From positions 5,645,001-5,709,000 of the forward strand of contig NZ_CP017174.1 of assembly GCF_006402735.1 (NCBI RefSeq): DNA of 64,000 bases, read 5' to 3'. Position 1 is the stretch's first letter, and every line of letters begins with the position of its first letter. The position numbers were made by a program, and so were the translations under genes. Under the pieces are notes generated by a model. It made no database searches. It saw nothing but the letters and a program-made list of their open reading frames with translations, and had not been told where the DNA came from. Below, one piece after another: positions 1-64,000 of the stretch. This DNA is from Myxococcus xanthus (lineage in GTDB: Bacteria > Myxococcota > Myxococcia > Myxococcales > Myxococcaceae).

Positions 1-1609
<1,609 letters not shown>

Positions 1610-2251
1610 TCGGACCTCTAACTGGCACGCTCGAAAGCCGGGCTTTGCCTCGGCGAACGAGATGACGACGGACGCAGTCCGCCTCCCCCCCGCGATAGAC
1701 CCGATACAAGGAAGAGCGGATCAATGCCAAATCCATAACGTTGGCGCAAGCCAATCAGCACGAAACCGTTTCGTGCACTCTCACGAGAACCGGACACTCC
1801 AAACGGAGCAACCCATGTCTCTCAATTACCAAGACTCCGACTGACGCATGTTTGATCTGAAAATCAAACATGAGTGACCCCAGTAAAACTAATTAAGAAC
1901 AGAACGTTCCCAGACCTGGCACGTCAGCCGGGCAGAGTACGCGCCACCGCCATTCCGGGGAAATCTCAGAACCCATACACATAAAACCTATCAGTCGCCC
2001 AGCGTCCCCCGGGGCCGATGCCCAGGGGGTTCCACCAGCAAACGCAATGGCCTGGATGTGTCCTCCACACGCCAGCCGGCTCCACCTGATGGGCAGCCCG
2101 AGTTCCGCGCCGCGAAGCAATCATCGGGCGCATGAATTCTTATGATAAATCAATACAGCACCGCACTGCAGGCGGCCGGCCCCGCACGGCGCACTGTCAG
2201 GAAATTCGATGCCGAACGTCCGCGGCCCCGGACCGCGAGGAGGCAACCCGA
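1610..2251. other. Divergent intergenic region between PKS and oxygenase
   Basis: No convincing gene in 642 bases. It is more A/T-rich than its surroundings, especially 1840-1900 and 2130-2155, as expected of a divergent promoter region. TATGAT at 2141-2146 could be a -10 element for the oxygenase gene, but no good -35 sits at the right distance. A perfect inverted repeat at 1847-1872 is listed separately. Confidence 0.6.
1847..1872. repeat. Perfect 10-bp inverted repeat with 6-base loop
   Basis: CATGTTTGAT at 1847-1856 is followed by CTGAAA and then ATCAAACATG at 1863-1872, an exact reverse complement. It lies in the A/T-rich centre of the divergent PKS/oxygenase intergenic region, with no T-run after it. 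An operator for a dimeric regulator is more likely than a terminator. Function is inferred from position only. Confidence 0.5.
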
Positions 2252-3037
2252 ATGGAACTTTCCCCAGGCGAAGTGGAGCAGTTCATCGAGCGTGGATTCG
2301 TGCGGCTGGACCAGGCGTTTCCCCGCGAGCTGGCGGACACGTGCCGCGAGCTGCTCTGGCGCGACACGGGCTGTGCTCCGGACAATCCGGCCACCTGGAA
2401 GCAGCCGGTCATCCGGCTCGGGGACTATGCGCAGGAGCCATTCCGGCTGGCGGCGAACACGCCCCGGCTGCGAGGCGCGTTCGACCAGTTGGTGGGGCCC
2501 GGACGCTGGCTCCCCCGAGGCAGCCTGGGCACATTCCCCGTGCGCTTTCCCAGCCCGGACGCGCCCGGAGACGACGGCTGGCATGTCGATGCCAGCTTCC
2601 CAGGTGAAGACCCGAGCTCGTTTTTCTCCTGGCGAGTGAATGTGGCGTCGAAAGGCCGCGCCCTACTGATGCTCTTCCTCTTCTCCGACGTGGGAGAGGA
2701 CGACGCCCCCACCCGCATCCGCGCGGGCTCCCACCGGGACATCGCCCGCGTGCTCGCCCCCGAGGGAGACGCGGGACTGACGTTCATGGAGCTCGCCGGG
2801 AAGTTGGACGTGTCGGCCCACCGGCCGCTCGCGCTCGCCACGGGAGAGGCCGGCACCGTGTACCTGTGCCATCCCTTCCTGGTCCATGCCGCCCAGCCGC
2901 ACCAGGGAACCCGGCCGCGCTTCATGGCCCAGCCGCCGCTCCTGTCCCGCGCCCCCTTCGCGGTTCAGGGCCCGGAGGACGACGCCTCGCCGGTGGCACG
3001 CGCCATCCGGCAGGCGCTGAACGAAACGCGCGCGTAG
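2252..3037 (+). CDS. Phytanoyl-CoA dioxygenase (PhyH)-like Fe(II)/2-oxoglutarate oxygenase
   Basis: Predicted 261-residue non-haem iron oxygenase. The metal facial triad is visible as H111-x-D113 (GWHVDA), plus a distal His at 207 or 212 in CHPFLVHAAQPH. QGTRPRF follows and supplies the Arg expected to bind 2-oxoglutarate. Length fits the family. The start is the ATG at 2252, with GAGGAGG nine bases upstream; a longer reading from 2132 has no comparable ribosome site. It lies between the PKS (divergent) and the NRPS (convergent, 20 bases between stops). It is therefore a plausible tailoring hydroxylase for the product, which is inference from position. Substrate unknown. Confidence 0.8.
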   Translation: MELSPGEVEQFIERGFVRLDQAFPRELADTCRELLWRDTGCAPDNPATWKQPVIRLGDYAQEPFRLAANTPRLRGAFDQLVGPGRWLPRGSLGTFPVRFPSPDAPGDDGWHVDASFPGEDPSSFFSWRVNVASKGRALLMLFLFSDVGEDDAPTRIRAGSHRDIARVLAPEGDAGLTFMELAGKLDVSAHRPLALATGEAGTVYLCHPFLVHAAQPHQGTRPRFMAQPPLLSRAPFAVQGPEDDASPVARAIRQALNETRA

Positions 3038-3057
3038 CCCGAGCGTTCCCCGCGTCG

Positions 3058-9522
<6,465 letters not shown>

Positions 9523-9722
9523 GTCTTCTCCAGCGCTGGACACGGCCCGGGTTGACACGCGGCCACGACCCTTGACTGAGCACGGAGAACCCCCGGCAGA
9601 CATCTTCCGGCCAAGGCTCCCCGAGACAGCATGCCGCTTCGCCCGGAAGAGGAAGCACGCTCGTACCGCGCTTGAGCCCGCCCCCTCGATACAGCGCAGC
9701 TTGTGCCACCGCCGTTGCCTGC

Positions 9723-9751
9723 TTGTCCATATAAACGATAAGATCTATTAT
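9723..9751 (+). promoter_or_regulatory. Sigma70-like promoter candidate for the exporter
   Basis: TTGTCC at 9723-9728 and TATTAT at 9746-9751 are separated by exactly 17 bases, close to the housekeeping consensus. The expected transcript start near 9758 gives a ~120-base leader ahead of the MFS gene. No transcript data were available. Confidence 0.4.
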
Positions 9752-9829
9752 TACAGCGATAGCGGTTCCTGATAAAAAGAACGCGGTATCCGGTTGGACG
9801 TCCCGGCCGCGCTCACGAAGACTCTAGCC

Positions 9830-9874
9830 ATGCATCTGACACCGAGCGGCGCACGTCCGCGGAAGGCCCGCTGA
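9830..9874 (+). CDS. Possible 14-residue leader ORF ahead of exporter
   Basis: An ATG at 9830 opens a 14-codon frame (MHLTPSGARPRKAR) ending at TGA 9872-9874, four bases before the exporter ATG at 9879. The exporter's own best ribosome site, GGAAGG at 9861-9866, lies inside this ORF at a long spacing of 12. Translation of the leader could therefore affect exporter translation. The leader's own ribosome site is weak, and chance occurrence is quite possible. Confidence 0.2.
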   Translation: MHLTPSGARPRKAR

Positions 9875-9878
9875 CGGC

Positions 9879-11246
9879 ATGGCATTTTCAAGCAGGCACG
9901 TCGTCACACACCCTGCCCGGGTCTTCAGTCTCATCTGGCTGGGTCAGCTCATCTCGTCGCTGGGGACGGGGCTCACCCAGTTCTCGGTGGGTGTCTTCGT
10001 CTACCAGAACAGTGACTCCGTCACGGAGTACTCGCTGGCGTCCTTCTTCGGGTTCCTCCCGATGGTGCTGCTCGCCCCCGTCGCCGGCTCCATGGTGGAC
10101 CGCAGCAACCGCCAGCGGGTGATGTTGCTGGCGGACCTGGGCGCGATGATGGCGATTGGTTTGATGTGGTGCCTTGTCGCGGCGGACCGCGCCGGGCTGT
10201 GGGCCCTTCAAAACTGGCACTTCTATCCGCCCCTGGCGCTGAGCGCCGCCTTCAGCACCTTCCGCATCCTGGCCTTCTCCACGACCACGCCCCTGCTGGT
10301 CTCCAAGCAGAACCTGGGCCGGGCCAACGGCATGGTGGAACTGGCCATGAGCGCGGGCCAGCTTCTGGGCCCCGCGATGGCGGGCGTGCTGGTGGTGAGC
10401 ATTGGCTTGCAAGGCGTGTTGCTCATCGACCTGGCGACCTTCCTCTTCGCGGTGGCCACGCTGCTGAGCGTGCGCATCCCCCAGCCCGAACTGACTGCCG
10501 AGCAGGCCGAGGCCAGGAAGTCGCTGTGGACGGACATCGCGCTGGGCTGGCGCTTCATCCGCGAGCGCCCCGGCCTCCTGGGCCTGCTGGCCTTCAGCTC
10601 CGCCGTCAACCTGTTCTCCGTGCTGGTGACGGTGCTCATCACCCCGCTGGTGTTGAGCTTCACGGACCCGACGACGCTGGGGCTGGTCGTCTCCTGCTCC
10701 GGCGTCGGCATGGTGGCGGGCGGAATCACCATGGGCGTCTGGGGAGGCCCGAAGCGGCGCATCCGGGGCGTGTTGGGCGCGGAGCTCGTCGCGGGCCTGG
10801 CCTTGTTGGCGGCGGCGCTCCCCGCCAGCGTATTCCTCGTCGCGTGCGCCGCCTTCGTGTTCATGTTCACCGCCCCCGTGGCCATGGGCTGCTCACAGGC
10901 CATCTGGCAGAGCAAGGTGCCCCCCGCCATCCAGGGACGGGTGTTCGCCACGCGCCGGATGCTCGCCCTGATTGCCCCGCCCATCGCGGCGCTGCTCGCG
11001 GGTCCGTTGACGGACAAGCTCTTCGACCCCTGGATGGCGCAGGGCGGCGCCCTGGCCAGCACCTTCGGCCAGGTGCTGGGCACCGGGCCGGGCCGCGGCA
11101 TTGCCCTGCTCTACGTCTTCCTGGGCTTGATGCTGGCGGGCAGCGTCCTGCTGACCTGGTCCTCTCCGCGCGTGCGGGGCGTGGAAGACGAGCTCCCGGA
11201 CGCGCTGCTGCCCCAGGCCGTCCCCGCCGCTCAACAGCAAGCCTGA
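9879..11246 (+). CDS. MFS efflux transporter (EntS/MFS_3 type)
   Basis: A 455-residue inner-membrane protein with about 12 hydrophobic segments. It has the MFS loop motif between TM2 and TM3 (GSMVDRSNRQRVM, residues ~71-83) and a second half with the usual internal repeat. Single-chain exporters of this kind commonly sit beside NRPS genes and release siderophores or lipopeptides. Divergent placement next to the FAAL-NRPS suggests it exports that product or gives self-resistance (inference). A loop at ~370-400 between late membrane segments is longer than usual. The start at 9879 is preceded by GGAAGG at a wide 12-base spacing. Confidence 0.85.
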   Translation: MAFSSRHVVTHPARVFSLIWLGQLISSLGTGLTQFSVGVFVYQNSDSVTEYSLASFFGFLPMVLLAPVAGSMVDRSNRQRVMLLADLGAMMAIGLMWCLVAADRAGLWALQNWHFYPPLALSAAFSTFRILAFSTTTPLLVSKQNLGRANGMVELAMSAGQLLGPAMAGVLVVSIGLQGVLLIDLATFLFAVATLLSVRIPQPELTAEQAEARKSLWTDIALGWRFIRERPGLLGLLAFSSAVNLFSVLVTVLITPLVLSFTDPTTLGLVVSCSGVGMVAGGITMGVWGGPKRRIRGVLGAELVAGLALLAAALPASVFLVACAAFVFMFTAPVAMGCSQAIWQSKVPPAIQGRVFATRRMLALIAPPIAALLAGPLTDKLFDPWMAQGGALASTFGQVLGTGPGRGIALLYVFLGLMLAGSVLLTWSSPRVRGVEDELPDALLPQAVPAAQQQA

Positions 11247-11418
11247 GCCGCCGCGGCGCGTCCGCTGGTCAACGCTCCGCGCCCGGCGAGCCTATCCTGT
11301 TATTCCTGCTTTACTGATTGCCGTACAGTCCTTGCAGCTCCGGCTCCCCGGAGCCAAGGCCTCCGCCCGCCCCAGGCGTGGAGCGCCCGAGAAACCCTCG
11401 ACCGCAAGGAGCACAAGC

Positions 11419-12636
11419 ATGTCCGGCAAGTTCGTGTCACGCAGTCTGGCCCTGCTGGGAATCTGTGGGGGCCTGAGCGCCCTGGGAGGCTGTGGCGACG
11501 CCGAGCCAGCGCCCACCGCCCTCGAACCGGTGGGCCAGGTGGAAGGCGCCGCCATTGTCGACACCATCACCGAAGGCTCCTACGTCATCCGCTCGGTGAT
11601 GACGAACAAGTGCATCGACGTCGCCTCGTCGAGCACGGCGGACGGCGCCAAGGTGCAGCAATGGGATTGCAACGGCACCAATGCGCAGCGCTTCCGCGTC
11701 ACGCCCACGTCCGGGGGCTACTTCAGCATCATCAACGTGAACAGCAACAAGGCGCTCGACATCAAGGAGGCGAGCACCGCGGCGAACGCGCTGGTCCACC
11801 AGTGGGGCTATGGCGGCGGAGCGAACCAGCAGTTCCGCTTCGTGAAGGAAGTGGGCAGCGAGTTCAGCATCCGCGCGCGTCACACCGACATGGCCATTGA
11901 CGTGTACTGGGGCAACACGGCCAACGGCACGGAGCTGGTGCAGTACCCCTACGAGCAGCGCACGAACCAGCGCTGGACGTTCGACCGCATCGACGGGGGC
12001 GGTGGCAACCCCGGCACGGGGCTGGCCGCCATCCTGAGCGAGTCCACGTTCAACGCCATGTTCCCGAACCGGAACCCCTTCTACACGTACAGCAGCCTCA
12101 TCGCCGCCGCGAGCACCTTCCCGGCCTTCGCCAACACGGGCTCGCTGGAGACGCGCAAGCGCGAGGTGGCGGCCTTCTTCGCCAACACGGCCCATGAGAC
12201 GGGCAACTACGTGTACGTGGAGGAGATCAATCGCGGTGACTACTGCGGCGCATGGGGTCCGCCGGGCTGCTACTGCGTCGCGGGCAAGAAGTACTACGGA
12301 CGCGGGCCCATCCAGCTGTCCTGGAACGGCAACTACTGCGCCGCCGGCACCGCGCTGGGGCTGCCGCTGCACACCAACCCGGACCTGTTGGCCCAGGACG
12401 CCAACGCCGCGTGGCGCTCCGCGTTCTGGTTCTGGACCACGCAGGCCGGCGCCGGAACCATGTCCGCGCACCGCGCCATGGTCGACGGCCGCGGCTTCGG
12501 TGAGACCATCCGCACCATCAATGGCTCGCTGGAGTGCAATGGTGGCAACCCCGGCCAGGTGCAGAGCCGCATCAACAACTATCAGCGCTTCACCGGCATG
12601 CTGGGCGTGAGCCCTGGCGACAACCTGGGCTGCTGA
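11419..12636 (+). CDS. Ricin-B lectin / GH19 chitinase-like lipoprotein
   Basis: A 405-residue exported protein. The N-terminus is a lipoprotein signal with lipobox ending SALGGC (Cys25). Residues ~50-195 are a ricin-type beta-trefoil lectin with repeated QxW-like motifs (VQQWD, NQQFRF, NQRWTF). A Gly-rich linker leads to a GH19 family domain at ~200-400. The catalytic acid Glu is residue 260 in AHETGNY, and the substrate-cleft motif KKYYGRGPIQLSWNGNY follows. It probably cleaves chitin or peptidoglycan-like beta-1,4-GlcNAc polymers at the cell surface, fitting a predatory lifestyle (inference). The ATG at 11419 has AAGGA eight bases upstream. It is monocistronic, followed by a hairpin. Confidence 0.9.
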   Translation: MSGKFVSRSLALLGICGGLSALGGCGDAEPAPTALEPVGQVEGAAIVDTITEGSYVIRSVMTNKCIDVASSSTADGAKVQQWDCNGTNAQRFRVTPTSGGYFSIINVNSNKALDIKEASTAANALVHQWGYGGGANQQFRFVKEVGSEFSIRARHTDMAIDVYWGNTANGTELVQYPYEQRTNQRWTFDRIDGGGGNPGTGLAAILSESTFNAMFPNRNPFYTYSSLIAAASTFPAFANTGSLETRKREVAAFFANTAHETGNYVYVEEINRGDYCGAWGPPGCYCVAGKKYYGRGPIQLSWNGNYCAAGTALGLPLHTNPDLLAQDANAAWRSAFWFWTTQAGAGTMSAHRAMVDGRGFGETIRTINGSLECNGGNPGQVQSRINNYQRFTGMLGVSPGDNLGC

Positions 12637-12647
12637 GACGCGTCACC

Positions 12648-12676
12648 GAGGTGGGGATGGATCGCACCTCCACCTC
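12648..12676 (+). terminator. Hairpin after chitinase gene
   Basis: GAGGTGGGG pairs with CTCCACCTC in a nine-pair stem (one G-T) around a loop of about 11 bases, 12 bases after the chitinase stop. It has no U-tract, so it is at best a weak intrinsic terminator. Confidence 0.35.
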
Positions 12677-12927
12677 ACGCCTCACGCCGAACGCCGGGCG
12701 GCCTCATGCTCCAAGCCGCCCGGCTCCAGCACCTCGCCCTGGCAGCACCCGCGTCCGGAACCGGGCAGCCCCCTGCCCCGTCTCCCGAAGGAACGCGCTG
12801 CCGCGCCTGACGGCGCTCCCCGCCTCAGCCGCACTCCCGGAACGTCCCCCCCCCGAGCCGCCCTGGGGTGCACCGGACAACGCCAGCATCCGCCCTGAAG
12901 AGTGCATTGGAGGGATGGGTCTGTCTT

Positions 12928-12943
12928 TACCACCCGGGTGGTA
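12928..12943. promoter_or_regulatory. Perfect 16-bp palindrome TACCACCCGGGTGGTA (site 1)
   Basis: The 16 bases are identical to their own reverse complement, the form expected of an operator bound by a dimer. Two related copies follow at 13179 and 13219, all upstream of the sigma/HerA operon. Confidence 0.5.
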
Positions 12944-13178
12944 TGGGCAACGCGCGCCAGAACTCCTGAACAGTCCGTGTCTCGCGAAGCCCCCGCTCCG
13001 CGCCGCCCGGAATAGCAGGAGACCACGCAGTGCATCACGACATCAGACGCTGAAGCAGGGTGCCTTGGCAGACGCCGAGTCCGCGACGACCTGCGCCGTT
13101 GGCAAATCTGACTCACCCAAGCCAGCGAACGGAGCCCAGGTGCATTGGCTCCACTGTCTGCATTACCGTCCATGAACA

Positions 13179-13194
13179 TACCACCCGGGAGGTA
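13179..13194. promoter_or_regulatory. Near-palindrome TACCACCCGGGAGGTA (site 2)
   Basis: Matches site 1 at 15 of 16 positions. Its centre is 251 bases downstream of site 1 and 40 bases upstream of site 3. Confidence 0.45.
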
Positions 13195-13218
13195 CAGACA
13201 CGCGGCGCGCCTGCCAGG

Positions 13219-13234
13219 AACCATTTGGGTGGTG
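13219..13234. promoter_or_regulatory. Degenerate third copy AACCATTTGGGTGGTG (site 3)
   Basis: Keeps the GGGTGGT half-site and the ACCA of the other half, matching site 1 at 11 of 16 positions. Its 40-base centre spacing from site 2 is about four helical turns, which would put both on the same DNA face. Confidence 0.3.
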
Positions 13235-13333
13235 CAGGTGCATGTTTTCGTCGAACTCGCCAGTGCGGCTCCGAAGGAGCACATGCGCGCACGTATTGAG
13301 CGCGTCCACGGAAACTTCCGATGAGGAGTCAGG

Positions 13334-13933
13334 ATGGGAATTCCAACACGAGACGAGGACGTCGCGTTGCATGCGCGCATCCTCCAGCGAGAGTCGGTGG
13401 CGAACGTGGACGCGTTTGCGGTCTTCGTCGACCCCATCATCGCAGCCGTGAAGTACGCCCGAGGATGCACCTACGAAATGGCCCGTGACGCCGCCATCGA
13501 CGTGTTGCTCGACTACCTCGAGGCACCCGAGCGCTTTGATCCGCAGAGAGGTCGCCTGTTCTCCTACCTGGCGCAATCCGCGAAGAACACGGTCACTGAC
13601 TGGCAGCGCTCGGCGACGAGGCGCCAGGTGCGTGAAGAAAAGTTCGGCATCCTTTTCGAACTTCTAGGGAGGTCTCCGAAAGACTGTTTGGAGCAATCCG
13701 CGGAGGTGAAGCGCGTCGTGGAACGCATCGAACAATCCGACCTCTCTCAGGTGGACCGCGCGTTCCTCGGACTCATGCTCCAGGGAGAACGGTCGACCCA
13801 GCGGTTTGCCGAGGTACTCGGCCTGGGCTCACTCCCCGCAGTCGACATCCAGCGCGAAGTGAAGCGCAACCGTGACCGCATCATGAAGTGGCTGGTGCGC
13901 TTTGGAAGGGAGGTTTTCGGTGACGAATCCTGA
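13334..13933 (+). CDS. Sigma-70-family-like factor (divergent ECF type)
   Basis: A 199-residue protein resembling ECF sigma factors. Residues ~50-100 look like region 2 (RDAAIDVLLDYLEAPERF, then RGRLFSYLAQSAKNTVTDW and a basic stretch). Residues ~140-190 resemble region 4 (LQGERSTQRFAEVLGL, then VKRNRDRIMKWL). It is probably an RNA polymerase specificity factor or a relative repurposed to regulate its own operon. The ATG at 13334 has GAGGAG five bases upstream. Its 3' end overlaps the next gene by 14 bases, and it heads a five-gene co-oriented run ending in a HerA-like ATPase. Base composition looks less GC-rich than the flanks, hinting at transfer. Confidence 0.7.
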   Translation: MGIPTRDEDVALHARILQRESVANVDAFAVFVDPIIAAVKYARGCTYEMARDAAIDVLLDYLEAPERFDPQRGRLFSYLAQSAKNTVTDWQRSATRRQVREEKFGILFELLGRSPKDCLEQSAEVKRVVERIEQSDLSQVDRAFLGLMLQGERSTQRFAEVLGLGSLPAVDIQREVKRNRDRIMKWLVRFGREVFGDES

Positions 13934-14297
13934 TTGGCTTGAGAGTGCGGCCAGGCGGAGCACAGAGAAAGCCTGGATGCTTGGCCATGTGTTCGAGCGC
14001 TACCTCGCGATTGAAGGCATCACCACCACTGACCTCGCGAACCAGCTGGGTTGCTCGCTGGAAGAGCTCCACTGGATGTCCCTCTGCCGACGTCCCGTTG
14101 GTGCTTCTTTCGCAACGCAGACCATCGCGGTCGCTCACCGCTTCGCGGTCAACGAGCGGGCCCTGGTCCGAGTGCTTCGACACGTCGAGGTCATCGACGC
14201 GCTGACATCCGATACCGAAGGCGAGGCGGTGACCGGCGCCAGTCGCATCCAAATCGCGGCCAGAGACCGCTTTCATGACGATGAGGACACCCCATGA
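13920..14297 (+). CDS. Small regulator-like protein preceding the ImmA/IrrE gene
   Basis: A 125-residue protein from a GTG at 13920, with GAAGGGAGG six bases upstream; an ATG at 13902 is in frame but lacks such a site. The segment GITTTDLANQLGCSLEELHWMSL (two parts of ~12 residues, around 30-53) has the spacing of a helix-turn-helix. This fits the usual pairing of an XRE-type repressor with an ImmA/IrrE protease. It overlaps the sigma-like gene by 14 bases and the next gene by 4, so translation is probably coupled. The HTH reading is by eye; no catalytic motif was seen. Confidence 0.6.
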   Translation: MTNPDWLESAARRSTEKAWMLGHVFERYLAIEGITTTDLANQLGCSLEELHWMSLCRRPVGASFATQTIAVAHRFAVNERALVRVLRHVEVIDALTSDTEGEAVTGASRIQIAARDRFHDDEDTP

Positions 14298-15022
14298 TGG
14301 GTCGTTGGCTGGATGAGGCCATGGTCATCAGCGGGCTCCAGGCATGCACTTCCTATCCGCGCGACCTGGCCGTAGAAGCCCCATACCAGCTGTCCGTGGA
14401 GACGGTGCCCATCCCCAAGCTCACGACAGCGCACGTGGCGGAGTGGACATCGAAGCGGAAGGTTCCGCATCCCATCTCCGACACCGACCGGGAAATATAC
14501 GGGTGCATGGTCGCCTGGAAAGGGAGTGCCCTGCTCTTCCACGATACGGGTGACTCGGAGGATGAACAGCGATTCACCGTGGCACATGAGGTCGCGCACT
14601 TCGTGCTCGACCACGTGATTCCCCGCGAGCGAGCCCTGCGCCACTTTGGAGAAGGAATCCTCCCCGTCCTCGACGGAAAGCGAGACGCAAGCCTGGAGGA
14701 AAAACTGTCCTCGGTTTTCGGACAGGTCCCGCTGGGTGTCCAGGTCAAGCTCATGGATAGGAACCCGTCCGGGCACCTTGCCTCTGGAGCCATTGCGGAA
14801 GCCGAACGGCGAGCCGACCGGCTGGCGCTCGAGTTCCTCGCGCCAGCAGAGCTCGTGCGGCGGATGCTCCGTATCACCCCAGGAGAAGACGGCGTACCGC
14901 GGGTGGCCAGCCGCTTCGGTCTCCCTGAAGACAAGGCCAGGGGCTATGCCCGCGCGCTCATGCGACAGGAGCGCGCCCAGCGATTCTCCATCATCGAATT
15001 TCTTGGCGAAGACAGGAGCTAG
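14294..15022 (+). CDS. ImmA/IrrE-family metalloprotease
   Basis: A 242-residue predicted zinc peptidase. The HExxH motif is H98-E-V-A-H (FTVAHEVAHFVLD), and a downstream EAERRADRLALEFLAP supplies the third acidic ligand and the helix typical of DUF955/ImmA proteins. In mobile elements and stress systems such proteases cleave a partner repressor; here the partner is likely the preceding small regulator or the sigma-like factor (inference). Its ATG overlaps the previous stop in an ATGA junction, and the next gene begins two bases after its stop. That places it firmly inside the operon. Confidence 0.85.
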   Translation: MMGRWLDEAMVISGLQACTSYPRDLAVEAPYQLSVETVPIPKLTTAHVAEWTSKRKVPHPISDTDREIYGCMVAWKGSALLFHDTGDSEDEQRFTVAHEVAHFVLDHVIPRERALRHFGEGILPVLDGKRDASLEEKLSSVFGQVPLGVQVKLMDRNPSGHLASGAIAEAERRADRLALEFLAPAELVRRMLRITPGEDGVPRVASRFGLPEDKARGYARALMRQERAQRFSIIEFLGEDRS

Positions 15023-15024
15023 GC

Positions 15025-16212
15025 ATGGCGGGTGGTTTTCACGCCGAAGACGGAGCAGACCTCGTCGGTGACGACGACTTCTTCGACGCGTTTGGAGAGG
15101 ATCTGCTGACGACGCTCAACCTCGACACATGGTCGCAGGGGCTCGACCTGGAGAGCGTCATGGCACGGTTCCGAAAGGAAATCGCCAATGCCGTGGACAA
15201 GGAGGGCGTCGTGAAGAAGATCATCCGGCAACAAGTCCTCCCGAAAATCTCCGCGAACTCTCGCGGTGGTGCCAAAGAGGCTGGAGTCTACAGGGCCACA
15301 CCCGAAGAATTGGCCACGGTCCATCAGAGCCTGCTCTTCTCTGGGAAGGTGGAGGCCGTCAACAGCATCTCGACGAGCCACGAGAGCCTGCCAATTGGAA
15401 TCACCCAGATTGGAATCGCCGCTGTGGGTTACGGAGGGACGAGCGGAACATTTTCTCAGCGACTGTTCCGGAAGGAGATGTCGGACCAGCGTTCGAATCC
15501 AGTTCAAGAGGCACTCGCGTGCATCGACCAGCGGATGGACAGGTCGGCCAGTCCTCGCGAGAAGTCGCTTTCCAAACTGGCTCGCCGCGGCATCAAGACC
15601 TACGCCGAACGGGCCGTGCTCGTGGACAAGTCCGAGGCGGAGTGGCGTATCGGGCATGGCAATCCATGCTCTTACGAACTCATCACGGGTTCGGGCTACA
15701 TGAGCCTCCTGCGCGCATCCATCACTGTGCTCAGGCGCCTCATTCTCCAGCAGAAGAAGTTCGTGTTCGTGCCAAGCACGCTCGAGGAGCGGGGCATTCT
15801 GACCATTGGTCATGCGCTCCAGGCTGGCGAGTACGTCATCTTCGAAACGCTCGAACGCTATGGGAGGCGGGTCATCGAGCAATGGAAGTACGGGGACCGC
15901 AGCCAGAACCTCGCGGCGAAGTTCGTGCAGGAATGCTGCCCCGAAGTCATCTCCGGTGTGTTTCGCGCATCTGAGCGAACCCCTCCCCGCTCATTCTATG
16001 CGCATCGCGACCACGTCCACCTCGCGGCGCGAGTCGCCATGGCGGACAGCATCCTCCGACCCGATCGGGGATTCCCCATGCTGCTCGATGTCGCGGAAGC
16101 ATCGTGCCGGAGCGCCTTCGGTGAGGATGGATTCATGGGCCTCGTGCATGACGCCTATGCCCAGGCAGGCGCCAACCTCGAGTTCTTCAACGAGCACACC
16201 AAGCGCCATTAG
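15025..16212 (+). CDS. HerA-partner protein, possible NurA-like nuclease
   Basis: A 395-residue protein I cannot assign with certainty. Several stretches resemble NurA nuclease topology by eye. A strand-like KVEAVNSISTSHES (N113) occupies the place of the NurA AVDGS motif, followed by ITQIGIAAVGYGG. GNPCSYELITGSG recalls the HGPLxPYELL segment, and a C-terminal RGFPMLLDVAEASC recalls the closing GYPxPLxxA motif. HerA and NurA genes are classically paired, and here the next gene, 12 bases on, is HerA-like. At the first motif an Asn stands where NurA has the metal-binding Asp, so activity may be altered or the alignment wrong. It follows the protease gene by two bases. Confidence 0.55.
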   Translation: MAGGFHAEDGADLVGDDDFFDAFGEDLLTTLNLDTWSQGLDLESVMARFRKEIANAVDKEGVVKKIIRQQVLPKISANSRGGAKEAGVYRATPEELATVHQSLLFSGKVEAVNSISTSHESLPIGITQIGIAAVGYGGTSGTFSQRLFRKEMSDQRSNPVQEALACIDQRMDRSASPREKSLSKLARRGIKTYAERAVLVDKSEAEWRIGHGNPCSYELITGSGYMSLLRASITVLRRLILQQKKFVFVPSTLEERGILTIGHALQAGEYVIFETLERYGRRVIEQWKYGDRSQNLAAKFVQECCPEVISGVFRASERTPPRSFYAHRDHVHLAARVAMADSILRPDRGFPMLLDVAEASCRSAFGEDGFMGLVHDAYAQAGANLEFFNEHTKRH

Positions 16213-16224
16213 GCCAGGGGGACC

Positions 16225-18486
16225 ATGAACATGGCTGACGACGGCAGGGGGCAGCGCGCGCCGGGTGCCGGGACTTTCCGGGGGCAATCCGCCGCTTCAG
16301 GACAGGCTGGGACCCGGTCTGGTGACGTGTCGGAGGATCCAGGCAATTGGGGCGATCCACCGCCCGGCCACCCCGCGGCAGGAATTGGACCGTTCAGGCC
16401 AGGGGCGAGGCCCACCAACGGGCCCACACGCCCCGCCCCCATGCCGGGCCTGGGCGTTGGCCGGCCGCCGCCCGAGAAGAATGGTCAGCACCGCGCTGTC
16501 CCCGCGGCGGCAGCACCTGTCATGAATGGCAAGGCCCCTGGGCCCGTGTCCCCGCGGGAGCCTGACGGTGAGGTCGTTCGACCGACCCCAACGAAGACGC
16601 TGAACGAGCTCGACGAACTCAGGAACCAGGCCCATACCGGTCCCCAGGTGGATCCAGAGCTGGCGGCGGCGGTGGGTTTCACCCACTTCGACGTCACATC
16701 CAGCCAGGACAACCTCATCACCGTGCTGCTCACGCGTGAGGATTTGCACCTGCTCGCGTCCCAGACGCTGGTCCGGGTGAGGTCGAGGGAGGACAACCGC
16801 GCCTACCTGGGCGTCGTCGTGCGGGGCCCCTTCGCGGAACCGAACGCGGTGCCCGCCAACTCCACCATGGCCATTGGCGTGGTCACCCACGGCAAGAAGC
16901 TGGCGTACACATTCGACTATCACGGGCGTGCGGAGATTGAGATTGTCGGAGAGGAGGTCGAAGGCACGCTGAAGCCTCCCCGCTTCCGGCCCCGGCCGCA
17001 GAGCCCCGTCTTCCTGCTCGACGAGGCGGAGAGCGCTCGCGTGCTGGGCGTCGGCGGCGACATGTGCCTGGGGCTGGTGGTCGGGTACGAAAAGATGGAG
17101 GCCCGGCTCAATCCCCGGGACAAATCCATCCTTCCACGCCACACGGGCATCATCGGAACGACGGGCGGCGGCAAGTCCACCACGGTGGCCACGCTCATCC
17201 ACCGAGCCCAGGCGGATGGCATCGCGACCATCGTCTTCGACGTGGAGGGTGAATACACGCACGTGGACCAGCCCACGGACCATGCCGCCATGCTCGAGGC
17301 GCTCAAGCGGCGAGGCCAGCGTCCGCAGGGCGTCAAGGACTTGCACATCCACCACCTCACCGGGCGCGACAGCCTCAATCCGCGACACCGGAACAAGCAC
17401 TCGTTCTCGCTCAAGTTCTCCAGCCTGTCTCCGTACGCGCTCGCCGAGATTCTCGACATGTCGGACGCACAGCAGGAGCGGTTCCTCAAGGCCTACGACG
17501 TCACCAAGCTCTTGCTCGAAGACTTCAACATCTACCCGCAGACGGAAGAAGAGCGCCGCCAGGTCCTCGACGTGGACGAGTTGTCCACGGGCTTTCCCCA
17601 CATGACCATCGACCACGTGCTGGACGTGGTCAGCGCGTACATCTACAGCCTCAGTGACGAAGGCAAATCGGAGACGCGCGGTAAATCACGTGCCACCCCT
17701 CGGAAGCAGGCGTCCCTTCTCGAAGAGAACGACGACGCGGAGGCCGACCCGGACGTCACCGCCAAGGCGCCATCGCGCGGACTGATGCTGCGCACCGAGT
17801 TCAAGAGCAACTTCGGCCGGGTCATGGCGCGCGTCATGGCCCAGAGCAGCCGGCACGAAATCAGCTGGAAGGCCCTGGCCAGCAAACTCCACCGACTGCG
17901 GCGCCTGGGCATCTTCGACGTGGGTAGCGAGCAAGGCGTGGCCTATGAGTCCATGCTCACGCCCGGGCGCGTTTCCGTCATCGACCTGTCGGACACGGAC
18001 TCACCGCAGCTCAACAACCTGGTCATCGCAGACATCCTGCGAGGCCTCCAGGAAGCGCAGGAGCGACGCTACGAGCGGGCCAACGCGAAGGACCAATCGG
18101 TCACGCCGGTCCTCATCATCATCGAAGAGGCCCACGAGTTCCTCTCCGCGAACCGCATTGCCCAGATGCCCGTGCTCTTCGAGCAGGTGGCGAAGATTGC
18201 CAAGCGGGGCCGCAAGCGCTGGATGGGGCTCGTCTTCGTCACCCAGCTTCCGCAGCACCTGCCCAACGAGGTGCTGGGCCTCATCAACAACTTCGTCATC
18301 CACAAGATCGCCGACAGCTCTGTCATCTCGCGCATGCAGAAAACCGCGGGCAGCATCGACGAGAGCCTCTGGAACCGGGTGTCGCGGTTGGCCCCCGGTC
18401 AGGCGCTGGTGTCGTTCAGCAACTTCACCCGGCCGCTGATGGTCGCGGTGGACCCCGCACCGGTGAAGCGGCTGCTGGTGGAGTGA
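16225..18486 (+). CDS. HerA/FtsK-like hexameric ATPase (DUF87)
   Basis: A 753-residue predicted DNA-translocating ATPase. Residues 1-120 are Pro/Gly-rich and probably disordered, which is unusual for HerA. Residues ~150-260 have HAS-barrel character (VRVRSREDNRAYLGVVV). Walker A is GTTGGGKST at 311-319. Walker B is VLIIIEEAHEF near 629-639, and a late FVTQLPQHLPNEVLG resembles the sensor/arginine region. HerA pumps duplex DNA with a ring-bound partner nuclease (NurA in archaea; SIR2, DUF4297 and others in bacterial defence). The adjacent 395-residue protein is the obvious partner. The start has AGGGGG just upstream. An imperfect hairpin follows the stop. Confidence 0.88.
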   Translation: MNMADDGRGQRAPGAGTFRGQSAASGQAGTRSGDVSEDPGNWGDPPPGHPAAGIGPFRPGARPTNGPTRPAPMPGLGVGRPPPEKNGQHRAVPAAAAPVMNGKAPGPVSPREPDGEVVRPTPTKTLNELDELRNQAHTGPQVDPELAAAVGFTHFDVTSSQDNLITVLLTREDLHLLASQTLVRVRSREDNRAYLGVVVRGPFAEPNAVPANSTMAIGVVTHGKKLAYTFDYHGRAEIEIVGEEVEGTLKPPRFRPRPQSPVFLLDEAESARVLGVGGDMCLGLVVGYEKMEARLNPRDKSILPRHTGIIGTTGGGKSTTVATLIHRAQADGIATIVFDVEGEYTHVDQPTDHAAMLEALKRRGQRPQGVKDLHIHHLTGRDSLNPRHRNKHSFSLKFSSLSPYALAEILDMSDAQQERFLKAYDVTKLLLEDFNIYPQTEEERRQVLDVDELSTGFPHMTIDHVLDVVSAYIYSLSDEGKSETRGKSRATPRKQASLLEENDDAEADPDVTAKAPSRGLMLRTEFKSNFGRVMARVMAQSSRHEISWKALASKLHRLRRLGIFDVGSEQGVAYESMLTPGRVSVIDLSDTDSPQLNNLVIADILRGLQEAQERRYERANAKDQSVTPVLIIIEEAHEFLSANRIAQMPVLFEQVAKIAKRGRKRWMGLVFVTQLPQHLPNEVLGLINNFVIHKIADSSVISRMQKTAGSIDESLWNRVSRLAPGQALVSFSNFTRPLMVAVDPAPVKRLLVE

Positions 18487-18505
18487 CACGCGCCCCGCGT
18501 TTCAT

Positions 18506-18531
18506 CCCCCTGACACCTTGGGTGCGGGGGG
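18506..18531 (+). terminator. Imperfect hairpin after HerA gene
   Basis: CCCCC and GGGGG arms enclose an inner CACC/GGTG stem. It begins 20 bases after the HerA stop and has no U-tract, so it is a weak candidate for the operon end. Confidence 0.3.
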
Positions 18532-18568
18532 ACTGGACGCGAGGGCCAGCCCTGGCCAGATAGCGGAC

Positions 18569-18871
18569 ATGAACCGACGCATGAAGGCCGCGCTCGCGGT
18601 CGTGGCCCCGCTGCTCCTCCCGGCATGCAGCGGAACCTCCGACGATGACGGCGATGCCTGCGCACAGGTGCGGGTGTTCGCTCGGCCTGCATCGGGCGAC
18701 GCCGAGTGCCGGAGCTTCGCGACGCCGTGCGACGTGCCGCAGGGGTACGTCGAATGCTGCGGTGGGTTCCATGGCGATTGCGTGTCGACGGGGACACGAT
18801 GCGTGGATGACCCGCTGGATGCCTGCTCGCCTGGTTCGGGAGCCAAGGACTGCCCCGGCATCTGCCAGTGA
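18569..18871 (+). CDS. Small Cys-rich lipoprotein
   Basis: A 100-residue protein starting at the ATG at 18569. A lipoprotein signal ends LLLPAC (Cys20) and is followed by an acidic SDDDGD spacer, suggesting outer-membrane or surface attachment. The mature part has about nine further Cys (including ECRS, ECCGG, CPGIC) and could form a small disulfide-bonded fold. No recognised family. It lies just after the HerA operon but in a different frame context, with no sign of co-function. Confidence 0.65.
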   Translation: MNRRMKAALAVVAPLLLPACSGTSDDDGDACAQVRVFARPASGDAECRSFATPCDVPQGYVECCGGFHGDCVSTGTRCVDDPLDACSPGSGAKDCPGICQ

Positions 18872-18887
18872 CGCCGGGCGAGGGAGA

Positions 18888-19040
18888 CTACGCCTTCTTG
18901 TTCTTCTCGCCGGAGGACCTCGACGCGTCCTGCCCCTCCCTCTTCCGGTAGCCCCAGGTGGAGCTCCACATGCCGGGCCCAGTGAAAATCACGGTGATGA
19001 GCGTCATCACCGCTGCGCCAATCAGAATCTCGATCACCAT
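18888..19040 (-). CDS. Small single-pass membrane protein
   Basis: A 50-residue ORF on the minus strand. Residues 1-20 are one strongly hydrophobic helix (VIEILIGAAVMTLITVIF), and the tail is polar and Lys-rich (ending GEKNKKA), predicted cytoplasmic. The ATG at 19040 is preceded by a good GGAGGGG ribosome site nine bases away. Codon third positions are GC-rich as in the neighbouring genes, supporting a real gene. It converges on the lipoprotein gene (16 bases between stops). Function unknown. Confidence 0.55.
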   Translation of the reverse strand: MVIEILIGAAVMTLITVIFTGPGMWSSTWGYRKREGQDASRSSGEKNKKA

Positions 19041-19220
19041 GCCGCGCACTCCCCTCCGCACAAACTGTCCGTACGGTAATCTCGAAACCCACCGCCGTGC
19101 GTTGTCATGTCGTAACGCTCAGCAGGAAGCAATGCGCGTGAGATAAGGACGCCTCCTAGCGACGCTGCGCCCCGCCTGCCTGCCCGCGCCAGGGCCGCGA
19201 TGGGGTAGTCTCACGGCCCC

Positions 19221-20210
19221 ATGTCACGCCCCCTTCCTCCTGCGTCGCGGGACCGCAATCGCCTCCGCGCCGCTGCCCTGCTGGCCGCCCTCTTGTCGCT
19301 GTCCGCCTGCGAGGGGCGTGGAACACCACCGGGGCCGGATGAACCGTGTGTCGGGGCTGCCTGTGTACCGCAGCAACCGCCCGACACCGCGCTCGAAGGC
19401 AGCGTGCGCATCGCGGCCTTCAACGTGCAGCGGCTCTTTGACACGGTGTGCGACTCCAGTGAGTGCGGCGGCAGCAACTACGAGGCGCTGCCCACCCCCT
19501 CCGAGTTCGGCCTCCAGGCGGACCGGCTCGCGTCCGCCATCTCGCGACTGAACGCCGACGTGGTGCTGTTGGCAGAGGTGGAAACCCAGGCCTCGCTCGA
19601 CGCGCTCACGTCACGGCTCCCCCGCTTCGGCTATTCAGAACTGGGCGAGACGGGCGCACCGGCGTCCGTGGACGTGGCCGTCCTCTCCGTTCACCCCATC
19701 ACCGACGTCCGCGGGCATCGGGAACGCACGCTGTGGCGCCCGGATGGCTCCGCCACCCGGTTCTCCCGCGAGTTGCTGGAGGTCCACCTGGACGTGGACG
19801 GGAAGAAGGTCATCGTCTTCTCCGCGCACTTCCGCTCCAAGTCCAACGACGACGCCGGGCGCCGCTTCGCCGAGGCCGTGGCGACGCGGGACGTCGTCGC
19901 GGGCGCGGCCCAGGCGGCTCCAGACGCGCTGGTCATCCTTGGGGGAGACCTCAACGACGTACCGGGCTCGGAGCCCATCACCGCGCTGGAGCGCGACGGC
20001 GCGCTGCTGCGCGTCTCCAGCGACCGGCCGGACAGCGAGACGTGGACGTATGCCTACCGCGGCGACCTCCAGGCCATCGACCACCTGTACCTGGCGCGCG
20101 GCGGGGGCTCGTATGTGCCCGGCTCGTTCCGCACGGCGAGGGACCCACGGGGCGGCTATGGCGGGTCAGACCACGCCGCCGTGTACGCGGACTTCCTGCC
20201 CGTGCCCTGA
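19221..20210 (+). CDS. Endonuclease/exonuclease/phosphatase-family lipoprotein
   Basis: A 329-residue exported protein. The lipobox ends LSLSAC (Cys30). The EEP fold motifs appear in order: AAFNVQRLF (~70), LLAEVE (metal-binding Glu, ~117), SAHFRSK (~197), GGDLND (~236) and the closing GGSDHAAVYADF with its catalytic His. It probably hydrolyses phosphodiester or phosphomonoester bonds outside the cytoplasm, possibly extracellular DNA in a predator (inference). Substrate cannot be told from sequence. Monocistronic. Confidence 0.82.
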   Translation: MSRPLPPASRDRNRLRAAALLAALLSLSACEGRGTPPGPDEPCVGAACVPQQPPDTALEGSVRIAAFNVQRLFDTVCDSSECGGSNYEALPTPSEFGLQADRLASAISRLNADVVLLAEVETQASLDALTSRLPRFGYSELGETGAPASVDVAVLSVHPITDVRGHRERTLWRPDGSATRFSRELLEVHLDVDGKKVIVFSAHFRSKSNDDAGRRFAEAVATRDVVAGAAQAAPDALVILGGDLNDVPGSEPITALERDGALLRVSSDRPDSETWTYAYRGDLQAIDHLYLARGGGSYVPGSFRTARDPRGGYGGSDHAAVYADFLPVP

Positions 20211-20217
20211 GGCCGGC

Positions 20218-20754
20218 TCAGGCCGTCGCGGGAATGGCCTGGATGTCGAGCTCGAGATCGATCTTCTCGCTGACGAGCCAGCCGCCATTGTCGAGCGTCT
20301 TGTTCCAGCGGATGCCGTAGTCGGTGCGGTTGATGGTGGTGCGCGCAGAGTAGATGAGCCGCGAGTTGCCCCACGGGTCCCTCGACGTGCCGATGTGCCG
20401 GGCGTCGAAGGCCACGGGCTGCGTCACGTTGCGGATGGTGAGGTCACCCAGGAGACGGAAGCTGGCGCCGCCCGCGGGTTCGACCTTGGTGCCGCGGAAG
20501 GTGAGCCGGGGCGCGGCCTCGGCATCCAGGAAGTCTGGAGAACGCAGGTGCGCGTCCCGGTCTGTCGAGCCGGTGTAGATGCTCGCCGTTTCCACGGTCA
20601 TCTCGACTTCACCCTGAGTGGGCTGCTCGGGATTCACACGGAGGATTCCGGAGAAGCGCTCGAAGCGACCGTGGACCCGCGCCACCACCATGTGGCGCGC
20701 GACGAAGAGGATGGACGAGTGAGAAGCGTCGATGTTCCAGGTGCTGACAGACAT
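20218..20754 (-). CDS. YceI-family lipid-binding protein
   Basis: 178 residues starting MSVSTWNIDASHSS, the usual opening of cytoplasmic YceI proteins. The fold binds long isoprenoid or fatty chains in a lipocalin-like barrel. Family motifs seen: TWNIDASHS, the VHGRFERFSG stretch, LTIRNVTQPV and DYGIRWNK. No signal peptide is present. The start at 20754 lacks a ribosome site. An in-frame ATG at 20844 has GGAG five bases upstream and would add 30 residues, so the true start is open. Convergent with the EEP-family gene, 7 bases between stops. Confidence 0.8.
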   Translation of the reverse strand: MSVSTWNIDASHSSILFVARHMVVARVHGRFERFSGILRVNPEQPTQGEVEMTVETASIYTGSTDRDAHLRSPDFLDAEAAPRLTFRGTKVEPAGGASFRLLGDLTIRNVTQPVAFDARHIGTSRDPWGNSRLIYSARTTINRTDYGIRWNKTLDNGGWLVSEKIDLELDIQAIPATA

Positions 20755-21186
20755 GGGAGGGCGCTCGGCGGATGAGGGGGCGGGGAAAAACCGGTGCGCG
20801 CCGGGGGGCGCAAGCTGACCCTGCCTAGATAATGACCCACTCATTGAAACTCCATGCACACGGTGTGACGAAGCCGGATGCACGAGGAGCCGCGCGCGAA
20901 ACACGACAGTCTGGAACTTGCGATGGTTCCGTCTCACCCTTCCGCTTGAGCGCGTGTTGCGGGGAGTGGAGTGGACGTTCCTGCATCGCTCGCGTCGGCG
21001 GCCCTCGACCCAGCCCAGCCCCACCGGAACCCGCGTACCCCCGACTTCAAGTCGCTGTCATTTTGCGTGAAGCCTGAAACGGGGGGATTCTGCTTTCACG
21101 GTCAGGCCGGGGGGAGCCGTACCATGTGACAAGTGCTCCTTGCCGCACCGTGGCCACGCCGCCTCGTCTTGGAGCCACGTCATCGC
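20755..21186. other. Divergent intergenic region, YceI / radical SAM
   Basis: 432 bases with no supported gene. It must hold promoters for both flanking genes. I saw no strong -35/-10 pair or inverted repeat. An alternative YceI start at 20844 would use part of it. Confidence 0.5.
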
Positions 21187-22602
21187 ATGCGGATCGCTGT
21201 CATCGCCACGTACACGCACCCCACCCGGCTGCGCCTCAAAGAGCCCTCCATCATGCAGTCCTCCGTGCCGGAGCTCATCGCCGGCCTGTGCCCCCCGCAC
21301 GCGGAGGTGGAGATCTTCAACGAGAAGGAGTGCGACATCCCGATGGACCGCCACTGGGACCTCGTCTTCTTCTCCTATCTGCACTCCTTCTACGAGCACA
21401 CCAAGGTGCTCTCCACCCTCTTCCGACAGCGCGGCATGACGACGGTCGCCGGCGGCCGTCACGCCAGCTACTTCCCGGACGACGCCCAGCAGTACTTCGA
21501 CGCCGTCATCACCGGCGAGCCCGAGGCCAACGTGCCCGCGCTCATCGAGGACTTCGAGAAGGACAAGCTCCAGCCGCGCTACCAGCGCCCGCCACTGGGC
21601 CCCGCCGCCATCCGGCCCTACCGCTACGACCTCATCGACTTCACCCACAACAAGCTGCGCCTGCCCGGCATCGAGGCCTCACGCGGCTGCCCCTTCTCCT
21701 GCAACTTCTGCGTCCTCACCGGCAACGAGCGCTACCGCTATCGCCCCGTCGCCCACGTCATCGACGAAATCCAGCAGCACATGCACTGGAACCCCAACTT
21801 CATGGGGCTGATGGATGACGCCTTCGTATTCCTCGACAACAACCTCGGTGGCTCACCGAAATACCTGCGCGAGCTGTGCGAGGCCCTCATCCCGCTCAAG
21901 AAGACGTGGGGCTGCGCCCTCACCTTCAACGTCCTCAAGGACGAGTCGCTGGTGAAGCTGATGGCCAAGGCGGGCTGCCGCTACGTCTACACCGGCCTGG
22001 AGTCCCTCAACCCCGACTCCATCAAGGCCATGAACAAGGGCCAGAACAAGCTGAGCGAAGTGGACGCCGTCATCCGCCGCGTCTTCTCCGCCGGCATCCT
22101 GTTGTCCTTCGGCCTCATCGTGGGCTCGGACGGAGACACCAACGCGTACCTGGAGAAGCTCCCCGAGTACCTCTCCGACCTCCAGTACTTCTCCGTCACC
22201 TTCCTGGGCATCGTCTGTCCCTACCCGGAGACGCCCTTCTTCCGTGAGCTCCAGGCGGAGAACCGCCTGCTGCCGGGCACCTTGAGCCGCGACTACGACG
22301 GCTACACGCTCTGCCACCGTCCCAAGAACCTGGACACATCGGAGGTGGTGGAGCACTTCCACCGGCTCTGCGCGCAGCTCGGCAGCCTGCCGAACATCGC
22401 CCGCCACTACTGGTCCAAGCTCACGATGAGCGACATGCCCCGGTACAAGCAGACCATCCTCTTCTCCGGGCCCGAAATCGTGAGCATCCGAAACCCGGTG
22501 AGGAACACGGCACGGCGCTACATCGCCGGGCAGGACGCCTTGGAGTACTGGGACACGCAGCAGATGGCCCAGCTTGGCCTTCAGCCGCAGCGGCTCACGT
22601 GA
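21187..22602 (+). CDS. B12-binding-type radical SAM protein
   Basis: A 471-residue enzyme. Residues ~1-130 look like a cobalamin-binding Rossmann domain (MRIAVIATYTHP, then LVFFSYLHS, VAGGRHASYFPDD and ITGEPE). The radical SAM core begins EASRGCPFSCNFC, with cluster Cys168, 172 and 175 in CxxxCxxC spacing. Downstream elements FMGLMDDAFVFLD and YVYTGLESLNPDSIKAMNK are typical of the B12 subfamily (methylthiotransferase or methyltransferase-like). The substrate is unknown, and no RiPP precursor is adjacent. The start at 21187 opens the Rossmann strand directly; an earlier in-frame ATG at 21133 adds an unconserved-looking tail. The stop overlaps the convergent cyclase gene by eight bases. Confidence 0.85.
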   Translation: MRIAVIATYTHPTRLRLKEPSIMQSSVPELIAGLCPPHAEVEIFNEKECDIPMDRHWDLVFFSYLHSFYEHTKVLSTLFRQRGMTTVAGGRHASYFPDDAQQYFDAVITGEPEANVPALIEDFEKDKLQPRYQRPPLGPAAIRPYRYDLIDFTHNKLRLPGIEASRGCPFSCNFCVLTGNERYRYRPVAHVIDEIQQHMHWNPNFMGLMDDAFVFLDNNLGGSPKYLRELCEALIPLKKTWGCALTFNVLKDESLVKLMAKAGCRYVYTGLESLNPDSIKAMNKGQNKLSEVDAVIRRVFSAGILLSFGLIVGSDGDTNAYLEKLPEYLSDLQYFSVTFLGIVCPYPETPFFRELQAENRLLPGTLSRDYDGYTLCHRPKNLDTSEVVEHFHRLCAQLGSLPNIARHYWSKLTMSDMPRYKQTILFSGPEIVSIRNPVRNTARRYIAGQDALEYWDTQQMAQLGLQPQRLT

Positions 22603-25600
22603 GCGCCGCCGCCAGCATCGGCGCCGTATCCTGAGGACCGGACTCCAGTCGCTCCACCCGCCGCAGCTCCGCCTGCGCATCGATGGCGGTGAAGATGTCA
22701 CGCGCGCGGGCGAGCAACGCCGTGCGCCGGTGAGGCAACGCCGCCGCCGCGTCCAGGTAGCCCACGCCCGTCTCCCAGCGGTTGGGCGTGGCCTCCAGCA
22801 CCTTGAGCGCGCGGTCGAACAACGGCTCCGCGGCCTTCGCGCCCCGCTCGAGCGCCTTCGCACGCGCCATCACCCGCATGGCCGGGCCGCGCAGGTACGG
22901 ATAGAGCGCCCCCAACGCTCGCGCCTTGAGCGCGCAGCGGCGGTAGAGGGCCCACAGCTGCTCGCGCGGCACGGAGACGGCCCCCTGCTCCAGCGCGAAG
23001 AGCGCGCCCTCCGCCGCGTCCACGAGTCCAATCTGGAGGAAGGGCACCAGCACGTGGTAGCGCCACAGCGCCTCGTCGGCGCGCACCGCCATCAGCGCCG
23101 CTTCCTCCACCTGGTGCTCGCGCACCGCCACGTTGACCAGGTGATTCAGGCTGGCGCACTGGTTGGCCAGGTCCTGTACGTCGATGCTGATGCGCAGGCC
23201 TTCCTCCAGCTCCGCGCACAGCTCGCCCACGTCCCCGTCGCCACGCAGGTAGCGGCACATGGGGACCCACGCGTGCGACCACCCCTGATGCATCAACGCG
23301 TTGAGTTCCACGCCCACGCGGCCCATCTCGAGGTACGCACGCTCCGCATCCTCGAAGCGCGAGGCCATGAACTGGCTGGTGGCCAGCATCATCAGGCCCG
23401 TCTGCACCTCCCACATGTCCCCCACCTGCCGCAGCAGCGCCACCGCCTGCTCGCCGTACTCCGTGGCGCGGGCCTGCGCGTTGGTGAAGATGGACTGCGT
23501 GGCCAGCCGGCTCAGCGCCACGCCCTCCGCCGCCGTATCCCGTGAGCGCCGCGCATGCTCCAGCGCGCGCTGGCACCAGTACCCCGATCGCCCCACCATC
23601 CCCGAGCCGAACAGCAGCGAGCCGTAGTAGCTGGTCGCCAGGCTCAGGCCGTACTCACTGCGCGAGCGCTCCGCCATTGTCGTGGCCACCAGCGTGGCCC
23701 AGGTGAGCTTCCCGATGTCCGCGAAGTAGTAGATCTTGATGAGCGAGATGAGCGTGGACAGCTGCTTCAAGTACAGCGGCAGCCGCGCGCCCAGTGGCCG
23801 CACCAGCCAGGGGAACAGGCCGTAGAGCAGGTGCAGCCCCATGGCCAGCACCGAGCGCAGCACCAGCGCCGCCATGCTCCGCGGCATCGTGCGCCCCATG
23901 AGCTCCAGCGCCGTCTCCAGCTCCTGGATGGCGCGCTTCGACTCGCCCTTCTCCTGGTGGGCCCGGCCCAGGCCCAGGTGAATCTCCGCGCGGCGCGGCA
24001 CCTGCTCCTCGTCCGCCAGGCACTGCTCGAACATGAGGATGGCGCCCGCGTAGTTGCCCGCGTTGAGCAGCGTCTCCGCCAACTCCTTCATCACGACGTG
24101 CGTCTTGCGCAGGACCTCCTCCGGGTCCAACGCCACGGTGCCACCCAGAATCTCCATGGCCCGGTTGTAGTGGTGGACGGCGTCGTCGTTGGCGTACTGC
24201 TCGCGCGCGCTGCGCGCCGCCATCAGCGTGTACTCCAGGCCCTTCACCTCGTCGTTTCCCGCCAGCGAGTGGTAGGCCAGGATTCCCGCCGACTTGACGG
24301 GGTTGTCCCCGGCGCGGGCCTCGATGAAGCGCGCCATGCGCCGGTGCAGGTCCTCGCGCGCGGACACCAGCAGCGTGGTGTACGCCACGTCGCGGATGAC
24401 GATGTGCTTGAAGATGCAGGTGAAGGGCTCCTCCAGTTCCAGGAGGATGAGCCCCAGCCGCGTCAGCGTGTCGATGGCCTCGCGAATCCGCTCCGGGGAC
24501 ACCGAGCCGGGCGCCAGCGCGGCCACCGCCTCCAGCGTGAAGATGCGGCCCACCACGGAGGCCACGCGCACCACCAGCTTCTCCGTCTCCGTGAGCAGGT
24601 CGATGCGCGCCAGCACCACATCCTGGATGGAGTCCGGCAGCTCCAGCCCCTGCAGGCTGCGCTTGAGTTCCAACCGCTCCGCGCCCGGCGCCACCGGTCC
24701 CAGGTAGCCCTTCTCCACCATGCCCTGGACGATGGACTCGGTGAAGAACGGGTTGCCCTGCACCTTGGCCAGCAGCAGGTCCTCCAGCGCCGTGTCCGGC
24801 GTCTCCATGCGCAGGTGCAGCCGCAGCAGCGCCCGCGTGTCCTCGTCATCCAGGCTGGACAAGTCCAACCATCGCAGCCCGGGCAACCCCTTGAGGCTCT
24901 TGAGGTGCACGCCCGGCCGCATCGTCACCAGCAGCGTCACCCGCAGCGGGGACAGCCGCGCGGCGACGTACTCGATGAGGTCGACGGAGATGTTGTCGGC
25001 CCAGTGCAGATCCTCGAAGAAGAGCAGCACCGGCGCCTGGCGCGACAGCTTCTCCAGGAGCTGGAGGATGATCTGGAAGAGCTTCTGATTCTTCCGCCGG
25101 GCATCCAGGTCGCGCGTGAGGGACGACTCCTCCACGTGCAGCCCCAGGATGCCCGCGAGCACGGGTATCCATTCCGGTCCCGTGTCCTCCAGGCCCGCGA
25201 AGCCCTGGCGCAGCCGGGACAGCTGCGTCTCCACGTCGTCGCCTTCGTGCAGGCCGAAGAGCTGGACCAGCACCTCCTTCCACGGGAAGAAGGGCGTGAA
25301 CATCTCGTACGAGTAGCAGATGCCGTAGAGGCTGTGGGCCCCCCGCGCCTCCGCCACCTCCACCACCTTCGCGCCCAGCCGCGACTTGCCGATGCCCGCT
25401 TCGCCCGACACCACGCAGATGCGGCCGTGGCCCTCCAGCGATTCGTCGACGGCCTGGCGCAGCGCCTCCACCTCGCGCTGCCGGCCGACGATGTCTCCCT
25501 TGCCCTTGAGGAACAGGCTGCGGCGCACCTCCGCCGACAGTCGGTAGACAGGCACCGCGCGTGACACGCCCTTGAGCCGCGCATCCTCCACGAACTCGGT

Positions 25601-26857
25601 GTCGAAGCCGCCCTGGTGCAGCTTGCGCTCCGTCTGCGCGTCGATGTGGATGCCGCTGCCCTGCCCGTGTGTCATCAGGCGGGCGGCCATGTTCACGACT
25701 TCGCCGAGCGCGGAGTACCCCTTGCGCCAGGGCGACCCCATGTCGCCGAAGTAGGCCGGACCGGTGGCGATGCCAATCTGCAGCGATGAGACGAAGGGGA
25801 AGGACTCCCGCTCCCGCATCAGCTTGCACGCGAGCCGGCAGGCCAGCACCTCCTTGCTCTGCAAGGCCGTGGGCGCGCCGAAGATGACGTAGAGGACGTT
25901 CCCCTTGTCGGTGAAGTCCGTCATCAGCAACACGCCGCCGTGGTGTGCGCTCTCCCGCTGGACGTATTCGTAGAAGGCGTTCAGCTCGCGGGTGAAGTCC
26001 TCCGGCCGTGCGGACGCACGTTGGCTGTCGAAGCGGAGGAAGAAACAGGTGACATCGCGGAAGTCGCCGCTGAACTCCTGGTGCGCCGTCGTGATTTTCG
26101 TGAAGAGCACCGGGTGCAGCAGCAGCGAGCACCGGGCCACCATCTCCGGCCCCGAGGGCAACACGAAGCCGGGCGCTGGAGGCACGCGCAACGGCACGGT
26201 GGGCGCCAGGCGGTACGCGTTGCCGCGGGCCTCGCCTTGACGGGCCGGCTCCGGCAGCAGGGCCCACGCCTCCGGGCTGAGCAGCACCTCCCCCACCGTG
26301 GCCCGCTTCTCAGCCGCCACCGCCTGCGCCAGCGGCTGGCCGATGAGCGCGGGGTGCATCCACATGCCCGTGGCGCCCAGCACCACCCGGTGGGCTTCGC
26401 CGAACCCGATGCCGATGCGCGACGACACGCTGAAGCGCTGGCCCAGCAGCTCCAGCTGCGCGAAGCGGGACAGCCGCTGCTGGACGTCCAGCGCACACCG
26501 GGCCGCGCGCTGCACCGCGCCGCTGGCGTCCACGCCCGGCTCCACCTCGAAGCAGGCCAGGATGGAGTCACCGGCGAACTGGTAGATGTCGCCGCCGTGG
26601 TCCTTCACGACGTCGATCATCTCCGTGTAGTAGCTCGTCAGGAGCCGCTGGAGCGCATCGATGCCCCGGGGCCCGGCGCCGCTCAGGCTGACGACGATGG
26701 GCGTGAAGCCCGCGATGTCCAGGAGCAGGATGGCGCCTCGCACCGGCTCCACGAGCGGCAGCGCGTGCGCCTCCGTGCGCTCCAGACGCCGGAGCACGGC
26801 GCCGGGGATGTAGGGCGCCAACGTCGCGAGGATGGGGTCGATGTCCACCGGAGACAT
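22595..26857 (-). CDS. Class III nucleotide cyclase / AAA ATPase / TPR regulator
   Basis: 1420 residues resembling mammalian-type soluble adenylyl cyclase. The first cyclase domain (~40-190) keeps both metal Asp motifs, LLLDIAGFTPIV and QFAGDSILACF. The second (~260-430) lacks them but has the transition-state motif EVVNMAARLM. The two would form one complementary active site. A P-loop ATPase follows (SGEAGIGKSRLG, ~485-495; Walker B-like LLFFEDLHWAD). The C-terminal ~500 residues are TPR-like helices. Expected role: make cAMP (or cGMP) in response to an unknown signal sensed by the ATPase/TPR part. No membrane segment. It follows the small membrane-protein gene at 26868 by 10 bases and is probably co-transcribed with it. 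Confidence 0.88.
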   Translation of the reverse strand: MSPVDIDPILATLAPYIPGAVLRRLERTEAHALPLVEPVRGAILLLDIAGFTPIVVSLSGAGPRGIDALQRLLTSYYTEMIDVVKDHGGDIYQFAGDSILACFEVEPGVDASGAVQRAARCALDVQQRLSRFAQLELLGQRFSVSSRIGIGFGEAHRVVLGATGMWMHPALIGQPLAQAVAAEKRATVGEVLLSPEAWALLPEPARQGEARGNAYRLAPTVPLRVPPAPGFVLPSGPEMVARCSLLLHPVLFTKITTAHQEFSGDFRDVTCFFLRFDSQRASARPEDFTRELNAFYEYVQRESAHHGGVLLMTDFTDKGNVLYVIFGAPTALQSKEVLACRLACKLMRERESFPFVSSLQIGIATGPAYFGDMGSPWRKGYSALGEVVNMAARLMTHGQGSGIHIDAQTERKLHQGGFDTEFVEDARLKGVSRAVPVYRLSAEVRRSLFLKGKGDIVGRQREVEALRQAVDESLEGHGRICVVSGEAGIGKSRLGAKVVEVAEARGAHSLYGICYSYEMFTPFFPWKEVLVQLFGLHEGDDVETQLSRLRQGFAGLEDTGPEWIPVLAGILGLHVEESSLTRDLDARRKNQKLFQIILQLLEKLSRQAPVLLFFEDLHWADNISVDLIEYVAARLSPLRVTLLVTMRPGVHLKSLKGLPGLRWLDLSSLDDEDTRALLRLHLRMETPDTALEDLLLAKVQGNPFFTESIVQGMVEKGYLGPVAPGAERLELKRSLQGLELPDSIQDVVLARIDLLTETEKLVVRVASVVGRIFTLEAVAALAPGSVSPERIREAIDTLTRLGLILLELEEPFTCIFKHIVIRDVAYTTLLVSAREDLHRRMARFIEARAGDNPVKSAGILAYHSLAGNDEVKGLEYTLMAARSAREQYANDDAVHHYNRAMEILGGTVALDPEEVLRKTHVVMKELAETLLNAGNYAGAILMFEQCLADEEQVPRRAEIHLGLGRAHQEKGESKRAIQELETALELMGRTMPRSMAALVLRSVLAMGLHLLYGLFPWLVRPLGARLPLYLKQLSTLISLIKIYYFADIGKLTWATLVATTMAERSRSEYGLSLATSYYGSLLFGSGMVGRSGYWCQRALEHARRSRDTAAEGVALSRLATQSIFTNAQARATEYGEQAVALLRQVGDMWEVQTGLMMLATSQFMASRFEDAERAYLEMGRVGVELNALMHQGWSHAWVPMCRYLRGDGDVGELCAELEEGLRISIDVQDLANQCASLNHLVNVAVREHQVEEAALMAVRADEALWRYHVLVPFLQIGLVDAAEGALFALEQGAVSVPREQLWALYRRCALKARALGALYPYLRGPAMRVMARAKALERGAKAAEPLFDRALKVLEATPNRWETGVGYLDAAAALPHRRTALLARARDIFTAIDAQAELRRVERLESGPQDTAPMLAAALT

Positions 26858-26867
26858 GGCCGTGCGC

Positions 26868-27263
26868 TCAGCTCAGGGCGTTGAAGCGGATCCACATGGC
26901 CAGCACGCCTACCACCGCATAGAAGCCAATCTCCACCGTCTCCGACACCGGCTGCGCCTTCTTCAGCGCGCCCCAGGTATGGACGACCACCATTCCCGCA
27001 CACACCCAGCCGATGAGGTCGAAGATGGCGGGGCCTGGCCGTGACACGAAACGGGCCGCCGTGAGGATGATGGCCAGCGCCACCGCGCCCAGGCAGCGCC
27101 CGAAGTACACCGTGAGGTGATTGTTCCCCTCCGGCAGCCGCCACCCGAACCAGCGCGCCCACGTCAGGGGCATCAGCAGCAGGGGAATCGCGAAGACGAC
27201 CAGGAAGAGCGTCCCGGCGATGACGAGGAACCAGCTGGCGAGCGGATGGTCGGGACTGATCAT
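26868..27263 (-). CDS. Four-helix integral membrane protein
   Basis: A 131-residue hydrophobic protein with about four transmembrane segments (roughly residues 10-32, 53-70, 78-97 and 107-125). No catalytic motif. It lies immediately upstream of the cyclase gene on the same strand (10 bases apart), so the two may be co-expressed, perhaps as membrane partner and soluble cyclase (inference). Family not recognised. Confidence 0.7.
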   Translation of the reverse strand: MISPDHPLASWFLVIAGTLFLVVFAIPLLLMPLTWARWFGWRLPEGNNHLTVYFGRCLGAVALAIILTAARFVSRPGPAIFDLIGWVCAGMVVVHTWGALKKAQPVSETVEIGFYAVVGVLAMWIRFNALS

Positions 27264-27352
27264 GATGGCGCACTCGAGACGACGCGGCCCGCCCTGCCTG
27301 GGTGGCCCCCGCCCGTTCCCCCGAGTGCATCATCCTAGACGTTTTCCAGCGG

Positions 27353-27904
27353 CTACGGCACGGCCAGGCGGAGCGGATCACGCACCGCGGCCCGGAGGAA
27401 CTCGGCCACCCGCTCCAGGGAGTCCGTCCGCTCCAGCTCCGCTGGGAAGCGCCGGAACGACTCCGGCGGTCCGTAGAGGATGACCGGCTTGCCATAACGC
27501 AGGGCCAGGGCCGCCTCGGCCACCGTGCCCGCGCCCCCGGGCAGTGACACCAGGGCGTGCGGCGTGAGCACGTTGATGTGATTGCGGCTGAGCGGATCCG
27601 TCCCCTGCTCTCCGCTGAGCGGCAGATGCGTGTAGATGGGCAGCTCCACGTTGGGATTGGGGTAGCCCGAGCGGGGCCGGTACTCGCCGCCCTCCACCGT
27701 GCCTGGGACGATGCCAATGGAGATGCCGTGCCGGTACTCCACCTGGACGAAGGCATCCGCCGCCGTCCGCATCACCCCGCTGCCCGCGCCCGTGAGCAGG
27801 TCGAAGCCCGCCTCGGCGATCCACCGGACCAGCGGGATGACCCGCTCCGCGTGGTCCTCCTTGCCAGAACCGAAGACACCGATGATCCGCCGTGGCCTGC
27901 GCAT
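27353..27904 (-). CDS. LOG-family Rossmann protein (lysine-decarboxylase-like fold)
   Basis: 183 residues starting at ATG 27904, with AAGGAG nine bases upstream; a longer reading to 28018 lacks this. The nucleotide-binding motif LPGGAGTVAEAALAL and the upstream GVFGSGKEDH and GAGSGVMRTAADA match the SLOG superfamily. Relatives hydrolyse nucleoside 5'-monophosphates (cytokinin-activating LOG enzymes) or bind nucleotides in stress and defence systems. The exact substrate cannot be read from sequence. It stands alone between divergent or unlinked genes. Confidence 0.8.
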   Translation of the reverse strand: MRRPRRIIGVFGSGKEDHAERVIPLVRWIAEAGFDLLTGAGSGVMRTAADAFVQVEYRHGISIGIVPGTVEGGEYRPRSGYPNPNVELPIYTHLPLSGEQGTDPLSRNHINVLTPHALVSLPGGAGTVAEAALALRYGKPVILYGPPESFRRFPAELERTDSLERVAEFLRAAVRDPLRLAVP

Positions 27905-28113
27905 GGGCTCTGCTCCTTCCCCCGGTATGACGGGCCCGTCCTCCAGCTTGTTCCAACCGCGCGCCGTATTCCTCTCACGACGGTTCATTGCCCCACATTC
28001 CCCCCGCCGGGCGTTCACCGATGGAAGCCTTCACACGTGGAGCGTGACGGATCGGACGCTTCACCTGTCAGACCCCCTCTCTACCTTCATCGGCATGCGA
28101 CTGGAGGTCGTCC

Positions 28114-28422
28114 ATGTTCGACAGTTGTGGAGGATGTGAGCGCCGCGGAAGCGCTGGTGAAGTGTTCGACTGGTGCGCCCACTGCGAGCTGTCCCTGTGC
28201 CCCCGCTGCATGGAGCGCGGCTGCTGCGACAATGAGCCCGCCGAGTCCGGCCGCTCGGCGCCCCGGTGCCTGCCAGAGCCTCCCGAGGACGACGAGGCCA
28301 CGGCCCTTCCTGAGCACTTCGGCGGCCGGTGCTGCACCCGCGCCCGCGCCGTGGCGTGCTCCTGCGCCTTCCACTGGGTTTGCGCTCACCACGGCGATCA
28401 GCACATCGGCACGCATGACTGA
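28114..28422 (+). CDS. Cys-rich putative zinc-binding protein
   Basis: A 102-residue protein with about 15 Cys and several His. CGGC, CAHC, CPRC and CC pairs occur in the first 40 residues, and CC, CSC and CAHHGDQH near the end. This suggests two small zinc-binding modules around an acidic Pro-rich linker (~50-65). No signal peptide. The ATG at 28114 has CTGGAGG six bases upstream. No family recognised; role unknown. Confidence 0.65.
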   Translation: MFDSCGGCERRGSAGEVFDWCAHCELSLCPRCMERGCCDNEPAESGRSAPRCLPEPPEDDEATALPEHFGGRCCTRARAVACSCAFHWVCAHHGDQHIGTHD

Positions 28423-28480
28423 CGTTCCCGTTGTCCGCTGGGAACGGATCTCCAGGTGCTGGGCTCGACACATCCGGCCA

Positions 28481-28519
28481 TGCCCGGAAAGTGACGTTTC
28501 ACCTGGTATTTTCCGGGCA
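28481..28519. repeat. Perfect 10-bp inverted repeat, 19-base spacer
   Basis: TGCCCGGAAA at 28481-28490 and TTTCCGGGCA at 28510-28519 are exact reverse complements. They lie 35-73 bases ahead of the TPR-protein start at 28554. The position suits a split operator or a leader hairpin; function not shown. Confidence 0.4.
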
Positions 28520-28553
28520 GGCACGATTGCTCAGTTCCTGAGAGGATGTGAGT

Positions 28554-30452
28554 ATGCGTGTGAGACAGATTCTGTGTCTCACCCCCACCTTGCGCCCCTC
28601 CGAGGAGCCTCCCGTGAGTCCCCCCTTCGCGCGTCCCCGCGAGCTGGCTGTCACCGTGGAGACGTCGCGACCCGCCGCGCTGCCCTCGCACGCCATCGAA
28701 GTCGACGTGGGGGTGGCCCTGCCTGTCGCGTTCGGTGGGCTGAGAAAGGTCCTTCGCGCGTGTGAAGCCGCCGCGCCCCAGGTCGTGCACACCCTGTCCC
28801 GCGCCCATCCCTCCGAATGGAACCGGTTGTTTCCCGGCGCCATCGACGGCGTGCCGGACCTCGGCGACCTGGCGCTGACGCCCTCCGAGCGCCGCCTCCA
28901 CCGCGAGTCGGAGCAGATGTTCTGGGTCCTCAACGTGGCCGCGAAGGCCATCGTGGAGACGATGCGCGTCAGCGGCCGGCCCCTGGTGCTCCATGGCGCG
29001 GGTGAATGTGACCTGGTGAGCCTGCGCGCGGTGATGCGGGCGGCCGAGTGGAGCCGCTTGGAAGGGCTGGAGGGCACCCTGTTGTTCACCGGGTGGAACG
29101 TGCGCCGGCCCCATGGCGCGGAGTGCTTCGAGTCCCGGCGGCAGGCCTACCTGGATGCGCTGTGCGACCGGATGCGTGCGCCCCGCGTGCCGACGCCCGG
29201 TCCGGTGTCATCGCGCGCGCTGGAGGCGCCGGTGGACCTGGAGGGGCGTTATCTCCAGGTCGCCGTGGACGCGGCCCAGGCGCCCGAGACACGGGTGGCC
29301 GCCGCCATCCTCGCCATCCGGAGCTGCTTCTTCACCACCAACTACGAAGGCGCCATGCTGGCCGCCGAACAGGGGCTGGCGGTGCTGGAGGCGAACGCGG
29401 ACGCGGCGTTGGCGTCTCGCGTGGTCCAGGCCTGGGAGACGCTGGACACGGGCTTCGCCACGCCCGCCATCGAGATTGACCGAGCCAGCCTGGGTGACGT
29501 CGAGGAGCTGAAGGCCCTGTTCGCTCGCAGCATGGGCGTGGTCCATGTCTACACCGGCGCGCACGACGCGGCGATGGAGGCATTTGGGCGAGGGCTGGCA
29601 TGCCGGATTCCTCCCGAGCTGGTGGCCCGGCTGCACATGTTCCGCGCGCTCACCCTGACGAAGCGCTTCGGACAGCTTCCCAACGCGCGGACGGAGGTGG
29701 CCGCGGGGCTGGCCGCGCTAGAGCGCAGCACATCGCCGGACCGGGCGCTCCAGGAGGGCTGGCTGCGCAATGTCTGCGCGCTGACGTGGTTTCAGGAGCG
29801 CAAGCTGGACAAGGCGCTGGTGGAGGAGAAGCAGGCCATGCGCTGCGTGGGGGACTTGCACGACGCGAGCGCCACGCACCTGAAAATCAACCTCATCTCC
29901 AACGCCAGCTATCTGCAGGAGACGGCGCGGCAGTTCGGTGATGCCATCTCCACATGGCGCCGGTTCGAGAAGATCAGCGAGAGCTGGGGCGTGAACTTCG
30001 CCAAGCACCACCGCTACCGGTTGGCGGGGCTGGAGCTGGCCGCTGGCGAGCGTGACGCGGCGGTGGCCCACTTCACCGAGGCGTTCACCAACGCCGATGC
30101 GCTGGGTGACTCGTTCCACCGGCAGGTGATTGCCGCGGAGCTGGGACGCTTGTTCCTGGACGAGCAGCAGCCCGCTGTCGCCGTGGACTGGTTCGCTCGC
30201 GCGGAGGAGCATGCGCGCGCCATTGGGGACCCGCTGAAGACGGCGGAGAGCCTGGCCGGGCAGGCCGTGGCGGCTGGACGCACGGACTGGTCGGAGGCGG
30301 TGCGGTGCGCGGGGGTGAGCACGACGTGGCCGAAGCAGACCGAGGCGCTGAAGGCCGCGCTCGCACAGGGTGATGCGAAGGCAGTGCACGAGGTGCTGCC
30401 TCGCGCCCGGACGAAGCTCAACCGCCCGTTCGACCCGGTGAACCTGTACTGA
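28554..30452 (+). CDS. TPR-like helical repeat protein of unknown role
   Basis: About 632 residues, start ATG 28554 with AGAGGA seven bases upstream. The N-terminal ~220 residues match nothing I know; they include LHGAGECDLVSLRAVMRAAEW and a LLFTGWNVRRPHGAEC segment. Residues ~240-600 are regularly spaced amphipathic helices with TPR character (for example AMEAFGRGLACRIPPELVARL). This suggests a protein-protein scaffold. No membrane segment or catalytic motif. It converges on the FAD oxidoreductase gene with a 90-base gap. Confidence 0.7.
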   Translation: MRVRQILCLTPTLRPSEEPPVSPPFARPRELAVTVETSRPAALPSHAIEVDVGVALPVAFGGLRKVLRACEAAAPQVVHTLSRAHPSEWNRLFPGAIDGVPDLGDLALTPSERRLHRESEQMFWVLNVAAKAIVETMRVSGRPLVLHGAGECDLVSLRAVMRAAEWSRLEGLEGTLLFTGWNVRRPHGAECFESRRQAYLDALCDRMRAPRVPTPGPVSSRALEAPVDLEGRYLQVAVDAAQAPETRVAAAILAIRSCFFTTNYEGAMLAAEQGLAVLEANADAALASRVVQAWETLDTGFATPAIEIDRASLGDVEELKALFARSMGVVHVYTGAHDAAMEAFGRGLACRIPPELVARLHMFRALTLTKRFGQLPNARTEVAAGLAALERSTSPDRALQEGWLRNVCALTWFQERKLDKALVEEKQAMRCVGDLHDASATHLKINLISNASYLQETARQFGDAISTWRRFEKISESWGVNFAKHHRYRLAGLELAAGERDAAVAHFTEAFTNADALGDSFHRQVIAAELGRLFLDEQQPAVAVDWFARAEEHARAIGDPLKTAESLAGQAVAAGRTDWSEAVRCAGVSTTWPKQTEALKAALAQGDAKAVHEVLPRARTKLNRPFDPVNLY

Positions 30453-30542
30453 CGTCCCGCTGGGGCGCGGCGGCAAGGCGCCTTGGCTCGGACGTGTGCC
30501 CGCCGGCGCGAATCAGCGCATCCGTGAGCGCCGAAAACCTGC

Positions 30543-31652
30543 TCAGCGCGTTGTGAGCAGCGGACCGCCGGTGATACGCGCGAGCGCGAACGGCTCGGCG
30601 GCGGCGCAATGGCCGTGCGCCACGAGCTCCGCGAGCAAGGCACCGGTATACGCACCGGTCAGGATGCCCTGGCCGCCCAGCCCCGTGGCGACGTAGGTGC
30701 GCCGGGTGCCGGGATGACGGCCGATGTACGGGTGGCCATCCGGCGTCGCGGCACGCAGCCCCGCCCATGCGCGGACGAACCGGGCGTCACGCAGTCGCGG
30801 GGCCAGCTTCGCGACGGTGGCACTGAGGTGCAGCAGGCCCGCGGGCGTCACCTGCTCCACGAAGCCCGCGTCCTCCTCCGTCGCGCCCACGACGATTTCG
30901 CCCGAGCGCCACGGCGCCAGGTACGAGGGCCCCGAGACGACGCGCGTCAGGTGCAATCCCGGCTGGTGCACCACCAGCATCTGCCCACGCACGGGCTTCA
31001 ACGGCAACGAAGGCAACCCCTCCACGCCTGCCGACCAGGGCCCCGCGCACACGAGCAACCGGTCCGCCCGGAGCGTCTCCCCTTCCGTCTGGACCTCGAT
31101 TCCCGTGGAGGATTCGGAAACGGAGCGCGCGGCCACGCCCAGCCGCAACCGCACGCCCACGTGGGCAGCGGCCTTCAGGAGCGCGTCGACGTAACCATCC
31201 GTGTCCACGAGGTGGCCCTGGTCCGTCTCGAAGGCACCGAACAGCGGCGTGCCTTCCAGCGCGGGCTCGAGCGACACCAGGCTCGCGGCGTCCCGCCAGG
31301 TGCCCAGTCCTTCCGCGTCCGCCACCGCTTTCGCCGCCAGCGCATCGCGCGCCTTCGCGTCCGCGACGACGCGGAGGATGCCGTTGCCTCGGCGAAGCTG
31401 GTCGCCTCCCGGAAGCGAGGACAGGTCCTCCGCCAGCGTGCCGCGGCCTGCCCGGGCGAACGCCAGCATCACCGGGTCATCGAACAACCGCACGGACGGA
31501 ATGGCGACTCCGGCGGCGGCGCGCGAGCCCCGGCCTCCCGGATCCACGGCGTCCAGCACCGTGACGCTCGCGCCCAAAGCAGAAAGCCGGCGCGCGGCCG
31601 AAAGGCCCACGACACCGGCTCCGAGAATCAAGATGTCGGCGCCAGGCGTCAT
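30543..31652 (-). CDS. FAD-dependent amine/amino-acid oxidase (DAO/ThiO-like)
   Basis: 369 residues. An N-terminal dinucleotide-binding motif ILGAGVVGLSAARRL (residues ~7-21) and a late RAWAGLRAATPDGHPYIG then GLGGQGILTGAYTG identify the DAO fold of glycine oxidase (ThiO) and D-amino-acid oxidases. It would oxidise a primary or secondary amine with FAD and O2. Start at ATG 31652, one base after the stop of the upstream 126-residue gene, so the two are an operon. It ends the minus-strand run containing two LanB-like proteins. Oxidation of an amino acid attached to a peptide is a possible job (inference); a housekeeping glycine-oxidase role is the plain alternative. Confidence 0.85.
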   Translation of the reverse strand: MTPGADILILGAGVVGLSAARRLSALGASVTVLDAVDPGGRGSRAAAGVAIPSVRLFDDPVMLAFARAGRGTLAEDLSSLPGGDQLRRGNGILRVVADAKARDALAAKAVADAEGLGTWRDAASLVSLEPALEGTPLFGAFETDQGHLVDTDGYVDALLKAAAHVGVRLRLGVAARSVSESSTGIEVQTEGETLRADRLLVCAGPWSAGVEGLPSLPLKPVRGQMLVVHQPGLHLTRVVSGPSYLAPWRSGEIVVGATEEDAGFVEQVTPAGLLHLSATVAKLAPRLRDARFVRAWAGLRAATPDGHPYIGRHPGTRRTYVATGLGGQGILTGAYTGALLAELVAHGHCAAAEPFALARITGGPLLTTR

Positions 31653-31653
31653 T

Positions 31654-32034
31654 TCACCTGAGACGCTTGGCGATGACGTGAAAGCCACCATCCACGTAGA
31701 TGAAGCCGTGCCGCTCGGCGCGCTTCACCACCGCGTCCAACTGGGTGTAGCCCACCAGCACTTGGAACCCGAGCCTCGTGGACTCCTCACTGATGGCGGC
31801 CACCACGAGGTCAACGGCGGCGCTTCGCTCTTCCTTGGACAGCCCCGGCGCGGCCACCAGGGTTTCAATCATGGCCAGCGAGCTGTCGGTCCGGTAGAGA
31901 AACCCCGCCGCCTTGCCAGGAATGATGAAGCCCGTCTGAGGAAGCGTCTCTGGCGTGACGGCATCGTTCCAGAACTGCAGCCACTCTTGCACTTGAGCGA
32001 AGTGCAGCTCTGGAACGTAGAGGATGGGCGTCAT
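31654..32034 (-). CDS. Small protein with GNAT-like features
   Basis: 126 residues. The pattern PQTGFIIPGKAAGFLYRTDSS, a central ETLVAAPGLSKEERSAAVD and a closing AERHGFIYVDGGFHVI resemble a compact GNAT acetyltransferase of the type found in phages, although the classic Q/RxxGxG/A loop is not clear. Ribosome site weak. It sits 12 bases after the preceding 133-residue gene and one base before the FAD oxidoreductase gene, so the three are probably co-transcribed. Real gene likely; function tentative. Confidence 0.6.
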   Translation of the reverse strand: MTPILYVPELHFAQVQEWLQFWNDAVTPETLPQTGFIIPGKAAGFLYRTDSSLAMIETLVAAPGLSKEERSAAVDLVVAAISEESTRLGFQVLVGYTQLDAVVKRAERHGFIYVDGGFHVIAKRLR

Positions 32035-32046
32035 CCGGCGATGCTA

Positions 32047-32448
32047 TTACGAAACCAGGAACTGCGACATGCGCTGCGCGGACAGCTCGGCCGCGTTCTT
32101 CATGCCCAGCTGGCTCAGGCCCGTCTTCGCCGTGTTCTTCAGCAGGTCGCCCACCACGTCGGTGACCTTGCTCTTGCCCGTGGCCAGATTCAGCGCGCTG
32201 CTCACCAGGCTGTTGCCGCCCGCGCCGTCCATGAGGAACTTGCTGGCGAACTTGCCCACTGTGTTCTTCAAGGCGCCGCCACCCGGAATCAGGTCCGTCG
32301 CCGCGCCCATGAGCGCCTGGAGCGGGTTCTTGCCCTGGATGAGGCCGCTGGCGAAGCCCATCGCCGCGCCCAGCAGCGGGTTGACCGCGGAGACGAACGG
32401 CTTGACGACGTTCAGCACCTTGCCAACGATTCCCTTGAGACCGCCCAT
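32047..32448 (-). CDS. Gly/Ala-rich amphipathic small protein
   Basis: 133 residues, no Cys. It is rich in Gly, Ala, Leu and Lys with long hydrophobic or amphipathic stretches (SAVNPLLGAAMGFASGLI, ALMGAATDLIPGGGALK). It has no cleavable signal and no clear membrane topology. AAGGGGAA precedes the ATG at good distance. Composition recalls membrane-active or particle-associated proteins, but nothing firm supports that. It is first in a likely three-gene unit with the GNAT-like and FAD oxidoreductase genes, and a perfect hairpin lies just upstream of its ribosome site. Confidence 0.6.
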   Translation of the reverse strand: MGGLKGIVGKVLNVVKPFVSAVNPLLGAAMGFASGLIQGKNPLQALMGAATDLIPGGGALKNTVGKFASKFLMDGAGGNSLVSSALNLATGKSKVTDVVGDLLKNTAKTGLSQLGMKNAAELSAQRMSQFLVS

Positions 32449-32466
32449 GGTAGTTCCCCTTGAGAG

Positions 32467-32487
32467 GATGGCTGCGGTGCAGCCATC
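32467..32487 (-). promoter_or_regulatory. Perfect 9-bp hairpin in leader of the 133-residue gene
   Basis: GATGGCTGC, a 3-base loop and GCAGCCATC form an exact stem that ends 18 bases before the start codon at 32448, next to its ribosome site. It could terminate the upstream transcript or control translation. No U-tract. Confidence 0.35.
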
Positions 32488-32651
32488 AAGTGCGTCTGAT
32501 GTGAGAATTGTCGGGGGACGGGCATATTTGTTTCCCTGTTACCCGAAAAAACCGGACGCCACTCAAAAGCCCATTTGAATTCAGGGACTTAGCGCAGGGA
32601 CAAGGCACCGAGGATTCCGGGAAATGCTCCCCGGGCCGGGTCCACCGCCGA

Positions 32652-33113
32652 TCAATTCTTGTCGGTGGAGGGCTTCTTGCCCTCCGCGGCGTGCAGATCG
32701 CTGGCGGACGTCCCCTTGCGGCTCTCGGGAGCGCCCGTCTGCGCCGCGTCGGATGCGAGCGCCGACTTGTAGCGAGCGTCCGCGTCCTGGTCGCTGAAGC
32801 CGTCCCGCTGATGCGCCCGGCTGATGACGACGCGGCCGTCGACGATGTCCTGCAGGTGCCCCTGAAGCTCCTCGATGGTGGGCACGTTGGGGTCCTTGGC
32901 CTTCAGCTCCTCGTCGGGGACGATCTCGATCTGGGGCGGCTTCTCCGGGTTGAGGGCATAGTCGATGATTTTCTCGACGTACTCCTCGACGGGCACCTTG
33001 AGCAGACGGGCCTGCTCCTTCACGTCCGCGTCGGCCAGCAGCTCCGCGCGAACCTCCTCCACCGGCCGCTTCAGCTTCTTGACGGGGGGAGCGACGACGT
33101 TTTCACCGGACAT
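32652..33113 (-). CDS. Charged hypothetical protein downstream of the LanB pair
   Basis: 153 residues, ATG 33113 with GAGGAGA six bases upstream. The first ~110 residues are highly charged and helical (PVEEVRAELLADADVKEQARLL in part; DEELKAKD). The last ~45 are polar and rich in Ser, Thr, Ala and Lys, ending KKPSTDKN. There is no Cys, so it cannot be a classical lanthipeptide precursor. An intact TTGACA on this strand at 33208-33213 may mark its own promoter, though the -10 is poor. It lies 106 bases after the second LanB-like gene. It could be a partner or scaffold for those enzymes, or unrelated. Confidence 0.6.
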   Translation of the reverse strand: MSGENVVAPPVKKLKRPVEEVRAELLADADVKEQARLLKVPVEEYVEKIIDYALNPEKPPQIEIVPDEELKAKDPNVPTIEELQGHLQDIVDGRVVISRAHQRDGFSDQDADARYKSALASDAAQTGAPESRKGTSASDLHAAEGKKPSTDKN

Positions 33114-33219
33114 TGACTGTCTCCTCAAAAGGACCCGAAATCCTGGCAAGGCGGGAAGCACCTCCAGGCCGGGGAAGGGACCATTCTGGTAACCGATGCG
33201 CCCCGGTTGTCAAAGGGCG

Positions 33220-35517
33220 TCAGGCCGGTGCTTCGCTCCAGCGGGTGAACTGCATCCGCAGTTCGCAGGTGTAACGGCCCCGCTCGTCCTTCAGCCAGAG
33301 CTGCTCCGGTGCCGGGTACATCTCCTCCACGGACAGGCGCTCCGCGTCCCGAGCCAGGTGTGACAGCAGGTCCACGGCGAAGGGGCTCGCGGTGTCGATG
33401 AGGTACGGCTTGCGCTCCTTCGAGCTGCGCATGAACACGAAGCGAGGCCACCCACCCGCGCGCCGCTCCCGCTGCACGGCGAGGAAGAGTTCGAAGCCCG
33501 CGGGCTTTCCCAGCCGCTCCGCCGCCAGGTTCCAGCGCTCGCGCTGGTACACCGCGCCGCCCACGCTGAGCCGCGGCAGGTGACTGCCCTGCGTCCGCAG
33601 CGGCGCGTGCAGCACCTGGGGATGCGCCAGCGCCGCGAACGGTGGATAGGACGAGAAATCATCGAGCGGCAGGTACAGGCTCAGCCGCTCCCCCTTCCCG
33701 TCCACCAACACCGGACCTTCAGGCGTGGGAAGGACCTTCACGCTCCCCGGCGTCAGGGCCCCCTCGTCCACATCCAGCACGTCCGACACCGAGTACACCA
33801 ACCGCCGTCCCGGATAGACGTAGAAGCCCTTGTTGCGCCTGCGGATGGCCAGCCCCACGAGCCCCCGCGCCGCGGCGTCCTGTTCCAGCCAACGCGAAGC
33901 CACCGAGGCATACCGCTCCCGCTCGGGCTGGAACGCGCTCAGCCAGCTCCACAGCAGCAGGTGGTGGTGGACCCGCGCCAGCATCACCTCGAAGCCGCTT
34001 CCGTCCGGCTTCGCGGCGAGGCACACGTCCGGCAAGGCGTAGCGCCCGCCCGGCGTGGACGTGCCCAGGAAGTCCACGGGCAGCGCACGCGCGCGGCCCT
34101 CCTCGGACTCCAGCATCACCGGCGGCACGGGCGAGAAGCGGCTGCCCGTTACGCCATCGGGCCGCAGCCGCACGGCGTAGTCCAGCAGGTCCATGGGGCC
34201 CGCGTCCGGGCCCAGTGCGTCGCGGACCTGCTCCCGGAAGCCCTGTTGCACCTTCTCGCCGTAGGCGGCCGACAGCTCCAGCGCGCCTGTCAGCGCCGCC
34301 TCCAGCTCCGCGGTGAAGGTCGCGCCGAAGCGCAGCCGGAAAGGCGAGCTCGCCTCCTCGTAGAGGATGAGCCGGTCCGCGTAGACCTGTCCGTCACCTC
34401 GGCGCGCGGGCTTGCCCGTGACCTCCGTGAAGGCAGCCTCCAGGCGCGGCAGCAGCTCGCGCCGCTGGGCCAGGTCTCCTGTTTCGAAGTCCGCCTTGAG
34501 ACGCGCCAGGGCCTCCAACCGCTCCAGCCAGCGTGTGCGTGCCTCCAGGTCGGGGAGCGCTGCCACCGCGTCGCGCACGCTCTCGAAAGTGCAGAAGTCG
34601 TTCGGCCGGAACGGCAGGCCCCAGAGCAACAACGCGGTCTTCACCAGCGGCAGCGCCTGGCGCTCGACGTCCACGACCGGCAGGCCAAGCACCGTGGCCG
34701 CCTCGGCGGGTGTGGGATGCTCGCGCAGCACGGACAGCAGGCGCTCCGCCTCGGGCGACAAGGCGACGTCCAGCTTCAGCGGCTCGCAGAGTGCGCGGCC
34801 CGGTGTCACCGTGAAGAGCGGATTGAGGCGCAGCGGCAGGTACGGGCGCAGCGTGCGCTCCCGCCCCACCGCGCGAGCCAGCTCCGTCACCGCCCAGAAG
34901 GAGAAGAACGTGCGGCGGCGCGTGTTTCCGCTGGGCACCGTGCGCACGTCGTAGCCGTCATCGGTGGTGCGCTCGCCGTAGGAAATGGGGCCGAAGAAGC
35001 TGGTTGTCTCGTTCTTCGCGCAGAAGCGCTGGAGGTATGTGTAGACCTGCCGCTCCACCCGGCGCGCATCGGACGTGTCCGGCCGCTCCCCGCCGCGCAG
35101 GTAGCGCACCCAGACGTTGTCGAACATCGCCGGGCTGGAGAGGAACACGGCCTCCTGGATGGCGGGGTCCGCCGCTCGCTCTCGCAGTCGCCGTCGCAGC
35201 GTCTTTCGTTCCGATGTGTAACTCGCCTGAACGGACTCGCGACGCTCCTGGTAGCGAGCCCATGCGTCCTGACACGACGGTCCCAGCCGTGCGTCGATTC
35301 GGGGCTCACGGCCCTGGGACAGCGCATCGAGGAGAGCCGTCGCGGCGGACGCGCCCTTCTCCGCGCGCACGGCATCCACGAGCGCATCCTCGGCCTCGAG
35401 CAAGCGGGCGACGTCGTCCAGCACCGCCTGAGGCATCCCCAGCGACTCCAGCCAGTCGAAGGGAAAACCCGCGTGCCGCAGCACGAATACCTCGCCCAAC
35501 GTCCAGGGCTCGCTCAT
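33220..35517 (-). CDS. Stand-alone LanB N-domain protein (lantibiotic dehydratase/PEARL-like), copy 2
   Basis: 765 residues. It opens FVLRHAGFPFDWLESLG, a typical Lant_dehydr_N start, and contains TYLQRFCAKNETTSFFGPISYG (in part; ~160-185). It closes with the family-like PYLIDTASPFAVDLL and EEMYPAPEQLWL. The length matches the tRNA-Glu-dependent (or aminoacyl-tRNA-dependent) domain alone, without the ~250-residue elimination domain of full LanB. Such proteins either work with a separate eliminase or add amino acids to a peptide C-terminus (PEARLs). The start at 35517 overlaps the upstream stop in ATGA. It is a paralogue of the protein at 37067-39394. Confidence 0.8.
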   Translation of the reverse strand: MSEPWTLGEVFVLRHAGFPFDWLESLGMPQAVLDDVARLLEAEDALVDAVRAEKGASAATALLDALSQGREPRIDARLGPSCQDAWARYQERRESVQASYTSERKTLRRRLRERAADPAIQEAVFLSSPAMFDNVWVRYLRGGERPDTSDARRVERQVYTYLQRFCAKNETTSFFGPISYGERTTDDGYDVRTVPSGNTRRRTFFSFWAVTELARAVGRERTLRPYLPLRLNPLFTVTPGRALCEPLKLDVALSPEAERLLSVLREHPTPAEAATVLGLPVVDVERQALPLVKTALLLWGLPFRPNDFCTFESVRDAVAALPDLEARTRWLERLEALARLKADFETGDLAQRRELLPRLEAAFTEVTGKPARRGDGQVYADRLILYEEASSPFRLRFGATFTAELEAALTGALELSAAYGEKVQQGFREQVRDALGPDAGPMDLLDYAVRLRPDGVTGSRFSPVPPVMLESEEGRARALPVDFLGTSTPGGRYALPDVCLAAKPDGSGFEVMLARVHHHLLLWSWLSAFQPERERYASVASRWLEQDAAARGLVGLAIRRRNKGFYVYPGRRLVYSVSDVLDVDEGALTPGSVKVLPTPEGPVLVDGKGERLSLYLPLDDFSSYPPFAALAHPQVLHAPLRTQGSHLPRLSVGGAVYQRERWNLAAERLGKPAGFELFLAVQRERRAGGWPRFVFMRSSKERKPYLIDTASPFAVDLLSHLARDAERLSVEEMYPAPEQLWLKDERGRYTCELRMQFTRWSEAPA

Positions 35518-37070
35518 CCGTTCACCCTCGTCAGCACCGACCTGGCCACCAGTGTGTCCACCAGCTTCTCCCGCTGCGCCTGGGGAACGGCCCCCAGTAC
35601 GCTGGCCACTTCCATGGGCCGGACGAGGCCGGCGAGCTTCGGCGCCAGCCGCGCGTCCATCGCGAGCACCGAGCCCGTGCGGAGGTTCGCCGCGAACCAC
35701 GACGGCTTCGGCGCACCATCCAGGCCCGCCGGGAGCTGGACCCACGCACAGTCCGCATCGAGCTGGATGGCCGCTGCGCTCACGTCCGTTGCACGGGGCC
35801 GAGACACCTCGGGAAGACACGCGGCGGCGACCCGGCCCGGGCTCAGCGGTCCTCGCGCGATCAGCCGCGTCGCGAGTCCAGCAAGCACCTGCGGAACACT
35901 GGCACCGGAAATGGAACGGGCGTGCTCGAAGGGCCGGCTCCTCGCGAGGTCCCGGTCGTCGGGAGGCGCGCCGACTTTCACGTCCTGCCACAGCAGCGGG
36001 CGGCCACTTTCGGGAGGCGTCCGAGGCCAGTGGAAGGGACGCACTCCCGCGAGCTTGTCGAACACCGGTTCCGCGTCCAGCACAGCGAGCGTCGCGTCGA
36101 GGTCCGCTTCGTCGACGCCGGGCGCGCCGACCCACCACTCCGCCACGAGGTGAACCCCCGCGTCCCGAAGTCGGCGAGTGCCCTGAGCCAGCGCCGCTCG
36201 GGAGACGCGCGCACCCAACGGGTCGCTCCAGGCGTCGTTGTCCACGGCGCAGAACCCCACGACGGCCACCTTGCAGCCGCTCTCCACCAGCGCGTCCGGA
36301 CGCAGGAGCGAATCGAGCGACACATGCCCCGCCCACCCCTCCGCGCCTCCCGTGAGGGCACGCACCGTGTCCGGAGTGGCAGCCCTCACTTCCAGCGCCT
36401 CGGAAAGCCAGACGAGTGACGTGGGGGCCGTCTCATCCAATCCGGGCGACACGCGCCAGCGCAGTGGGGCCGCGTCCACGAAGGTGGCGCGCTGGAACAC
36501 GGACAGTTGAGCCAGGACGGCCCTGTGCGCCCAGGCGAACGGCCCCGCGACTTCGAGCGGCACCTGCTCCGGACAGGCCCGCGCCAGCCAGGCCGCGGCA
36601 GGCAGTTGCAGGTCGCGTTCGAGCCAAAGCCGCACGCGCTCGGCACCGGCGAAGCGAGCAGCGGCGAGGGTCAGGTCATCCCGATAGGACGCGGGCTGGT
36701 CCAAGGAGCGCAAGACGTCCGCGCTCCGCTCGGTGGTGCCGCCTTCCAGCTCCACATCGTCCAGCCGGAGGTGCACTCCGTCGGGCGGCCCCGAGATGGC
36801 GGAGAGCACCGCCCCCAACGCGCGCAGGCGGGTGCTCACACTCGAGTCCTCGCGCGCATGCAGCGACTGGGCGGCGCGCAACAGCAGCAGCTCTCGCATC
36901 GTCTGTGCGGTAGCGGGGGCCTGCTCGCGTGCGGCGGCGGCGGCCTCCACCGCGTCGCGGGCGAAGACGCGCCGGCAGAAGTCGCGCGCCACGTCGAGGC
37001 ACTGCCACCCTTCGGGCGCCTCCGGGACGAGCGTCACGTCGCGGTGGGGTGGCAGGACAAGCAGCTTCAT
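35514..37070 (-). CDS. Unrecognised protein between two LanB-like genes
   Basis: 518 residues; family not recognised. The order of elements is loosely reminiscent of a radical-SAM TIM barrel: an MKLLVLPPHRD opening, LRLDDVELEGG, KVAVVGFCAVDND, then RRLRDAGVHLVAEWWVGAPG, with DAEPVFDKLAGVRPFHW late. However, the seven or so Cys are scattered and there is no CxxxCxxC, so it cannot hold the usual cluster. It may be a degenerate or divergent relative or something unrelated. Four-base overlaps join it to LanB-like genes on both sides, so it surely acts with them. Start ATG 37070. Confidence 0.7.
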   Translation of the reverse strand: MKLLVLPPHRDVTLVPEAPEGWQCLDVARDFCRRVFARDAVEAAAAAREQAPATAQTMRELLLLRAAQSLHAREDSSVSTRLRALGAVLSAISGPPDGVHLRLDDVELEGGTTERSADVLRSLDQPASYRDDLTLAAARFAGAERVRLWLERDLQLPAAAWLARACPEQVPLEVAGPFAWAHRAVLAQLSVFQRATFVDAAPLRWRVSPGLDETAPTSLVWLSEALEVRAATPDTVRALTGGAEGWAGHVSLDSLLRPDALVESGCKVAVVGFCAVDNDAWSDPLGARVSRAALAQGTRRLRDAGVHLVAEWWVGAPGVDEADLDATLAVLDAEPVFDKLAGVRPFHWPRTPPESGRPLLWQDVKVGAPPDDRDLARSRPFEHARSISGASVPQVLAGLATRLIARGPLSPGRVAAACLPEVSRPRATDVSAAAIQLDADCAWVQLPAGLDGAPKPSWFAANLRTGSVLAMDARLAPKLAGLVRPMEVASVLGAVPQAQREKLVDTLVARSVLTRVNG

Positions 37071-39394
37071 TCCCGCGCCCCGGCAGCGGACGGCGCGCCC
37101 CACATCAACGTGCAACGCAGCTCCACGGTGTGGCGCCCGCCCGCGGGGCTCCGCAGCCAGAGCTGGTCCGGCGAGGGCAGCATCTCCGACAGGATGACCT
37201 CTTCCTTCTGCTCCAGCAGGTTGAGGAAGACGCGGAGCAGCGGCGGGCTGCGCACGTCCACCAGCACCGGCTTTCGCTCGTCCTTGAACTTCGCGAAGAC
37301 GCAGTCCGGCATCCCGCGCTCGCTCCACACGCTCACCGCCGCGCGAAGTCTCGCCGAGTCTTCGCGGCCCGCGAGCAGCGCCTCCCGCTCCGCCTGAGAC
37401 AGCCGCCACTGCTCGCGCTGCACCACCACACCGCCCAGGGTCAACCGAGGCGTGTGCTCGCCCAGCGACACGCGCAGCGGACGGATGCGCGGCAGGGAGA
37501 AGGCGGTGTGCACCAGACTGTCCAGCTCACCGTTGTAGAGACACACCTCGGAGCCCAGCCGCTTCGACACCAGCCGCGCCCGCGTTCCATCACTCTCCAC
37601 GAACAGGTCATCCAGCGGCAGCCGCCACGCGGAGGCGCGGGCACTGACACCGCCCAGCTCCACCACGGGCCCCGGGAACTCCGACGGCAGCAGGCCCGTG
37701 CGCCGCGACGCCAACACCGTCACCAGGGGCACCGGCCTGCTCAAGGCCCCGAGCGCCCGCACCATGGCGCTCTCCACCCGGCCGCGCGCCTCGTGGAACT
37801 GGAGCGCCCAGCCCCACACCAGCGCCGTGTCGTGCACGTCGCCCATCACCAGTTCGTACTCGCCTCGGCTCCAGGCCTCCACGTCCCGGGCCCCCACGAG
37901 CAGGTCGATGGACGTAACGAGTGGTAGCGCCTTCGCGTCTCCATCCAGCGACGGCGGCGTCACCGAGCCCAGGTCCGCGCAGCGCGCGGACGCGTCCCCC
38001 ACTGCGCCAGCCAGCGCCTCCGCCACCGAGCCATCCAACGGCACCGGCCGGTCCGAGTACGCGGCCGCCACCTTCCAGAACGGCACCGTGCGCGCGCCCA
38101 CCAGCTCCGCCACGGTGGTGCGAGCGGCCTCCCGGGTCCGCCGTGCCGCCGCTCCCATCCACGCCAGCGCGGGCTCCAGGCGCGTCACCAGCTCACGCGC
38201 CCGCTCACCTCCAGCCTCCAGCCGCAGGTCACCGCCGCACTCCTCCCGGAGCGCCAACCGGTCCTGGTAGAAGTTGTGCGACTCCGACGCGGGCCCTCGC
38301 TCGGATGGCGGCGCCACGCCCCACTGCTCATTCGCGCGCTTCGCGAAGGCGGCCTGGAGCGCCATCTTCCCCGCGGCATCCGCGGCGCCATACCCGGCCA
38401 TCAACGCCAGCAGCGCGCTCAAGCCCTCCACGTGCCGCCGGGCCGCGGAACACGGCAAGCCCGCAACGCGCTCAGCCAGGTCGTCCACGGGGTGATGCGT
38501 GGCGGCGGGTACCTCGAGCTGATGCGTCAGCAGGCCCTTTTCGCAGCCCATCCGCGCCGCCTCGCGCGCCAGGCCCGGGGCCACGCCCAGCGATGATGCG
38601 AGCCCCGCGAGCGTGCGCGTTCCATCCACCGCCTCCACCAACCGGGGCAGCAACGCCTCCGCGCTCTCCGGCGCGGGCAGCGTCTTGCGCGAAGGCACCT
38701 CCGCGAAGGCCTTGCGGCGCAGCACCAGCCACGCGGCGACCTCGGGGTCGAAGGCAATGGCGCGAACCAGCCCCTGCACCAGCCACGACGCCGCGAAGGT
38801 GTTCCGCCCCGTGAGCACCTCCGGCCCGGACCAACGCAGCGTCACACCCGTCGGCGCCTCCGCGTCCGCGCGGCCGTAGTTGATGGGACCGAAGAAGCCC
38901 ATCGTCTCGTTCTTCGCGCACATGCGTTGCAGGTAGCTGGCCACCTGCCGCCGTAACCGCGCGCCGTCTCGCCCCTCCAGCAGGTCTCTCGCCACGGGTG
39001 GGCTGGAGCTGGCCACCGCCTCCAGGAAGCGCGGCTCCTGCCGCAGGGCCCTCAGCGCGTCCTCCACCGCCAGGGACTCCTGCTTCATCGCCGCATGAAA
39101 GGTGGCCTCCGCCTCCTGCGCGGCCCGGGCACGGTCGTTCCATTCAGCGAACAGCTCGGGTGACTCCATTCCCTCGATGTCCACCGGGCGCCCGGCCTTC
39201 AAGGCCGACAGCACCGCGCGCGATGGCCGCTTCACCCGAGGGCCCTGGGCTCTCAGCGCCTCCAACTCCCGCCGCGCCGAAGCCAGCTGGCGCGCGGCCC
39301 GTGCGGCCTCCGGGCACCCCAGCCGCTCCAGCCAATCGAAGGGAAAACCCGTGGTGCGAACCACCAGGTGAGGGAAGAGGGTCCAGCCCTTCAT
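37067..39394 (-). CDS. Stand-alone LanB N-domain protein, copy 1
   Basis: 775 residues. It opens LVVRTTGFPFDWLERLG and shares with copy 2 the block SYLQRMCAKNETMGFFGPINYG (in part; ~175-197). It also shares a closing segment with KDERKPVLVDVRSPPLLRVFL and LSEMLPSPDQLWL. Like copy 2 it lacks a SpaB_C-type elimination domain. First gene of the three-gene overlapping set; no precursor-like ORF fits in the 52 bases separating it from the kinase gene upstream. Two paralogues in one operon suggest two successive or heterodimeric aminoacyl-tRNA-dependent steps (inference). Confidence 0.8.
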   Translation of the reverse strand: MKGWTLFPHLVVRTTGFPFDWLERLGCPEAARAARQLASARRELEALRAQGPRVKRPSRAVLSALKAGRPVDIEGMESPELFAEWNDRARAAQEAEATFHAAMKQESLAVEDALRALRQEPRFLEAVASSSPPVARDLLEGRDGARLRRQVASYLQRMCAKNETMGFFGPINYGRADAEAPTGVTLRWSGPEVLTGRNTFAASWLVQGLVRAIAFDPEVAAWLVLRRKAFAEVPSRKTLPAPESAEALLPRLVEAVDGTRTLAGLASSLGVAPGLAREAARMGCEKGLLTHQLEVPAATHHPVDDLAERVAGLPCSAARRHVEGLSALLALMAGYGAADAAGKMALQAAFAKRANEQWGVAPPSERGPASESHNFYQDRLALREECGGDLRLEAGGERARELVTRLEPALAWMGAAARRTREAARTTVAELVGARTVPFWKVAAAYSDRPVPLDGSVAEALAGAVGDASARCADLGSVTPPSLDGDAKALPLVTSIDLLVGARDVEAWSRGEYELVMGDVHDTALVWGWALQFHEARGRVESAMVRALGALSRPVPLVTVLASRRTGLLPSEFPGPVVELGGVSARASAWRLPLDDLFVESDGTRARLVSKRLGSEVCLYNGELDSLVHTAFSLPRIRPLRVSLGEHTPRLTLGGVVVQREQWRLSQAEREALLAGREDSARLRAAVSVWSERGMPDCVFAKFKDERKPVLVDVRSPPLLRVFLNLLEQKEEVILSEMLPSPDQLWLRSPAGGRHTVELRCTLMWGAPSAAGARE

Positions 39395-39446
39395 GCGTTT
39401 CGCACCCTTCGTCCGGGACGCCGCTCGGCGCCCGGCAGCGCGCCGC

Positions 39447-42400
39447 TCAGTTACGCGGTTGCGACTTCACTTCGATTTGCTGTCCGGGCACGGCCATCAC
39501 CCACAGCTTGCTGACGCCGCTGGGGCAGCGCACCAGGACTTCCAGCTCCCGGCCCGCTTCGATTCGTGCCTTCAACAGCGGCGTTCCACCCGGCAGCAAC
39601 GCGCCACCGACGTGGACTTCACAGCCAGGGGCCGCGCCCGTCACGCTCAGCAGGCCCGTGGTGCCAGGCTCCGGCGAGGCGTCCGCCAGCGTGCGCACGT
39701 CGATGCCCTCGCGCTGCTGCGTGGTTCCGAACCGCCGCAGCTTCCCCTCCATCGCCGTGGAGATGAGCAGCGGGCCGCCCGACGGGTCATGCACCTCCGT
39801 CCCCGGCTCGTGGCGCAGGCCGCCGACATAGACGTGCTCCCCGGGCCCCACGTTGACGAAGTTCGAGCCTCCATCGCGCGTCATCACCACCGCCACCACG
39901 GCCAGCACCAAGGCGCCGCCACCGGTGATGCCCAGAAATTTCCATAGGGGCATCTTGCCCGCCGACGTTTCCGCGGGCGCGGGAGCGCGGCTCGCGGGCG
40001 CAACGGGCCGCGGTGGAGGCGGCTGGGCGGGACGGGCCGTGCTCGCGTGAGTCCCCTGCCCCAGCCCTGGCACCGGCCCGGATGGACGCGGCGGCGCCGG
40101 CATGGCGGGCTGCGGCTGAGAGGCACGCGGCGCGGGAGCGGGCCGAGGCGGCGCTTCCGTCCGAGGCGGCGGCGCGCCCAGGTTGAGCGGCACCACCTCG
40201 GTGCGGTCGTTCGCGTCGTCCTCGGACACGGAGATGCCGGGGAAGGAGTCGTCCGCCGGAGGCGGCGCAGGAGGCCGCACAGCCGCGCTAGCGACGCCCA
40301 CGGACCGTGTCGGGGGCGGCGGGGGAACCGGTGGGCCAGGGCGAGGAATGCCGCCACTGCCGCCCATCCCAGGACGGCTTCCGGCCACGGGCACACTGCC
40401 CCGGCTGGGCGTCCGTCCATCCGTGGGCGCGGCCATCTCCCCACTGCCGATGTTGCCGCTGCCACTGCCCGAAGGCACCGGACGCGGGTGGCTGCCCGTC
40501 CCGCCGACGGCGGACGGCGCGAACTCCACCAGCCGGTCGCCCAGCGTGTCCCGGAAGAACTGGGCCACCGCCGCGGGCGACGAGTTGAGCCGGTGATGCG
40601 CCATCACCGCTTCGATCTCCTCGCGCAACGCGGCGGCGGACGGCGTGCGTCGCGCCGGGTCCTTCACCAGTGCGCGGAGGATGAGGTCGGAGACGTCCTG
40701 GGGGATGTTCGGCTTGAGCTGCGAAGGGACTGGCGCGGGGTCCCGGACGATGGCTTGCAGCGTCGCCGCGTCGTGGTCCCTGCGGAACGGGAGCGTGCCG
40801 GTGAGCAGCTCGAAGAGCACCACGCCCAGCGCGAACACGTCGTTGCGCGCGTCCAGCGTGCGCCCGGACGCCGCCTCCGGGGAGATGTACGAAATCTTCC
40901 CCTTCAGCACGCCCGCCTGCGTGTGCTCCTCGCCCGCCACCTTGGCGATGCCGAAGTCACTCAGCTTGATGGCGCCGTCCAGCGAGATGAGGACGTTGTG
41001 CGGGCTGACGTCCCGGTGCACCACCGGGTGCGGCGTGCCCGCCGGGTCCACGTAGGCGTGGGCGTAGTGAAGGCCCGCGGCCACCTCCGCGACGATGCGC
41101 AGCGCATGCTCCAGCGGGAGCGCCAGGCCCTTGCGCCGCAGCTCGATGACCAGCTTCTTCAGGTCCGGCCCGCGCACGTACTCCATGAGGATGTACGCGA
41201 CGCCGTCGGACACGCCCACGTCGAACGTCTGCACGACGTTCGGGTGCGTCAGCCGCGCGTTGGCGCGGGCCTCCGCGAAGAGCATGTCGACGAACTCGGG
41301 GTTCTCCGCGAACTGTGGGAGAATCTTCTTCATCACCACGAACTTCTCGAAGCCCTTCACGCCCACCTGCTTGGCGAGGAAGACCTCCGCCATGCCGCCC
41401 TGCCCCAGCCGCCGGATGATGTTCAGCTTGGTGCTGCCCAGCGAGTTGGAGATGTCCGTGGACGCGCCCTGGCGGGCCGCCGGGTCGATGTTCGTGGCGC
41501 CGAAGAGATACTGACTGAGGGCGCGAGTCTCCAGCGCCTCCATGTCCTCCAGCGGTCGGTCCGTCAGCTGCACCCGCGCCAGCAGCCCCTGGAGCTGGGG
41601 CATGTGGGGGACGCGCGCGTTGCCGCCGCAGATGGGGCACGGCACTTCCACGCCGGATGCCTGCGCCCGCAGCTTCGCCAGGTAGTCCGCGGCCTGGAGG
41701 CGCTGGTGGCTCACCTGCCCGCAGTTGCGGCAATCACACGGCAGCCACAGCGTGGCCAGCCGCACCGGCAACACCTTGGCCGAGCGCGCCAGCACCGCCA
41801 GCGCGGGCGGCGGCACCCGGCACAACGCCACATGCGCGCCCTGCGCTGCCGTCTCCAGCACCTGCTCCAGCTTCGGCAGGGCCTCCGGCTCCACCTTGCT
41901 GACGTGGCTGAAGTCGAAGCCGACGCGGCCCTCCAGACCCGACGCCAGCCGGCGCACGTTGAGGTCACCCTTCAGCGCGCTGGCCAGGGTGATGTACGTG
42001 ATGTCGTCCTGGATGATCTTCAGGTGCTGCGACAGCTCCGGCTGCTCCGCCGGCATGCTGGCGCGCAGGTAGCGCATGACGACCGGGTCCACCTGGCCGA
42101 ACTGCTGCCGCCGCGCGTAGTCGAAGAACTCCCCCGGCAGGTCCGCGAACTCCAGCGCCCCCTGACACACGGGGCAGGAATGGTCGGGCGCACGTTCCTC
42201 GGAGATGACCTGCGCCTCATCCAGCAGGTTCACCAGCCGCAGCCGGTCCTCGTTGCAGGCGCGGCAGGAGTAGGGCGCCAACACGGAGAGGACGCGGGCG
42301 ACGCCGGCGAAGCCCTCCACCATGTTGAGCTGGTCCACGATGACGGGCGGCGCGTGGACCACGTAGAGGCCCAGCGCCCCCTGCGGCAACTTGGCGGCGA

Positions 42401-42608
42401 ACTCAATCCACCGCCGCACGCCGAAGGAGCTGATGCGCTCCACCTGCCCCAGGTCCACCACCAGCAGCCCGTTCATCTCCGGGCTGGCGGACGTCAGTGG
42501 GAATGTTTCGTCGATGACGCCGGAAATCCGGACGTGGGTAATCGTCCCCACGCGGAGCCGGCTGATGATGGCGTTGGAAACCTGGCTATCCACCGGCCCT
42601 GACCTCAT
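39447..42608 (-). CDS. STAS / zinc-ribbon / Ser-Thr kinase fusion, membrane-anchored
   Basis: 1053 residues. Residues ~10-110 form a STAS-like domain (LLVVDLGQVERISSFGVRRW, with the candidate phospho-Ser). A CxxC zinc-ribbon pair follows (CRAC, CPVC). A second STAS-like region at ~210-300 (VGFDFSHVSKVEPEAL) is followed by another CxxC set (CDCRNC, CPIC). A full kinase domain at ~400-680 has GQGGMAEVFLAK, HRDVSPHNVLI, LSDFGIAKV and SPEAAS. Then come a Pro-rich linker, one transmembrane helix (~885-905) and a ~150-residue exterior domain. The four-base overlap with the HATPase gene upstream and the SpoIIE phosphatase in the same run suggest partner switching feeding a kinase. Confidence 0.85.
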   Translation of the reverse strand: MRSGPVDSQVSNAIISRLRVGTITHVRISGVIDETFPLTSASPEMNGLLVVDLGQVERISSFGVRRWIEFAAKLPQGALGLYVVHAPPVIVDQLNMVEGFAGVARVLSVLAPYSCRACNEDRLRLVNLLDEAQVISEERAPDHSCPVCQGALEFADLPGEFFDYARRQQFGQVDPVVMRYLRASMPAEQPELSQHLKIIQDDITYITLASALKGDLNVRRLASGLEGRVGFDFSHVSKVEPEALPKLEQVLETAAQGAHVALCRVPPPALAVLARSAKVLPVRLATLWLPCDCRNCGQVSHQRLQAADYLAKLRAQASGVEVPCPICGGNARVPHMPQLQGLLARVQLTDRPLEDMEALETRALSQYLFGATNIDPAARQGASTDISNSLGSTKLNIIRRLGQGGMAEVFLAKQVGVKGFEKFVVMKKILPQFAENPEFVDMLFAEARANARLTHPNVVQTFDVGVSDGVAYILMEYVRGPDLKKLVIELRRKGLALPLEHALRIVAEVAAGLHYAHAYVDPAGTPHPVVHRDVSPHNVLISLDGAIKLSDFGIAKVAGEEHTQAGVLKGKISYISPEAASGRTLDARNDVFALGVVLFELLTGTLPFRRDHDAATLQAIVRDPAPVPSQLKPNIPQDVSDLILRALVKDPARRTPSAAALREEIEAVMAHHRLNSSPAAVAQFFRDTLGDRLVEFAPSAVGGTGSHPRPVPSGSGSGNIGSGEMAAPTDGRTPSRGSVPVAGSRPGMGGSGGIPRPGPPVPPPPPTRSVGVASAAVRPPAPPPADDSFPGISVSEDDANDRTEVVPLNLGAPPPRTEAPPRPAPAPRASQPQPAMPAPPRPSGPVPGLGQGTHASTARPAQPPPPRPVAPASRAPAPAETSAGKMPLWKFLGITGGGALVLAVVAVVMTRDGGSNFVNVGPGEHVYVGGLRHEPGTEVHDPSGGPLLISTAMEGKLRRFGTTQQREGIDVRTLADASPEPGTTGLLSVTGAAPGCEVHVGGALLPGGTPLLKARIEAGRELEVLVRCPSGVSKLWVMAVPGQQIEVKSQPRN

Positions 42609-43447
42609 TGAAGACAGAACAGCAGCGACTTGGGTTGTGTGGCGCGGCGGCGGGCCTCCCCCAGGTCCACCACGCACAGGACTCGTGACTCACGGCCAGC
42701 GGCCACACGGACGGCCACCACATCGCTGTGCTCCAGGATGCGCCGCAGTCCCAGCCCCGCCCCTCCTCCGGACGCATCCACCTGGACGCGCCCTCCCCAC
42801 CCTCCCAGCGCCCGGGCGAAGGGCCCCGGACGCAGACCACCGAAGCGGTCCACGACTTCCAACCACATGCGGCCCTCTTCCACCACGTAGGACAGCTCGC
42901 ACGCGTCCTCCGGCGCCACCTCTCGGACCTCGGAGCGGCGGTGCGCGTACCGGTGCTGGCCCTGCGCGTCCACCGGCGCGTCCCACATCGCGTTGGCCGC
43001 CAGCTCATGCACCACGTCGCCCACCAGCGCCGCCGCCGTGCGCGAACCCCGCGCCTGCGTGACGGCCCGCGCGGCGGCCTCACCGGTGGCGTTGATGTCC
43101 GCCACCGACTGGAGCCGGTGCCGCGATGCCCCCGCGGGCAGCAGCGGCGCGCCGCGAAGCAGGTCCCCCAACAAGCGCGCCTCCCACGTGGAGGGACGTC
43201 CGTCGGAGGCCCGTGTCGCCAGCAGCAGCGAGGGCGGCTCGCCGCGCAGCGCCTCCGCGTGCGCGGGCGTCAGCTTCCCGTCGAAGAGCACCAGACGCCG
43301 GGGCCCGGAAGGCGACCCTGGCCCCTGGCACAGCGCCATGCCGCCCTGTGCGAGGACGGGAGCCGCCTGCTCCACCAGCGCCGGAGAAAGCGACTCGTCT
43401 GCAATCAACAGGAGGCCGCCGGCCTCCAGGTGGGGGGCGGTACTCAA
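42605..43447 (-). CDS. HATPase anti-sigma-kinase-like protein
   Basis: 280 residues. The C-terminal half is a GHKL ATPase: N-box DVVHELAANAMWDAP (~140-155), then a G-box GGGAGLGLRRILEHSD (~230-245). No phospho-acceptor His domain is present, so an RsbW/SpoIIAB-type serine kinase is more likely than a histidine kinase. The N-terminal ~110 residues may be a receiver-like fold (LLLIADESL, LVLFDGKL). It overlaps the STAS-kinase fusion by four bases; the STAS domain there is its natural substrate (inference). Three bases separate it from the TonB receptor gene upstream. Confidence 0.78.
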   Translation of the reverse strand: MSTAPHLEAGGLLLIADESLSPALVEQAAPVLAQGGMALCQGPGSPSGPRRLVLFDGKLTPAHAEALRGEPPSLLLATRASDGRPSTWEARLLGDLLRGAPLLPAGASRHRLQSVADINATGEAAARAVTQARGSRTAAALVGDVVHELAANAMWDAPVDAQGQHRYAHRRSEVREVAPEDACELSYVVEEGRMWLEVVDRFGGLRPGPFARALGGWGGRVQVDASGGGAGLGLRRILEHSDVVAVRVAAGRESRVLCVVDLGEARRRATQPKSLLFCLQ

Positions 43448-43450
43448 GGG

Positions 43451-46045
43451 CTAGTATCGAACCTTGACTTCGCTGAAGAACGACTGGGGCGGTGCTGGGA
43501 AACCGTGGGATTCCTCGTACTGCGCATTGAAGAGGTTGGAGCCGAGGAACGACACGGAGATGCCGTCGTAGACGTTGAAGCCCACGCGCGCGCTGGCCGT
43601 GACGTAGCTGGGCAGCTGCACACGGGTGGTGGGCAGGCCCGTCGTCTCGTCCACCTCGAAGCCCGGGTCATAACGTGAGCCCACCAGCAGCGCGTACAGC
43701 TCCACGAAGGCGACCTTGCCGATGTTGGTACGGCCACGCGCGTAGATGCGATGGGCCGGCGCGTAGTCCAGCGGAGACTGCGGACCGTCGTCGTACGGCA
43801 GCGCCTTGGCGTTGAGGAACTGGTACGCGATGTCGAAGGACGAGTTGATGGACGGAATCTGCGCGGCCGCTTCCAGTTCGAAGCCCGCCACCCGCGCGTC
43901 GCCCAGGTTCTGGAACTGCGACACGGAGCCGAAGACGAGCTGCTGGTTGATGAAGTTCTTCGCCAGATTGTAGAAGCCCGTACCCGTCAGGCGCACCCTC
44001 CGATCGAAGGGCCAGAAATCCACCGATGCCTCGATGGTGTCCAGCGTCTCCGCGCGCAGATTGGAGTTGCCCACCAGTGTGGCCGCGTACATCTGCTGGT
44101 TGATGGCCAGCTCAGCCAACGTGGGCGCGCGGAAGGCGCGGCCGTAGTTGGTGCGCAGGGTCAGCAACTCCGGCACCGCGTGGAACACGACGCTGGCGCG
44201 CGGCGAAACCTGGTCCGTGCGGTTCTGCCAGACGCGCTCCGGAATCTGGTAGCGGTCGTAACGGGCACCCGCGCCGAACACCAGCCGGTTGAAGAGGCGG
44301 TACTCCGCGTCCACGAAGCCGCCCAGGATGGTCTGCCGCGTGTCGTCCATGCTCAGCTCGGGCAGGACGTTGGGCACGTTGACGGCGTCCGCCTTCAAGT
44401 CACCACCGAAGGTGACGTTGAGGTCGCCCATCGTCCACAGCGCGCGCGCCTCGCCGCCCAGCCGGCGCCGCTTGCCCAGCGCGCGGGTGGGGTCGCCGCC
44501 GAAGGCGTTCTCCATCAGCACGTCGCGGCGCTTGAAGAAGCCGTACGCCTGGCCGAAGAGGCGCAGGTTGTCGGTGACTTGCTGGTCCACCTGCGCGGAC
44601 GCGTTGAAGTTCTGCACCGACTCGGAGTCGTTCGGCGTGTAGTGGCAGCGGCCGCAGTTGCCCACGGTGGAGATGTGCGTGCCACCCGGGCGGCCAATCT
44701 CCGCGTCCGTGAAGTCCGCGTCCAGCGCCAGGGGCCCGATGCGCACCTTGCCGTTGACCTGGTGCACCAGCGAGTCCTGGTTGGTGTCCACCCGGCCCAC
44801 GCGCGGGTCGTTGAAGAGCTGCGGGCCGTCCGAGCCGAAGCCGTAGTAGCCCAGCAGCGCCTCCACCGGACCGCCACGGCCCGCCACGGTGCCATGCAAA
44901 CGCCACGTCTGGTCCTGGCCCGCCAGCACCCGCGCCTCGGCGCCCACGTTCTTGCCCTTCTCGATGAGGTCCGACGGCTGGCGCTGGATGACGTTGATGA
45001 CGCCGCTGAAGGCGTTGGAGCCGTACAGCGAGGACCCCGGGCCGCGGATGACCTCCACCTGCTTGAGGTTGGTGAGCGGCGTGGTCTCGTCCGCGTAGAA
45101 CTGACCCGTCCACGGGTCCGTCAGCGGACGGCCGTCCTGGAGCAGCAGCAGTCGGTTGGACAGGTAGTTGGAGCCCAGGCCGCGCGCGCTCACCGCCGCC
45201 TTGCGCATGGAGCCCCGGCGGCACTCCATGCCGGGGAAGTACTGGATGGCCTCGCACAGCGTGAACTGGCCGGTGCCTTCCAGCTCGTCGGCCGGAATCC
45301 AGGACACAGTGAGGGGCACGTCGGAGATGCGCTGGTTGCGCTTGCCGGCGGTGGTCACCACCGCCTCGCTCAGCACGCGGTTGACGGACTCCTCCAGCGC
45401 GTCGGCGCCGTCCAGCGGGTCCACACCCAGGCCCGCGAGCCCGGACTGCGGCGGCAAGGGGCGATCCAGGGTCGGCTCCGCGAAGGGCGCGCTGATGGGA
45501 ATGTTCGACGAGGGCGCGGGCTGGTGCGCGGGCAGCGTCGCAGTGGCCGGCGGGAGATTCGTCGGCGCGTCCGGCGGGTTGAAGTCCGCGCCGACCGGCG
45601 GCAGCGCCCGCGGGGAGGCAGGCTCGGCCGTCAGGGGCGTGGCCGGCGTCAGGGGCGCGGCGGTGGGCGGCGTGGGCACGGGTGCCGGCGGGCTCGCGGG
45701 CGACGCATCATCCGTGGAAGGCCCGCCACCCAGGACGGGAATCTCCGGCTCGGCCGTCGGGTCGTCCGCGTCCTCGACGGGCGGCGGCTTCACGGGCTTC
45801 TTCGACTTCTTCGCCGTCTTCGCGGCGGGACGCGCGGAGGCCGCGGGCTTCACCACCCGCTTCCGGCGCTTCACCTTGGCGGGAGCCTCCGCCTCCGCGG
45901 CCTCCTGCGCTGCCGCGCTCGAAGGGACGACGAGGGACAGCACGCACAGCATGATGGAAAGAGGCAGGCCGGCGCGCAGGGCGCGGCGCCCGGCAACCGC
46001 CTTCGCCGCGCCCTGCCGCGGCTCACCGAACACAGTCGAGTGCAT
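43451..46045 (-). CDS. TonB-dependent outer-membrane receptor with CxxCH motif
   Basis: 864 residues from ATG 46045. It has a signal peptide (to ~AAAQ, residue 47), then a ~170-residue Lys/Pro/Ala-rich linker. The plug domain runs from about residue 225 (TVSWIPADELEG, LQDGRPLTDPW, VEVIRGPGSSLYGSNAFSGVINV). A 22-strand type barrel ends SEVKVRY. A Cys-pair CGRCH near residue 460, in an extracellular-loop position, fits the c-type haem motif CxxCH, which is unusual in a receptor. The long basic linker is also unusual. Ligand unknown. It lies in one run with a PhnD-like binding protein and signalling genes. Confidence 0.88.
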   Translation of the reverse strand: MHSTVFGEPRQGAAKAVAGRRALRAGLPLSIMLCVLSLVVPSSAAAQEAAEAEAPAKVKRRKRVVKPAASARPAAKTAKKSKKPVKPPPVEDADDPTAEPEIPVLGGGPSTDDASPASPPAPVPTPPTAAPLTPATPLTAEPASPRALPPVGADFNPPDAPTNLPPATATLPAHQPAPSSNIPISAPFAEPTLDRPLPPQSGLAGLGVDPLDGADALEESVNRVLSEAVVTTAGKRNQRISDVPLTVSWIPADELEGTGQFTLCEAIQYFPGMECRRGSMRKAAVSARGLGSNYLSNRLLLLQDGRPLTDPWTGQFYADETTPLTNLKQVEVIRGPGSSLYGSNAFSGVINVIQRQPSDLIEKGKNVGAEARVLAGQDQTWRLHGTVAGRGGPVEALLGYYGFGSDGPQLFNDPRVGRVDTNQDSLVHQVNGKVRIGPLALDADFTDAEIGRPGGTHISTVGNCGRCHYTPNDSESVQNFNASAQVDQQVTDNLRLFGQAYGFFKRRDVLMENAFGGDPTRALGKRRRLGGEARALWTMGDLNVTFGGDLKADAVNVPNVLPELSMDDTRQTILGGFVDAEYRLFNRLVFGAGARYDRYQIPERVWQNRTDQVSPRASVVFHAVPELLTLRTNYGRAFRAPTLAELAINQQMYAATLVGNSNLRAETLDTIEASVDFWPFDRRVRLTGTGFYNLAKNFINQQLVFGSVSQFQNLGDARVAGFELEAAAQIPSINSSFDIAYQFLNAKALPYDDGPQSPLDYAPAHRIYARGRTNIGKVAFVELYALLVGSRYDPGFEVDETTGLPTTRVQLPSYVTASARVGFNVYDGISVSFLGSNLFNAQYEESHGFPAPPQSFFSEVKVRY

Positions 46046-46241
46046 CGTTCTCACATCCAAGGGTGGAGCATGGACACCCGAGGTCCTGTACGTACGATCC
46101 GGAGACGGGCTCGGCGCCAGCGCTTGCGTCCGGGGGAACGCGGTTTCACGACTGGACACCAACGCCATCATTTTCAAGCTACCCCAGAGACCACGCCGGG
46201 CCAAGTCGCTGGCTCTCATTCTCTAGAAACTCGGGAAAGCA

Positions 46242-47162
46242 TCAGTCGTCCGGCTGTTCCGCGGAGACGGAGAGGTCTCCGACGAAGGACGGAAGCGCGG
46301 GGCCCAGTTCCTCCGAGCGCACCAGCACCTCGGCCTCCACGTGAAGGTCGGCCCCTTCCGCCAGCACGGGCTGACGCCGCGGCGGGCCGCGCGTGACGAG
46401 CTTGCTGAACTCGTCGAAGTCCTTGTCCTGGAGCCGCGCGAAGGCATCGAAGGGCGCCACCGCGCCCACCTTCCCCAGCGCGCCGGTGAGCGCGGCCTCG
46501 TGGTTGCGCAGGTCCACCAGCACGGCCCCCGGCACCCGGCCACTGCGGAAGAGCACGCGCACATCCTTGCCCTTGGGCACGTGCGCCAGAGGGACGAGCG
46601 CCGCCTCCGCGCCCTTGGCCTCCAGCATCTTCAGCGCGGACTCCACGTTCGGCACGGGGGCCAGCTTGAAGTGCTTCTGGGCGTCCAGGTCGCCACCGAG
46701 CACGACGTGGGTGACGAACTTCGGGTCCGCCGGGCCCGCGCCCTTCACGTGCGCCAGGCGCTTGCCGGCGAGGTCCTTCACCACGCCGCGCTGCAACGCG
46801 ACAATGGCCCAGCGCTGCTGCGTGTCACCCGCGCGTGAGGCCCAGGCCACCGGCTTCGCCTTCGCGCCCAGTTGCACCGCGGCCCACGCATCCACCACCG
46901 CGAAGTCCACCATCCCGCCCGCCACCGCGCGGGAGAAGTCCTCGTAGCGGCCGAAGCTCTTGGCGGCCACGGGCGTGTCCAGGGTCTCCGACAGCCGGGC
47001 GGCCAGGGCCTCCGCGTACTCGAAGCGCTCCTGGCCATCCGCGAGCGTGGTGGCGAGGAACACCCCCAACGTGGCCTTCTTCGGCGCCGCGAGCGCGGTG
47101 CTGGCCGTCAGGGTGCAGGCCAGCACGAGGCCAGCCAGGAGGAAGCGAGGTGACGTCTTCAT
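46242..47162 (-). CDS. PhnD-like periplasmic binding protein
   Basis: 306 residues with an N-terminal signal peptide ending STALAA. The mature part follows the phosphate/phosphonate binding-protein pattern: ATLGVFLATTLADGQERFEYAEAL at its start, FGRYEDFSRAVAGGMVDFAVVD, LAGKRLAHVKG, and GAEAALVPL. No ABC permease or ATPase is nearby, so it may act as a sensor or as partner of the TonB receptor rather than in classic uptake (inference). Its start overlaps the TPR gene stop in ATGA. 196 bases separate it from the receptor gene downstream. Confidence 0.75.
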   Translation of the reverse strand: MKTSPRFLLAGLVLACTLTASTALAAPKKATLGVFLATTLADGQERFEYAEALAARLSETLDTPVAAKSFGRYEDFSRAVAGGMVDFAVVDAWAAVQLGAKAKPVAWASRAGDTQQRWAIVALQRGVVKDLAGKRLAHVKGAGPADPKFVTHVVLGGDLDAQKHFKLAPVPNVESALKMLEAKGAEAALVPLAHVPKGKDVRVLFRSGRVPGAVLVDLRNHEAALTGALGKVGAVAPFDAFARLQDKDFDEFSKLVTRGPPRRQPVLAEGADLHVEAEVLVRSEELGPALPSFVGDLSVSAEQPDD

Positions 47163-49675
47163 GGGGTCTCCTCCACGGTGGCGTCCGCGGGCGCGCCCGA
47201 GGCGGGCTCGGCCAGGCCGTGCAGACTCTGCAGGCGTTCCTTCCACTCACGCACCTGCGCCATGCGCGGGCCGCTGCCGCCGGCCAGGTAGCGGCGCCAG
47301 GCCTCCACGGCCTCTCCCGCGTCCTTGCGGCGCTCCTGCGCGTCGATGCCCAGGTTGAGCGCGGCGACCGGCACGCTCGACTCCAGCCGACGCCACGTCT
47401 CCACGGCGTCCGTCGTGCGGCCCTTGCGCCAGTCGACGCAGGCCAGGTTGTGCTGCACCTGCGTGTCGTCCGGGCTGCCGGCGAGCGCGGCCTTGAAGGC
47501 CTTCTCCGCCACCTTCATGTTGCCGGCGTTGTACGCCTGGGACGCCTCGCGCCGGTGGAGCGCGCCCGTCATCGCCGTCAGCCACTTGGGCTGTCCGGGC
47601 ATCGGCTTCTTCGCCGCCGCGGTCAGCTGCTTGCGCGCGGCGGGCACCTGCCCCTTCTTGTAGAGCACGAAGGCGGTGGCCAGCGCGCGAGTGTTGGGCC
47701 AGGCCCAGGGCTGCGTGGACGCGAGGGCCTTGGCGATGGCCGCGCTCGCCTCCGCGTGGCGCCCGGACTCCGCGCGCGCCAGGCCGCGGACGAACTGGGC
47801 CAGCCGCACCAGCTCCTTGCGGTTGCCCGTGCCCAGCTTGTCCACCAGGTCCAAATCCCGCTCGGCGGCGTCGGCGTCTCCGGCCTCCAGGCGAACCAGC
47901 GCCCGGCGCACCAGCACGCGCGGAAGGTTGGCGCCCGCCACCTGCGCCGCGGCGCGCGACGGGCCCACCGCGGTGAGGCGCTGCACCGCCGCGTCCACCT
48001 GCCCCAGCTCCACCTCGGCCAGCGCGGCGCCGACGGAGGCCTCCGCCTGTTCGTCGGGCTCCTCCGTCTGGGTGGCCGCGCGGTTGAAGGCCTCCAGCGC
48101 CGCCTGGGCGTCGTTCGTGGCCAGCCGCGCGTACCCCAGCAGCAGGCTGTCACGCCACGCGGCGCCGGGCAGCATCACGCCCTGCTCCATCACCTTGCGC
48201 GCGTCCGCGTAGGCGCGCGTCTCCAGCAGCGCGGCGCCCAGCCGGCGGGCCATGGGCGCGCCCCGGTCCAAGTCATACGCGCGGCGCAAGTCCCGGACGG
48301 CGTCCTCCAGCCGTCCCGTGCCCGCCCTGTCCCGCGCCCGGTGCGCCAGGGCCCGGGCCAGCCACTGCTTCGCCCCGGCGTGTTCCGGCTCCACCTGCAG
48401 CGCGTTGGCGTAGTCCTCGATGGCCTGGTCCCACTGGCCGGTGGCGAAGTGGTCCGCGCCCAGCAGCACGTAGCCCAGGGCCTGACGCGGCGCCATCTCC
48501 ACCACGCGCCGGTGCACCTCCACCGCGCGCTGGAAGCGGCCCGCGCGCCGGTTCACCGAGCCCAGGTTGGCCCACAGCTCCAGGCTGTTGGCGCCCGAGC
48601 GCACCGCGCCCTCCAGGAACTGGATGGCCTCCTCGTGCCGGCCCTGTGCCTGGAGCGCCTTGCCCACCGCCATCTGCCCCAGCACCAGGCCCGGCTGGAG
48701 TTGGAGCACCTTGCGGTACTCCGCCTCCGCGGCGGCCGCGTTCTTCTGGGCGAAGCGCACGTCACCCAGCAGCAGGTGCGCGGCGGGCGAGCTGCCCAGC
48801 TTCACCACCGCCTGGGCCTGCGCGTCCGCCTTCGCGACGTCCCCCGCGCCCAGGTACAGGCGGGCCAGCTTCTCGCGCGCATCGCCCGCCTGCGGGAAGC
48901 GCGTGGTGACGCCCTCCAGCAGCGTGCGCGCCTCCACCACCCGGCCCTCCAGCTCCAGCACCTGCGCCAGGCCCAGTTGCACCGACGGCGACTCTGGCCG
49001 GCCCGCCTGCGCCTGCTGGAAGGACGCGCGCGCCGCCGCGGCATCCCCGCGCAGCACGTGGGCGCGGCCCAGCAGCTCGTGAATCTGGAAGTCGTTGGGC
49101 GCCAGGGCCTGCGGACGCAGCGCCAGGTAGCGCTTCAGCCGCGTGGCCGCCGCGTCTCCCTGCTGGACGTAGAGGTAGTAGCTGGCCAGGTAGTAATGGA
49201 CGATGAGGTGTTCGGCCTTGTCGGCCGTGGCCACCTGCTCCATCAGCGGCACGGCCTCCGGGAAGCGGCGCAGCTTGAAGTACGCCACGCTCACCGGATA
49301 GGCCAGGGGCAGCTCGGAGGGGTTCGCCGTCAGCACCGGCTGCACCCGGTCCACGGTGCGCTGCCAGTCGTTGAGCGCGTTGGCGCTGGCGCCCAGGCCG
49401 GCGGCGGCGGCCACGGAGCCAGGCTCGGCGGTCAGCGCTTGTTCGAAGAGGGCCAGGGCCTTGCGGTACTTCTCCTCGGCCTCCTTCTTGTCACCCGAGG
49501 CGCTGGCGGCGCTGGCGGCCACCTGCGCCGCCTCGCCGTCCCGCACCAGCCGCTGGGATTCGGACATGGGCGGCGGGCGGTACTGCGCCAGCGCGGGCGG
49601 GCCGCACAGGGTGGTCAGCAGCGCGAGGGCCGGCGTGAGACGGCGCGACCGAGGGTGTCGTGGGGAGCGTCGCAT
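47159..49675 (-). CDS. Exported TPR-repeat protein
   Basis: 838 residues. Signal peptide to about residue 31 (LTTLCGPPALAQ), then nearly continuous TPR units through the C-terminus. Clear examples are AEEKYRKALALFEQALTAEPG (in part), AEAEYRKVLQLQPGL, and MKVAEKAFKAALAGSPDD. It is probably a periplasmic scaffold linking the binding protein, receptor or phosphatase encoded beside it. Start at 49675, 23 bases after the phosphatase gene. No enzyme motif. Confidence 0.8.
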   Translation of the reverse strand: MRRSPRHPRSRRLTPALALLTTLCGPPALAQYRPPPMSESQRLVRDGEAAQVAASAASASGDKKEAEEKYRKALALFEQALTAEPGSVAAAAGLGASANALNDWQRTVDRVQPVLTANPSELPLAYPVSVAYFKLRRFPEAVPLMEQVATADKAEHLIVHYYLASYYLYVQQGDAAATRLKRYLALRPQALAPNDFQIHELLGRAHVLRGDAAAARASFQQAQAGRPESPSVQLGLAQVLELEGRVVEARTLLEGVTTRFPQAGDAREKLARLYLGAGDVAKADAQAQAVVKLGSSPAAHLLLGDVRFAQKNAAAAEAEYRKVLQLQPGLVLGQMAVGKALQAQGRHEEAIQFLEGAVRSGANSLELWANLGSVNRRAGRFQRAVEVHRRVVEMAPRQALGYVLLGADHFATGQWDQAIEDYANALQVEPEHAGAKQWLARALAHRARDRAGTGRLEDAVRDLRRAYDLDRGAPMARRLGAALLETRAYADARKVMEQGVMLPGAAWRDSLLLGYARLATNDAQAALEAFNRAATQTEEPDEQAEASVGAALAEVELGQVDAAVQRLTAVGPSRAAAQVAGANLPRVLVRRALVRLEAGDADAAERDLDLVDKLGTGNRKELVRLAQFVRGLARAESGRHAEASAAIAKALASTQPWAWPNTRALATAFVLYKKGQVPAARKQLTAAAKKPMPGQPKWLTAMTGALHRREASQAYNAGNMKVAEKAFKAALAGSPDDTQVQHNLACVDWRKGRTTDAVETWRRLESSVPVAALNLGIDAQERRKDAGEAVEAWRRYLAGGSGPRMAQVREWKERLQSLHGLAEPASGAPADATVEETP

Positions 49676-49698
49676 GCGTGTGGAGTCCCGGAAGGAAG

Positions 49699-51474
49699 TC
49701 AGGCGGCGGGGCTGAACTCGGCCACGACGACGGTGATGTCGTCCCGCTGCGGCTGGCCGGCGCTGAAGGCTCGAGCGTCCGCCAGCACCGCGTCACGCAG
49801 CGCCTCCGCGGACAGGTGGGCGTGCGCTTGGACCGCGGCGGCCAGACGCTGGGTGCCGTAGAGCTTGCCCGCGTTGTCGCGCGCCTCGGTGAGGCCGTCC
49901 GTGTACCAGACCACCACGTCCCCTGGCCGCAGCTGGGCCTGGCGCGAGGTGAACTGCGATTCGACGGAGGCGCCCAGCAGCGGGCCGCGCGCGGGCAGCG
50001 ATGCAATCTGACCGCTGCGCTTGTTGAACACCAGCGGGCTGGGGTGCGCGCCCGCCGCGTAGTCGATGTAGCCGTTGGACACGTCGATGACGGCCAGCGC
50101 GCTGGACATCTGGTGCTCACCGCGGCCCACGTTGGCCAGCGTCACGTTGAGGGCGGTGATGAGCATCTGCGCGTTGACCTGCGACGGCTCGCGCAGCGTC
50201 ATCGCCGAGGCGAAGCCACTGGTGGCGCTGGTGGCCACCAGCGACGTGGACAGGCCGTGGCCCGTCACGTCGCCAATGCCAATGACGATGCGCCGGTCAT
50301 CCAGGGCGGCCCGGAACCACCAGTCGCCGCCGCACGCATCCGCGGTGACGACCAGGCCGGCGATGCGCAGCGGCCCCACCTGCACGCCCTCGCGCCCCGG
50401 CAGCAGCGTCTCCTGCACGGTGCGCGCGAGCGACACCTCGCGCTCCAGCTGCGCCTTGGCGCGCACGTCCTCCAGCAGCACCTTGATGCGCTCGGCCATG
50501 TGGTTGAACACCACGCCCAGCGTCACCACCTCGCGGCCCGCGCCCTGCGCCGTTCCCGCCCGTGCGCTCAGGTTGCCGGCGGCAAGCTGCATCACCTTGC
50601 CGGTCAGCATGCCCAGCGGCCGGGTGATGCGCCGGCTCTGGTAGGCCACCAGCACGCCCGCCAGCACCACGAAGCCCAGCCCCAGCCCCAGCATGCGCAG
50701 CGTGGTGGCGCGCACCGTGGCGCGCTTGTCCTGCTCCAGCGACGCCAGCTGCTGCTGCAGCCCGCCCAGCGAGTAGCTGATGACGACCAGCCCCTTGCCG
50801 CTGCTGGAGCCGTAGTCGATGGGCTCCTGGATTTCGGAGATGGGCTGCCCCCGGTAGAAGGCGCTCACCAGCCGGCGCTCGGCGCGGCGGACCGGCGCGG
50901 CGTCCTCCTTGTCCTCGCTGGCGCCTTCGCTGTCCGCCATCCGGACCCCGTCCGGGTCGAAAATCTGCACCCGGAGGATGTTGGGGTTCGTCTTGACGAT
51001 GGAGCCCGCCACCTCTTCGAGGAAGGCGTAGTTGTTGTCGCGCAGGTTTGTGGCGGAGGTGAGCGCGATGGTCTGCCCCACCGTCTGGCCCAGCTCGCGC
51101 GCCTGCTCCTGGATGCGATCCTTGGAGACGAGCGCCGTCTCCTCGAACTGGGACTTGGTGGAGGCCACCGACAGCGCCGCCAGCAAGCCCACGATGAGCA
51201 CCACCAGGACGCCGGTGGTGAGCAGGAGAATCTGGTCCAGCCGCAGGCCCTTGATCTGGGCCACGTTGGGCAGCTCGCCCGCCTCCAGTGGCGCGATGAG
51301 GGTGCGGGTGCCACCCTCCGCCAGCCCCAACGGGCCCGTCAGGCGCGTGGCGGTGGACTCCCGCGCGCCGGTGACTTCCTGGGTGCCTGTCCGCTCGGAC
51401 GGCGGGAGCGCGGCGTCATCCGGGGACTCGTCGGACGCGGGCGCGGACTTCAGTCGCGTATTCGTACTGGACAA
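49699..51474 (-). CDS. Membrane PP2C/SpoIIE phosphatase with HAMP domain
   Basis: 591 residues. A cytoplasmic N-tail is followed by TM1 (~80-102), a periplasmic sensor-like region (~105-255), TM2 (~262-282) and a HAMP domain (~285-340). The SpoIIE-type PP2C domain runs from ~350 to 590. Metal-binding Asp motifs appear as DACGGDWW, GDVTGHG, YTDGLTEA and DDITVVV. It is expected to dephosphorylate a STAS protein on an external cue, opposing the HATPase kinase encoded five genes on. First gene of the run; 258 bases separate it from the divergent protease gene. Confidence 0.88.
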   Translation of the reverse strand: MSSTNTRLKSAPASDESPDDAALPPSERTGTQEVTGARESTATRLTGPLGLAEGGTRTLIAPLEAGELPNVAQIKGLRLDQILLLTTGVLVVLIVGLLAALSVASTKSQFEETALVSKDRIQEQARELGQTVGQTIALTSATNLRDNNYAFLEEVAGSIVKTNPNILRVQIFDPDGVRMADSEGASEDKEDAAPVRRAERRLVSAFYRGQPISEIQEPIDYGSSSGKGLVVISYSLGGLQQQLASLEQDKRATVRATTLRMLGLGLGFVVLAGVLVAYQSRRITRPLGMLTGKVMQLAAGNLSARAGTAQGAGREVVTLGVVFNHMAERIKVLLEDVRAKAQLEREVSLARTVQETLLPGREGVQVGPLRIAGLVVTADACGGDWWFRAALDDRRIVIGIGDVTGHGLSTSLVATSATSGFASAMTLREPSQVNAQMLITALNVTLANVGRGEHQMSSALAVIDVSNGYIDYAAGAHPSPLVFNKRSGQIASLPARGPLLGASVESQFTSRQAQLRPGDVVVWYTDGLTEARDNAGKLYGTQRLAAAVQAHAHLSAEALRDAVLADARAFSAGQPQRDDITVVVAEFSPAA

Positions 51475-51732
51475 GGGCGGGCCGGGGTGGGGACGCGCTG
51501 GGGGAGCGCGGGGGAAACAGGGGTGTTTCGAGACTCTATCTCACTTCTCGTGCTTCGCGAGGCCCTGTCCCCACATCCACGCCGCGCCGGGGAAGACGCC
51601 ACGGCCGGCATGTCACTGAAGCCATGTCATGCCAATGTCATGGCCCTATTGGAACCCCGCGTCATTCATCCGGGGTACGCCGCGCCCCTCCCCCTTCACC
51701 GGGCGCGATGCGGGTGTGCCCGTTACAGTCGG

Positions 51733-52848
51733 ATGTCCATGCGGCCCCACTTCCACGTGGCCGGCTTTCCCGTCCGGCTCCATCCGCTCTTCTTCCTCGT
51801 CGCGTTGATGACGGGCTGGACGCTCATCTCCGAGCCCGCTCGGCTCGCGTTGTGGGTGGGCATCGTCTTCGTGTCCGTGCTCCTCCATGAACTGGGGCAT
51901 GCGCTGGCCTTCCGCCGCTACGGCTGTCCCGCTCGAATCGAGCTGCACGGCATGGGCGGCACCACCCAGACCCACGACGCCGCGCACCTCACTCACCCGC
52001 AGTCGGCCTTCGTGAGCTTCGCCGGGCCGGGCATCGGCTTCCTGGCGGGCGGGCTCGTCTGGGGCCTGTCGCAGCTCGTTCCGCTGGGTGAGCCGGGCGG
52101 ACTGGCGGACCAGGGCGTGCGGCAGTTCCTGTGGGTCAACATCGGCTGGGGGCTCTTCAACCTGCTGCCCATGCAGCCACTGGACGGTGGCCATCTGCTG
52201 GCGGACCTGGTGCGCGCCCGCAGCGGCTACCGCCACGAACGGGTGGTGCTTGGCATTGGCATCGCCACGGCGGTGGTGGTGCTGGGACTGGCCATCTGGT
52301 CGAAGCAGGTCTGGCTGGGAATGTTCGCGATGATGCTGGGAATGATGAACGTCGAGCAGCTCCGCCGGACGCCGAAAGTGCGCCCCGCCGAGCCGCGGTT
52401 CGCCGCCCCCCGCGTCGTCCGCAAGCCCCGGACTGCACCGGCGGGCGCCATCTCCATCGAGGGGCTGATGGACGAGCTGCGGGGAACGCCTCTCCCCCCG
52501 GACGCGGCTGCCGCGGATGATGACCTGGAGGGCCCTCACGACCCGGCCCTGGTGGGCGAGATGCTCCTGGACAGCGGGCTGCCAGAGCTGGCCGTGGGCT
52601 CGCTCCAATCCGCCTTCACGCAGGCGCCCCTGCCGCGCACCGGCCATGCCCTGGTGCTGGCGCTGCTGCACACCGGGCGGCTCCAGGAGCTGGCCTCGCT
52701 GCTGGACAGCTCGCACGCCCGGCAACTGTCCGAGGACACCCTGGCCCTCATTTCCGAGCACGCCGGGACGGCCAGCGAGGCCACACTCACCGAGCGAGTT
52801 ACCGCGCTGCGGCACGGGCGGACTCCTGCCACGGATGAGCCCCGCTGA
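51733..52848 (+). CDS. Site-2-protease-like M50 metalloprotease with C-terminal extension
   Basis: 371 residues with about six membrane helices in the first 225. Zinc ligands are H52-E-L-G-H56 and the distal Asp151 in MQPLDGGHLL. It would cut within or near the membrane. The C-terminal ~140 residues are soluble and helical (EGLMDELRGTPLPPD, then helices resembling repeats), not part of the minimal family. Start taken at ATG 51733; a second ATG two codons later is equally possible, and neither has a strong ribosome site. A substrate such as an anti-sigma factor is possible but not visible here. Confidence 0.82.
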   Translation: MSMRPHFHVAGFPVRLHPLFFLVALMTGWTLISEPARLALWVGIVFVSVLLHELGHALAFRRYGCPARIELHGMGGTTQTHDAAHLTHPQSAFVSFAGPGIGFLAGGLVWGLSQLVPLGEPGGLADQGVRQFLWVNIGWGLFNLLPMQPLDGGHLLADLVRARSGYRHERVVLGIGIATAVVVLGLAIWSKQVWLGMFAMMLGMMNVEQLRRTPKVRPAEPRFAAPRVVRKPRTAPAGAISIEGLMDELRGTPLPPDAAAADDDLEGPHDPALVGEMLLDSGLPELAVGSLQSAFTQAPLPRTGHALVLALLHTGRLQELASLLDSSHARQLSEDTLALISEHAGTASEATLTERVTALRHGRTPATDEPR

Positions 52849-52973
52849 TTGCCGCGCCGCGCCAGAAGGTGCTCTCCGCCTGACGTCCCGGCAGGCGGCC
52901 CATCAACTGCCTTGAGCGGGAGGCACCCATCCGGGTTATAGGGGCGTCCCCTCCAGCCAGAGGAAGGTCGCGC

Positions 52974-53984
52974 GTGTCTCGTCCCCGACTCATCAAAGAA
53001 TCCTCAGAAGCGTCCGCGCCGCTCGAGCGGGAGCTCCTGGTCCGCATCCATGACCTCATGGTGAAGACGCGCGTCCTCGAGGAGCGCCTCATCCAGATGT
53101 ACAAGCAGGGCCATGGGTACTTCTGGATTGGCGGCCCCGGCGAGGAGGCGTTCAACGTCTCCCTGGGCCTGCTCATGAAGAAGGGCCAGGGCCCCGACTT
53201 CGACTATCTGCATGCGCACTACCGGCAGTCCGGCACCCTGCTCGCGCTGGGTGAGGAGCCCATCGGCTCCCTGCGGCAGATGAAGAACACGGCCACGGAC
53301 CCGTATTCGGGCGGCCGCAACTTCGCGGGCCACTACTCCGCCCGGAAGTACAACGTGGCGCCGGTGTCCTCACCCATCGAGGTCCAGTACGCCATCGCCC
53401 CGGGCACGGCCATGGTGCAGAAGCGCCACGGCGGTGACGGCATCACCATCGTCACCGGTGGCGACGCTGGCACGGCCGAGGGCGATTTCGCCTCGTGCCT
53501 GGTGTGGAGCAGCCGCCCCGCCAACCCGCTGCCCATCCTCATCATCGTCACCAACAACAAGTGGGGCATCTCCACGGCGGCGGAGGGCCAGCACGGCGAG
53601 CAGCGCATCAGCGACCGCGGCAAGGCCTTTGGCATCCGCAGCAAGACCATCAACGGCAACGACGCCGTGGAGGCCTACACCGAGCTGCGCGAGGCCATGG
53701 CCTACGTGCGCACGGAGCGCAAGCCCTTCCTCCTGGAGGCCAACGTGTCGCGCCTCTACGGCCATTCGTCCGCCTCCGGTGCCAACTACGTGGGCAACGA
53801 GGTCGACTGCCTCAAGGACTTCGAGGCGAAGCTGGAGAAGGACGGCGTCCTGACGCGAGAGCAGATGGACGCCCTGCGCAACAACTACACCGAGGAGATG
53901 GCCGCCGCCGCCCGACTGGTGCGCGACGAGCCACAGCCCGACCCGGAATCCATCTGGAAGCACATCTACGCGGAGGACAAGTAA
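52974..53984 (+). CDS. pdhA: Pyruvate (2-oxoacid) dehydrogenase E1 component, alpha subunit
   Basis: 336 residues. It binds thiamine diphosphate with the beta subunit and decarboxylates pyruvate or a related 2-oxoacid. The ThDP motif runs from GGDAGTAEGDF (~161) to NNKWGIS (~195). The family-typical RLYGHSSASGANY and phosphorylation-loop-like region are present. Start GTG 52974 with GAGGAAGG upstream. Three bases separate it from the beta subunit gene. No E2 or E3 gene is in the window. Branched-chain or acetoin substrate specificity cannot be ruled out. Confidence 0.9.
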   Translation: MSRPRLIKESSEASAPLERELLVRIHDLMVKTRVLEERLIQMYKQGHGYFWIGGPGEEAFNVSLGLLMKKGQGPDFDYLHAHYRQSGTLLALGEEPIGSLRQMKNTATDPYSGGRNFAGHYSARKYNVAPVSSPIEVQYAIAPGTAMVQKRHGGDGITIVTGGDAGTAEGDFASCLVWSSRPANPLPILIIVTNNKWGISTAAEGQHGEQRISDRGKAFGIRSKTINGNDAVEAYTELREAMAYVRTERKPFLLEANVSRLYGHSSASGANYVGNEVDCLKDFEAKLEKDGVLTREQMDALRNNYTEEMAAAARLVRDEPQPDPESIWKHIYAEDK

Positions 53985-53987
53985 CCC

Positions 53988-55046
53988 ATGGCGAACATGG
54001 CACAGGCCATCCGCATGGCCCTGCACTACGCCGAGGAGCACCTGGGCGTCACCGACATCTTCGGCGAGGACGTGGGCGCCCCCCTGGGCGGCGTCTTCAC
54101 CTGCACGCAGGGTCTGAAGACGACGTGGAACTCTCCCCTGGACGAGCGCGGCATCATCGGCGCGGCCATGGGCATCGCCATGGCCGGCGGACGGCCGGTG
54201 GCGGAGATCCAGTTCTGCGACTACGTCTACAACACCATCGACCTGCTGAAGCTGGCGGGCAACACCAGCTGGTCCACGTTCGGTGACTGGAACCTGCCCA
54301 TGGTGGTGCGCACGCCGGTGGGCAGCGGCATCCGCGGGTCCATCTACCACTCGCACTCGTTCGACGCGACGATGACCCACATCGCCGGGTGGAAGGTGGT
54401 CATGCCCTCCACGCCGCTGGACGCGTACGGGCTGCTCATCACCGCGTGCCAGGAGAAGAACCCCGTCATGTTCCTGGAGCCCAAGGCGCTCCTGCGCGTG
54501 AAGGGCGAGGAGCGGATTCCGGGCGAGCCGGATGATGAGCGCGCGCTGTCGAAGCTGATCGACGCGCCGCTGGGAGACCGCTCCCAGTGGAAGCCGCAGT
54601 GGCCCGCGGGCCTGGAGGCGTACGCGGTGCCCTTCGGCAAGGGCAAGATCGTGCGCGAGGGCACGCAGCTCACCGTGGTGAGCTACGGCCGCACCCTGCC
54701 CCTGTGCGCGAAGGCCGCGGAGACGCTGGCCGCGGACGGCATCAGCGCGGAGGTCATCGACCTGCGCTCGCTGTGGCCGTACGACTGGGAGCTCATCAAG
54801 GCCTCCGTCCAGAAGACGGGCCGCGTCCTCTTCGTCAACGAGGACACCGAGGTGACGAACTTCGGAGAGCACCTGGTGCGCCGCACGGTGGAGGAGCTGT
54901 TCTACTCGCTGCTGGCGCCGCCCCGGCTGCTGGCCGGCAAGTTCCTGCCGGGCATCGGCCTGGCGGACGCGCTGGAGATGGCGTCGGTGCCGCAGTTGGG
55001 TGACATCACCACCGCCATCCGCTCGCTCGCGGGCGAGCAGCCGTAA
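53988..55046 (+). CDS. pdhB: Pyruvate (2-oxoacid) dehydrogenase E1 component, beta subunit
   Basis: 352 residues. It has the transketolase pyrimidine-binding domain (IFGEDVGAPLGGVF, ThDP-activating Glu near 27; FCDYVYNTID, with HSHSFDATM) and the C-terminal transketolase domain (TVVSYGRTL; VIDLRSLWPYDWELI). It forms the alpha2-beta2 E1 with the preceding gene product. Co-transcribed with pdhA, and a strong hairpin follows at 55104. Confidence 0.92.
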   Translation: MANMAQAIRMALHYAEEHLGVTDIFGEDVGAPLGGVFTCTQGLKTTWNSPLDERGIIGAAMGIAMAGGRPVAEIQFCDYVYNTIDLLKLAGNTSWSTFGDWNLPMVVRTPVGSGIRGSIYHSHSFDATMTHIAGWKVVMPSTPLDAYGLLITACQEKNPVMFLEPKALLRVKGEERIPGEPDDERALSKLIDAPLGDRSQWKPQWPAGLEAYAVPFGKGKIVREGTQLTVVSYGRTLPLCAKAAETLAADGISAEVIDLRSLWPYDWELIKASVQKTGRVLFVNEDTEVTNFGEHLVRRTVEELFYSLLAPPRLLAGKFLPGIGLADALEMASVPQLGDITTAIRSLAGEQP

Positions 55047-55103
55047 GAGCGACACCCACAGTCCCCTGCTCGTGAGTCCCTTGTCTCACGGGAGAAGCAC
55101 CCC

Positions 55104-55137
55104 GGGCCGCCATTCCTCTTTGGAGGGATGGCGGCCC
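55104..55137 (+). terminator. Terminator-like hairpin after pdhB
   Basis: GGGCCGCCATTCCTC pairs with GAGGGATGGCGGCCC (one G-T pair) around a TTTG-type loop, giving a ~15-bp GC-rich stem 57 bases after the stop. It is followed by ATTCGTT rather than a full U-tract. Confidence 0.6.
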
Positions 55138-55158
55138 ATTCGTTAGACTCCGAAGGCT

Positions 55159-55656
55159 TTGTCACAGCCAATCGTCCGGACAGTCACTCCCGTCGCTGGT
55201 GCCGATGCGCCGGCCTTCCGTATTCGTCGCGCCCGCCGGGGTGACGCTGAAGCCATGGCGTCACTCCTCAAGGAGCTGGGCTACCCCCAGGGGACGGACC
55301 AGCAGACGGTCCACTGGGTCGTCAGCCATCCGGAGATTGAAATCTTCGTGGCCGGCGACCCGCAGGACCGGCCCGTGGGCATGGTGTCCTTCTCCCACCG
55401 TCCCCAGCTCCGGCTGCGCGGGCGCGTGGCCACCATCGACGAGTTGGTGGTGACGGAGACCTGGCGCCGCCGCGGCGTGGGCCGCGCGCTCATCCGGCAG
55501 ATTCTGGAGCGCTGCAAGGTGCTGAGCGCGAAGCAGCTCCAGCTCGTCTCGCCCATGACGACGACGCCGGAGACGCGCAACTTCTACACCGCGTGTGGGT
55601 TCTCCGAACTCGACTCGGGCGTGTTCCGCCACGTCGATACGGAGTCCCAGCGCTAG
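55159..55656 (+). CDS. GNAT-family N-acetyltransferase
   Basis: 165 residues from a TTG at 55159 (GAAGG just before). The first ATG would remove strand 1 and part of the fold. FRIRRARRGDAEAM opens the domain; the acetyl-CoA loop is TWRRRGVGRALI (~105-115), and ETRNFYTACGFSEL is the usual closing segment. Probably acetylates a small molecule or protein N-terminus. Follows the pdh terminator; separate transcription likely. Confidence 0.82.
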   Translation: MSQPIVRTVTPVAGADAPAFRIRRARRGDAEAMASLLKELGYPQGTDQQTVHWVVSHPEIEIFVAGDPQDRPVGMVSFSHRPQLRLRGRVATIDELVVTETWRRRGVGRALIRQILERCKVLSAKQLQLVSPMTTTPETRNFYTACGFSELDSGVFRHVDTESQR

Positions 55657-55683
55657 GGAAGCGCCGGGGCTTGCCCCCGGCTG

Positions 55684-56049
55684 CTACCGCTTGATGCTGT
55701 CCACCACGCGCTGAAGCCGGGCCCGGTCCTCGTCGCTCAGGTCCGTGAAGCGCACGCCAATGGCCTCGGCCTCGTCGCGCACCCAGGCGATGACGCCGGT
55801 GAGGTGGAACTCCTCGCCTTCAATCGCCATGGACAGCCGGACGTGGGAGCCCACGTCGTAGGACTTCCGCGTCAGCAGGCACAGGCCGCCCGCGGAGATG
55901 TTGATGGAATACGCACGCAGCGCCCGCGCCGCGTCCTGCGTCTGGTTGAAGCGAACCTCGAACCGCGCCGCCACACGCTCATCCGCCCGCCGGTTCGCGT
56001 ATGCGGCTGGATCCCCGTTCTCCATGTCATCCGCCGTCTTGGTTGTCAT
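55684..56049 (-). CDS. PilZ-domain c-di-GMP receptor
   Basis: 121 residues. The c-di-GMP signature is RRADERVAARF (RxxxR near residues 21-26) with NISAGGL some 25 residues later, where Asn replaces the more usual Asp of DxSxxG. A single PilZ domain and no output domain, so it probably acts through a partner, as motility regulators in myxobacteria do. ATG 56049; a longer frame upstream looks unconserved. Confidence 0.82.
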   Translation of the reverse strand: MTTKTADDMENGDPAAYANRRADERVAARFEVRFNQTQDAARALRAYSINISAGGLCLLTRKSYDVGSHVRLSMAIEGEEFHLTGVIAWVRDEAEAIGVRFTDLSDEDRARLQRVVDSIKR

Positions 56050-56257
56050 ACGCACCCGATAGCCCCCACGTTCGACGCTACTGGCGAACACCACGCTGCT
56101 TCCCACACCCACAGTTCCACAGGGTGACGCGCCGGGCCAACCTCGAGGTCCCGGGCGTCCGCCAAGTGTCCGCTGCTTTCCACGCCTGATTCAAGGGGCC
56201 CCCTCTATCGAATTCGGGTGCCTATGTCCTCGGTGACTTCCCCGGGAGAGCTCTGGA

Positions 56258-57133
56258 ATGCGTGTGGACCGCCTCTATGTGTTGACTGGAACCCTGGCTT
56301 TGGCCCTCTGGGCCGCCGCCTGCAACGGCGGCAACGGGCCGGGCTCTGGCGGCAAGAGGGACGCGGGCACGGATGGAGGCGGAACGCCCACCGTGGACGG
56401 TGGCGGGACGGACGCGGGCGGCGGCGGGCGGGACTTCGCCTGCAACGTGGCGCGGCAGGAGGGCTGTGCCGACGGCCAGGACTGCTACTTCGCGGACCTG
56501 GCGGACGGCGGCACCGGCAGCCGCTGCTTCGAAGCGGAGTGCGACGTGGTGGCCCAGGACTGCGCCCAGGGCCAGCGCTGCACGTATGCGATGGAGAATG
56601 GCGTCACCCAGCGGCGCTGCGTGGCCCCGGGCACCGCGGACGAAGGCGCGCCCTGCACGCTGGCTCCCAGTGACGGGGGCCTGGCCTACGACACCTGCCG
56701 GCAGGGATTGTTCTGCCGCGAGGCACCTGACGGCGCAGGAAGTGGCTTCACCTGCCAGCGCCTGTGCCATGCCACGACCCAATGTGGGAACGCGAGCGAG
56801 TGCAACACCGTGCTCCGCCTGGAAGGCACCGACGAGCTGCCGCTGGTCTGCGGCCCGCCGTCCACGGCGTGCAACCCCTTTGGCGAGGACTGCGATGCTC
56901 CACTCAGCTGCTACCCGTCCACGTCCGGTCCGCTGTGCGCGGGCAGCGGCAATCGGACGGAGGGGCAGTTGTGCGACTTCAGCAATCAATGCGCGCCGGG
57001 AAGCGCGTGTGTGAATGCGGGAGGCGGCCTCACCTGCCGTCCGCTCTGTCAGCCCGGTGGCACGCCCGCTTGCTCTACGGGCAGCTGCCGGGCGTTGGAT
57101 AGCAACCCAGGCGTGGGGGCTTGCGTCCCCTAG
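56258..57133 (+). CDS. Cys-rich surface lipoprotein
   Basis: 291 residues. The lipobox ends LWAAAC (Cys22), then a Gly/Asp/Thr-rich low-complexity spacer (~23-58). Cys-rich repeats follow with the pattern CxxGxxC (GCADGQDC, DCAQGQRC, CRQGLFC, CAPGSAC), about 25 Cys in all. This is typical of the large family of myxobacterial extracellular Cys-repeat lipoproteins of unknown role. GGGAGAG precedes the ATG. 123 bases lie before the next gene, which is also a lipoprotein. Confidence 0.75.
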   Translation: MRVDRLYVLTGTLALALWAAACNGGNGPGSGGKRDAGTDGGGTPTVDGGGTDAGGGGRDFACNVARQEGCADGQDCYFADLADGGTGSRCFEAECDVVAQDCAQGQRCTYAMENGVTQRRCVAPGTADEGAPCTLAPSDGGLAYDTCRQGLFCREAPDGAGSGFTCQRLCHATTQCGNASECNTVLRLEGTDELPLVCGPPSTACNPFGEDCDAPLSCYPSTSGPLCAGSGNRTEGQLCDFSNQCAPGSACVNAGGGLTCRPLCQPGGTPACSTGSCRALDSNPGVGACVP

Positions 57134-57256
57134 ACAGCAGGCCGGTCGCTGTGGCGGGCGGCCAGGCAGACGAGGCTTCGGAGGCGGAGGGTTCCCAGAC
57201 GGCCGGCTGGCAGGGCACGGTGTGGTGTGCATCCTGCAAAGCCGGGAGGAATGGGA

Positions 57257-58531
57257 ATGGGAACGAAGCCGGGGTGGCGGAGGGTCGTCGTGTTCGCGAG
57301 CAGCGCGCTGCTGGCGTGTGCTGGCGGCGTGGCGGACTCACCCGACGGGGACCTGCCGCCAGACGACGACAACCGCACTTCCACGATGGAGCAGAACGCG
57401 CCGGACGCGTCACTGGAAGTCGCGCCCGTGTTGGTGCTGAACGACGGGCGGCAGGTGCAGGCCGTGCCGCCCTTCGCGCCGTCGGCGACTTCGTTCCAAC
57501 CGGGCTTCCATCAAGCGCTCCGCGCGTCTCACTCAGCGGGAAGCGTGACGACCTTCCGCATGCGCGTGCCAGTGGCGCGCGACGGCGGGCGCATCCGCGT
57601 GACGTTCCGCGCGGGCGACGGAAGCATGACGCTGGTGCGCGCCACCGTGGCCCAGGCGGGCGCCAATGGAGCGCTGGTGTCCACGCCGGTGAAGCTCACC
57701 TTCGATGGCGCGGAGGGCTTCACCGTGGACGCGCGCTCGCGGAAGACGTCGGACCCGGTGGACTTCCCGGTGGCGTTCCGGGACGAGCTGGCCATCACCT
57801 TCGAGGCCCGTGGCGCGCTGGCGGCCAGCGCCATCAGCGCCTTCCCAGGCAGCTTCGCGCGCGCGGGGAACCATGCGCTCGTGACGGGCGCGCTGGGCGG
57901 CACCCTGTTCGACCGCGCCGTCGGCGTGGCCACCGTCGACGTAGAAGGCCCCACGGGCCGCGCCTTCGTGGCCATCGGAGACAGCATCACCGAGGGCTAC
58001 GTCGACACGAAGAACGACACGCGCAACGCCTGGCCCGCCAAGGTGGAGGCCGAGCTGGGCGTGCCCGTGGTGAACGCGGGCGTGAGTGGCCAGGGATTCT
58101 ACGACGCGCTGGCGCTGCTCGACGGCGAGGTGCTGGCGCTCCGGGGCATCACCGACTGCATCGTCCTGCTGGGCACCAACGACCTGGGCGACAAGGACTC
58201 CCTGTCCGTCATCCAGGCGCGGATGAACACGATGCTGGGCCGGCTCGCGCCGTTCTGCCGCACCTGGGTCAGCACCCTGCTGCCCAAGGAGAAGTCGAAC
58301 TACGCGCCCTACGAAGTGGTGAAGACCCAGCGGCTGGAGCTCAACACGTGGCTCCGCGGCGGCGGCGCCGGCCCGGAGCTCATCGACCTGGAGGCGGTGA
58401 CGCGCCAGCCAGCGAACGTGCACCTGTTCCTCGACGGGCTGGAGGTGGACGGCATCCACCCCAGCGTCGAAGGCCACCGGGTGATGGCGGACGAAGTCAC
58501 GCGCGTGCTGCGCGAAGAGGGCGGCCTCTAG
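57257..58531 (+). CDS. SGNH/GDSL-family hydrolase lipoprotein
   Basis: 424 residues from ATG 57257, with GGGAGGA six bases upstream; the ATG at 57251 sits too close to the site. The lipobox ends SALLAC (Cys21). Residues ~50-235 form a beta-rich N-domain. The SGNH hydrolase follows: GDS at 241-243 (nucleophile Ser243), a GVSGQGF block, GTND at 306-309, and D398-GI-H401. It would hydrolyse an ester, for example acetylated cell-wall polysaccharide or lipid, outside the cytoplasm (inference). Confidence 0.85.
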   Translation: MGTKPGWRRVVVFASSALLACAGGVADSPDGDLPPDDDNRTSTMEQNAPDASLEVAPVLVLNDGRQVQAVPPFAPSATSFQPGFHQALRASHSAGSVTTFRMRVPVARDGGRIRVTFRAGDGSMTLVRATVAQAGANGALVSTPVKLTFDGAEGFTVDARSRKTSDPVDFPVAFRDELAITFEARGALAASAISAFPGSFARAGNHALVTGALGGTLFDRAVGVATVDVEGPTGRAFVAIGDSITEGYVDTKNDTRNAWPAKVEAELGVPVVNAGVSGQGFYDALALLDGEVLALRGITDCIVLLGTNDLGDKDSLSVIQARMNTMLGRLAPFCRTWVSTLLPKEKSNYAPYEVVKTQRLELNTWLRGGGAGPELIDLEAVTRQPANVHLFLDGLEVDGIHPSVEGHRVMADEVTRVLREEGGL

Positions 58532-58545
58532 CCGCGCCCCCGCGC

Positions 58546-59259
58546 TCAACCCTGGCGCGAGCCGAGCACGCCGTGGAGCACCAGCAGCTCCGCGAGCCCC
58601 GGCGGCGCCAGAATCCAGTCGTCCTCCGTGGGCACCCAGCGCACCGGGGCCCCGGCCCCCTCCAGCAGGCTGTTCACCTGGAGGAGCAGCGGCTCGAAGG
58701 TGGAGACGGGGGCCTCGCGGCTCCCCTCCGGGGCCGACACCTCGTGTCCACCGGGCTCCAGGCGGAAGGCGGCGCGGCCTGACTGGGGCGTCACCTCGAA
58801 GCCGGGCAGGTACGGCTGCATGGCGGCCTGGAGCCGCTCCAAGAGTGCGCCGTCCTCGTAGGGGTGGGACAGCTCCCAGTCGAAGAAGGTGGGCAGCTGC
58901 GCGAGCAGCTCCTGGTGCAGCGGGTTGGCGCGGCTCTGCCGCCAGTGGTGCTCGGCCAGGTCATAGGCCGTGGCGGGCACGCGCAGCTCGTACTTCTCCA
59001 ACTTCGCGAGCAGCTCGCCCATCCGCTCCACCAGGTCCGCGGGCGGCTCGGCGCGGGACACCCAGCCCCAGTCCGCCACCGACTGCCCGCGCCGCTGGCC
59101 CTCCACCCGGTCCCCTTGACGCAGCTGGAGCTGCGGCTCCGGGGCCTCCTCTTCCGGGTACAGCCCCGCGTGCAGGAGCGGCCCGCCCGATTCGGGCCGC
59201 AGCCGCGCGAAGCGGTGCGCCGGGTTGACCTCCACCACGCTGAACGTCTCCCTGGCCAT
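58546..59259 (-). CDS. Hypothetical protein adjacent to ppc
   Basis: 237 residues, cytoplasmic, no motif recognised. An N-terminal small beta-rich part (SVVEVNPAHRFARLRPESGG, ~5-60) could be an OB or cold-shock-like fold. The rest is mixed and acidic. GAGGAGA lies a few bases ahead of ATG 59259. Same strand as ppc, 33 bases downstream of it, so probably co-transcribed. Confidence 0.65.
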   Translation of the reverse strand: MARETFSVVEVNPAHRFARLRPESGGPLLHAGLYPEEEAPEPQLQLRQGDRVEGQRRGQSVADWGWVSRAEPPADLVERMGELLAKLEKYELRVPATAYDLAEHHWRQSRANPLHQELLAQLPTFFDWELSHPYEDGALLERLQAAMQPYLPGFEVTPQSGRAAFRLEPGGHEVSAPEGSREAPVSTFEPLLLQVNSLLEGAGAPVRWVPTEDDWILAPPGLAELLVLHGVLGSRQG

Positions 59260-59292
59260 CGCCGTCTCCTCGGATGTCCGACGTCGCGGAGC

Positions 59293-61962
59293 CTACCCGG
59301 TGTTGCGCATTCCGGCGGCGATGCCGTTGAGCGTGAGCAACAGTGGACGATCCACCTCCGCCTGGCCCTCGCGCTTGCGCTTGAGCAGCTCCACCTGGAG
59401 GAAGGACATGGGGTCCACGTAGGGGTTGCGCAGGGAGATGCTGCGCTGGAGCTGCGGGTTGTTGTCGAGCAGCTTCGACTCGCCCGTCAGCCGCTTCACC
59501 TGCCTGCGCGTGCGCCGGTGCTCCTGCTGGATGCGCCGCCACAGCGAACGGGTGGCGGGAGGCGCCAGCGACGCGTAACGCCCGGCGATGGCCATGTCCG
59601 ACTTCGCCAGCACCATGGTGACGTTGTCGATGACGGCGCGGAAGAAGGGCCACTCCCGGTACATGCGCTTGAGCTGCGCCGCCCCACCCTCCTCCTTCGA
59701 GAAGGCCTCCAGCGCCGAGCCCACGCCGTACCAACCCGGGAGGATGGCCCGGTTTTGCGTCCAGGCGAACACCCACGGAATCGCACGCAGCGTGTCCAGC
59801 CCCCCCGCCCTGCGCTTGCTGGGGCGCGAGCCGATGGGCAGCGACGCAATCTCCTCCACCGGCGTCGCGGCGGTGAAGAACTCCAGGAACCGCGGGTCCT
59901 CCCACACCAGGGCGCGATACGCCTTGCGCCCCGACTCCGCCAGCGTGTCGAACACGGTGCGGAAGGTGCGCTCGGCCTCGGGCTCCGGTCGCGGCTGCGC
60001 ATCCAGCGTGTGCAGCAGCACGCCGCCCAGGATGAGCTCCAACGTGCGCCGCGCCAGCTCCGGGCGCGCATACTTGTGGTCCAGCGCCTCGCCCTGCTCC
60101 GTCGCCTTGTAGCCACCCGCCACCGCGCCAGGCGGCAGCGCGAGAATCGCCTCCTGCGCGGGACCACCGCCACGCGCCACGGACTCGCCGCGGCCGTGGA
60201 AGAGTCGCAGCGGGACGCCCGCCTCGCGAGACACCGCCGTGAGCGCCACCTGCGCGCGGTACAGCGCCGCGCTGGCCGCCAGGAGCCCCACCTCCTTGCC
60301 GGAGTCGCTGTAGCCCACCATCACCTCCTGGCCACCGCGCACGTCCAGGTGCTTGCGGTACTCCGCGTCCGCGAAGAGCGTGCGCAGCACGTCCGGGCCC
60401 GAGTCCAGCGCGCCCAGCTGCTCGAACAGCGGCACCACATTCACCGTGGCGCAGCCCCGCATCTCGTCCCACAGGCCCGCGTGCTTCAAGCAGCGGAAGG
60501 CCGCGAGTACGTCCTCGGCGGTGCTGGCCATGCTGAGGATGAGCGTGCGGCACGCGGGCTCACCCGACTCCGATTGGGCCTCCTTCAGCCGCGCCAGCAC
60601 TTCCAGGAGCCGCGCCCCGCCTTCCGTCGGCGCCGGGCCCCCGTTGAACGAGCCCGCCGCGCTCACCGCGTCCTCGGCCGGCGCGCGCACCTCCAGCTCC
60701 GCCAGCGACAGTCCCAGCGCGAGCACCCGCTCCCGGACCTGCCGCACGTCGCGAAGTCCCGCGTGCGTGCCCTTCGACGCCTCCAGCGCGCGGCCCAGCA
60801 CGTCCAGGTCCGCCAGCAAGGCCTCCGGCGTGCGGTAGGCGCCCTGCGGCATGGGGACGCTCGCCCCGGCGCGCTGCTGCGTCACGTAGTGGAGCGCACG
60901 CTGCAGCCGCTCCTCCATGAAGCGCAGCTTGTGCCGCAGCGGCTCGCCCGGGGTGCGGGGACCGTAGCGGCGCTCGGCGTCGGGCAATTCCTCCGCGTCC
61001 TTCGCCACCGAGTTCAGCAGCTCCTCGGACGGCTTCGCGTGACGCGCCGATTGGGACAGCCGACCGCCCAACCGCTCCAGGTCATACAGCAACCGCCGCA
61101 GTCCACGGGCCCGGTGCGCGCGCAGCGTGTCCGCGAACACGTCGGGCGTCACCAGCGGGTTGCCATCCATGTCCCCGCCCACCCATGAGTGGATGCGCAC
61201 GGGCGTGTCCACCGGCCCCAGCGGCTCGCCGTAGGCACGCTCGAAGGCCCAGTCCAGCAGCTCGGGCAGCAGGGCCAGCTCGTCGGCGAGCACCTCCTCC
61301 ACGTACCAGAGGACGTTCTTCACCTCGTCACCCACGGTGGGGCGCTCGCGGCGCAGCTCGTCCGTCTGCCACAGGAGGGTGATTTCCTCGCGCAGCAGCG
61401 CCAGGTTCACCGAGGACTCGCGCTGCGTCAGCTCGCAGCGGTCCCGCTCCTCCAGCAGGCCCGCCATGCGGTAGAGCTTCTCCAGCAGCGTGCGGCGAAC
61501 GGCCTGCGTGGGGTGCGCGGTGAGCGTCAGCGTCACGCGCATGGTGCGCATGGCCTCGCGCACGCGCTCCGCGGGGATGCCCGCTTCCTTGAGCACGAGC
61601 AGCGTTGCCTCCAGCGAGCCGCGCTGGGGCTTGGCGGACGCGGCCTCCGCGTGGGTGCGAGCGCGGCGGATGCGGTGGTGCTGCTCCGCCAGGTTCACCA
61701 ACTGGAAGTAGACGGAGAAGGCGCGCAGCACCGGCTCGGCCTGTTCCAGCGGCAGGCGTTGGAGCACCTCCGCCAGCTCGGCTGCCACCGCGCGCCGGCC
61801 GGCCACGGGGCCTCTGCGGCGCTGGATGGCGAGGCGGCGCACTTCTTCTTCCAGGTCGAAGAGCGCCTGCCCTTCCTGTTCGACGAGGACTTCTCCCAGG
61901 AGCCGGCCAAGCAGGCGGACATCCCGGCGCAGCGGCTGATCCACGGCACGCAGTCGGGCCAT
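59293..61962 (-). CDS. ppc: Phosphoenolpyruvate carboxylase
   Basis: 889 residues; carboxylates PEP with bicarbonate to oxaloacetate, refilling the TCA cycle. The catalytic His is residue 150 in LTAHPTQA. The second family signature VMVGYSDSGKEVG is near 543-555, and FHGRGESVARGGGP follows. The C-terminus ends GMRNTG, the conserved QNTG-type ending. Length is at the short end of the bacterial range. ATG 61962; 251 bases separate it from the divergent exported-protein gene. Confidence 0.95.
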   Translation of the reverse strand: MARLRAVDQPLRRDVRLLGRLLGEVLVEQEGQALFDLEEEVRRLAIQRRRGPVAGRRAVAAELAEVLQRLPLEQAEPVLRAFSVYFQLVNLAEQHHRIRRARTHAEAASAKPQRGSLEATLLVLKEAGIPAERVREAMRTMRVTLTLTAHPTQAVRRTLLEKLYRMAGLLEERDRCELTQRESSVNLALLREEITLLWQTDELRRERPTVGDEVKNVLWYVEEVLADELALLPELLDWAFERAYGEPLGPVDTPVRIHSWVGGDMDGNPLVTPDVFADTLRAHRARGLRRLLYDLERLGGRLSQSARHAKPSEELLNSVAKDAEELPDAERRYGPRTPGEPLRHKLRFMEERLQRALHYVTQQRAGASVPMPQGAYRTPEALLADLDVLGRALEASKGTHAGLRDVRQVRERVLALGLSLAELEVRAPAEDAVSAAGSFNGGPAPTEGGARLLEVLARLKEAQSESGEPACRTLILSMASTAEDVLAAFRCLKHAGLWDEMRGCATVNVVPLFEQLGALDSGPDVLRTLFADAEYRKHLDVRGGQEVMVGYSDSGKEVGLLAASAALYRAQVALTAVSREAGVPLRLFHGRGESVARGGGPAQEAILALPPGAVAGGYKATEQGEALDHKYARPELARRTLELILGGVLLHTLDAQPRPEPEAERTFRTVFDTLAESGRKAYRALVWEDPRFLEFFTAATPVEEIASLPIGSRPSKRRAGGLDTLRAIPWVFAWTQNRAILPGWYGVGSALEAFSKEEGGAAQLKRMYREWPFFRAVIDNVTMVLAKSDMAIAGRYASLAPPATRSLWRRIQQEHRRTRRQVKRLTGESKLLDNNPQLQRSISLRNPYVDPMSFLQVELLKRKREGQAEVDRPLLLTLNGIAAGMRNTG

Positions 61963-62213
61963 ATGGTGCGACGGTAGCCGCTGAGCGGCGGACTGGCCCG
62001 CATTTCCGCGCGAGAAAGTGACGTGCGCCCGCGAATCACGGCGAGGTGGCTGTCATTCCCGACAGACTCGGTCCCGAAACGCGCCAGCACGCGCCACCGC
62101 CCGAAAGCCACCCGACCCCGTGGCTCCAGAGCCACACACCCGCCCGGTCCAGGCCTTGCACAACAGGCCACCCGTGGGCCGCGAACGACACCGCGGCCGA
62201 GGAGCTTGTCGCC

Positions 62214-62708
62214 ATGTGGACGATGCGGGGGTGGAAGGTGACGTTGCTGTGTGGCTGGCTGGCCGCGCCGGTGGCCCAGGCCGAGACGGCGATGCTCGAC
62301 GGGGTGCCGCGGGAGGCGAGGGCCGCGCGGAGCGCGGAGCTGCTCCCCTCCGAGCCGATGTTCCCCGACGCGGGCCCAGGCGAGCTGGACGGCCCCGTCC
62401 TTCGCTACGCGGAGCCGGTGTCCTGCCCCGCCGCGCCCGAGGGCCGGGTGTGGGTGGCGGAGACGCAGGCGTGCGACGACGCCGGCTGCGAGTCGCTCAC
62501 GACGGTGTGGGCGGGCTCGTGGACCGTCGAGGACGCGGGGCTGGAGGTGCGCTGTGAGACGGACCGCGTGGTGCTGGCCGCGGGCGAATGGCGGATGGTG
62601 CTCACACGAGGCGCGGGCGGCGGGCTCGAGGTGAGTGAGCTGACGCCGCCGGAGCCCGAGTCGCTGTCGGCGGCGCGTCCCTCGGAGCCACCGGCCTCCG
62701 AGGGCTGA
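62214..62708 (+). CDS. Small exported hypothetical protein
   Basis: 164 residues from ATG 62214 with GGAG eight bases upstream. Signal peptide to about residue 23 (LAAPVAQAE). The mature part is acidic, with four Cys (SCPAAP, ACDDAGC, RCETD) that could form two disulfides. No family recognised. Convergent with the helicase gene, six bases between stops. Confidence 0.65.
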   Translation: MWTMRGWKVTLLCGWLAAPVAQAETAMLDGVPREARAARSAELLPSEPMFPDAGPGELDGPVLRYAEPVSCPAAPEGRVWVAETQACDDAGCESLTTVWAGSWTVEDAGLEVRCETDRVVLAAGEWRMVLTRGAGGGLEVSELTPPEPESLSAARPSEPPASEG

Positions 62709-62714
62709 GCCGGG

Positions 62715-64000
62715 CTACACGCCGATGCGGCGGAGCATCAGAATGGGGCCTTCATCCAGGCGCCTGTCCCGCAGGTCGATCTCGCAGTCGATCATCCAGT
62801 CGCCGTGCCCTTCCGGGTCGATGATGCGCTGCTGGGTCTCCCACAGCCGCGTGCCCGACTCCTTCAGGAAGGTGTTGGCGGGCTTGCGCGCCTGGGGCGT
62901 GAGCACCACGACCTTGTGCTCCTCGAAGTACGGCGCCATGGCCTGCTCCAGCTTGGGGGCCGTCCATTCGCCCAGCGCGTTGTCCAGCATGGCCAGCGCA
63001 TCCATGTAGCGCTTCTGGCCCAGCGCCTTGAGCAGCCGGTGCAGTTCTTCGCGCACGCGCGCGGCGAAGGCCTTCGGGTCGTCGGTGAGTTCCTTCGGCT
63101 TGAGCTCCACCACCGGCTTCGCCTCGACGGCGGCGTCCGGGTTGCGCATGCGCTCCCACTCATCCAGCAAGCTGGAGTCCACCTGTCGGAGCGTGGCGCG
63201 CAGGTGGTCGATGAAGTCCTCCACCTCCTCCGTGCGGAAGCGCTCTGGCACCGTCTGCACCAGCGTCTTGTACGTGTCGTTCACGTACCGCAGCAGCACG
63301 CCCTCGCTGCGCTGGAGGCCGTACTCACGGATGTAGTCCGGGAAGGACATGAACCGCTCAAACATGTCCCGGACAATGGACTTGGGCCGGATGTTCTCCT
63401 CGCCCACCCACGGGTGCTTCTGCGCGAACTTGTTGAAGGTGCCGTAGATGAAGTCGCGGTTGGGCTTGGGCCACTCGAGCTTCTCCAGCTCCGCCATGCG
63501 GTCGTCGTACTCCACGCCCTGCGCCTTCAGCTCGTTGATCTTCTCGCCCTTGAGCTGGTTCAGCTGCGCGTAGAGCACCACGTCCGGGTTCTCCAGGATG
63601 GCCTCCACCAGCGACACCACGTCGAGCGCGTACGTGTCCGTGGTCGGATCCAACAGCTCCAACGTGTCGAGCAGGTACAGCGACAGCGTGTGGTTGAGGC
63701 TGAAGTCGTGCTGCATCTCCCCCGCCACCTTCACCGTGGCGCCCGAGCCGCCCTGCCCCTTCTCCACCTCGATGATTTCCGCGTCGCGCAGCGTGCGGAA
63801 GTCGCGCGCGGCCTCCTTGAGATGCCGGCGCTTGAGGTAGTCCGAGTCGTGGCTGCGCTGCACCAGCTTCACCAGCCGCTTGTACCCGCCATTGCCTTCT
63901 GTCTGGTGGTCGCTCTGGAGCAGGTTGAGAATCATCCCGTGCGACACCGCGAAGCGGGACTCCAGCGGCTCCGGCATGCCGCTCTGGAGCCGCTCGAAGG
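62715..64000 (-). CDS. Ski2-like DEAD/DEAH helicase C-terminal region, DUF3516-like (cut by right edge)
   Basis: The last ~428 residues of a larger gene; the frame continues without a stop through the window edge. It begins ERLQSGMPEPLESRF, then AVSHGMILNLLQSD, the conserved stretch found just after the helicase core in Ski2/Mtr4-type RNA helicases. The remainder is helical and charged, as in DUF3516 (EWPKPNRDFIYGTFNKFAQ, RPKSIVRDMFERF), and ends DEGPILMLRRIGV. The internal Met at 63977 is not the true start. Probably an RNA helicase in RNA processing or decay; the motor motifs lie outside the window. Confidence 0.75.
   Translation of the reverse strand, partial: FERLQSGMPEPLESRFAVSHGMILNLLQSDHQTEGNGGYKRLVKLVQRSHDSDYLKRRHLKEAARDFRTLRDAEIIEVEKGQGGSGATVKVAGEMQHDFSLNHTLSLYLLDTLELLDPTTDTYALDVVSLVEAILENPDVVLYAQLNQLKGEKINELKAQGVEYDDRMAELEKLEWPKPNRDFIYGTFNKFAQKHPWVGEENIRPKSIVRDMFERFMSFPDYIREYGLQRSEGVLLRYVNDTYKTLVQTVPERFRTEEVEDFIDHLRATLRQVDSSLLDEWERMRNPDAAVEAKPVVELKPKELTDDPKAFAARVREELHRLLKALGQKRYMDALAMLDNALGEWTAPKLEQAMAPYFEEHKVVVLTPQARKPANTFLKESGTRLWETQQRIIDPEGHGDWMIDCEIDLRDRRLDEGPILMLRRIGV

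Follow-up and report, generated by a model that had tools for sequence, protein, structure and literature searches.

Partner switches are known mainly as controllers of sigma factors, and outer-membrane signalling mainly through FecA-FecR-FecI, in which an outer-membrane receptor is tied to an intracellular response. A Myxococcus xanthus locus in which partner-switching and outer-membrane receptor genes share one run raises the question of what such a switch senses and what it controls. The locus was analysed within a 64,000-nucleotide stretch of contig NZ_CP017174.1 (the window, positions 5,645,001 to 5,709,000).

The six-gene locus and its conservation

The first-pass annotation had described a minus-strand run of six closely packed genes, here called A to F (Table 1), in which genes of a partner switch are interleaved with those of a TonB-dependent receptor, a PhnD-like binding protein and an exported TPR protein, and from which a permease is absent. 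Pfam searches and the gene positions bore this out: every part was found at its place and on its strand, and no permease, ABC ATPase, FecR/STN domain or sigma gene was detected by Pfam among the six genes. No sigma gene is linked to the run; the nearest match is weak and lies approximately 26 kb off. Gene F was assigned the start ATG 42608, overlapping the stop of E by 4 bp, and not 42677; gene C starts at ATG 47162 (4-bp overlap with the stop of B), and for gene D the start ATG 46045 was chosen by conservation in an alignment of relatives. Given this start, the gap between C and D that had been flagged earlier (46046-46241) is 196 bp long; D and E are separated by 3 bp. Rfam gave zero matches over 36000-53000, and a riboswitch in the C-D gap was rejected on this ground. 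A tRNA-Cys at 43297-43384 was taken as false, being inside the HATPase coding sequence of gene E.

Table 1. Features of the locus (positions in the window)
Feature	Position	Strand	Details and basis
Gene A, SpoIIE phosphatase	49699..51474	-	591 aa, TTG start; Pfam and TM windows
Gene B, exported TPR protein	47159..49675	-	838 aa; TPR families to 6e-41 (Pfam)
Gene C, PhnD-like (PF12974) periplasmic binding protein	46242..47162	-	Phosphonate-bd 9.6e-10 (Pfam)
Gene D, TonB-dependent receptor	43451..46045	-	864 aa; TonB barrel 2.7e-40, Plug 3.2e-18 (Pfam)
Gene E, SpoIIAB/RsbW-type GHKL kinase	42605..43447	-	280 aa; fold match of predicted structure
Gene F, STAS-Zn ribbon-STAS-Zn ribbon-Hanks kinase-TM-periplasmic	39447..42608	-	1053 aa; Pkinase 1e-40 (Pfam), STAS fold
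Promoter-like block CTCGCG-N17-TAGAGT upstream of A	51533..51561	-	Conserved with nine relatives; putative function, from sequence
Promoter-like block TTGGCC-N17-TAGCTT in C-D gap, then conserved leader	46176..46204	-	Alignment with nine relatives
Periplasmic sensor domain of A, residues 100-262	50689..51177	-	dCache_1 weak (0.0096)
Ser61 codon of STAS1 (F), predicted phosphoacceptor	42426..42428	-	Invariant in 20 and 18 sequences
Kinase (Hanks) domain, F residues 397-661	40626..41420	-	Pfam Pkinase 1e-40
CGRCH (CxxCH) motif in D barrel	44642..44656	-	Conserved in 19/19 orthologs and three diverged copies

The same gene order and orientation were found in 18 of 18 Myxococcaceae loci, representing seven genera, whereas synteny is lost just outside the set; a chance neighbourhood was rejected on this basis. 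The 4-bp overlap of B and C is common to all 18 loci and E and F mostly overlap, D and E are 3-16 bp apart in all loci but one, and A and B are separated in the relatives by 5-24 bp or overlap by 4 bp. Of 195 Myxococcota genomes, the 61 with an ortholog of A are exactly those with an ortholog of C, a co-inheritance that derives mostly from a single clade in which independent losses are few. Orphan copies of F aside, the set was lost jointly in G114, G130 and G091-093. The prediction that the six genes form a functional unit is strongly supported by their constant order, by their co-inheritance and by a second arrangement in which they recur (see below).

Phosphatase, kinase and STAS protein

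In protein A a TM segment (residues 82-100) is followed by a periplasmic Cache-like domain of about 158 aa, a second TM segment (259-277), a HAMP domain (1.7e-7) and the SpoIIE domain (Pfam, 4.8e-40). The GGD, GDVTGHG, TDG and DD motifs are invariant in 19 sequences, and the PP2C metal and catalytic residues D384, D402, D526, D578 and D579 are intact and likewise invariant. The sensor domain is probably a single Cache domain, as suggested by the homologous sensor in a related locus (L106), which matches sCache_3_2 at 2.8e-10, above the Pfam cut-off. A is the sole full-length SpoIIE match in the genome and has SiaA as its best NCBIfam match; its ortholog MXAN_4562 is catalogued as the only M. 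xanthus SpoIIE (PMC2887360).

The SpoIIAB/RsbW-type GHKL part of E is preceded by an N-terminal extension of about 100 aa. Its N-box residues E148/N152, D200 and the GGAGLG motif are invariant in 25 sequences. Pfam gave no match for the E protein of the window and found HATPase_c in 3 of the 25 members. Because a sequence search against the PDB returned nothing convincing, E was placed by its predicted structure (pLDDT 86.8). The best fold matches of the model were SpoIIAB (Z 11.9), UsfX (11.0), RsbW (10.9) and SiaB (10.3), whereas histidine kinases reached at most Z 6.6. On the predicted fold, E groups with SpoIIAB, RsbW and SiaB and not with histidine kinases.

In F, STAS_2 remained below the Pfam threshold (22.2 bits for the second STAS versus 29.2). 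The predicted structure of STAS1 matched TM1442 (Z 11.1) and SpoIIAA and RsbV (10.6), and by this predicted fold the domain groups with SpoIIAA/RsbV. A profile alignment places Ser61 on the Ser of the TM1442 DSAG and 4hyl SSAG motifs, in line with the SpoIIAA phosphoacceptor. The cysteines C115/118/145/148 are invariant. The kinase residues K427, HRD and DFG are intact in every operon copy, and a TM segment (891-909) leads to a periplasmic tail, which is PEGA-like in locus L052. Thus, the three constituents of a partner-switching module (SpoIIE/PP2C phosphatase, SpoIIAB/RsbW-fold GHKL kinase and STAS domain with a phosphoacceptor Ser) are all present, judged by sequence and predicted fold.

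Receptor-side proteins and the proposed signalling route

The D protein carries a Pro/Ala-rich extension ahead of plug and barrel, and an STN domain was found by Pfam neither in the whole protein nor in its N-terminal 222 aa. Its M. xanthus counterpart MXAN_4559 was detected in vesicles (PMC4158809). Protein C belongs to the PF12974 superfamily but not to the PhnD equivalog TIGR03431 (17.8 bits, cut-off 261.1); its best PDB match, MCA1014 (7t1m), is weak (E 0.023).

We favour a reading in which A to F form one chain, an envelope-sensing partner switch whose STAS output acts on a Hanks kinase, and put its probability at roughly 55 per cent. The TonB receptor D would admit a ligand to the periplasm, where the PhnD-like protein C would bind it, with the TPR protein B perhaps serving as a scaffold. 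The Cache domain of A would read the C-ligand complex or free ligand, and HAMP would relay the signal to the SpoIIE domain, which would remove phosphate from Ser61 of STAS1. E would phosphorylate Ser61 with ATP and bind the unphosphorylated STAS. The phosphorylation state of STAS and its binding of E would then determine the activity of the fused Hanks kinase or its choice of partners. The Cache domain could also bind the ligand directly, without C or D.

Input and output in rearranged relatives

The origin of the input was approached through loci in which the parts are combined differently. In f17, a distant Myxococcota family represented by two genera, the same six parts recur but are ordered differently, and the STAS stands alone, without a kinase: G016 and G015 have TPR, PhnD, HATPase, STAS, SpoIIE (two TM segments, Cache) and TonB genes together, and no permease or ATPase was seen in this cluster. 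Conversely, the kinase fusion occurs with a soluble SpoIIE where the receptor trio (B, C, D) is absent; no PhnD-like or related TonB gene was present beside the soluble-SpoIIE switches in the stretch read at six loci (L052, L055, L057, L058, L059 and L062). In G189, which has a two-TM SpoIIE, the match of a nearby PhnD-like gene was too weak to count (E 0.0013). Since f17 has the trio without the kinase and the soluble-SpoIIE loci lack the trio, the receptor set tracks, and appears to belong with, the membrane-sensor phosphatase, while the kinase tracks STAS. This dissociation supports the envelope receptor as input, as had been proposed for a ligand in the first-pass annotation, and the kinase as a family-specific output.

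The same comparison bears on the idea that B, C and D constitute an import system whose expression or activity is governed by the switch or kinase, the receptor being the target and the inner-membrane permease being encoded elsewhere. In its favour, TonB receptors and PhnD-like proteins classically serve in transport, D has no STN signalling domain, and genes D to F are closely packed as a unit. However, no permease or ATPase joins the six genes although their order is unbroken in 18 loci, and a trio that is missing from kinase-bearing loci with soluble SpoIIE and present without the kinase follows the sensor, not the output. We consider regulated uptake unlikely.

The earlier proposal that the STAS output feeds a kinase agrees with the fusion, retained in all operon copies, and with the intact kinase motifs. 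No other part of the system is as highly conserved as the kinase domain (89-99% identity among Myxococcaceae operons). The proposal is weakened by two sets of relatives. G091-093 carry paralogs of F without A, E and receptor genes, and Archangium-type genomes have such paralogs as second copies, so the kinase is not strictly dependent on the switch; and since the f17 systems have STAS without a kinase, STAS can have other outputs. Loss of Ser61 in the orphan copies, sought as a test of the switch, was not found, all of them keeping this residue. On such grounds the Hanks kinase might be an autonomous receptor kinase, with its own TM segment and periplasmic tail, whose STAS domain only docks E, the true output being a separate protein bound by E, whether a sigma factor or something else, with its gene outside the locus; in classical switches the E-type kinase does have a third partner. 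Against this stand the retention and conservation of the fused kinase and the lack of a linked sigma gene, which make an autonomous kinase improbable. In Myxococcaceae, the probable target of the partner switch is a Ser/Thr kinase and not a sigma factor.

Transcription of the run

A split of the run by a promoter and terminator had been named as a point of concern. The promoter-like block in the C-D gap is indeed conserved, parting A-B-C from D-E-F and counting against one chain; a terminator is missing, and the two halves are co-inherited. No terminator-like site was found on the minus strand in the gap, the total of terminator sites was no higher than in shuffled sequence, and intrinsic terminators dividing the run were rejected, the sole minus-strand site (43411-43427) being inside gene E. 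Because of the conserved block, the run is probably organized as two linked transcripts with the break before D. That A-B-C and D-E-F are separately transcribed, co-inherited neighbours and not one signalling chain is suggested by the block with its leader and by G109, where A-E-F, B-C and D are on three contigs, but is very improbable given that E and F are the natural partners of the only full-length SpoIIE of the genome, that A-E-F are adjacent in G109 (the set splits differently there), that no terminator is present and that the set is lost jointly (see above).

Comparison with known systems

In the conserved myxobacterial set, a partner switch seems to be coupled to an outer-membrane receptor and a periplasmic binding protein. 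In the literature searched, we found neither a work joining partner switching with a TonB receptor nor a description of MXAN_4557-4562, the presumed counterparts of the six genes in M. xanthus DK1622, as a system. A falls into the ortholog group of the MXAN_4562 SpoIIE, and fusions of STAS proteins to eukaryotic-like kinases have been pointed out for Sorangium; the passages of PMC2887360 with these data describe neither the six-gene set nor the HATPase, and give no receptor genes or mechanism. More tentatively, we envisage a trans-envelope route in which the TonB receptor and binding protein drive the Cache-SpoIIE protein and the switch acts on the STAS of a TM Hanks kinase, a partner switch that would link two phosphorylation systems; in the distant family this input module would serve a different output. 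If right, this would be a chain from receptor through phosphatase to kinase across two membranes, and one of the eukaryotic-like kinases of M. xanthus, of which PMC2887360 counts 96, would gain an input. The natural arrangements with and without the kinase make the question of input and output directly testable in a laboratory myxobacterium.

Like FecA-FecR-FecI, the locus links an outer-membrane receptor to an intracellular response, but D lacks the N-terminal STN of FecA-type transducers and neither FecR nor an ECF sigma gene is present. From ABC uptake systems it differs in having no permease and ATPase genes beside the binding protein. The three catalytic and substrate roles are those of RsbU-RsbW-RsbV and SpoIIE-SpoIIAB-SpoIIAA (PMC11418112), and for RsbU of Chlamydia the proposed signal is a periplasmic metabolite (PMC11619594). 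Those systems release a sigma factor, whereas here none is linked, STAS shares a polypeptide with a Hanks kinase, and between the switch genes lie genes for outer-membrane and periplasmic partners. A linked sigma factor marks the classical sub-type only and is not required of all partner switches, as SiaABCD of Pseudomonas aeruginosa illustrates (PMC7647112). The SiaABCD output is a separate diguanylate cyclase and its target residue is Thr68 of SiaC, whereas here Pfam found only a Hanks kinase domain fused or linked; the four-gene sia operon is also without TonB receptor, binding protein and TPR protein. The two systems nevertheless resemble each other in a HAMP-SpoIIE phosphatase, a SpoIIAB-fold kinase and a phosphorylatable antagonist; SiaABCD acts on a signalling enzyme and not on a sigma factor, as the present switch would.

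Composition and conservation of the six-gene run

The first-pass annotation had placed a partner switch and receptor genes in a single minus-strand run, and domains, folds, residues and gene order bear this out. The six-gene system (genes A to F) is real and conserved. The genome is complete at 9.32 Mb, and the sequence studied covers its positions 5,645,001-5,709,000; the HATPase E is 98% identical to that of M. xanthus strain AM003, the closest named relative found. Because phosphatase A is MXAN_4562 (listed in the phosphatome paper, PMC2887360) and the TonB receptor D is MXAN_4559 (PMC4158809, PMC3222651), the run should correspond to MXAN_4562 through MXAN_4557, with the intermediate numbers deduced. 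An antiSMASH-type lantipeptide cluster annotated as MXAN_4545-4561 in M. xanthus (PMC4902038) takes in part of the operon; neither neighbouring LanB-like protein has an NCBIfam match.

Features of the run, its surroundings and related loci
Feature	Location	Strand	Remark
Six-gene run A-F	39447-51474	minus	
Two related LanB-type lantibiotic dehydratase-like proteins	33220-35520 and 37067-39394		resemblance by eye
VGNCGRCH (CxxCH, c-type haem motif) in TonB receptor D	44642-44656	minus	invariant in 19 orthologs
Rearranged six-part cluster without kinase	L106:4402-12934 and L108		two genera of another Myxococcota family
SpoIIE of genome G103	L052:7811-9682		soluble; adjoins HATPase and STAS-kinase; N-terminal half receiver-like, read by eye

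Phosphatase A consists of two transmembrane segments, a periplasmic domain, HAMP and SpoIIE; B is an exported TPR protein and C a PF12974 (PhnD-like) binding protein. Pfam detected no STN domain in receptor D. The CxxCH motif of D is retained even in the diverged copies of G109 and G067. HATPase E (280 amino acids) gave no match in a Pfam scan; its N-box, G1 and G2 motifs are invariant across 25 relatives. The predicted model of E (pLDDT 86.8) groups with the SpoIIAB/RsbW/SiaB set (SpoIIAB, Z 11.9; UsfX, 11.0; RsbW, 10.9; SiaB, 10.3; LvrC, 9.9; Rv1364c, 9.1), above histidine kinases (6.6 or lower). A tRNA-Cys called by ARAGORN at 43297-43384, inside the HATPase coding sequence, is probably false.

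Protein F contains a STAS domain with a four-cysteine ribbon, twice, followed by a Hanks kinase, a transmembrane segment and a periplasmic tail. By fold comparison STAS1 matches TM1442, SpoIIAA and RsbV (Z 10.6-11.1). Ser61 of this domain does not vary across 20 sequences or across a second set of 18 that includes distant systems of family f17. In a profile alignment it falls on the DSAG serine of TM1442 and the SSAG serine of 4hyl, a site that corresponds to SpoIIAA Ser58. The second STAS of the window protein has Pro-Glu in the corresponding region and no such serine. Another open frame of this genome (L087 and L095, G000:C1:7671604-7672293) encodes a fused kinase-antagonist in which STAS_2 comes after HATPase_c_2.

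The conservation of gene order proposed as a check was confirmed, the order being identical in 18 of 18 Myxococcaceae loci from seven genus codes. B and C overlap by 4 bp in all 18, the D-E gap is 38 bp in L042 and 3-16 bp in the other 17 loci, and E and F overlap in most. Synteny does not extend beyond A and F, since the upstream M50 peptidase gene and the downstream LanB-like gene are absent from several of the genera. Among 195 Myxococcota genomes, strong matches to SpoIIE (E < 1e-100) and PhnD (E < 1e-45) occur in the identical 61; strong HATPase matches occur in 60 of these (G067 is weak) and in G103. F is missing in 4 of the 61, which fits draft contig ends. The system genes are jointly absent from G114 and G130 and, except for an orphan F, from G091-093. 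As the genomes are related, a Fisher value for SpoIIE-PhnD co-occurrence should not be read as a true probability; the informative events are the small number of losses and the recurrence in the distant f17.

Transcription

The C-D gap (196 bp) contains a TTGGCC-N17-TAGCTT block and a leader that reaches the ATG at 46045, both conserved in an alignment with nine relatives; a similar block, CTCGCG-N17-TAGAGT, lies upstream of A in the same alignment. Neither a terminator nor an Rfam element turned up in this region. D-E-F can probably be transcribed separately as well, judging from the conserved block. Of the split into unrelated units that was to count against the first-pass annotation, the promoter-like block is present, but the division itself, which matters more, is not.

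Dissociation of receptor trio and kinase

In two genera of f17 a tightly packed cluster encodes TPR, PhnD-like, HATPase, a lone STAS with zinc ribbon, SpoIIE (two transmembrane segments and a Cache domain) and a TonB receptor, with no kinase in the cluster. The part read of these receptors contains no cysteine. G103 and five other loci carry related switch parts with a SpoIIE free of transmembrane segments; no PhnD-like or related TonB gene was seen in the stretches read, some of them short, and no PhnD ortholog was found in the G103 genome. Our reading is that the receptor trio (B, C, D) accompanies the membrane-sensor phosphatase and the kinase accompanies STAS. Because of this pattern the envelope parts may be the input, for which it is the best available evidence, comparative evidence rather than proof.

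Orphan STAS-kinase paralogs occur without phosphatase, HATPase or receptor genes at L098, L099, L100 and L101-L103; those of G091-093 (L098-L100) have the kinase motif HCD, the operon copies HRD. G189 (L107:1966-8915) may have the same sensor wired in yet another way: its two-TM SpoIIE has as neighbours a histidine kinase, a receiver protein and an exported protein with a possible, weak resemblance to PhnD.

Proposed mechanism and comparison with known systems

What is established is limited to the parts, residues, folds and inheritance; our best guess beyond these is that a ligand would pass through receptor D and be bound by C together with B, and that the Cache domain of A would sense it. 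A would then remove phosphate from Ser61 of F, E would add it, and the state of STAS1 would set the kinase of F.

PMC2887360 also notes STAS-kinase fusions in Sorangium; its entries are leads for parts of the system only. Searches of open-licence papers found no description of the six-gene system. The run does not qualify as an ABC uptake operon. Unlike a FecA-type transducer it has neither STN nor FecR/FecI, unlike SiaABCD it has no diguanylate cyclase, and unlike a classical partner switch it has no linked sigma factor. The only sigma-like match in the window is a weak sigma70 region 2 (13472-13624, plus strand, E 3.3e-5). The system nevertheless comprises the three components that define a partner switch, and in its manner of working it would resemble SiaABC and RsbU-W-V.
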